36,737 nt of DNA. Origin: a virus. The notes under the pieces are model-generated. The model was given only the letters and a program-made list of their open reading frames with translations. It ran no database searches and was not told the origin of the DNA. The DNA is taken from positions 1-36,737 of IMG/VR virus record IMGVR_UViG_3300007640_000095; one strand, written 5' to 3'. Below are positions 1 through 36,737 of this stretch, one piece after another (the first letter of the stretch is position 1; each line of letters begins with the position of its first letter). The translations under genes and the position numbers were made by a program.

Positions 1-678
1 CGTGCCGTGTTGAAAGAAGAAATGGGTAAGCACCACGCAGAACACATTAACAAGCTGCTTACTGCTGACAAAGGAACTGCGGCTGGTAACAACTTTGAAT
101 CCATTGACCGTGTAACTGTTGGTGCATCTGCTGGTACAGACGAGGACATTTACTCCATTGACCGAAGTGCAAACTCATGGTCACTTGCAGAACACAACCA
201 AAACTCCGGTACAGACCGAAACCTTTCACTTGACCAACTTGACGACTTGTTCCAAAAGACATGGACTCGTGGTGGAAATCCAAAGGTTATCCTTACTGGT
301 TACGACACTTTGATGCGCTTGCAACAACTCCTTCAAAGCCAACAGCGATTCATGGAAGAGAAGCGTGTTACGCCAACCTACAACGGTGTGAAAGGTGTTC
401 CCGGTGTTGAGGCTGGATTTATCGTTGCTACATACAACGGTGTTCCAATCATCCCATCAAAGGATGTTCAAACCGACACTTTGAGCCGTATGTATTTCCT
501 TGACACTGACTACATGTACTTTAGCACAGCAATTCCAACCCAATACTTTGAGAGTGGTATTGAAACAGGCGACCCATTTGCAATCAACCGACTTGGACAA
601 GAAGGTATGTACCGCACTATGGGTGAACTTTGGACTACTTTCTTTGGTGGACACGGTTCAATCCGTGACCTACAGTGA
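1..678 (+). CDS. Major capsid protein, HK97-like fold (3' part)
   Basis: The reading frame is open to the left edge (R-A-V-L-K-E-E before the first possible internal start), so this is the C-terminal ~225 residues of a longer protein. It probably forms the icosahedral shell. Support: the sequence has the alternating beta-strand and loop look of HK97-type capsid C-termini (P-domain and A-domain), with segments such as NPKVILTGYDTLMRLQQLL, then GVPIIPSKDV followed by MYFLDTDYMYF, and a final GELWTTFFGGHGSIRDL. The 'YNGVPIIPSKDV... MYFLDTD' pattern is typical of tailed-virus major capsid proteins. Position agrees: it opens a head-to-tail gene series and is followed by small decoration-type genes. 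It could be another large head protein, but capsid is much the best fit. Confidence 0.72.
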   Translation, partial: RAVLKEEMGKHHAEHINKLLTADKGTAAGNNFESIDRVTVGASAGTDEDIYSIDRSANSWSLAEHNQNSGTDRNLSLDQLDDLFQKTWTRGGNPKVILTGYDTLMRLQQLLQSQQRFMEEKRVTPTYNGVKGVPGVEAGFIVATYNGVPIIPSKDVQTDTLSRMYFLDTDYMYFSTAIPTQYFESGIETGDPFAINRLGQEGMYRTMGELWTTFFGGHGSIRDLQ

Positions 679-694
679 GGTTGAAAAAAACATA

Positions 695-713
695 GAGGTG
701 AAAAAATATGGCA
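695..713 (+). promoter_or_regulatory. Strong ribosome binding site and start (copy 1 of an identical 19-nt element)
   Basis: gaggtgaaaaaatatggca places GAGGTGA seven bases before ATG 708 with an A-rich spacer. The same 19 nt occurs at 1454-1472. Such exact identity at two starts in different genes suggests selection for high translation or a recent duplication of the leader. Confidence 0.7.
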
Positions 714-1121
714 AAAGAACTTGTATTAACTGGAACTGCGACTACGGCACTTGTTGGTGCTTGGGAACTCCGAGCGGGTTCACAAGACACTACTGAATGG
801 CTTGACGGTGCGGCTGATGTTACCTATCCCGGTGGTGGGCCGGGTACTTTCAACGCATCCAACGCTGATGGTGCAAACGGCTACGATGGCGCACCAAAGA
901 TGGCTTTGATTACCATCACCGATGCGGCTGATGCTGAAACCATCATCTTGACTGAGGGTGTTACGGATGCACGAGATGCAACCATTCTCTCAGCAGTAGT
1001 AACAAGCGGTGTTGCAAATGCGGCTCAAACACTCGGATTGAACTTTAGCGGTAAGACAATTACCCTTGAATCATCCGGTACGCACACAGGAACAAGCCAA
1101 TTGATGGTTCTATACCACTGA
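708..1121 (+). CDS. Small virion protein, possible capsid decoration protein
   Basis: 137 residues, ATG start with a strong SD (GAGGTG at 695-700). The protein is rich in Gly, Ala, Thr and small beta-forming residues, has no cysteine, no membrane segment and no signal peptide. The central part (ALITITDAADAETIILTEGV) suggests a compact beta protein. It sits immediately after the capsid gene, the usual place for decoration or head-stabilising proteins, and its translation start is identical over 19 nt to that of the gene at 1467, which suggests both are made in large amounts. I do not recognise the family; decoration is inferred from position and composition only. Confidence 0.5.
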   Translation: MAKELVLTGTATTALVGAWELRAGSQDTTEWLDGAADVTYPGGGPGTFNASNADGANGYDGAPKMALITITDAADAETIILTEGVTDARDATILSAVVTSGVANAAQTLGLNFSGKTITLESSGTHTGTSQLMVLYH

Positions 1122-1131
1122 GGTGTGTTAA

Positions 1132-1455
1132 ATGCCTTCGGTAACTTTCACTGGCCCTTTCTACGAAAGGCGTAGGCGTGATATTTCCGCCTCGTGGATT
1201 CGTGGTGAGGAAGTAGAAGTTACACAAGAGTGGCTAAATGAGTGGCGACACTCATTACCAGCAAAGCACTTTCTCATTGTTGGGGATGAAGGAGTCACCG
1301 TAGATGGTGGCAATGACGGCATCCCCGACAATGGGTGGTCACGAAAGGACATCCTTAAATGGCTTGATGATAACGGTGTAGATAGGGGCAGTGGTTACTT
1401 AACAAAAACCGCCGCTCTCGCTCTTGTAGAGGAACATTTAACACAAACAGAATGA
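1132..1455 (+). CDS. Head-region protein with HeH/LEM-like C-terminal helical domain
   Basis: 107 residues. The N-terminal half (to about residue 60) is basic and aromatic (FYERRRR near residues 11-17) and looks like a small beta domain. Residues about 70-104 (WSRKDILKWLDDNG..., TKTAALALVEEHL) have the helix-extension-helix pattern of HeH/LEM/Rho-N-like domains, with a 'sxxdlxxxLxxxgi' first helix and a 'tKxxLlxlve' second helix. Such domains occur in small phage proteins coded next to the capsid and often bind DNA or mediate assembly. The start at 1132 follows TGAGGTG, in which the upstream stop codon overlaps the SD. Function in the virion is not known; an assembly or DNA-contact role is inference. 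Confidence 0.5.
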   Translation: MPSVTFTGPFYERRRRDISASWIRGEEVEVTQEWLNEWRHSLPAKHFLIVGDEGVTVDGGNDGIPDNGWSRKDILKWLDDNGVDRGSGYLTKTAALALVEEHLTQTE

Positions 1456-1472
1456 GGTGAAAAAATATGGCA
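1454..1472 (+). promoter_or_regulatory. Strong ribosome binding site and start (copy 2)
   Basis: This is identical to 695-713. Here the SD also contains the upstream stop: TGAGGTGA at 1453-1460 ends the 107-residue gene. Confidence 0.7.
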
Positions 1473-1739
1473 TCAACAATTGATAACAGACCAACCGTTT
1501 TTGGCGACAGAATGATTATCACAGGCACTTACACTGCTGGTGAAACCACAATTGATTTGAGCAGTTTCCTTTCGGAAATTGACTTCGCTGGTGTGAACTC
1601 TATTGCATCAGTCGTTGGTACAACACCACCAGTTACAGTAGCGGACACAGCAGGCTTTAGTGGCTCAACAGTAACCGTCATTGGTGCTGGTGGTGCAACG
1701 GCTGGCGGCTCATTCATCGCTATTGGTCGTCGTGCTTGA
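1467..1739 (+). CDS. Small beta-rich virion protein, decoration-like
   Basis: 90 residues. The N-terminus (RPTVFGDRMIITGTYTAG, then TTIDLSSFLSEI) resembles a family of small proteins often seen in marine tailed viruses just after the capsid gene, with the pattern 'PTVFGdkrvvxGTyt...idl'. The C-terminus is Gly/Ala rich and ends FIAIGRRA. No cysteine and no membrane helix. The ATG is preceded by the 19-nt stretch gaggtgaaaaaatatggca (1454-1472) that also starts the gene at 708. The name is based on resemblance from memory and context, so the exact virion role (decoration, head fibre base) is uncertain. Confidence 0.5.
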   Translation: MASTIDNRPTVFGDRMIITGTYTAGETTIDLSSFLSEIDFAGVNSIASVVGTTPPVTVADTAGFSGSTVTVIGAGGATAGGSFIAIGRRA

Positions 1740-1750
1740 GGTGATACCTC
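1738..1750 (+). promoter_or_regulatory. SD hairpin before the TTG start at 1751
   Basis: GAGGT-GAT-ACCTC is a perfect 5-bp inverted repeat with a 3-nt loop. It contains the full SD GAGGTGAT and ends one base before the TTG start. Folding would hide the SD, unless ribosomes arriving from the overlapping upstream stop (TGA 1737-1739) open it, so this is a natural coupling device. Confidence 0.55.
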
Positions 1751-1933
1751 TTGGCAGTGAGTCCTACAGTGACAGTGCTTGGCCCTTATTCGCCTAAGCA
1801 GTTCAGTGATATTGGTGCATTAGGCACACTTATTACTACTGAATCTGCGGGTTTAGTTGGTACTACTTTAGTTTCAGCAGAACCAGTCACGGTGCTTGGA
1901 AACATCTTTATTGTCTATACCACCGTTCCTTGA
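1751..1933 (+). CDS. Very small hydrophobic/beta protein (60 residues)
   Basis: Start is TTG at 1751, five bases after a full archaeal-type SD GAGGTGAT (1738-1745); an in-frame GTG at 1757 is the alternative. The protein is almost entirely Val, Thr, Leu, Gly, Ser and Pro and may form a small beta sheet; it has no clear membrane helix, as hydrophobic runs are broken by polar residues. It is weakly similar in character, with repeated VTVLG (VTVLGPYSP and VTVLGNIFI), to the preceding 90-residue protein, which has TVTVIGAGG. It could be a short paralogue or a fragment of the same fold. Function unknown; the frame is supported by its SD, tight spacing and the next gene starting 9 bases after its stop. 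Confidence 0.42.
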   Translation: MAVSPTVTVLGPYSPKQFSDIGALGTLITTESAGLVGTTLVSAEPVTVLGNIFIVYTTVP

Positions 1934-1942
1934 GGTGGTTAA

Positions 1943-2242
1943 GTGGGCTTTGATGTTAGAAACATTGACCTAAGTGACATCACAAGAGCGAGTAAGCAAG
2001 GTCGTAAGGCTGACTATGAATATGGTGGCGATGTCGTCACAAATACTGATAGGCCACTGGCAGGGATTACACAATCACAGCGTAACCGTAATCAAGATAT
2101 AGGTGATATACTTAACATTGGTGCAGGAACACGATGCGTACATTGTGGCTTCCTCCATTTCTTATGGAGAGCCACCTGTGGCGCATGTGAAAAACCTATG
2201 GAATATAACTTAGGCCATCGTGACGAAAAGAAGAGGTTGTGA
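1943..2242 (+). CDS. Zinc-ribbon protein in head gene cluster
   Basis: 99 residues, GTG start after TGAGGTGG. The N-terminal 60 residues are polar and look flexible (ADYEYGG..., NRNQDIGD). The C-terminal part has a CxxC...CxxC zinc ribbon: C65 and C68 (CVHC), then C79 and C82 (CGAC). The 10-residue spacing between pairs is short, so this is a compact zinc-binding knuckle. Similar small zinc-ribbon proteins are common in archaeal and giant-genome viruses, but I cannot assign a role. Lying between decoration genes and the adaptor, it may be a minor head component or an assembly factor. The next gene also ends in a zinc ribbon, so the two could form a functional pair. Confidence 0.55.
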   Translation: MGFDVRNIDLSDITRASKQGRKADYEYGGDVVTNTDRPLAGITQSQRNRNQDIGDILNIGAGTRCVHCGFLHFLWRATCGACEKPMEYNLGHRDEKKRL

Positions 2243-2248
2243 TTTATT

Positions 2249-2872
2249 ATGAGTAAAATTTTAATTAAACAATTACGGCCACATCGTCAAAAGGTTTTGA
2301 CAGAAGATGGCGAAGAAATGCGTTTGCAACAATGGGCAAACAAAAAAGCCGCTTCTGTTATGCGACAGGCTGGTGGGGATGCTACAGGTGAGCAGTTCAC
2401 ACAGGCTCGTGACGCTCTCATGCGTGAGGCTGTAGCCAACCCCGAAGAGCATGGCCTCAATTTCATGGGCGAGCGTGTGCCATTTGAGGGGCAAGAATTA
2501 GAAGAGCCGCTGAGTGAGCCGGATATGGAGGCTGAGAAGCCTCAGTTGCCGGAGTCTATTGAACAATTGCGGGGCGGAAATCTCTTTGACGAGCAGGGCA
2601 AACTTCGCCAAACACTCCCACCACAAGAGGATGAGGATGAAGAGTTTAATCCCGATGCTGAGGCTGAACACCTCCGCCGCATCATGACTTCTCGTGATGT
2701 TGCTATGCGTGATGCTTGGAGTGTGTTGAAGCAAGGGCCGTATGATTGGCAAGGTAGTGAATATGACACATATTGCCCAAGATGCCACAAAGGTATTTAT
2801 CGGGAAAATGAAGATGATTTGTTGCTTCTTCGTGAATTAGGCATGTGTGCCGATTGTGCAATGAAGGGTTGA
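2249..2872 (+). CDS. Acidic protein with C-terminal zinc ribbon and AWxxLK motif
   Basis: 207 residues. The N-terminus (1-40) is basic and helical (SKILIKQLRPHRQK...QQWANKKAASVMRQ). The middle (about 75-145) is strongly acidic and low-complexity (EDEDEEFNPDAEAEH), as in scaffold-like or disordered linkers. Residues 154-162 hold RDAWSVLKQ, a short peptide also seen in two proteins at 27364 and 27691. The C-terminus has a zinc ribbon: C176 and C179 (CPRC), C200 and C203 (CADC). The layout of basic end, acidic coil and metal knuckle could suit a scaffolding or internal head protein, but that is a guess. The start follows AAGAGGTTGTGA, a good SD overlapping the previous stop. Confidence 0.5.
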   Translation: MSKILIKQLRPHRQKVLTEDGEEMRLQQWANKKAASVMRQAGGDATGEQFTQARDALMREAVANPEEHGLNFMGERVPFEGQELEEPLSEPDMEAEKPQLPESIEQLRGGNLFDEQGKLRQTLPPQEDEDEEFNPDAEAEHLRRIMTSRDVAMRDAWSVLKQGPYDWQGSEYDTYCPRCHKGIYRENEDDLLLLRELGMCADCAMKG

Positions 2873-2885
2873 GGGGGTATGATGT

Positions 2886-4457
2886 ATGCCAGTAGTGTTC
2901 AGTCCCGGTGAGCCGGAAACTCGGCCTCTTGACCCTACTGCTGTTGTGTACTGCACTGCCCAACAAGTCGCTGACCTGCTGGACATTGGCCCGCAAGACG
3001 CTATCCTCATGAGTGCTGATGCTGATAGTGATGCTGTGTATATTACAGGCAATGAATTCCGTCAAGTAGGTTTTAGCGTAGGCGACAAAATCCGTATTTA
3101 CAGTGATGCTGACCCATTCGGCCAAGAAGATTTAGAAATTACGGCCATTGGAAGAGGGGCTGATAGTAAAACAGGGCATGTAAAACTAACAGTTAATGGT
3201 ACAATTACAACTACAGATTTTGAAATAGCAGACAATGGATATGTGCAAAATCAAGCATCCTTTACTAATGGGCGAACTCGTGGTATGACAAAGGATAAGG
3301 TTGAACATATCATCCTCAAGATGCAAGACCGCATTGATAATTTGACACGCAATGCTTGGCGACCATATTTGGTAGCCGCAGAATTCATCAATTTTGATAC
3401 ATACAAGCCATACCGACGACGATATTATACTGATTATGTTGGTACGACACCACTCCTATTCCGTAACATACAACAAATGCTTCGTATTGAGTTATGGCAA
3501 GGTGATGATTATCGTGAAATTGCCGCCGCAGAAGCACGCATTAAATTTGACGATGTAACTTCATTAAGTGGTAAAAGTGTGTATCTTTCACCCGGCAATG
3601 GAAGTGTTGCCACTCTTACCGCAGGTAGTGGAACAGGACAATGGCGAGCCGATTTTGATTCAACAACTGTTGCTCAAAACTTTACAGACCTCATCAATAA
3701 AGAAGATAGAGTGAACAAAGTCGCTGTAGAATTTTCACCAGCATTTACTTTAGAAGGCTCTACATCAAATGTGGGTGTTCATAATGAATTCCTTGCATCT
3801 TGTAATGCTGATTATGGTACTGGAATCGTGAAAGTTACTTCTATGCGTGCTGTTAAAGCAGGAGAGGTTTGTAGCATTGTCGCTGATAGCACTGACATTG
3901 AAATTTCACAAACTCAGTTAGCCTCAACCACCGCATCGGCTGAGGTCGGTGGTACAATTACTGTGGCTGATACAACTGATTTTGTAAATGCTGGTGTTGC
4001 TACTGATGGTACAAATGTATTCCGCTACACCGCAAAAACTGCTACAACATTTACTGGATGTGTAGTAGTTACGGGTAGCCTTCCATCCAGTGGAACAATT
4101 ACTCAGCATTCTTTCCTTGTTGATTTACAAGGAGGCTCAAGCAGTGGTGATAATGGTCGCCTTCGTGATTGGTGGCTTGACCATGAAATGGGTATTATTT
4201 ACTTTAACAACTCTTATCCTTTCTTTGAATGGAATGCTGTTAAGGTGGCATACATTTATGGTGAGCGATATGTGGAAAAAGCCATTGAGGATATATGTAC
4301 AAAAATGGTTGCCATAGAATTACTAATGGCTGATGACCGCAGTGTACTCATTCCCGAAGGAACTCAAAATATTGACCTCGCCAGCAAGGTACAATTATAC
4401 CAAGCCGAGATTGAGCGAACCCTACCAAAATATGTTGAATTGGTGGTGTTTGAGTGA
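2886..4457 (+). CDS. Probable head-tail adaptor (connector) with inserted beta domains
   Basis: 523 residues. The N-terminal part (about 15-35: AVVYCTAQQVADLLDIGPQD) and the helical C-terminal end (about 455-520: YVEKAIEDICTKMVAIELLMADDRS...KVQLYQAEIERTLPKYVELVVFE) look like the helical halves of gp6/gp15-type head-tail adaptors, which bind under the portal. Between them are beta-rich insertions, including residues about 355-405 with TITVADTTDFV...NVFRYTAKTATTFTGCV, a motif frequent in tail and connector proteins. At 523 residues it is several times longer than a minimal adaptor (~100-150), apparently because of these insertions. Its place between capsid and tail-completion genes agrees. It ends in GTGA, overlapping the next start by 4 nt. 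Function is inferred from order and weak resemblance. Confidence 0.5.
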   Translation: MPVVFSPGEPETRPLDPTAVVYCTAQQVADLLDIGPQDAILMSADADSDAVYITGNEFRQVGFSVGDKIRIYSDADPFGQEDLEITAIGRGADSKTGHVKLTVNGTITTTDFEIADNGYVQNQASFTNGRTRGMTKDKVEHIILKMQDRIDNLTRNAWRPYLVAAEFINFDTYKPYRRRYYTDYVGTTPLLFRNIQQMLRIELWQGDDYREIAAAEARIKFDDVTSLSGKSVYLSPGNGSVATLTAGSGTGQWRADFDSTTVAQNFTDLINKEDRVNKVAVEFSPAFTLEGSTSNVGVHNEFLASCNADYGTGIVKVTSMRAVKAGEVCSIVADSTDIEISQTQLASTTASAEVGGTITVADTTDFVNAGVATDGTNVFRYTAKTATTFTGCVVVTGSLPSSGTITQHSFLVDLQGGSSSGDNGRLRDWWLDHEMGIIYFNNSYPFFEWNAVKVAYIYGERYVEKAIEDICTKMVAIELLMADDRSVLIPEGTQNIDLASKVQLYQAEIERTLPKYVELVVFE

Positions 4458-4822
4458 ATCAGCGTGACTTCATGCGTGAAGGTGAAGGTATTCATCAACG
4501 AGTTATTGATGAACTTTTCAAGAAAGATAAAATGATGCAACAGCAATTTCATGAGCAATTTACGACTCAACCAGCCTCGTTTCGTGAGCAAATGGAACGC
4601 ATTGAGGCGGGTGCTAAGGGATTTACTATTCAAGACGGTTATCCAATCAACAATTCAACAGGACAACCTGCTACAGAAATTGAACTTAAATTGATTCAAG
4701 ATGCTACAGATAAAGCCATGTTACGACAAAATCCCGACCTTGAGCGGTTTAATTTACGATATGACAATGGGTTTTTCATCCCCCTTGACTTCAAGAAAAT
4801 CATTGAAAAGGAGGGATTGTGA
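4454..4822 (+). CDS. Head-closure or neck candidate
   Basis: 122 residues, GTG start inside the GTGA overlap with the adaptor gene, so translation is probably coupled. The N-terminal 60 residues are strongly helical, charged and rich in Gln and Met (EGIHQRVIDELFKKDKMMQQQFHEQF), perhaps a coiled coil. The second half includes DGYPINNSTGQPATEIELKLIQDATDKAML. No recognised domain. In tailed viruses this slot, after the adaptor and before tail completion, usually holds a head-closure or neck protein; that is the only basis for the name. It overlaps the next gene by 4 nt as well. Confidence 0.42.
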   Translation: MNQRDFMREGEGIHQRVIDELFKKDKMMQQQFHEQFTTQPASFREQMERIEAGAKGFTIQDGYPINNSTGQPATEIELKLIQDATDKAMLRQNPDLERFNLRYDNGFFIPLDFKKIIEKEGL

Positions 4823-5271
4823 TGGTCGCTACTTGGACAGAAGCCCTTGATGTTGTCATCGGACTTTTTCAAAATGATTGGAATAGAGCGAATACCAGTA
4901 ATTATCGCCCTGTAGTGATTGATATTGCTGATACTACAGCCGAGCATGGAAAGCGTCTTGACCTTGAAAAACATGATTATGTCATGGTATATGAAACCGC
5001 TCACAACGAAGAAGCACCCGAATTGTTTTACGACTTCGTAACGACACGCATAAATATCACAGTAGATGTGCGAACAGTTAAGGGGCGTAAGCATTTACAG
5101 GCTCTTGAGAATGAAGTGCGGAGGGTGATACATACCAAGAGGAAAGGTGACGGTTGTACTTTTGACCGTCTTGTATTCAAAACTCGTACTGATTTGAGTG
5201 ACCGAAGTAAATTCCTTTTCCGTATGACATTCCAAATTGAAGTCGTAATTTTAGCAGAACTAATACCATAG
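4819..5271 (+). CDS. Probable tail completion / tail terminator protein
   Basis: 150 residues. The start is GTG at 4819 (4-nt overlap with the previous stop) or the adjoining ATG at 4822, giving one residue less; GGAGGG just upstream fits either. The alpha/beta pattern, with an N-terminal helix (WTEALDVVIGLFQNDW), strands DYVMVYE and INITVDVRT, a helix (RKHLQALENEVRRVI), and a last strand LFRMTFQIEVVILAEL, matches the general shape of tail-terminator/completion proteins that cap the tail tube and join it to the head. It lies directly before the tail tube gene, the normal position. The fold call is by eye; family membership is not proven. Confidence 0.55.
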   Translation: MMVATWTEALDVVIGLFQNDWNRANTSNYRPVVIDIADTTAEHGKRLDLEKHDYVMVYETAHNEEAPELFYDFVTTRINITVDVRTVKGRKHLQALENEVRRVIHTKRKGDGCTFDRLVFKTRTDLSDRSKFLFRMTFQIEVVILAELIP

Positions 5272-5281
5272 GTGAAATAAA

Positions 5282-7183
5282 ATGCCAGCAACAGTGTATA
5301 AGGGTGATTTAGCAGAAGTGTCATTTGCACCGGAGGTGGGATTGTCAATTAGTGCAAATGCCGATTCTAATTTTACAATTAGTCATGGCGACGACCATTC
5401 AATCATTGTATTTGCTGGTCTAAGTGGGCCAACAAACGGCAACACAACTATTTTTGAAACTGTATCGGGTTCACCCGACACATACGAACTAAGATACCCT
5501 CGTGGTATGTTAGTTGGCTCTCAAGTTAAATTTTCACAAACAGGAAGTGACCTTAACGCAAATGATACGGCTGGTGTTTTCACTATCGTATATCAACAAG
5601 GTAACACAATTAAAATTTCACCTAAAATGCTTTCAACTGCTACTACATACAATCAATCGGGAATTAATCTACATATTCTTCCTTACAAAACACCCGCTTT
5701 TGATAATGCTATGACTCAAGGTGCGGGAACTGAATCAGTGCTTACAGACCAATTTTTAGGTATTGCAAACGCACTTACTGTACCCGAAACAAAAGTAGAT
5801 TTGAAGCGTTTCCATGTTGTCGGTCTTGGCCGAGACACCAGCGTGCAAGTGCCGGGTAAGTTCATCACCGAAGGTGGTTCGTTTGAGGTTGCCATGCATT
5901 CTGCTCGTTGGCTCAAATATTGTCTTGGTGGAGAAGTTGTAGCCGCTACCACCGCACCCGATGCAGGTTATCAAACCGCTATTACCAGTGGTAACGATGC
6001 AGAAGCAGGTCAATCCTTTTTAATCTTAAATGATGCATCCACTGTTGCTAATAATAAGGATATGTATTTGGTTATTGTAGATACAAATGAAGTTCCAGTT
6101 ACAACAACTCATGAGGCTGATGGAGGCTCATGGGCTGGTACTTTTGCCAGTATTGCTTTTGATAATGCTGACAAAACAGAAGTACGAAGAATTATTGGTA
6201 AAGATGGCTCAAGTAAATTGTATCTTGATGAACCACTCCTTTATTCTCATGCCGCTGGTACTACTGTGTATCTTTACGATTGGGCAGTATCGGGTACAAA
6301 TCCACCAGCAGTATCTTCTACCAATGTGATTAGTAATGCTGTAACACACTTGTTGTACACAAATACATATCAACCTTCATTCAGTCTTGAAGTTTCACAA
6401 CGCCGTTTAAATGTAGATTCGGGAGAAGGTGCGACTGATGGTAGTGCTACAGACTCAAAAGAGTTATCTCGTGTATTTCGTGGATGTAAAGTCACTGATT
6501 TCACCCTTACAACTGACAATGATGCCGCTCTTCGCTTGGCTGTGAATTTTAATTCAGCATTATGTTATACTGATACAGGCCGTTTAGAGGGAACACCAAT
6601 TACCCGATACGCCGCTCATCGTATGTTTGATGACACAGCAAATACAGACACAAAACGATTTATTTCCGGTATTGCACCATGCACTCAAAAGCCATTTATG
6701 TTCTATAACGGTACAATCAACATGGCTGGTGTACAAGTTGCACAAGTGTTGAACTTTACTTTAACTGGACAAATGGGTATGCAATCATTCCATGTCATAA
6801 AAGGACAAAACAGCGTTAGTAGCGCAACAGAACAAGTACCATTTGGTGGCTCACGAAACACTTCACTCATGGTTGAAGGTCAAACGACTTACGACATGAG
6901 TATGGAAATTATTGTTGATGACCCAATATTCTTCCACGAAATGCGTTCAGCACAAATGTATAGCACTAACGCTGATGCTTCAACTGCTAATCAAATTCGC
7001 ATTGACTTTGAAAAGACAACAACCACAGGCGATACTGAGCGTATGCTGTTGATTATTGATGATTATGTGATTACAGAAGCACCATTACAAATTCCCGAAG
7101 ATAAAGGTGCAATGAAGTCACAACTCAAAATCATGCCAAAAACCATCAAGGTTATTGCACGAGATACTATTCCAAAATACTGA
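5282..7183 (+). CDS. Probable major tail tube protein, large multi-domain version
   Basis: 633 residues, mostly beta. It is the only sizeable gene between the tail-completion candidate and the tail-assembly chaperones, which is where the tail tube gene lies; there is no second large gene that could be a contractile sheath, which argues for a non-contractile tail. The N-terminus (MPATVYKGDLAEVSFAPE) and the C-terminal third (MSMEIIVDDPIFFHEMRSAQ, then a strand-rich end with MLLIIDDYVITEAP) look like tube-type beta-barrel segments. Typical tube proteins have 150-250 residues, so this one carries inserted domains, including LRYPRGMLVGSQVKF (about 65-80). Start follows TAGGTGA, again a stop codon merged with the SD. 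Confidence 0.55.
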   Translation: MPATVYKGDLAEVSFAPEVGLSISANADSNFTISHGDDHSIIVFAGLSGPTNGNTTIFETVSGSPDTYELRYPRGMLVGSQVKFSQTGSDLNANDTAGVFTIVYQQGNTIKISPKMLSTATTYNQSGINLHILPYKTPAFDNAMTQGAGTESVLTDQFLGIANALTVPETKVDLKRFHVVGLGRDTSVQVPGKFITEGGSFEVAMHSARWLKYCLGGEVVAATTAPDAGYQTAITSGNDAEAGQSFLILNDASTVANNKDMYLVIVDTNEVPVTTTHEADGGSWAGTFASIAFDNADKTEVRRIIGKDGSSKLYLDEPLLYSHAAGTTVYLYDWAVSGTNPPAVSSTNVISNAVTHLLYTNTYQPSFSLEVSQRRLNVDSGEGATDGSATDSKELSRVFRGCKVTDFTLTTDNDAALRLAVNFNSALCYTDTGRLEGTPITRYAAHRMFDDTANTDTKRFISGIAPCTQKPFMFYNGTINMAGVQVAQVLNFTLTGQMGMQSFHVIKGQNSVSSATEQVPFGGSRNTSLMVEGQTTYDMSMEIIVDDPIFFHEMRSAQMYSTNADASTANQIRIDFEKTTTTGDTERMLLIIDDYVITEAPLQIPEDKGAMKSQLKIMPKTIKVIARDTIPKY

Positions 7184-7192
7184 GGTGTTATC

Positions 7193-7681
7193 ATGAAAAC
7201 TTCACTAAACAAGTACCGAAGGCTTGGCGCACAAGGATATGCTCAGTGGGTATGTGCTGTAAATGGAGTGGAGTACAGTGAAGATATGGCTGAGTTGAAC
7301 AACCATGCCATACATGCATATGTCAAATCATTGATAGACACTGCCCCTGCTGAAAAACCAGTACAGTTGATTGAAGAAGAAATAGTAAATCCATTCCCTG
7401 CTGATATACAGCAATATGATGCACTTACTGTTGCAGAATTGCGTGACTTATGCAAAGAGCGTGGACTACCAGTATATGGTACGAAGGCTGAAATTATTTT
7501 ACGATTAAAACAAAATGATGAAGGTATCATTCCCGAAGAAGCACCGGAAAGCCCTACCGAAGAGGTAGCCCTTGAAGGTGATTCGGAAGCCCCTACCGAA
7601 GAGGTAGCCGCATCCATTGGAGAGGAAATAAATGACGAAAACAATAGTGACGAACAAGAGCCTGTTATTGACGAACAATGA
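7193..7681 (+). CDS. SAP-domain protein with acidic repeat tail
   Basis: 162 residues. N-terminal 60 residues form a small globular segment (YAQWVCAVNGVEYSEDMAEL). Residues about 77-105 (YDALTVAELRDLCKERGLPV, then TKAEIILRLKQ) are a clear SAP-type helix-extension-helix, a fold that usually binds DNA or acts as an assembly peg. The C-terminal 50 residues are very acidic and contain a two-copy repeat (PTEEVA) coded by a 39-bp tandem repeat. The last 50 bases overlap the start of the next gene in another frame. Position between tube and chaperones suggests a tail-assembly role, but SAP proteins there are also seen as minor head-tail components. Function not proven. Confidence 0.6.
   Translation: MKTSLNKYRRLGAQGYAQWVCAVNGVEYSEDMAELNNHAIHAYVKSLIDTAPAEKPVQLIEEEIVNPFPADIQQYDALTVAELRDLCKERGLPVYGTKAEIILRLKQNDEGIIPEEAPESPTEEVALEGDSEAPTEEVAASIGEEINDENNSDEQEPVIDEQ
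7552..7609 (+). repeat. Two direct copies of a 19-nt unit, each a small hairpin
   Basis: The sequence ccctaccgaagaggtagcc occurs at 7552-7570 and 7591-7609, a 39-nt (13-codon) period. Each copy contains CTACC-GAAGA-GGTAG, a 5-bp stem with a 5-nt loop. It codes the repeated PTEEVA peptide in the acidic tail of the SAP protein and lies 23 nt upstream of the next gene's start, so the hairpins could also affect its translation. Confidence 0.8.
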
Positions 7682-8003
7682 AACGACCAAGCATGAAATT
7701 AGGATTGACCCTAATGATGATACACAGGTCATAGAGGTATGGGTACGAGACATATCCTTCCTTGACATTCAAGCCGCCGCACAACAAATGCTTCGTGTGG
7801 AAAAAGGTGATGTAACACTTGATTTGGCAGGCTATTGGCAATTCGCTTTCTCCAATTGGATTACAAAAACAAATCCCGATTTATCAGTAAAAGAATTATT
7901 ATCCCTTAAGGGGTACATCGGTGAACAAGTGTGTAAGATTCTCCCACAGCCACAGGAAATGGCGGAGGCTTTGCAGGGGGGTTTTACCAAGCCCACCGAG
8001 TGA
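7632..8003 (+). CDS. Tail assembly chaperone, G-type (upstream product)
   Basis: 123 residues. It starts inside the SAP gene (50-nt overlap), with GGAGAGGAA just upstream of ATG. In lambda-like tails the gene before the tape measure codes a G protein, and a minor -1 frameshift makes a longer G-T fusion; both bind the tape measure and recruit tube subunits. Here the body (IEVWVRDISFLDIQAAAQQML, then KELLSLKGYIGEQVCKIL) is a helical domain typical of such chaperones, the next frame overlaps by 4 nt in the -1 register, and a canonical slippery heptamer lies six codons before the stop. The family name rests on this arrangement rather than on sequence identity. Confidence 0.68.
   Translation: MTKTIVTNKSLLLTNNETTKHEIRIDPNDDTQVIEVWVRDISFLDIQAAAQQMLRVEKGDVTLDLAGYWQFAFSNWITKTNPDLSVKELLSLKGYIGEQVCKILPQPQEMAEALQGGFTKPTE
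7964..7985 (+). promoter_or_regulatory. Programmed -1 ribosomal frameshift site (SD-like stimulator plus slippery heptamer)
   Basis: GGAGG (7964-7968) is followed after 10 nt by GGGTTTT (7979-7985), read in the zero frame as G-GGT-TTT, a standard X-XXY-YYZ heptamer. An overlapping second candidate, GGGGGGT, lies at 7976-7982. Slipping back one base after TTT continues TAC-CAA-GCC-CAC-CGA-GTG into the frame of the next gene with no stop. An internal SD about 10 nt before the slip site is the dnaX-type stimulator. There is no good SD close to the downstream GTG at 8000. Confidence 0.7.
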
Positions 8004-8275
8004 GAGTTGAAAAATTTCTAAAGAAAGAAAAGTACGATAGTGTGGAGGATTTTGAAACTCAAATTGAACTTTGGGCTTACATTATCGCTAAACATTTCAG
8101 TATATCGCTCTTAGAAGTTTATTCAATGCCACCTCACTTATTCAAGCAATCACTCGTGTGGGCAATTGTTTCAACCGAAGAGAACAATAAGGAGATTGAG
8201 CGTAAGAAACAACAGGCGAAGAGTGGGGATAGGGAAGTCGTAGGATTAGATTATTCATTTTTAGATTGGGAGTGA
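8000..8275 (+). CDS. Tail assembly chaperone, T-type extension (probably made by frameshift)
   Basis: 91 residues if started at GTG 8000 (GTGA overlap with the previous stop), but no suitable SD precedes this codon. More likely it is translated mainly as the C-terminal part of a ~210-residue fusion made by -1 frameshifting at 7979-7985. The sequence is helical and charged (ETQIELWAYIIAKHFSISLLEVYSM split by Pro, then a basic end with ERKKQQAK). It ends FLDWE just before the tape measure start, the classic location of the T domain that contacts the tape measure. The feature span from 7985 is open in this frame. Confidence 0.65.
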   Translation: MRVEKFLKKEKYDSVEDFETQIELWAYIIAKHFSISLLEVYSMPPHLFKQSLVWAIVSTEENNKEIERKKQQAKSGDREVVGLDYSFLDWE

Positions 8276-8279
8276 GAAA

Positions 8280-9506
8280 ATGTCATTGATTTCCATGCTG
8301 TCATCCATGTCCAGCATGGTATCACAAATAGGGCCGGGTTTCAAAGCCGCAGGTCAAATGGCAATTGATGCGTTGAAAAATTTAGGCAAGTGGTTTTACG
8401 ATACAGTTATTCAACCAATGAGAGATGCTATTGATAATCTTTCTTGGGAGAATATCAAAAATGGTTTTGATACTGTTTTAACCGCAATCGGTGAAGCCAC
8501 AATAGGATTTTTCAGTGGCTTTTTTGATATGTTACCCGATATGCCTGCGGTATTAACAATAGATTGGTGGGCTGAATTATTTAGTGGTATAGGTATTACA
8601 ATTGATGAATGGGCAACAGCCTTATGGGATATGTTACCCGATACGCCCGAAATTTTGACTAAGGCATACTGGACTGATTTATTTGATTTCAGTATGCCCG
8701 ATTGGGATAGTGTATTTAGTTTCACGATGCCCGAAATGTTCACTACGGCTTATTGGACTGACTTATTCTCTTTTGATTTACCAAATTGGGATGATGTCTT
8801 TTCTTTTACATTACCCGATTGGCTAACAGGGATTATTGATTTCTTTGTCGGAGAAGGCGCATTTGCAGGATTTAGTATTGGTGATAGAATAGATTTTGCG
8901 ATTGGAACATTACCTCAACCATTCAAATTTATTCTTGATATACTCAATGGTTTAGTTGGTATATCTATTGGTGATATAATTGATTTTGGACTTGACCTTG
9001 TTGGTTTTGGATGGGATTTGCTTACCGACCCAGTGGGTACATTAGCAAATGTTGCAACTTCATTAACTGGATTTTTTACTAATTTAGGAAGTGATTTAGC
9101 AGGTGTATTAAAATCCCCAATTAATGGACTTATTTCGTATATAAATGATTTTTTCGCTTCATTTAGTTTCTCTAAGACCATTGATTTGCCCGGTCTTGAC
9201 CCATTTGATATTGGGTTTGATTTATCGGATTGGAGTATTCCAGCACTGGCTAAGGGTGGTATTGTAAATGGCCCTACACTTGCTCTTTTGGGTGACAACG
9301 CTTCGGGTAGAGAAGCAGTAGTGCCACTTGAAAAAGCAGGAGAAATGGGTTTTGGGGGTAAAGGGAATACATTCAACATTAATGTTAATGCATCGGGTAT
9401 TACAGACCGTACAGACAAGCGTGCGCTCGCTCGTGAGATTGGTAACATGATTCAACAAGAGATGGCACGAAGCATTGGTGGTTCAACAATGAGGGGGCGA
9501 TACTGA
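8280..9506 (+). CDS. Tape measure protein, short
   Basis: 408 residues. The C-terminal motif AKGGIVNGPTLALLGD... followed by REAVVPL (about 322-346) is a hallmark of tape measure proteins, and the end (FNINVNASGI...RALAREIGNMIQQEM) is also typical. The N-terminus is helical and amphipathic (MLSSMSSMVSQIGPGFKAAG). Residues 129-156 and 157-184 are a 28-residue tandem repeat beginning AYWTDLF and containing (M/L)P(D/N)W; a degenerate copy precedes it at about 95-128. The middle is rich in Phe, Trp, Asp and Pro. By the usual 1.5 Å per residue it would measure a tail of only about 60 nm. ATG at 8280; the stop overlaps the next start as TGATG. Confidence 0.88.
   Translation: MSLISMLSSMSSMVSQIGPGFKAAGQMAIDALKNLGKWFYDTVIQPMRDAIDNLSWENIKNGFDTVLTAIGEATIGFFSGFFDMLPDMPAVLTIDWWAELFSGIGITIDEWATALWDMLPDTPEILTKAYWTDLFDFSMPDWDSVFSFTMPEMFTTAYWTDLFSFDLPNWDDVFSFTLPDWLTGIIDFFVGEGAFAGFSIGDRIDFAIGTLPQPFKFILDILNGLVGISIGDIIDFGLDLVGFGWDLLTDPVGTLANVATSLTGFFTNLGSDLAGVLKSPINGLISYINDFFASFSFSKTIDLPGLDPFDIGFDLSDWSIPALAKGGIVNGPTLALLGDNASGREAVVPLEKAGEMGFGGKGNTFNINVNASGITDRTDKRALAREIGNMIQQEMARSIGGSTMRGRY
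8664..8831 (+). repeat. 84-nt in-gene tandem repeat in the tape measure gene (2 copies)
   Basis: Codons 129-156 and 157-184 code two 28-residue units, both starting AYWTDLF, with shared (M/L)P-(D/N)-W and VFSFT positions. The protein match is about 70% while the DNA has diverged more, mostly at third positions, so selection appears to act on the peptide. Confidence 0.75.
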
Positions 9507-10657
9507 TGGGTACACCAATTCGCCTTGTACGCAACGATGGCGGCATCATTGAACTAATGGCTACCACGCTTTCAATGAATGTAGATAGAGGCGTTACACC
9601 TCATACTATGCCTCTTACTGGCGGTTCACGATTTGCCTTTGACCTTAATCTTCCTAAATCACTGATTACGATTGAAGGCGTAATGACTGATGATGATTTA
9701 ATAAATCTAAATACCCAACAAGAAGCAAGCGCACTTATTGATTTTTCAAGAGGTCAAGGTCAATCCGCTGATTCAACAGTTCGTTGGAATGCATATGCTC
9801 ACAATTTAGTAAGTGGAATGACTACAGATGTAATAAGTGAAGCAGATTATGCGATTAAAATCAATAATACTTATGAGGTTTGGATAGCAAAATCTACATC
9901 TAATTATGGTTTAAGTGGTGGAAGATATTATTTTGCTGTACATGATGGTACATCATTACTTACTGCTAATCAAATGGCAACTAATTTTGCCGCATTGATT
10001 AACAATTATGCTGGAACATTTAACATGAATGCAGAAGTCATTAATTCACCAATTGACGGTGAAACAAATGTTTCTGTTACGCTTACTCAAGTTCAGTTAG
10101 GTAAAAGTGGAAATATACCACATCCTTCATTTAGCACATGGCCTAAAGGTCAAGGAGTGTATAAACCACTGTACACCCTGTTTTCGGGTGGTGCAGATTC
10201 ACCTAATATACGAAATAAAAGTGCAGGTGATAAAGTGGCTGAGTTATTTGGTGTACTGAATAATAGTAACAATGGAGGAGGTGGTACATTAGCAAGTGGA
10301 TTATTGGGTGGTATAATTGCAGGCCAAACATTACCTGCAACAACGGGCAATGTAATCGTTGATACTAAGATAGGTCTTAACCTCAAATATGGTGACTATA
10401 TTATTGGTATTCAAATCCCATTTTCATCTAATATAAATAACCGAGAATCATTGTTTTACATGCCAACTGGTGGTACAATGGACATTTTAGATAAAACGGC
10501 TGATAATGCTCTTCCTACTGGCTCAACATTTAAACCATATGATTCCGAATATACTGGTATCAAAGGCACTGTAGCCAACGCTACATTTGTTCAACTTGGC
10601 GGTGAGCCTATTTATTCATACACGATTAACTTTGCACCTATTGATTGGATATTTTGA
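9506..10657 (+). CDS. Distal tail / baseplate candidate
   Basis: 383 residues, ATG overlapping the tape measure stop (TGATG). The N-terminal ~90 residues (TPIRLVRNDGGIIELMATTL..., GGSRFAFDLNLPKSLITIEGVM) have the pattern of a small beta-barrel tail protein, of the kind that caps the tube beneath the tape measure (distal-tail or LysM-less hub adapters). The middle (about 95-250) is another beta domain with a ligand-like look (YEVWIAKSTSNYGLSGGRYYFAVHDG split), and the end (TFVQLGGEPIYSYTINFAPIDWIF) is aromatic. The gene immediately after the tape measure usually codes the distal tail protein; that is the main support. No catalytic motif seen. Confidence 0.5.
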   Translation: MGTPIRLVRNDGGIIELMATTLSMNVDRGVTPHTMPLTGGSRFAFDLNLPKSLITIEGVMTDDDLINLNTQQEASALIDFSRGQGQSADSTVRWNAYAHNLVSGMTTDVISEADYAIKINNTYEVWIAKSTSNYGLSGGRYYFAVHDGTSLLTANQMATNFAALINNYAGTFNMNAEVINSPIDGETNVSVTLTQVQLGKSGNIPHPSFSTWPKGQGVYKPLYTLFSGGADSPNIRNKSAGDKVAELFGVLNNSNNGGGGTLASGLLGGIIAGQTLPATTGNVIVDTKIGLNLKYGDYIIGIQIPFSSNINNRESLFYMPTGGTMDILDKTADNALPTGSTFKPYDSEYTGIKGTVANATFVQLGGEPIYSYTINFAPIDWIF

Positions 10658-10666
10658 TGTGATAGT

Positions 10667-13600
10667 ATGGTTGCAATTGGTCGTAGTAGTCACGCTTTCT
10701 TCTTTGATGGCGTAAGCGATTCAGTTATTATACCTCAAGGTCGTTTTACAAAAACTGGTGTTGCTGATTCTAACGGTACAAAAGTAATGACTCAAACCCT
10801 GCAAGGGCAGGGAGATATTGTTTCAATTAATGGTAAAACAAATATAGATTTTGTAATTGAAACATGGGTTGTACCCGATTGTGGTGGTATAATTGCTCAT
10901 CGTGAAGGACAATTTACACTTGAGATAGGCACAGTAGATACACCCGGCCCTGCTGTATTTACAGTCTATGTTGAATCAAATGCTGGCCCATCACTGTTCC
11001 GTTTAGCATCAGCATACGACACTGGCTCACGATGGGATGGAATTGTTTATCCTCAACAAAACTACGGGGGTATTCATGATTCATATAACAGATACGACAC
11101 AGGTAATTATGGTGACGCTACAAATTTGAATTTTAAGAATCGGCCATTATATCATGTTGTGGCTGGAATTTCAAAGAGTCGTGTTTTCTTAGCCATCAAT
11201 GGAGAAATCGTATCACAACAAGATATACCACCCGAAACTCGCCTTGCACGCTCTACAGACCAAGTATATCTTGGTGGTAAAGGTGGACAATTTCGTGGGG
11301 CTGTAGAGGCTATTCACTTTTCAAATGAATTTGATGAGAATATGCTTGTTCCATCTATGGCTGTAAAAGGTAAGACAACATCGGCTTTATTCCGCTTTGA
11401 AGAACCTATTGATGTAATAGAAGAAACATACGAATTCACCGCCTACGGCTCAAGTGGTGGTACTACAATCACAATTCCAACCACTGATGCTCAAGCATTG
11501 ATTGCACGATTAACGGGTAAAGCCTACGATTCAAGTAACCCGACAATTGATTTTACTGCTTCACCATATAGCATGGGTAATTACAAGGTTGTTGATTACT
11601 ATACAAATCAAGGTACTCCAACAACTATTGCTGTAGCGCACACTCCGTATAATCTTCTTATCAATCCCGGTGCGATTAATCGTAACACACAGAAGCCTAA
11701 TCAATCCCCACCCGAAAGGGTGCGACTTCATAGCATCAATGGAAGCACTGGTGTCATGACTGTATCAAGTATTCATATTGACTTCATTAATGGTACAGGT
11801 GGCCTTCGTGGGGTGCTTCATTCACGAACTACTGATGTAGATAATTACTTTGTAGTGGTCGGTGCTGACTTACTTATTGATAACGGTACAGGAAAACCAT
11901 ACCAACCACCTCATTATGGTACACAAATTTTTGACAAAACAGGACAGATGGTGCTTGATGAAAGCGACATAAATAATCATGGTTTCGTATATTCAAGCCG
12001 TATGGCAACTACTACAGACGACCCTAACAATCCATTTGCTGTAGTTTGGCCTTCAAGCCTTGACACACTCTTCCAAGTTGGTCATAGTGGGCGACATGCT
12101 TATTCTCATATCATCGGGCATGAATACATGCGCCGCTATCCAAAACCTACTGAACTTACAATTGACCAGCAGGCTGATGGTTCAGCCGATATTGTACAGA
12201 TGGCATACGATTCTAATACTCGTAACATTGATGAAATGTTCACTATGAATTCATTAGTTGATTTTTACACTGAAACTTTGGAAGCACCGATTGCTCGGAT
12301 TGAAAACTCATCCAGCGTTACAGCAGTGGTTGATAATGGGCTACCAGCCAGTGTCAAGGAAATGATTGCTATTGGTGGTACGAATTTCAATTATGCGCCA
12401 TTTATGCTTAAAGGGCCAGTACCCGAAGTTGGTGATATTGATGAGAATAACCGACTGTATCATCTTATTCCCGAAACAGAAAGCCGTATTGCATTACTTC
12501 ATGTACCCGACCTTAAGACTTCACATAATCTTGCACCATTTGTTGAAATTTATTACAACGCCATTGATTTGACTGGTGCAAGTATGGGTGTCGCAACACC
12601 AATGTTGATGGTAGAAAAGACTGTACCAGCATGTTCGTATGACTTAGGAAGCGGTACACGAGTGCTTGATGTTATCAATGCTGATATTGCTAATTGTACA
12701 CTATACTCGCCCGGTGGTGTGATTTACCTTACAAATGCAATTAGCGGTTACGGTTCGTTAATGCAAGAGTCACATACACTCATTGGTGATAACACTGGTG
12801 GGCAAGAAAGTGAAACCGAGTTAGATTATAGCCGTACACCAGCCCTTTACACTCCTGTAGCCGATGTAAATGCCGAGCCAGCCTCACCACCTACCGCTAT
12901 AGCCCGTTCACATAATTCGGGCGTACATGATTCTGTATATCACCGAGTTGTTATTGAATCGCTATCATCCAGCCAGTCCGATACAATACTTGACGAAGGT
13001 GCAGGCAAATCAACCCGCCAGCCTACAACTGATAAGAGTGCTACAGGTGAATTTGATATTGGGCCAACTACACATTCTTCTCGTGTTTTTGAAACATTTA
13101 ACATCATTGACAATGTAATTATTACAGATGAAGCAGGCATTTTGGGCAAGATTTTCATTCAGCCTTCAAATAAATTAAGGAGTAATCAATTATCTTTGCT
13201 ACGATATACCGAAGCAGGAGATATACCAAATATTGCCAGCGTATTGTATTTGATGAGTCGTACTCGTATTCGTGGTATATCAAAGGATGAAAGCCCCGAA
13301 AGCAACATGAGTACAGTCATTATTACGGCTACGGGCATCGCAGATTCCTTTGTGAATGAGAATGTATCAGTTATTGGTAGTGGTTCGCCCGACTCACATA
13401 TAGTCAAAGAAATAGAGCCTAACTCACCTGTTGTTACAGTAACACTGGGAGGGGCTGGTCAAGGTGGTGTAAATACTAAACCAACATTTGACCCAAGCCC
13501 GTTAATGCGCCTTCCGGGTTCAACTCGCCGTAGTTGTGCTGTACAAGCAAGAAATGTTCACACGGCAACTACAGGTGCATTACCCTACAGCATGAGTGTA

Positions 13601-16600
13601 AGCCCATTAAACAATGGCTCGCCCGATATGAAATCATGGGGTACAATCTGTTTTCCAAAGAAAGGGCGAATATATCTTGGTGATGGCGCAAGTGCTGAGT
13701 ATGATGAAAAGACAGGTGCAGGATTTTATTTCTCACAAACAGCCACAGGTGTAGCAATTCAAACACGGAAATATTTAGACAGTGCAGGTACAGCCTACGA
13801 TACATTCCATGAGTGGTGTAATGCTACTGGTATTATCAATCAATCATCAACTGGCACATATCTTACTTCTATTTACATTTACAATGATGGAGATTTTGAT
13901 AATGATTCATTGGCGCAAGATGGAAGTACGCTCAATGACCGTTTGTTCCAATCTCTTGATACTGTAACACATGATTATCAACTTGGCACTCAATTTGCAA
14001 GCACTCGTGCAATGGTGGAAATCCCTGTATTCCCTCAGCAGTTTTTTGACCATACTGAACTTGGTATTTTTCCCGGCCCGGATAACAGTATGAAACTGCA
14101 TATTGATGCAACATATACAGCACATACATGGAATCCAACACCAGTAGGTCGTCGTGCTGATGATATTGATGCGGCTGATAAGTCTAAAAATTCAGCCTAT
14201 ACCTATACAATTAACAACAAAGAACATGTAAGTTCAGCAACAATTACCAAGTTTGAAGTTGTTGGTGATTATTTCCATGTTTATGTTTCACATCCAAAAA
14301 TGTTCCCCGATGCTTCTACAACAGGTACATTTGGTGGTATTGAAGATATACGCCGTGTACGCCGTGTATTTGTCAATACTGATGATTGGGCATTTTACAT
14401 CAACAATCCAGCAGTAGATGGATATTTGAATATTCCACACAATAGTGCGGGTGGGTTTCACGAAGGTATATCGGATAAATTTGCTTTTAGCGCAGTGGTT
14501 GGCTCTAAGATATATCTTATAGATTCATTTAGAAATGAAACCCTTCTTCCTCTTTCTTCGGATAGTGAACTTCCATCTTCGGATTACGAAGGCCGTTCAC
14601 CGTATTATTATGACATTGGAAGCATGATGACACAAGGTGGTAATCTTGACTACGGATTGCGTCAATATGTTTCAGCCGTTGAGTTCAAGGCTGGCCCATT
14701 GGCTAATCCTCATGCCCCTCGCACTATAACAAAGCGTGCAAAATCAAAGATTGTACAAGCAGATGATATAATTGGTGGTTTAGTTAATCTTATTTTAGAA
14801 GATTCAACTCTATTTCCCGATGCGCCATTTACACGAGATACAAGTAATTCACCAGTAAATGAACAAGGAGATGTGATGATTATTGGTGAAATATTACTTG
14901 ATACACCAATTGAAGTTCATTACTATGGAAAGTTAGATTCAAACGGTGGGAAAAATTCAATTCAAATTCAAATACCAAGTAATATAACATACAATGTAGA
15001 TGAATTTCTTAACACTGATTTTATTTTAAAGCGTGCAGGGCATGTTCTAAATGGACTTGATAACCCCGAAGATATGAAAACTCAAGAACTTCAAACGGCT
15101 GTTTTCTTCGCTACGGGAGATGAAGAGTGGACATATGTAAATACTGATAGTGCAGGCACAACTACTACAATTGAAATTACGAATGCTAACAAACGATTTG
15201 CACATGCAAATACAATAGGATTGAATATTCGTAAAGGTGACAAATTATTTCGTGATGATGGAACTGGAACTGATATTGAATACATTGGTGAAGTATTAAA
15301 GGTTGAATCAAATGAAATTACAGGTGGAAATACAGAAGTAACACTTACCGCAAATAATCTTGTGACTATTGATGCTTCGGATAAAGTAGGTATTGGGAGT
15401 GCAAGTATTGTACAAGATGACCATGATGCTGTATTAAATCGTAGTTGGCTTTACCCATATGCACAAGGTGGTTTGCGAAACGGTGACACCGTATGGATGA
15501 ATATGACAATGAATAATCCACATGCTATTGAAGGGTTATTCTCAAAAAGTCGTGGAGTGTTTAATGACGCATTAGTATGGAAAGGATTCAATGGTGGTCA
15601 AGGCCAATTAGCCGAGCGACCAAGAGATTCAATTCCACTTGAAAATTTCTTGATTGGAAATTCATGTCTTGAAACAGCACAAAATTTTGCACAACATGTC
15701 AATAAAACCATTGAAATGAATTACGAATCAATGGGTCTTGATGCAACGCAAGCACCTACAATAGCGTACATTGACCCATATCTTTCAACAGATGGTCACG
15801 CTCGTGTCTTGTTATATGATGTAGCACATGACCGTGAATTTATTGCATTCCATGATTTACACATGCAAGTTCAATCCAGTGCGGCAACACCTTCAATTGG
15901 TTACACACGCAACATACCATATGACGGTGGCGACCTTAAACTTGACAAATACCTTATCAGTACAAACGGTGGTGCGCCACATTACTTTACTACGCAAATA
16001 GATGTAGCAAATGGTTTCCCAACAGAAAATCGTTACATGCGCTCAACTCAACAATCTAAATTTATTGAAAGTGCGTATGCACATAATATTCCAAATAATA
16101 TTTCTCAAGATTTACTTGGTAGCACACTTATTGATACACAAATAAAATACACACTTGAAAATCCATTTACTCTTGGCAATAACCCTACAAGGCGTGGTGC
16201 TGGTCACGGACACTTTGTACACACTGGATTGTATCATGAAGGCACATCTAATACACATACAGTTGGTGACAACACCCTTCCACGAGTTCAACAAGCCATA
16301 TCATCAGTATATTACGCCAATCAAGCACATAATTTAATTCGTAAAGAAAAAGAGGGCGACAATTTAATTTCAGCATTAAAGGAATACAGGGCAGACCAAG
16401 ACCCTAATTTGTACAGTTTGAAAGATTCAAGCACGCTTTTTGATACACCCGATGGTACTCGTGTCATTTCAGCATATCTTTGTTTAAAGGGTAAAAGAAA
16501 TATCACTCTTGACTTAGCCGACCATGAAGAAAGCCGACTTCAACATTTGAAACATTGGAGTGAAATGGATTTCGTGCGTCGTATGTCTATTGACTTAGGT

Positions 16601-19600
16601 GAAGTTGGTGTTAAGGAAGGAGTAACAGATATTGAAGCGGCGGCACGAGAAATTGTCCGACTTATCAATCAAGGTGGCGCACCAAATGGTCGTACACATG
16701 CTCGCAGACCATCACAGCAATATCCGGGTGAAAGTGAAAGACTTGACCTTACACGAATTGGTGTACGCCAAGATATTGTAAATGAAAACAAAGACCCTGC
16801 ATCAGCACATATCAATGCTGATTTTGCCGCTACAGGTTCAACCTATGACCCTGCACCGTTTTGGTATGGTGACATTGCATTTGATTCTCATGATAGAGGC
16901 TCACATATGGGATATGTACGAGCGCATATTGGGCGAGTTGTTGAGGACATTAATGGAAATGAAGGGTTCTCAATTATTATCCATTCAACAATACCCGGTG
17001 CTTCGGGTCGTAATTTCTGCGTTTGGCTTGATAATAGTAAAGGTCAATCTTCATATCAACCTCAATTTTTAATTGGTCACGGTGGCCGATTCCGAAACTT
17101 TTGGGCGCAACCCGATGAAATCATGGGTGAAAATATGCACCCTGCACCAATGCCGCTTAACAAAGATGGGCGACCATTTGCACCCGTTACCACTTTACGA
17201 GAATACATCGTACAAGAAGAAACAAGTGAACAATTTACCAGTAATCATGATATTGCACCAAGAACTGATGATACAACAAATCCAATTGGGCGAAACATTT
17301 CAGCCCATCTTGGCGGTATTTCACATAACAGTGTCAATGAAGAATCGTTTGAAACTCAAAGCCCTTCTACTGCTCTTGTTAAGGGATTAAGAGCAGGTAA
17401 GGAGGCTGTAGCACGAATTAATTTTGGTGGGCTTGTTGAAGCAGGTGTACCCGGTTTTTCACCAATTGCTGGAAAATATGGGCTTGGTCGTATTGGTGAT
17501 ATAGAATTTAACAAGCGATATGGTGAAACTACTCTATACGGTGCTACTTCACCTACAGCCAATAATTCATATTCAACTCATATTAATCCTACTGAATTAG
17601 CACAAGATAAAATTGGTGATGCAACATTATACGGATTGCGTTTCACCGACCATCGTGGTGCAGGGTATGGAATACGCTACATATATCGTGAAATGGATGC
17701 ACCGTATGCAAACGAATTAACAACTATCCCATCTACAATTGATGAAGAAATTTGTATTTATTTTGATGACCGTGATGCAGGACAAGGTGGATTTACGATT
17801 GGGGCGCACATGATTGGTGCTGGTGATGCTACAGGTCGTCTTACACCTCAAACTGATATGACTGAGGCGTTATGGCGTGGTAATCAATGGAGAGGAATGT
17901 ATGCACCAAGTATAGGAGTTGATTCTCAAATTAAATGGGATAGTTCAAATGATACGATAACAGTACAACTTGAAAGTCCATTTGATACAGCCACTACATC
18001 TTTTGATAATGTTGCTGATATACTTGGTTATCTTGGTTTTCCAAAAGAAAACGGTGTTATACAAATTACCGACCCTCTATATGATGCAGGTTTAACAGTA
18101 AAAGGTTCACTTGGAAATACTGTATCTTATGAAAGCCGAACACAAAATAGTGCAACTGGCACACATGTATTTTATGGAGTGAGAGGTGCATCATTTGCTA
18201 TTTCCCATTATCTTAGCAGTTTTGGGGCGGCGGCTACGGCGGCTACTTCTCAAACATTACCTGCCACATCTAATAATATAATTCGTGGATTAATTTCATC
18301 ATGCCTTAACATGACGACTTTAATTACTGATGAATTATTAGCCACTGTTACTGCCGCCGCTATCAATTTAGATAATCCAAATGTGATTGAGGGTGTATCG
18401 TTTAATTGTCGTGATATGTATGCGCCCGATGGCCGAAAATATTCGGAATGGGGAATATCGGAAGATGCAATTAAAATCCGAGCGCATAATCCTCAGCGTG
18501 GCGCACGACCACTTTCAAAAATGTTTAGTGCTAAGGTATATCGTGATTTAGGTATCGCCGCACCTCATTTAGAATATGGTGAATATCAAAAATTGAGTAA
18601 GTCTGCCAGTGGAAATTGGACAGTATCAAACGGAGGCGTTACTGTAAATAAACCGTATAGTGATGAGGATATTGATGATAATCACAAGCATCTTGGATGT
18701 GGATATATCCCAAATACTGTTTTACAAATTCGTACAAAGGCTCGTGGTTATCACGCAAATACACCAACTCCAATACTTGTTGATTCATACAATGACCCAG
18801 TACCAACAAAACGCTGGCGAAATAATTTGAAGGGTATTCGTTTTACAGGAAAGAGTGGCGACCACATTACACCAGCCCTTGATAATACGGCTGTAATCTA
18901 TACTAAATGGGATGGTACAAACAGTATTTTTGAATTAGCCAATTCTGTTGCGGCACTATTAATCCCTGCTGGTGTAGAAAATGATACTTTATCAGTAAGT
19001 GGTGCAAATAGAGATAGGTTACTTTCTTTTGGAGATAAAAAGACTATATTTCACGGTACACTCAAACAAGCATTAGGCACACCAAAGCAAAAGCCAGCAG
19101 TAGCATTAAAACGATTACAAATTTTTATTCAAGAAGCAAATGAGGCTTGGCGTGGTGAATATCAAGCAGGTTCAACATTAACCAATAATGGATTATTAAT
19201 GATTCATAATGATGGTGAATTTAGCGGTATTCGTTTATATGGTAGTATTGAAAGCGAGCCAATTACTTACTTTAAGGGTGGACATGACAGTAATGACCAT
19301 AGCGTACCGTTATACTTTGGTGGTGGATTTAGTGGTGTCGTACTGGATGTAAATGATGGGTCAAAGAATGATTACTCTTCATTTTACACGCATCCGTATT
19401 CAACAGGCCCAACTGGTACGGCTGGTATTCAAAATGCAAATGAAATCAGCACAGCATATGCTATGGTAGATTGTAATGCATTACTTGCTTTCTTCCCTGC
19501 CACACCATTCCTTAACCAACATCGGGGTACAATTAATTCACCAGCATTTAATCAAGACAGCCTGTTGTCTCCCGATTTAGATTTAAACACACTTACTGAT

Positions 19601-22600
19601 TACTCAAGCAATCCAGCGCATGTATCAGCACGATATACGGCTGGAATAGTACGACAACGACCAATTCCACTTGTTATGCGTATGCCGCATCAAACTGCAC
19701 GCTACACTGACCATAAAACAAGTACACCTTACTTTACAACTTATTTGATATACGGGCCGGGTCAATCATTCCCATTCAATGAAACGGCTACTGGAACGCT
19801 TGGTGAAACTGAACCCCATCCCGGTTATGTTGTAACAACAGGAAATAGTTGGAGTAAAGTTCCATCGGGTGAATTTTTACCAAATGAAATTAAAAATCCC
19901 GATGGAGAATATGGCCCTCCAAGCACTACATATCAATCTCGTACTCAACGCTTCCATTGGCGAACAACATTGAATTGGTCGCCACCTCAAGGTATTCCAA
20001 ACATCGGTGACGATTCGGGTACAACATACGGTATGGCACAACGCCCCGAACATGGTTATCATTACGGCGACCATTTTGGAACAATCCTTACGATTAACAC
20101 AAACAATGAAGGTGAATTTGCTAAAGCACATCCATATCGTCATTGTGCTGTATCATACTACGGTATAGCATCAAGTGCTGATATGATGTTTCACATGGAT
20201 GGAGGTTATCTTCCCGGTGGTAACTGGCTTGATAATCAAATAGCATTCAATCCCAAAATGGAAAAAAGCAACTATACAGTTGTTAAGCATAACAATGATG
20301 TTCAGCCTACTGCTTTCCGTGTTTCCGGCCCTCTTGCTACATCTATCTTAGATGGTTTGTTAGGTGAAACAGCCGATGACTTTGACCGTGAAATCATCGC
20401 AATTGATGCTACACGGTGTCAAAATGGTGAAGAGTTAGCGACTATCATCGGCCAAGCCATTAATGAAAATCCCGGTAAAGGCGCACTCAAGGCAATGGGT
20501 GGTACATTCATGCCAAGTATGGGTAATGCAATGCGTCAAGACCGATATGGATGGGTTGAATTATCATTCAGTTCATATTCCTACGGTGGTTCACTTTCAG
20601 ATTTAGCAACTTCACCTACATCACCTGCATATGTTGAAGCCATACTTGGAAGCGGTAACAAGCAAACTCAGTTAGAACAATTACCTGCAAGTGGTTGGAT
20701 TCGTACCGATAATGGCCGTACACCAAGCGGTAGTGGTGGTGCATTTGCACCATATCATTCTCGTGAAGTGTATGAAAGTGGAGGTACATGGTATGTGCGA
20801 TTTTGGCTTGCACCAAATAAAATTAGTGGAATGCCTGTAGTTGAAGATGCTCAAACATGGGCTGACAAATGTGGTGGTTCTACTCTTACAGGGCCATCAC
20901 TTTCACCCGGTGCAACTAAAGTATTTGTTTGGAGTAAGGCTGGTGTACACTATTACAACAACTACAATGATTCAACACGCAACCATATGACTCATGTACA
21001 CTTTAGTGGTGTCGTTGATGCAATTGACCGTACACGCCCTGTAGGTGCTGTAGGATGGGCTGGTGAGCGTTATTCATATCTTAACTCACTCAAAGTAGGT
21101 AGTGAAGGATATGGTGCTGGACTTGGTGCTTGGCATCCAATGTTGGGCTTTTCACCATATGGTTCAGCCTCAAGTTTCATGAGTACATTTAGTCATTTAC
21201 CTCATTTTACTCCAATGAAAAACAGCCCCGAATCCATGTCACCATTGACTGGTCGTTCTAATTCCGATACCATATTGACAACTCCGTACACTTGGACTTA
21301 CGATACATACACAGCCGCCGCTTATGAAACAGCAGAAGATTCCGATTACCAAAGAGTTCCATTACACCTATCGGATGCTGATGCAGTACCACGCTCTCTT
21401 CATCATCCTCAAGGCGTATTCGCTCGTGGATTCCTTGTTATTTCATATGAGAGTGAAATGCCATTAGTAGCAAAGTATGACCGTGATGGTATTACAGCAA
21501 TGGGTGATTGGTTGGCTGTCGTATCAAAGACTGGTGATGCAGTAGCCGCAAGCACAGCAATTACATTTGCTGGTACAGCGCAATGGGATGAGCGCATACA
21601 CAGTGTAGATAGATTTGTTGCACCTGCTCATGGCGGGCCAAACATTGAGGCTTTGATTGCTTCACTTGATTTACCAACAGATGATATTCCATCAGCCGCT
21701 TTTAATTTCCACGCACCAATCATTGCTGATTCTTTATTGTTTAATGCAGAACCATGTTTTGCCAAAACTGGTGATTTATTCTTTGACTTAGATGAAAGTC
21801 CGGGCAGTTTCTTTTTAGAAGATACAACTGATATTGAGCGGAATTTAATTACTGATTATGTAACTACAAGTACGGATGCTGAATTAGACCGTTATGGTGA
21901 CGATGCAACATATTGGCTTGGTGATACTAACGCTTTCAAATTGCGACAAAATTCACCAGCAAAGAATTTCTCAGTTGAGCATATTGTTTGGAAGCGTATG
22001 GATGGTGGTAATCTTTCACTCCCTGCTGTAAATGCTCGTGGTCTTGGTGCTGTACCTTTCATTACACGAGTAAGCGGTGGAACAGCATATACGATGGGAG
22101 AAAAATTGTACGGTATCAACCGATTTTCATTTGAAACAACCAACAGTGCTATGTTCCCAATTATGCAAGCACAAGAATTAGCACACCCACAAATTGCGGC
22201 TCGCCATCCCGATGAACTACGAAATGTATTAGAAATTCCAAATGAAGAAATGCAGTTTGAAGAAATGCAAGTGCAAGATGATACAGGCCAAATTCATATC
22301 ATTGAGGGTGGCTCACCATTCGGCACAATCATTCGCACTTTCAATTCGGTATCGGACAGAAGTGCCGAAGGATTAGCACCAGCCATCGCTGGTAGTGGTG
22401 TAGAGCCTAACCTCAAAGTACGCTTACCCGACCCCGATACTATTCCCGGCAATCTCATTATTCGTAGCGGATTTGACCGATTACAAGCCTACCAAAATGA
22501 AACAATGGGTACAGGCGGTATGATGCGGTCAATTTCAAGTAACAGCATCAGCCATTTATTTACTGATGAAACAAAAGGGCCACGCCTTAATGGAACATTT

Positions 22601-25600
22601 AGCGACCACAATTGGGAACATATTAGTCAAAATGCTACAGGCGAAGCATTCCCCGATTCAACTTACAAGGGTTGGAAGTCTGCTACTGGTAACGCACCAT
22701 TAGAAACATCTTACGAGTTACATGACCGTACTCTCTTCTTCCACATTACCAAGAATGGCAATACACACAGTCACCGATACCCTACATATTACACTCATGC
22801 TAACGGTATTACAAACAATGACCTCACGGCTGTATCATACAGTGGTACAACATTAACAGTGAGTGGTACAGTTGATGCATCGTTATACGACGAATCTATT
22901 CGTGATGGGCGTAAGTTCTTGCGTTTGTATAACCCAACAACCGACAGGGGTGGTGTAGCCTCATTTACTGGTATTAGTGGTTCAACATTCACTGGTTGTG
23001 TAGGAGATGCCGACTTTGCTGATTTAATTACTGGTGATATTTCATCATTCAAAGTTGTACCATCATACTACATCCCTGCTGGTAGTACACGATTCTTTGC
23101 CGCACGCAGATTGCGTGACCATGCCGAAGTAAGTGGGAACAGCCCCGATATGGCTCATACAATGTATTTCACCAATTTAGTATTAGCAGATACGCTTGGA
23201 CATGACATATACTCAATTCCTAAAATGAGTCCACTTGCTTTGCCTCGTATGGGTCATCATTTCGTCAATCCAACAATGGCTATGATGCCCGGTCATTTTG
23301 CTCATCCAGCATATCAAGGAATATACAACAAGCATCGTGCAATCCGCTCGGCTACTGTAAAGGCGCATGAAACATCACTCATGGAAAGCCAAAACTTGGA
23401 TGACCTCATGAGTGATATTTCAACTACATTAACTGATGAATTGTTTGGATATGATACAATTCACACATTTGGTGCATTAACCGCTACACCAAGTGGCCCA
23501 AGTGATATACACGGTGGCGCATTCTCCCTTATGTTTGAATCAAAGATTCGCAGTGATGGTTATGGTGTACTTGCATCGGAAGGTGAGGCTGGTGTTATCA
23601 ATGCCGCAGGTGGACATACGATTGTTCTTGAAGCCGCCGCAAATTATACGCTACGACATCACTTCCCCGACCCTGCCGAAGTTGGTGCATATCAAATCAT
23701 CATTCAACCAAACATTCACAAATCACAATTAATGGGTTTCCATCAAAACGGTGGAGATGAATTAACCAGCCAACAAGTTGCATTGGTCGTAGGTATTCGT
23801 GAGGCTGATTCAGCAACAGGTGGTCTTGGGCTTGTATTAGCAGAAGCAATATCGGCTGATGTGCGTGGCTGTGAAGTGTTTATCAATGAACTCATCCTTG
23901 ACCATGACCCCGATTTCGGTAGCCAATTTACTAACATTCCACCACTTCTATTGTATAACGCATTAGGCGTACAGGGTACAGAAAGTCCAGCCTTTACACG
24001 ACGCTCATTACCATATCATCCACAAATGTTTGCACTTGCTTCACCCGGTATGACTACGAATATACCATATTGGAGTATCGTACATAAGACAGGGCCGGAT
24101 GACTCAAACGCTGTAGGATTCCGCCATCTTAATCATCATCGTCTTGACAATTACTACGAGTTCTTGCGAGCCAGTGCTGGAAGTATCGCTTGTCAAATTA
24201 CACTTGCAGGTTATCCAAGCCTATACCCCGACCTGTATCATGAGGTGCTTGAAAACATTAGCCTCAACCCTGTTTGTACAGTTGTAAGTTGGACTTCAAC
24301 CACTGTTACTGTTGATGATGCTCGTGGATTCCCACAAGTTCCTTACTATGGAAACAAATTAGAATACACAGATAGTGATGGAGTACGACGCACGCATACC
24401 TACACCGAGCGTAGTGGATATGATGCTACGAACATGAATCAGCCAAAACAGTTCACTTTTGTTGCCAATGCAAACTTTACTGGTAATTTAACTGCTGGAA
24501 CGAAATTGCGCCTCACCCGCCCTTACGACTTCCGCCCTGCTGGTGATATTTTCAAAGATTCTTTGACGAGTATTGTAACCCGCACTTTGCCACAGACTTT
24601 GCAAGGTAGCCGTGATACGAATAGTTTGCATATGGCTGATGCATTCCTTTGTCTATGGCATCCAAATCTTGGTCGCCCTTACACTTACTATTCCGATTCT
24701 TCCCGTACATGGCTCAGTCCAGCCATTGACCAAAAACCACTCAACAGTATGCCCGAACACTTTGAAACTATACATTATCATGATGCAACATATTATGCAA
24801 GTCTTGGGCCATTTGCATTCCATCGTAAAACACCTGCGCCACCATATAAATTCAAAAATGTTTCAAGTACGGATGATAGGAAGGTATTAGCCGTTAATAC
24901 AGGAACAAAACAAATTACCACAACAGCACCAAGTGCAAGTTTAAGTAGTGGCCTCAAAATAATAATTGAAGGTATAGCATATACAGTAAATACTGATTTA
25001 TCTTCAATTATTACAGTTAATGAAGATATTACTGCTACGATTCCAATTGGTGCTACAGTATGGACTCATGGTACAGGTAGTATGGGAACTGCTAACGCAT
25101 TAGAATCTCATGGAAATCCATATGTCCTTACTAACTTTGAATCTCAAGGAGGTCAATGGGATGCGGCTGATGCAACTACGAAATCAATGCTCAACCACTT
25201 TTGGCCTTCGGGTTCTCGTGGAGGGCCATTGGTGAGCCGTCTTGACGGGTATGGGTATGTTTCAGCCGCATGGGATTATCCACGAGAATACACTTTTGAT
25301 GCCCCTGTTTGGATTGACCAAGATGATGATGGTTCATATGTAGTTTCAAGCGGTATTACAAAAACCTCCTACGATGCTATTAGCAATCCGACCCGCACTC
25401 GGCCATTTGGTTATCGTATTGGATTACGCCAACCTTACAATAAACCACAATGGGCTTTGTATGGAATGCGTGCATACCGTGAATCTGCTATTGTTGGTTC
25501 AAATACATCTGTTGGTTATCCACACGGCCCACTTGTACAAGATGAAACTCAAACATGGACTTACGCTGGTGGTAATGGGTTAAGTAATGCTACATATCCA

Positions 25601-27367
25601 AATACCCAAATTGGTATCATGGAACGCCAAACAAACTTTAGCGGTATGCTTGGTATGGATAAACCCGAATGGCAAGTCCGATACAGCGACGGAATGCGTG
25701 TCGCTCGCCCATTCGGTTGTCCTGTTCGTACTTTACGCAATGGCAATACGGTACTACGAGATTGGTGGGGCGACAGTGAAGGTAAGAGCATCGCAAAGAT
25801 TGACGAGGCTGTAGGGTATTACTTAGTTGATTGGTGGGGCAATACTCGTGGTGAGGATGTGCGTCGTCACCCTGTTCGTGGATTCGGTATTCGCCCTGCG
25901 TGGGATGCGGCTGATGTATATGAATATCTCAACACACCATACGAGCGCATATACAACGGCGGTACACCAATTGTAAATATGAAAGGTTTAGTTGATGCAT
26001 CGGGCAATCTAAGTGTGAGTGCTGGAATTACTGTACCACGCTTTGGTGGCCGCTCAAACAGCATCAATAACAACAACGCTAACATCTTGGTTGATGTATA
26101 TTTCCCAACCAATGCTCATCGTGTAGGTGATGATGGTCATGGTCGTGGATTGCGCTATCCAACGGCTTTCAATGAAGATGTTCTTACCGCACTTGATGAG
26201 CCATATCATACAACAGGTGTCGTGCTATCACATCATACGGCTGAACCTGTATTGAACGATGGATATATCCGAGCAAGAAATGATGTATTACAGCCCGATG
26301 AAGTGCCTCGTGGTATTAGCGCACGCCTTGATATTGCTGAGAATGGATTGCTCAAGCCCGAAGCAGTTGTAAGTGACCGTGTTGAAACAGTTGTAGGAGA
26401 TTCACCACACAAGGATGCAGTAAGTCGCAGTAGTCCTCGTATTGGTCTTGATACTGAAAACATAGAGGGTGTTGATGAAAACCTCATCGCAATTAACACA
26501 GAAGCACACAGCCTACACACAGACAGAAATGTAGGACAGCGTGTAATTTTACAAGGCGGATATACAGCAGGTTCGCAAACACTTGGTAATTATGACCTCA
26601 CCAGTTTGTCCTTTGCTGGACAACCTCAAGGTGGTGCAATGAAGTTATCCCATACTTCAAACTTCAATCCTCTCGGTGGTACATATCTTGCTGAAACTCG
26701 CAACTTTGTTTCACCATTAAATGATTATACATGGGGTGGCTTTGGAAGCGGTGTGATTACATCAAACCCATACGAAACGAATGTATTTGATGCATCAGCC
26801 CAACAAACTAACCTTACTGATAAGCGCATTACTTACATGATGCGACCAGTCCGTTTATTGGACAAAAATCATATTGAGATTTTTAGGCCAAACAATCAAC
26901 TTCATTCATCATCACCACAGTATGGTAGCAATTATTTCTCCGCTACTGGTGGTGGAAAATACGGTATGTACTTGTATGAAGTAAGCAATGGGCGTGCAGG
27001 TGATGGATATTATATTCGTAGCACCAATCCCGATACTAATCCACCATACGCTCCGTTGTATGTCATGGATATTTCAACCAGTGATAGCGCACCCGAAAGT
27101 ACAGGGCCAAAAATTATCGGTACAGAAGCAACTACATTTGATTCATCATTATTAGACAATGAAGTTACTCGTGTAGTTATGAGTGAAAATACACTTGAAC
27201 ATTACAGGTCGGATGCACCAAGAAGGCGTACTCATCAAGAAGGTGAAAACAAACAAGAGCGCATGGATTTCAATGTACAGCCCCGCTTTTCGCAATCTCT
27301 CCATCCAAAAGGCCATAAAGGAGATGTAACCTACAATTCAAATGACCATAGTGGTGATGCCTCATGA
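10667..27367 (+). CDS. Giant tail-associated protein (5,566 residues)
   Basis: A single uninterrupted frame of 16.7 kb coding about 600 kDa. Residues about 1-245 form a LamG/concanavalin-like beta sandwich: FFFDGVSDSVIIP, then DFVIETWVVPD, RPLYHVVAGISKSRVFLAINGEIV, and VYLGGKGGQFRGAVEAIHFS are typical strands of that fold, which binds glycans. The rest is beta-rich, Gly/Asn/Thr/Tyr/His-rich, without membrane helices or signal peptide; residues near 4107 (STFTGCV) and 4547 (VTVDDARGFP) carry a short module also seen in the adaptor protein. No HExxH or other protease motif was found. The gene lies between distal-tail and hub-like genes and overlaps the next start (ATGA), so it is probably a virion tail-tip or long fibre protein recognising host surface. 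No family recognised for the bulk. Confidence 0.75.
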   Translation: MVAIGRSSHAFFFDGVSDSVIIPQGRFTKTGVADSNGTKVMTQTLQGQGDIVSINGKTNIDFVIETWVVPDCGGIIAHREGQFTLEIGTVDTPGPAVFTVYVESNAGPSLFRLASAYDTGSRWDGIVYPQQNYGGIHDSYNRYDTGNYGDATNLNFKNRPLYHVVAGISKSRVFLAINGEIVSQQDIPPETRLARSTDQVYLGGKGGQFRGAVEAIHFSNEFDENMLVPSMAVKGKTTSALFRFEEPIDVIEETYEFTAYGSSGGTTITIPTTDAQALIARLTGKAYDSSNPTIDFTASPYSMGNYKVVDYYTNQGTPTTIAVAHTPYNLLINPGAINRNTQKPNQSPPERVRLHSINGSTGVMTVSSIHIDFINGTGGLRGVLHSRTTDVDNYFVVVGADLLIDNGTGKPYQPPHYGTQIFDKTGQMVLDESDINNHGFVYSSRMATTTDDPNNPFAVVWPSSLDTLFQVGHSGRHAYSHIIGHEYMRRYPKPTELTIDQQADGSADIVQMAYDSNTRNIDEMFTMNSLVDFYTETLEAPIARIENSSSVTAVVDNGLPASVKEMIAIGGTNFNYAPFMLKGPVPEVGDIDENNRLYHLIPETESRIALLHVPDLKTSHNLAPFVEIYYNAIDLTGASMGVATPMLMVEKTVPACSYDLGSGTRVLDVINADIANCTLYSPGGVIYLTNAISGYGSLMQESHTLIGDNTGGQESETELDYSRTPALYTPVADVNAEPASPPTAIARSHNSGVHDSVYHRVVIESLSSSQSDTILDEGAGKSTRQPTTDKSATGEFDIGPTTHSSRVFETFNIIDNVIITDEAGILGKIFIQPSNKLRSNQLSLLRYTEAGDIPNIASVLYLMSRTRIRGISKDESPESNMSTVIITATGIADSFVNENVSVIGSGSPDSHIVKEIEPNSPVVTVTLGGAGQGGVNTKPTFDPSPLMRLPGSTRRSCAVQARNVHTATTGALPYSMSVSPLNNGSPDMKSWGTICFPKKGRIYLGDGASAEYDEKTGAGFYFSQTATGVAIQTRKYLDSAGTAYDTFHEWCNATGIINQSSTGTYLTSIYIYNDGDFDNDSLAQDGSTLNDRLFQSLDTVTHDYQLGTQFASTRAMVEIPVFPQQFFDHTELGIFPGPDNSMKLHIDATYTAHTWNPTPVGRRADDIDAADKSKNSAYTYTINNKEHVSSATITKFEVVGDYFHVYVSHPKMFPDASTTGTFGGIEDIRRVRRVFVNTDDWAFYINNPAVDGYLNIPHNSAGGFHEGISDKFAFSAVVGSKIYLIDSFRNETLLPLSSDSELPSSDYEGRSPYYYDIGSMMTQGGNLDYGLRQYVSAVEFKAGPLANPHAPRTITKRAKSKIVQADDIIGGLVNLILEDSTLFPDAPFTRDTSNSPVNEQGDVMIIGEILLDTPIEVHYYGKLDSNGGKNSIQIQIPSNITYNVDEFLNTDFILKRAGHVLNGLDNPEDMKTQELQTAVFFATGDEEWTYVNTDSAGTTTTIEITNANKRFAHANTIGLNIRKGDKLFRDDGTGTDIEYIGEVLKVESNEITGGNTEVTLTANNLVTIDASDKVGIGSASIVQDDHDAVLNRSWLYPYAQGGLRNGDTVWMNMTMNNPHAIEGLFSKSRGVFNDALVWKGFNGGQGQLAERPRDSIPLENFLIGNSCLETAQNFAQHVNKTIEMNYESMGLDATQAPTIAYIDPYLSTDGHARVLLYDVAHDREFIAFHDLHMQVQSSAATPSIGYTRNIPYDGGDLKLDKYLISTNGGAPHYFTTQIDVANGFPTENRYMRSTQQSKFIESAYAHNIPNNISQDLLGSTLIDTQIKYTLENPFTLGNNPTRRGAGHGHFVHTGLYHEGTSNTHTVGDNTLPRVQQAISSVYYANQAHNLIRKEKEGDNLISALKEYRADQDPNLYSLKDSSTLFDTPDGTRVISAYLCLKGKRNITLDLADHEESRLQHLKHWSEMDFVRRMSIDLGEVGVKEGVTDIEAAAREIVRLINQGGAPNGRTHARRPSQQYPGESERLDLTRIGVRQDIVNENKDPASAHINADFAATGSTYDPAPFWYGDIAFDSHDRGSHMGYVRAHIGRVVEDINGNEGFSIIIHSTIPGASGRNFCVWLDNSKGQSSYQPQFLIGHGGRFRNFWAQPDEIMGENMHPAPMPLNKDGRPFAPVTTLREYIVQEETSEQFTSNHDIAPRTDDTTNPIGRNISAHLGGISHNSVNEESFETQSPSTALVKGLRAGKEAVARINFGGLVEAGVPGFSPIAGKYGLGRIGDIEFNKRYGETTLYGATSPTANNSYSTHINPTELAQDKIGDATLYGLRFTDHRGAGYGIRYIYREMDAPYANELTTIPSTIDEEICIYFDDRDAGQGGFTIGAHMIGAGDATGRLTPQTDMTEALWRGNQWRGMYAPSIGVDSQIKWDSSNDTITVQLESPFDTATTSFDNVADILGYLGFPKENGVIQITDPLYDAGLTVKGSLGNTVSYESRTQNSATGTHVFYGVRGASFAISHYLSSFGAAATAATSQTLPATSNNIIRGLISSCLNMTTLITDELLATVTAAAINLDNPNVIEGVSFNCRDMYAPDGRKYSEWGISEDAIKIRAHNPQRGARPLSKMFSAKVYRDLGIAAPHLEYGEYQKLSKSASGNWTVSNGGVTVNKPYSDEDIDDNHKHLGCGYIPNTVLQIRTKARGYHANTPTPILVDSYNDPVPTKRWRNNLKGIRFTGKSGDHITPALDNTAVIYTKWDGTNSIFELANSVAALLIPAGVENDTLSVSGANRDRLLSFGDKKTIFHGTLKQALGTPKQKPAVALKRLQIFIQEANEAWRGEYQAGSTLTNNGLLMIHNDGEFSGIRLYGSIESEPITYFKGGHDSNDHSVPLYFGGGFSGVVLDVNDGSKNDYSSFYTHPYSTGPTGTAGIQNANEISTAYAMVDCNALLAFFPATPFLNQHRGTINSPAFNQDSLLSPDLDLNTLTDYSSNPAHVSARYTAGIVRQRPIPLVMRMPHQTARYTDHKTSTPYFTTYLIYGPGQSFPFNETATGTLGETEPHPGYVVTTGNSWSKVPSGEFLPNEIKNPDGEYGPPSTTYQSRTQRFHWRTTLNWSPPQGIPNIGDDSGTTYGMAQRPEHGYHYGDHFGTILTINTNNEGEFAKAHPYRHCAVSYYGIASSADMMFHMDGGYLPGGNWLDNQIAFNPKMEKSNYTVVKHNNDVQPTAFRVSGPLATSILDGLLGETADDFDREIIAIDATRCQNGEELATIIGQAINENPGKGALKAMGGTFMPSMGNAMRQDRYGWVELSFSSYSYGGSLSDLATSPTSPAYVEAILGSGNKQTQLEQLPASGWIRTDNGRTPSGSGGAFAPYHSREVYESGGTWYVRFWLAPNKISGMPVVEDAQTWADKCGGSTLTGPSLSPGATKVFVWSKAGVHYYNNYNDSTRNHMTHVHFSGVVDAIDRTRPVGAVGWAGERYSYLNSLKVGSEGYGAGLGAWHPMLGFSPYGSASSFMSTFSHLPHFTPMKNSPESMSPLTGRSNSDTILTTPYTWTYDTYTAAAYETAEDSDYQRVPLHLSDADAVPRSLHHPQGVFARGFLVISYESEMPLVAKYDRDGITAMGDWLAVVSKTGDAVAASTAITFAGTAQWDERIHSVDRFVAPAHGGPNIEALIASLDLPTDDIPSAAFNFHAPIIADSLLFNAEPCFAKTGDLFFDLDESPGSFFLEDTTDIERNLITDYVTTSTDAELDRYGDDATYWLGDTNAFKLRQNSPAKNFSVEHIVWKRMDGGNLSLPAVNARGLGAVPFITRVSGGTAYTMGEKLYGINRFSFETTNSAMFPIMQAQELAHPQIAARHPDELRNVLEIPNEEMQFEEMQVQDDTGQIHIIEGGSPFGTIIRTFNSVSDRSAEGLAPAIAGSGVEPNLKVRLPDPDTIPGNLIIRSGFDRLQAYQNETMGTGGMMRSISSNSISHLFTDETKGPRLNGTFSDHNWEHISQNATGEAFPDSTYKGWKSATGNAPLETSYELHDRTLFFHITKNGNTHSHRYPTYYTHANGITNNDLTAVSYSGTTLTVSGTVDASLYDESIRDGRKFLRLYNPTTDRGGVASFTGISGSTFTGCVGDADFADLITGDISSFKVVPSYYIPAGSTRFFAARRLRDHAEVSGNSPDMAHTMYFTNLVLADTLGHDIYSIPKMSPLALPRMGHHFVNPTMAMMPGHFAHPAYQGIYNKHRAIRSATVKAHETSLMESQNLDDLMSDISTTLTDELFGYDTIHTFGALTATPSGPSDIHGGAFSLMFESKIRSDGYGVLASEGEAGVINAAGGHTIVLEAAANYTLRHHFPDPAEVGAYQIIIQPNIHKSQLMGFHQNGGDELTSQQVALVVGIREADSATGGLGLVLAEAISADVRGCEVFINELILDHDPDFGSQFTNIPPLLLYNALGVQGTESPAFTRRSLPYHPQMFALASPGMTTNIPYWSIVHKTGPDDSNAVGFRHLNHHRLDNYYEFLRASAGSIACQITLAGYPSLYPDLYHEVLENISLNPVCTVVSWTSTTVTVDDARGFPQVPYYGNKLEYTDSDGVRRTHTYTERSGYDATNMNQPKQFTFVANANFTGNLTAGTKLRLTRPYDFRPAGDIFKDSLTSIVTRTLPQTLQGSRDTNSLHMADAFLCLWHPNLGRPYTYYSDSSRTWLSPAIDQKPLNSMPEHFETIHYHDATYYASLGPFAFHRKTPAPPYKFKNVSSTDDRKVLAVNTGTKQITTTAPSASLSSGLKIIIEGIAYTVNTDLSSIITVNEDITATIPIGATVWTHGTGSMGTANALESHGNPYVLTNFESQGGQWDAADATTKSMLNHFWPSGSRGGPLVSRLDGYGYVSAAWDYPREYTFDAPVWIDQDDDGSYVVSSGITKTSYDAISNPTRTRPFGYRIGLRQPYNKPQWALYGMRAYRESAIVGSNTSVGYPHGPLVQDETQTWTYAGGNGLSNATYPNTQIGIMERQTNFSGMLGMDKPEWQVRYSDGMRVARPFGCPVRTLRNGNTVLRDWWGDSEGKSIAKIDEAVGYYLVDWWGNTRGEDVRRHPVRGFGIRPAWDAADVYEYLNTPYERIYNGGTPIVNMKGLVDASGNLSVSAGITVPRFGGRSNSINNNNANILVDVYFPTNAHRVGDDGHGRGLRYPTAFNEDVLTALDEPYHTTGVVLSHHTAEPVLNDGYIRARNDVLQPDEVPRGISARLDIAENGLLKPEAVVSDRVETVVGDSPHKDAVSRSSPRIGLDTENIEGVDENLIAINTEAHSLHTDRNVGQRVILQGGYTAGSQTLGNYDLTSLSFAGQPQGGAMKLSHTSNFNPLGGTYLAETRNFVSPLNDYTWGGFGSGVITSNPYETNVFDASAQQTNLTDKRITYMMRPVRLLDKNHIEIFRPNNQLHSSSPQYGSNYFSATGGGKYGMYLYEVSNGRAGDGYYIRSTNPDTNPPYAPLYVMDISTSDSAPESTGPKIIGTEATTFDSSLLDNEVTRVVMSENTLEHYRSDAPRRRTHQEGENKQERMDFNVQPRFSQSLHPKGHKGDVTYNSNDHSGDAS

Positions 27368-27684
27368 ATCCAATGAATGACGCATGGATGCTTCTCAAAG
27401 AAAGTAAGCGTGACCCACGCCTTGCTCGTGCTGGTGTAAGCGGTTTTAACAAACCTAAGCGCACCCCCAACCATCCTAAAAAGTCACATGTAGTTGTGGC
27501 TAAAGAAGGAAATCAAGTCAAAACAATTAGATTTGGACAACAGGGTGTAAGCGGTTCACCAAAAAAGCAAGGCGAATCATCATCATACCGTAAGCGACGA
27601 GAATCTTTCAAGGCTCGCCACGCCAAAAATATCAATCGTGGTAAAATGAGTGCCGCATATTGGGCTGATAAAGTAAAGTGGTGA
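27364..27684 (+). CDS. DUF5872-family small basic protein with AWxxLK motif
   Basis: 106 residues, ATG within an ATGA overlap with the giant gene (a second ATG is at 27373). From about residue 40 to the end it matches DUF5872 as I remember it: VKTIRFGQQGVSGSPKKQGE, then SYRKRRESFKARHAKNI and GKMSAAYWADKVKW. This family is common in marine phage and virus genomes; its function is not known. The conserved C-terminal basic block and invariant AAYWADKVKW suggest a compact nucleic-acid or protein-binding domain. The N-terminus (NDAWMLLKES, residues 5-14) is outside the family core and shares AWxxLKES with the next protein. Confidence 0.8.
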   Translation: MNPMNDAWMLLKESKRDPRLARAGVSGFNKPKRTPNHPKKSHVVVAKEGNQVKTIRFGQQGVSGSPKKQGESSSYRKRRESFKARHAKNINRGKMSAAYWADKVKW

Positions 27685-27690
27685 GGTCAT

Positions 27691-28413
27691 GTGCCATTCG
27701 TGAGTCAAGCCCAAAGGCGTTTCATGTATGCGAAACACCCAAAGTTGGCTCGTGAATTTGAGGAAAAGACCCCAAAGGACAAAAAATTACCCATGAAAAA
27801 AGCATGGACTTTCCTCAAGGAATCACGCCAAACTGAGTTAGGTGAGTTCCATCCCGATTTCCCCAGTTCGTATGGGCCAATGACCGCAATTTCCTCCCAA
27901 CCTACTCAGCGTGCGTTAGATTCGTGGCGAAAACGAGGTGGTAGTTTTGACGAAAACAAGGCACAACCATATGAAGCATTTTTGCATGAGGGTATGCGGG
28001 GTAAGCCTGTATCAAATGATAGCCTTGAATGGGAAGATACAGGTTTGAATAGTAAATTGTTTGAAAATATTAATGTGAAACCATTTAATTTAGAAGGAAA
28101 AATAGGTCATTGGTTTGCCCCTGCTTCAAATTATTACGATTGGAAAGAGCGAATGAAAGAAATATATCCCGAAGGTAGTGACCAACTTAATGAGCATTAT
28201 GGCTTTAACAGTTCCGAAGGTCGTGCAGTAGGCATTCGTATGCCTTTGGATGCATCAATGGGTCAATTCCGTGATAGAGGTTATAATTTAGAAGGGGCGG
28301 AGGCATTCATTGAAGGTGACATTCCTCCCGAAAGATTAGTTATGCTATCAAATATAGATACCCATAGGAGGGGAAAACCGTGGCCGGATGGCTTAGGGAG
28401 GCGTGACAATTGA
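27691..28413 (+). CDS. SQAQRRF-type small-domain protein with possible ART-like C-terminal half
   Basis: 240 residues, GTG start shortly after TGAGGT. Residues 1-34 (PFVSQAQRRFMYAKHPKLA... TPKDKKLP) match a short motif common at the start of phage proteins ('fvSkAQqRkfya...e...aTPkgkkLP'). It is followed by KKAWTFLKES (36-45), the AWxxLK motif. The C-terminal half (about 105-225) has GKIGHWFAPASNYYDW and, near the end, GAEAFIEGDIPPERLVMLS; a 'GxxFxxxxxxA...' strand plus 'GDIPPExI' ending is reminiscent of ADP-ribosyltransferase-like folds, but I cannot place a full catalytic triad. Treat that as a lead only. It overlaps the next gene by 4 nt (TTGA). Confidence 0.55.
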   Translation: MPFVSQAQRRFMYAKHPKLAREFEEKTPKDKKLPMKKAWTFLKESRQTELGEFHPDFPSSYGPMTAISSQPTQRALDSWRKRGGSFDENKAQPYEAFLHEGMRGKPVSNDSLEWEDTGLNSKLFENINVKPFNLEGKIGHWFAPASNYYDWKERMKEIYPEGSDQLNEHYGFNSSEGRAVGIRMPLDASMGQFRDRGYNLEGAEAFIEGDIPPERLVMLSNIDTHRRGKPWPDGLGRRDN

Positions 28414-29822
28414 CGGTTCTTACAAATCCAACTGGTCGGTATAACACTGATGCTGATGAAATTATGTCACATGTTCGTAAGCCTGTGTTTGTGGATAATG
28501 CTATTCATCATGCTCGTATGAGCCTACAAAAATCACCAAAAGCAAAGGTGATTATAGAAAAGAAAAATACTCGTACATTACAAGTTATGCCCGAAAGGAA
28601 TTATCAAATCGTTGAAGGAGAATCTTATGTGCAATTGACGCATAACAATAAACCCGGCCATTCATCACTTTCAGCACCTTTCTTTGCTGATGAATTAATT
28701 TCCGACTCTAACAGCCCCATGCTCATTTACAACGCAGATGATTCATACCAACGCTTGTTGCCTAACAAGATTGAAGATGCAACATACGGTGTATTAGTTA
28801 ATCTTCGTAACATGAAAGGAAAATCGCTCAACGGCATTGGATTTACAGGCCGTCAAGTTAAACTCGGCCAACCAATAGATGTAGGATTGCGTACAACAGA
28901 TTTGGCTATACGATTAGGTGAATCAATTAACAGTGGTGCAACAAGTATCAATATTTCACGACCAAAGAATGTCACAAATTCATTAGCACGCAAACACAGT
29001 ATGCGATTCGTTGGTCAAGATTTCAACAACATGAATCTTATCACAGCCCTGCGCTTTTTAGGCCGTCATGATAGCCGTATGGTCTTACTTGACCGCTTTG
29101 GTAATCTATTGTATATACCAATTACATTTAGCGAATCAAGTTACTTTGTAGATAAGAACTTACGATTTGGTTCAAAGCAAGATAATCCAATTGAAAACAT
29201 ATCCAACCGTGTAACCATACAAGGACAACCATTAGCCCTTAACGATTTGGTGATTGTAACGGTTGATGATGTAGAAGGACAAGTTGAAGAAGTTCGTGAA
29301 GATGCTTCACCAATTATTGACAATACAGCCCGTACAACTAATGCGGCTCGTCGTGTTGCTCGTCAAGTGCTAAAGTCACGCTCACTTACAAAAGGCTCAA
29401 TCAGTAGTGCTGGTCATATGAATCTACTTTCATTACGACCCGGTATGACAGTGAACTACGGTGGTGAACAGAAAGTTGTTACAGAAGTTAAACACATGCC
29501 TATGAGAAACATGAGCGACCTTACCATGCTTAATTTAGATGCTGGTATTGAGGGTGTACTACAAGGGATTAACGAAGGTACAACTGTTAGTGCCAGCGAT
29601 AATAACCCTGCTACATATGTGCAAGTGGTAGAACAGAATTTGGCTTTGTTTGGTAAAGTTGAGTTACGAATTGTTTCAGTGGTAAAAGAAAGAGGGGTAT
29701 TTAATACAGCATACCTCATCGGTGGTGTGAAGGGAACGCACAATAGAGGGCTGATTGGGAAAAACGGCTTACCGATTGGTGCAAACAAATCAAAAGAAAG
29801 GAGGAACATATATGCCAGTTAG
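28410..29822 (+). CDS. Tail hub / baseplate hub-like protein
   Basis: 470 residues with a TTG start inside the TTGA overlap; GGGAGG about nine bases upstream supports it. The C-terminal half (about 260-385) has the layout of hub proteins of the gpD/gp44/gp27 type: NRVTIQGQPLALND, a helix with NAARRVARQVLKS, then SAGHMNLLSLRPGMTVNYGG, where 'lrPGmxv' closes a beta barrel. The N-terminal half includes another beta domain and a helix (NLITALRFLGRHDSRMVLLD). Hubs form the trimeric tip beneath the tube. Being after the giant protein and before the fibre genes is consistent. Family resemblance is by eye. Confidence 0.58.
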   Translation: MTVLTNPTGRYNTDADEIMSHVRKPVFVDNAIHHARMSLQKSPKAKVIIEKKNTRTLQVMPERNYQIVEGESYVQLTHNNKPGHSSLSAPFFADELISDSNSPMLIYNADDSYQRLLPNKIEDATYGVLVNLRNMKGKSLNGIGFTGRQVKLGQPIDVGLRTTDLAIRLGESINSGATSINISRPKNVTNSLARKHSMRFVGQDFNNMNLITALRFLGRHDSRMVLLDRFGNLLYIPITFSESSYFVDKNLRFGSKQDNPIENISNRVTIQGQPLALNDLVIVTVDDVEGQVEEVREDASPIIDNTARTTNAARRVARQVLKSRSLTKGSISSAGHMNLLSLRPGMTVNYGGEQKVVTEVKHMPMRNMSDLTMLNLDAGIEGVLQGINEGTTVSASDNNPATYVQVVEQNLALFGKVELRIVSVVKERGVFNTAYLIGGVKGTHNRGLIGKNGLPIGANKSKERRNIYAS

Positions 29823-30156
29823 TGACTATATGCGACGACTTTTACTTGATACCATTGCCAGTAATATTAACGAAGTCATCTTAGGTTTTGACGGTACACC
29901 AGCCACAACTGATGATGGTGCGGCAGGTCGCCCCGCCATCTCCCTCACCCCATCTGTAACAATTGTTGATGATACTTCACTTTTGGTTGAGGTAAAATTA
30001 CCATACGATACTTCTTTTGCTGATAAAATAAAAGAAGTGTACATTCAATTTCGTGACACTACAGAATATACACCTGTAGCACGATATACAATTTCTCCAA
30101 TTACTAAATCCAACTCTAATGAGTTGAAAATTCAAATCGCAATTGAGGTGGCATGA
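29812..30156 (+). CDS. Small tail/fibre-associated protein
   Basis: 114 residues. I chose ATG 29812 because AAAGGAGGAA sits just upstream; an in-frame start at 29755 would add 19 residues that only overlap the hub gene and lack an SD. The N-terminus is an amphipathic helix (SDYMRRLLLDTIASNINEVIL); the rest is beta (SLTPSVTIVDDTSLLVEVKL, KEVYIQFRDTTEYTPVARYTI). Small proteins of this form often precede tail fibre genes as attachment or assembly proteins. It overlaps the fibre gene by 4 nt (ATGA). Role inferred from position. Confidence 0.55.
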   Translation: MPVSDYMRRLLLDTIASNINEVILGFDGTPATTDDGAAGRPAISLTPSVTIVDDTSLLVEVKLPYDTSFADKIKEVYIQFRDTTEYTPVARYTISPITKSNSNELKIQIAIEVA

Positions 30157-32618
30157 TGACAGGAAATCCATTATCGGGGCATACAGCCGCTAACCAAGCA
30201 TCAATGGCAGGTAGCGGAGTATTTACAGACAGTTTAGAAGATGGTGAACATATCACCAGCCCCACCCTTACGAACATGCTTGAGGGTGTTCATGGTAACG
30301 GTATCATCCTTGAAGAAGATACAGCCTCATCAGCCAGTAATCGTAACACTCCCGAAGATTTACCCGGTGTGTGTGAGCAAGATACTATTGGAAGTAAAAT
30401 AAGAATAACTGGCGGTAGTGTACTAATTGATGGAGTTGTTTATGAATTTGCAGGTGGGCCGGGTAGTTCAATTTTTGTTGAATTTAAATCAGCAAGTCCA
30501 CATGTACGCAGTACACCTACAGCACCATATTTGAGTACAGGCGAAGAAGCACTTATTGTAGTATATGCATCTACAGATACTACGAATGATTGTATTACAT
30601 GGGAAATTGGTACACCAGTTACTACTGCATCTAATACATACCCCACGACTCCATCAGCGTTTCTTAGTGACCCAAAAAGTGGATTAGGTGTAAAACAAAG
30701 TGTTGTACTTGCGGTCATTCGTGTTGAATATGACGCTACAGATACTAACGATATGAAAATGAATATTATTGAAAGTAATGATAAGCGAGTATTTGTACGA
30801 CCTAATCCAATTTATTTCACCCCTGTTACAACAGGTATAGTAGGTAATAAAACAGCAGTTGATTCTCATACCGCACTTGATTCTCTACATAGTGAAACAG
30901 GTGATTTAGCAGGTAGCCGTCTTGGTGCGCTTTGGCAATCATACAATGCTGATGGTGATGCAAATTTATATTACTCAGTAAATGATTCTACTGATACACG
31001 ACATACGCATCTTCTCGGCCCAACTCATATTGATGTATCATCACCCTCATCAAACCAAACATTTACTTTTGGGAGTAATCAAATTTTTGTTCTCACCCCA
31101 TCTACCACGATTAACCTCAATCCAAGTGGTACATTCCCACCCGGTTATACTGTGTTTGTAAGTGTACCAAGTGGTAGCACTGTGACTTTTGACAGTACAG
31201 GACTTAACTCCAATGTCGTAGCAACAGAAGCAACAATGTTCACCTATGATGGTAGTGCATGGAAGAAAATAATGGTAAGCGGAACAGTAAGCCCTGCTTC
31301 ATCGGGTGTAAGTGGTCTTGTTCAATTGTCCGATGGTGCTGGTGGATTCACAAGCGATGCTAACTTATCATGGCAAGCAAGCCCTGCTGAATTGACTGTT
31401 GATGGAAAATTAACTGTTACAGGACTCATTGACCCTACGGGGCTTGAACTCGCTCCACAAGGGGCAAATCCCGGCGGTGTGGCCGCTAATACGCTATGGC
31501 TTGACAGTGGTGCATCAAACCGCCCGAAGATTGGCTCTAACGCCGTTATGCGTGCAAGCGACAACATCAGTGAACTCACTAACGATGCAGGTTTTACTGA
31601 TGCCGCCGCCGCCGCATCAGCCGCCCCTGTGCAAAGTGTGAACACTCTAACGGGTGCTGTGGTATTAGATGCAGATGATTTGGCTGATGGTTCAACTAAT
31701 GTGATGATGACAGCATCCGAAAGAAGTAAATTAACAGGTATTGCAACAGGTGCAACTGCTTACGCTGATGCAGATGCAATTGCCGCCGTTGAAGGTGAAT
31801 CAACACTTGACCTTACAGGTGCGGTCACGGTAGTAGGTGACTTAGCCGTTGATACTGATACGCTTTTTGTTGATGTATCAACTGACAAAGTGGGTATAAA
31901 TACAGGTTCGCCTGATACTGAGTTGCATCTTTATGGCCCATCCAATCCCGAAATTCGGGTTCAAGAAACAGGTCAAAACGGCTACACTTCTCTTATTGGA
32001 TATTCAGATAATTACGGGGCATTAAAGGTTGCTGATTTAACAACTGATGAATCCACCATTTTAGATTTAGATGCCGTTTCAACAGGAGTAGGAAATCAAA
32101 CAATTAGAATGTTTAGGACTTCTAATGCAAGTGCAACAAATACGCAATTTCAAATTCTTATACCCGGCTCACCAACTACTGCTTTTCGTCTTTATGCTGA
32201 TGTAGGTAATGTAAAAATGATTCATTATGGTGCGGCCACTTTTAATGAAAATGGTGATGCTGTTGATTTTAGGGTTGAAAGTGATACCGATGCAAACCTT
32301 ATTTTTGGTGATGGAACTGCTAATAAAGTAGGTATTGGTACAAACACCCCTGCTCAAAAATTAGATGTGAACGGAACTATCCGACAAACAGTGACGAGTA
32401 ATGTTCTCGTCGCTGATGCAAACGGTGACATTGTTGCCGCAAGTAATTTGAGTGACCAAGCATACTCAACAACAGACACAACAGATGCGGCGGCAGATGT
32501 TTATGCCGCTAATCCGCTTCATTGGGCTGGAATACCACCAGCGACAGTAGCGGAGGCATTAGATAGAATAGCGGCTTGGGCAAATAATCCTGCTTACACA
32601 CCCGGCCCAATCCCGTGA
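30153..32618 (+). CDS. Tail fibre / receptor-binding protein
   Basis: 821 residues, ATG at 30153 or the adjacent ATG at 30156. The central and C-terminal parts contain phrases typical of tail fibres: PVQSVNTLTGAVVLDADDLAD, MMTASERSKLTGIATGATAY, two 'KVGIxTxxPxxxLxxxG' units (about 577 and 724: KVGINTGSPDTELHLYG and KVGIGTNTPAQKLDVNG), and an end with TVAEALDRIAAW. A five-alanine stretch before residue ~495, coded by a GCC run at 31602-31615, looks like a hinge. The N-terminal part (about 1-60: NPLSGHTAANQASMAGSG) probably attaches to the baseplate. Likely a homotrimer contacting the host. Last gene of the plus-strand operon. Confidence 0.78.
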   Translation: MMTGNPLSGHTAANQASMAGSGVFTDSLEDGEHITSPTLTNMLEGVHGNGIILEEDTASSASNRNTPEDLPGVCEQDTIGSKIRITGGSVLIDGVVYEFAGGPGSSIFVEFKSASPHVRSTPTAPYLSTGEEALIVVYASTDTTNDCITWEIGTPVTTASNTYPTTPSAFLSDPKSGLGVKQSVVLAVIRVEYDATDTNDMKMNIIESNDKRVFVRPNPIYFTPVTTGIVGNKTAVDSHTALDSLHSETGDLAGSRLGALWQSYNADGDANLYYSVNDSTDTRHTHLLGPTHIDVSSPSSNQTFTFGSNQIFVLTPSTTINLNPSGTFPPGYTVFVSVPSGSTVTFDSTGLNSNVVATEATMFTYDGSAWKKIMVSGTVSPASSGVSGLVQLSDGAGGFTSDANLSWQASPAELTVDGKLTVTGLIDPTGLELAPQGANPGGVAANTLWLDSGASNRPKIGSNAVMRASDNISELTNDAGFTDAAAAASAAPVQSVNTLTGAVVLDADDLADGSTNVMMTASERSKLTGIATGATAYADADAIAAVEGESTLDLTGAVTVVGDLAVDTDTLFVDVSTDKVGINTGSPDTELHLYGPSNPEIRVQETGQNGYTSLIGYSDNYGALKVADLTTDESTILDLDAVSTGVGNQTIRMFRTSNASATNTQFQILIPGSPTTAFRLYADVGNVKMIHYGAATFNENGDAVDFRVESDTDANLIFGDGTANKVGIGTNTPAQKLDVNGTIRQTVTSNVLVADANGDIVAASNLSDQAYSTTDTTDAAADVYAANPLHWAGIPPATVAEALDRIAAWANNPAYTPGPIP

Positions 32619-32622
32619 TGTA

Positions 32623-33240
32623 TCACTCTTCTTCGTATTCTTCGGGCTGGTAGATAAGTGGTTTAGCCAACTTAAGTTCTTGCCCATCAATAACAAATTG
32701 AGTATCAATATAACGCAACAAAGTATGAATACTCCACATAAACCATTCCATTGAATGGTCATTTCTAAATACCCGATTATGATGATAAGTCATATATTCT
32801 CGGATAGAGAAAAAAGTATCTTCTAATTCTTGTGAATTAAGCGCACTTGCCATAAATGAAATCTTTTTGAATGCGTTTTCCATGTCCACCATATCTTCAT
32901 CGTTTTCGGATATAGGTTCTGTATAGTATTCTTCGTGCTGGCGGATAATCTCACGAGCGTAACTAAGTCCACTATAAACAAGATAATTGCAATCAAATTG
33001 GACATGCTGTAGGTAGCGAGAAAGGGCTGAAAGAAAATCAATTTCTACATCGGTAAATCCTTCTTTTCCTGTTTGCGAGCCAGTTTCAAAGTGAGCGAGC
33101 CACTCTTCACCCTCTCCACTTTCTTGCTCAAACCCAGTATAGGGCATGTTCCTTGCTTTGTTTATTTCTTCTTGTATAATCGGCAAAAAAATCATTCTCG
33201 CCTCGCTCACTTCCTTTTTTCTCATGGCATCTCTCTCCAT
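32623..33240 (-). CDS. Orphan acidic helical protein
   Basis: 205 residues from ATG 33240; an in-frame ATG at 33225 after GGAGAGAG is a credible alternative giving 200 residues. The protein is helical, acidic and rich in Tyr, Phe and Glu (GFTDVEIDFLSALSRYLQHVQ; YLVYSGLSYAREIIRQHEEY split; SMEWFMWSIHTLLRYIDTQF) with one cysteine and no metal motif. It ends EEYEEE, like the neighbour at 33288. I do not recognise the family. It is the last gene of the minus-strand operon, after a 47-nt gap, and its stop is 4 nt from the fibre stop. The start region can fold into a hairpin. Confidence 0.6.
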   Translation of the reverse strand: MERDAMRKKEVSEARMIFLPIIQEEINKARNMPYTGFEQESGEGEEWLAHFETGSQTGKEGFTDVEIDFLSALSRYLQHVQFDCNYLVYSGLSYAREIIRQHEEYYTEPISENDEDMVDMENAFKKISFMASALNSQELEDTFFSIREYMTYHHNRVFRNDHSMEWFMWSIHTLLRYIDTQFVIDGQELKLAKPLIYQPEEYEEE

Positions 33241-33254
33241 ACCTTTCCGTATGG
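33237..33254 (-). promoter_or_regulatory. Hairpin over the start codon of the 205-residue gene
   Basis: On the minus strand CCATACGGAAAGGTATGG forms a perfect 6-bp stem with loop GGAAAG. The loop is the only SD-like sequence for the ATG at 33240, and that ATG lies in the 3' arm of the stem. It could regulate initiation or steer ribosomes to the downstream ATG at 33225. Confidence 0.5.
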
Positions 33255-33287
33255 CGTGTTATACTTAAGTGAACTGCCGAGTAAAAA
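33241..33287 (-). promoter_or_regulatory. Longest intergenic gap: possible T-run terminator and promoter
   Basis: This 47-nt gap on the minus strand starts just after the 70-residue gene with TTTTTACT, a short T-run that could weakly end transcription, then has the 8-nt palindrome ACTTAAGT (33263-33270) and TATAAC about 20 nt before the next start. These might be a TATA-like element with a short leader. The signals are weak. Confidence 0.25.
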
Positions 33288-33500
33288 TTACTCTTCTTCG
33301 TACATAGAAGGATGTTGGTAAATTGTTTTCAAACGATACGGTTTGAGTTTGCGTATAGATGGGTCAAGCCAAAAGAAACCGCATTGCCTACAGTGTAGTA
33401 AGTACACACGCTCGTTATCATAATCAACAAAACGGCCACTTACTCGTCGTGGTATTTCATTGCAACCACATACTTTGCATTTTTGTCTAAGTCTATCCAT
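33288..33500 (-). CDS. 70-residue zinc-ribbon protein
   Basis: The start is ATG 33500, overlapping the stop of the 30-residue gene (ATGGATAG); a longer version from TTG 33542 would only read through that gene in another frame. A zinc ribbon is clear: C8 and C11 (CKVC, with C13 next), then C37 and C40 (CRQC), separated by strands with basic residues (PRRVSGRF) and NERVYLLH. The C-terminus is basic (IRKLKPYRLK) then ends MYEEE. Such single-ribbon proteins in archaea and their viruses often bind DNA, RNA or the transcription machinery; I cannot tell which. Coupling to the microprotein upstream suggests a joint role. Confidence 0.62.
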   Translation of the reverse strand: MDRLRQKCKVCGCNEIPRRVSGRFVDYDNERVYLLHCRQCGFFWLDPSIRKLKPYRLKTIYQHPSMYEEE

Positions 33501-33585
33501 TAGTCGGTTTGTTCCAGCACGCCCCACAAAAATCACCATCAATTAAATAATCACATTCTTTTTTACAGATAGAACAAATCTGCAT
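33493..33585 (-). CDS. 30-residue zinc-ribbon microprotein
   Basis: ATG at 33585, stop TAG at 33493-33495. The translation begins MQICSICKKECDYLIDG and goes on with FCGACW, giving CxxC (C4, C7) and CxxC (C20, C23) 12 residues apart, a complete minimal zinc knuckle. The SD is AGGTGAT (33589-33595), which overlaps the TAG of the chaperonin gene, the same stop-in-SD design used elsewhere in the window. It overlaps the next gene by 8 nt. Correct cysteine pairs, SD and coupling together argue that this very short frame is real. Confidence 0.62.
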   Translation of the reverse strand: MQICSICKKECDYLIDGDFCGACWNKPTNG

Positions 33586-33593
33586 TAAATCAC

Positions 33594-35096
33594 CTATTGT
33601 ACTGGTCGTCGTGCTACAATGTCATCAATGCGTAAAATGGCATTGGTGACTTCACCAGCACTAAGTACGGCTTGACGCACTAACTCAACAGGCTCAATGA
33701 CACCATCAGCCAGCAAGTCCTTGACACCACCATCGGTTACATTTGGGCCAACTGTAAGATTACCATGAAGAATCTCGTGTCGCATAGCAAGGATAGTATC
33801 AAGTGGGTCATGTCCTGCATTTTCAGCAATAGTTGCGGGTACAATTTCCAATGCATCTGCAAACGCCTCAATTGCCATCTGCGCTCTACCGCCTATTTGA
33901 GCGGCGTGCTGGCGCAAGTGCGAGGCCATTCGCACATAAGCATTCCCTCCACCTACAACATATTGGTTGGTTTGCATGACAAGTGATACAACACCAAGTG
34001 CATCATCAAACCCACGCTCAACTTCTTCAAGCGTATGAGATGTAGCACCACGCAACACCAATGTTGCTTCATTGCTTTCATTCTCACTACTAACAAACAA
34101 ATACCAAACATCATTCTTTCTTTCACGAGTAATTAAAACTTGGCTGGCCGATTCAATTTCTTCGGGATATTGAACAATTGGAATGTTAGCCATACGGCTC
34201 ATGGCACGAAGTGATGATTCGGGTACACGACGAACAACCATAATGTTACTCTTCTTGAGATGCGAACAAACAATATCACTCACTCCATCCCGTACAAATA
34301 CAACACCACCGTTAGGCATCGCCGCTACGACATGTTTTGCACTCGTAATCAAATCAGCCTTGCTTGCACCTTTGTATGTTTGATATGAATTAACATCTAA
34401 TTGAACTTGAATATTATCCTCACTCTTTTCAGTTTCAAGACCCGAATTAATGAGAAGCATGTTTGTGTATGTATCATCACCTTCAAGCACATAGTCCTTG
34501 TTCACAATCACACCATTGTATAGGTATGAATCTTCAAGTGAACCGCCGGGAAATGATACTACCTTAACACTCTCAGCATCGCCAGCCTTCTCAACGGCTG
34601 ATACACATAATTCTGCAACTGCATCAAGCGCACTCTCAAGTGTCTTTCCTGTAATAGCCGTCTTTGCGACTTTAATCAAAGACTCTCGTTCATCACTGCT
34701 TTGTGCAATATCCGATACAAGATACTTAACAGCCATCTGTGCGGCTTCATGATAACCACGACAAATGACATTGGGGTGCAATCCCTTTTCAAACAACATT
34801 TCACTGTTGCCAAGTAATTGACCAGCCAACACGACTGTACTTGTTGTACCGTCATAACACAACGATTCTTGAGTACGAGCAACTTCTGCAATCATCTTAC
34901 CGCCGGGATGTGATACATCTAATTCACGAAGAATTGTAGCACCATCGTTTGTAACAATAACATTGCCACCACCATCTACCATCATCTTATCCATACCCAT
35001 TGGGCCAAGCGTCGTCTTGACTGTTTCAGCAACCGTCTTTGCCGCCCTAATGTTATGTATTTGCGCCTTACCATTTACTCCTTCTTTTTCTGCCAT
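33594..35096 (-). CDS. Group II chaperonin (thermosome) subunit
   Basis: 500 residues from ATG 35096, which has GGTGA five bases upstream; an ATG at 35108 would add four residues without an SD. Motifs are unmistakable: [10 protein letters not shown] (30-39), NDGATIL (50-56), DGTT (82-85), a later DDALGVV and [17 protein letters not shown], and [26 protein letters not shown] near the end. The apical segment with the helical lid is present. It forms an ATP-driven double-ring cage that folds proteins in the cytosol. It is about 40 residues shorter than cellular thermosomes. The usual Gly before DGTT is Tyr81. A viral copy may fold the large virion proteins coded opposite; that is inference. It overlaps nothing upstream except through the SD. 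Confidence 0.95.
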
Positions 35097-35101
35097 ATGT
35101 T

Positions 35102-35704
35102 TCACCATTCAACTTTTATTTCCATTATTTCGCCAGTTTCAAGGCTACGAGAATTGACATACCCATTACTTTTACCAAATTGATATAAGTCATATGTCAA
35201 TTTTGCATCGTCTAAACAATACTTCGCAACCTCATCATACTTACCTGCTCTCCAAGCAATAGGGGCATCGGCACTATTCATTAATTTGTTGCTATCAAAA
35301 GTATGTTTGACAAGCATTCCGAGTGAAGTGTCCACTCGGCCAATCGGTAGTGCCGCACTACTCACTAAGTTCCGTGTATCAATAATGGAATCGGATTTCA
35401 TTAAATCGTTGGCTGTCCAACAATCAAGTGCATCACGCAATACAGGTAGGTCAAATGCCTTAATGTTATGACCAATGATTTGACCGCCCTTTTCAACATG
35501 TTCTGCTAAGTCATCACCTAATGTACGAGGGTGTAATGCTTTGATTGTATTATCTATACTAAGTGATTCATTACAATACACTGTACCGTTATCCCCATCC
35601 CATGTTGCCACAACTGTAGGCTCAAACATATGGGTATTTTTCCAACCACCTATTTCATGAGAAAAATTTCCTGTTTCAATATCTAAAGATAAATAATCGC
35701 TCAC
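35102..35704 (-). CDS. DEDDy-type 3'-5' exonuclease (DnaQ/PolB-exo fold)
   Basis: 200 residues, GTG start with AGGTGAT five bases upstream. All three exonuclease motifs are visible: Exo I D8-I-E10, Exo [14 protein letters not shown] with N80 and D85, and Exo III Y162-C-L-D-D166 (YxxxD, the DEDDy type). It is a single domain, without a polymerase palm or other part. It probably acts as a stand-alone proofreading or processing exonuclease with two metal ions, or in recombination. It sits directly between a helicase-like gene and the chaperonin gene, in one operon, which suggests a replication role. Confidence 0.82.
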
Positions 35705-35714
35705 TGTGTATCAC

Positions 35715-36737
35715 CTATTTTCGTATGTACGCCCGACCACCGTTAGTCTTGGACTTAAACAGCCCTTGACTAAAGTTCTTGAAATGCCTATCGGCTGTAC
35801 TCTTGGAAACCTTTGCTCGTTCCATGTAGGTTGAAAGGAAGATATTTTTCAATCTCCACCCATCACCGTGACCATCAATTTCGTATGATGTACACTCAAG
35901 ATAGGCCGCTATCATAGCATCTTGAGCCTTTGCTTCTTTCTGTTTGTTACCACCAACTTCAACGGAATCTTCAAGCCATGCGATGAGATTTTGAAATAAG
36001 TCAAACAAAATTTCGTGTGCCATATCTACATGTGTAGCATTAACTTCCCATGTATTATCAAGAATAGCCATGTGTACAGAAAATATACCTAAGTAATTTT
36101 CAATTGCTGGTGTAAATGATGCTACGATTTCCGCCATTGATGGACTCATATCTCGTAACAAATCATATAATTCATCGGATGCTTGATACAAGGCTGTAGA
36201 ATATTCGGGCGTTGCTGAAAACATTTCCCACATATGCTCTTGAACAATTTCTTCTTTTCCTTCATTCGTCAATTCCGACCATTGAGTAAAAGTCAATTCG
36301 CTTAAATCAAGCAAACGGTCACGAATTCTTTTATCGGCATTTCTAAAGTATTCGTATAAATCATCTTTAGTTATGTCAGTTTTTTCCGACCTATTGAAAA
36401 ATGTACCAAGACGACGATTACTTACTTCTTGTCGCTCTTCCATATCCCAATCACGATAATAGAGCAATACACGCTGGAAGATACCTTTTGTAAGTACATA
36501 CTCTTTGACACCGCTTGGTGGATAAGTAGTAATCCATAATGATACAAGTGATGGACATTCAACTTTGTTACCCTTCATGTGTTTAACAAGTGTGTTGTTA
36601 CCACTCCCTACGGGGTTACAAGCCGTCTGTAGATACAGAACTGTCTCTTGACTGTGCTTGTTAGGTGTAAGTAAGATTGAACCTTCATCAAAGTTAATCG
36701 CTTTGCGCCCTGCAAGCAACCCCTCAACGGTTTCTAC
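35715..36737 (-). CDS. Helicase/ATPase-like protein, C-terminal part (DUF3987-like?)
   Basis: The frame is open to the right edge (V-E-T-V-E-G before L-L-A-G-R-K), so the N-terminus is outside. The visible 340 residues begin with LLAGRKAINFDEGSILLT, then CPSLVSLWITTYPPS and TKGIFQRVLLYYRDWD. A 'D-E' acidic strand, a line about discarding or slicing substrate, and a 'xGxFxRxLxxY' arginine segment recall the RecA-like core of viral primase-associated helicases, including DUF3987 proteins. The rest is helical, and the end (MERAKVSKSTADRHFKNFSQ, then a basic KSKTNGGRAYIRK) looks like a winged-helix DNA-binding domain. The Walker A motif would be off the window. Moderate to low certainty. Confidence 0.45.
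   Translation of the reverse strand, partial: VETVEGLLAGRKAINFDEGSILLTPNKHSQETVLYLQTACNPVGSGNNTLVKHMKGNKVECPSLVSLWITTYPPSGVKEYVLTKGIFQRVLLYYRDWDMEERQEVSNRRLGTFFNRSEKTDITKDDLYEYFRNADKRIRDRLLDLSELTFTQWSELTNEGKEEIVQEHMWEMFSATPEYSTALYQASDELYDLLRDMSPSMAEIVASFTPAIENYLGIFSVHMAILDNTWEVNATHVDMAHEILFDLFQNLIAWLEDSVEVGGNKQKEAKAQDAMIAAYLECTSYEIDGHGDGWRLKNIFLSTYMERAKVSKSTADRHFKNFSQGLFKSKTNGGRAYIRK

Follow-up and report, generated by a model that had tools for sequence, protein, structure and literature searches.

A short frame between the chaperonin and ribbon genes

We analyse a stretch of viral DNA of 36,737 nucleotides (IMG/VR record IMGVR_UViG_3300007640_000095, positions 1 to 36,737; 'the window' below) and concentrate on the junction between a chaperonin gene and a gene for a small basic protein, where a 30-codon open frame is found. 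The genes and signals of this region, all on the minus strand and given in reading order, are as follows:

35102..35704, minus: DNA-polymerase-type 3'-5' exonuclease-like gene, 200 aa, upstream of the chaperonin (phrog_17, E 3.9e-10)
33594..35108, minus: group II chaperonin (thermosome type), 504 aa (Cpn60_TCP1, E 4.8e-122)
33589..33595, minus: Shine-Dalgarno-like AGGTGAT, 3 bases 5' of the ATG of the tiny gene
33493..33585, minus: tiny gene, 30 aa, C-x2-C-x12-C-x2-C, acidic; kept in relatives
33288..33527, minus: ribbon gene in its longer alternative reading, from a GTG preceded by GGTGAT
33288..33500, minus: basic zinc-ribbon protein, 70 aa from its ATG, with four cysteines
32623..33240, minus: 205-aa gene downstream of the ribbon gene on the same strand, no family

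The tiny gene translates to MQICSICKKECDYLIDGDFCGACWNKPTNG, followed by a stop. An earlier note on this DNA had described an ATG, a Shine-Dalgarno sequence and a complete frame here, and all of these (ATG, AGGTGAT and the 30 codons) are present in the window. Translation likewise bears out the two CxxC pairs, C4/C7 (CSIC) and C20/C23 (CGAC), and shows an additional, non-invariant cysteine, C11. The stop codon TAG (33493-33495) meets the ATG of the next gene (33498-33500) as the note reported, the two together reading ATGGATAG; at the other end, AGGTGAT overlaps the chaperonin stop TAG (33594-33596) by two bases. The duplex of AGGTGAT with a typical archaeal 16S tail has an energy of -8.7 kcal/mol (5th percentile of random sites, -9.0), and we give such energies little weight because most starts fall inside the spread of the background (-3.8 +/- 2.9). 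Across relatives the tiny protein is 30-39 aa long, and its gene begins at or adjoining the chaperonin stop and overlaps the start of the ribbon gene.

Comparison with relatives identifies the frame as a gene

A frame this short could plausibly escape gene finders, and it can also arise by accident. The window holds two short CxxC...CxxC open frames, compared with 0.68 +/- 0.72 in first-order Markov shuffles, so that a chance frame of no biological meaning has in its favour that about 0.7 such frames are expected in a window of like composition. By itself the pattern in the window is not clearly distinct from chance, and it is the relatives that decide. Our scans of IMG/VR return 80 loci for the chaperonin query and 29 for the tiny-family query. 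In all 29 gene-bearing contigs the tiny gene sits directly between the thermosome-type chaperonin gene and the ribbon gene, and the four cysteines are kept in 16 of 16 distinct aligned tiny proteins (the invariant columns are C4, C7, G17, C20 and C23, while C11 varies). The expectation that the same frame, with its cysteines, would recur behind the chaperonin in related viruses is thus borne out.

The substitutions in these relatives point to constraint on the protein. In 18 distinct 23-codon cores, pN/pS is 0.33 in the coding frame compared with 0.90 and 1.44 in the other two frames, and variable columns number 12, 10 and 19 at codon positions 1, 2 and 3; both are pooled figures in which related sequences are counted repeatedly. 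For five chosen pairs of canonical cores (the selection test did not include diverged ones), a protein free of constraint would be expected to show 56.3 amino-acid differences; we count 32, and none of 20,000 simulations gives a value as low. The gaps between chaperonin stop and ribbon ATG in tiny-bearing haplotypes are 75, 78, 81, 84, 90 and 93 bases, all multiples of three, in a set where one locus (L047) carries an extra gene. Two further loci (L193 and L194) have a tiny coding frame identical to that of the window, so the unusual junction of the window is not an assembly slip. We also looked for the case that would speak against a gene, a broken frame or lost cysteines beside intact flanking genes, and among the relatives examined there is none: the frame is either intact or cleanly absent. 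Because of the constant position (29/29), the invariant cysteines, the pN/pS ratio and the pairwise simulation, chance can be excluded as an explanation, and we consider it scarcely credible that the frame is meaningless. On this comparative evidence the 30-codon frame at 33493-33585 is almost certainly a genuine gene.

The gene is optional and occupies a variable slot

The number of viruses that do without the tiny gene is large. Among 95 distinct chaperonin-ribbon junctions, 27 carry it, 60 are empty and 8 hold other small frames, where junction classes were assigned from gap length and by eye; the 27 comprise 21 canonical and 6 diverged genes (L047, L048, L050, L053, L255 and L257 type), the latter assigned by position and cysteine pattern. 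Roughly one in four of the related viruses in the survey thus has the tiny gene, and at junctions that lack it the ribbon start mostly lies no more than a few bases from the chaperonin stop. The gene is an optional add-on and not a required half of a pair. The earlier note had suggested that the tiny and ribbon proteins might form a metal-dependent two-part regulator; as an obligatory pair this is not supported, since 60 of the 95 junctions have the ribbon gene by itself.

Presence and absence alternate among close relatives: a locus with the tiny gene (L009) and one without (L018) have a near-identical ribbon gene. On a quick chaperonin tree (58 rows) there are at least four changes of state, from which we conclude that the gene was repeatedly gained or lost; the tree does not separate gains from losses. 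When 29 longer records are searched with a profile, no copy turns up outside the slot. The pattern scan for the family used a narrower alignment (A2, since A1 was too diverse), with which strongly diverged copies elsewhere could be missed.

The other occupants of the slot, open frames from one or a few lineages (selection was computed for the tiny gene alone), include an 81-aa frame with two CxxC pairs (L060/L268), a 57-aa cysteine-rich frame (L281), a 54-aa CxxC/CxxC frame (L295) and a 73-aa frame with few cysteines (L247/L251), and in L047 a 90-aa membrane-like frame accompanies a diverged tiny gene. In L225, L226 and L246 the slot holds short frames, some 38-42 residues long, that look membrane-like.

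The ribbon gene and its start

The chaperonin gene is followed by the ribbon gene at all 80 loci from the chaperonin scan and at 104 of 106 from the ribbon scan, many of the latter being on the same contigs as the former. The conserved unit is therefore the chaperonin together with the basic ribbon protein: in these viruses a thermosome gene is accompanied by one constant neighbour and by a slot for small genes whose content varies. In the two exceptions of the 106 (L297 and L298) a TFIIB gene takes the place of the ribbon gene, whose homologue is encoded on the other strand and converges on it. The replacement is a full TFIIB-like gene directly behind the chaperonin (L297:3238-4158, minus, and L298:3222-4202, minus; PF00382, E 9.8e-36 and 7e-39). 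At two more loci (L301 and L302, records G028 and G027) a frame of 127 residues matches the TFIIB repeat below threshold (E about 1e-4) and might encode a degenerate TFB-like factor.

In relatives the ribbon protein starts four residues earlier, with MG[KR]L, a start that is lost in the window. In canonical relatives the GAGG of the ribbon gene sits inside the CE[AE]C codons of the tiny gene. The window and two near-identical contigs have lost both the usual ATGGG start and the upstream GAGG (33498-33527, minus), and in these three contigs the tiny frame ends right at the later ribbon ATG. They may have switched from an internal Shine-Dalgarno sequence to stop-start coupling; the N-terminus of the window's ribbon protein could lie at the later ATG or at the GTG at 33527. 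A fusion of the tiny and ribbon frames by frameshift was set aside, given that the ribbon gene has its own conserved ATG and upstream GAGG in most tiny-bearing relatives; no fused form is seen among the relatives.

Predicted folds and comparison with known proteins

What kind of protein might 30 residues with four cysteines make? The tiny protein fits a single domain of fewer than 70 aa (30-39 aa in this family) with four invariant cysteines as putative metal ligands. The AlphaFold2 model (16 rows; mean pLDDT 78, pTM 0.38) consists of short strands with a hairpin, and residues 21-24 form a helix that starts at the second CxxC. The earlier note had taken the protein for a zinc ribbon, which would have its two knuckles on beta hairpins, a three-stranded sheet and no helix at the second pair; with low confidence, given the modest quality of the model, we describe the predicted fold as treble-clef-like rather than a ribbon. 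The layout, CxxC, hairpin and then CxxC at the start of a helix, is like that of treble-clef and LIM zinc knuckles, but the sole Foldseek match, the LIM protein CRP1, is not significant (E 6.9), and no family model agrees: searches of the family against Pfam, PHROGs and NCBIfam give no significant match, and the sequence has no match in the PDB. AlphaFold2 is unable to tell whether four such cysteines truly bind metal (PMC11241148). Judging from the sequence, we consider the tiny protein a candidate that probably binds metal.

The 70-residue neighbour, on the other hand, does model as a three-stranded ribbon. The top Foldseek matches of the neighbour are RNA polymerase I structures (A12.2), RPB9 and TFIIS, none of them significant (best E 0.19, prob 0.97), and there are weak profile matches to DUF7479, TIGR04165 and archaeal TFS (best 4.8e-4, below the cut-off). 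Its C-x2-C-x25-C-x2-C spacing and its modelled ribbon are like those of TFIIS/TFS, RPB9 and TFS4; it differs from them in being a single short domain that lacks both the N-terminal ribbon and the Asp-Glu tip, and the catalytic tip ([RQ]x[AG]DE-like) is absent from all seven ribbon members inspected. The two neighbours are opposite in charge, the tiny proteins being acidic (pI 4.1-5.0) and the ribbon proteins basic (pI 9.1-10.3).

The closest counterparts of the tiny protein in general plan are the archaeal C(P)XCG micro-proteins (Haloferax HVO_2753 and HVO_0758, Halobacterium Brz), which are also stand-alone, shorter than 70 aa and built around two cysteine pairs (PMC2253796, PMC11241148). However, the tiny protein is shorter than nearly all of them (the shortest Haloferax C(P)XCG proteins are not below 30 aa), is viral and has no sequence match to them. 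It also lacks the motif itself: the pairs are CSIC and CGAC in the window and C-x-[FL]-C and CEAC in relatives, with no G following. As the motif is missing, we do not file the tiny protein with the C(P)XCG group. In 50,697 phage records the chaperonin, ribbon and tiny queries find no match, and in the magrovirus literature, of which our coverage was partial, we found no mention of such a tiny gene, so an earlier annotation is possible. The tiny family is apparently undescribed so far, while archaeal single-domain zinc-finger micro-proteins are already well known; it would add a viral family close to the smallest size at which zinc fingers stand alone.

Proposed function and alternatives

We tentatively favour a reading in which the tiny protein is an acidic metal-binding microprotein that acts on its neighbour. 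The four cysteines would hold one zinc (or a similar metal) in a minimal treble-clef-like knuckle, and translation of the protein would be coupled to that of the basic, RPB9/TFIIS-like ribbon protein. It would bind a protein, most likely the ribbon protein, and by this binding tune the action of the ribbon on host RNA polymerase. In favour of such a partnership are the fixed placement next to the ribbon gene, with overlap at its start, and the opposite charges. The transcription machinery is suggested as the target because the ribbon resembles RNA-polymerase-associated ribbons and because TFIIB stands behind the chaperonin in a distant lineage. There is precedent for each half: the TFIIS-like ribbon protein TFS4 inhibits RNA polymerase in archaea (PMC5715097), and Brz is a small zinc-finger protein that regulates its neighbour gene (PMC2253796). 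Several points weigh against the proposal. The ribbon must work alone at the 60 of 95 junctions where it has no tiny gene beside it, all fold and family matches are weak, acidity is common in small viral proteins, and AlphaFold2, as noted above, does not decide whether metal is bound.

Almost as likely as this favoured reading is that the gap between chaperonin and ribbon genes is a tolerated place of insertion within an operon that is expressed. The tiny protein would then be one of several short, exchangeable proteins directed at host targets, for counter-defence or host takeover, and would need neither the chaperonin nor the ribbon for its action. The patchy presence, with its four or more changes on the chaperonin tree, the clean presence or absence between close relatives and the unrelated small frames in the same slot are all as this would have it. 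A free cassette would, however, be expected at other places too, and the tiny gene is found only here (29/29), with no second copy in the 29 longer records. We think it unlikely that the protein instead has the viral thermosome or a thermosome client as its binding partner and so adjusts the folding of virion proteins: the gene does lie directly behind the chaperonin gene in every case and would be co-translated with it, but it is missing from the majority of viruses that have this chaperonin, and our searches found no known thermosome cofactor of this kind. Less probable again is that translation of the tiny frame serves to deliver ribosomes to the ribbon start, the peptide itself having little function. 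The overlap with the ribbon start would suit such a role, as would the arrangement in the window, where the usual start and GAGG are gone and the tiny stop directly adjoins the ribbon ATG; the amino-acid-level constraint and the invariant cysteines disfavour it, as does the fact that 60 of the 95 junctions manage without the gene.

The favoured partnership with the ribbon could also be cast more broadly. It is conceivable, if doubtful, that the junction is a dedicated slot in which a fixed basic ribbon protein is modified by an exchangeable cysteine-rich microprotein, predicted to bind metal. If so, lineages would swap regulators of host transcription (or of the chaperonin) while the rest of the operon stays unchanged. 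Either way, the conserved ribbon gene and the variable slot beside it offer a concrete target for asking what purpose a virus-borne chaperonin operon serves.

Virus and host

The window combines a group II chaperonin with a tailed-virus gene set, and a polymerase gene is absent. The same combination is known from viruses of the abundant marine group II archaea (Poseidoniales), namely clade 1 of Nishimura et al. 2017 (PMC5332604). One clade of these viruses is reported to carry a thermosome-type chaperonin in each of its 18 genomes; in three other clades the chaperonin is of the GroEL type (PMC5332604). The gene clusters of the window lie on opposite strands, as in magroviruses. From the thermosome-type chaperonin, the tailed-virus genes and the two opposed clusters we conclude that this is likely a virus of Poseidoniales, its clade membership being judged from chaperonin type and layout alone. 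In cellular genomes the ribbon query finds no match and the chaperonin query only distant ones (38% at best), with no Poseidoniales genome among them.

Two side observations concern the structural cluster. Two adjacent genes, 1943-2242 (plus) and 2249-2872 (plus), carry CVHC/CGAC and CPRC/CADC and have no convincing family, making another pair of successive four-cysteine proteins in the window. In the same cluster a single open frame of 5566 residues (10667-27367, plus) takes up nearly half of the window.
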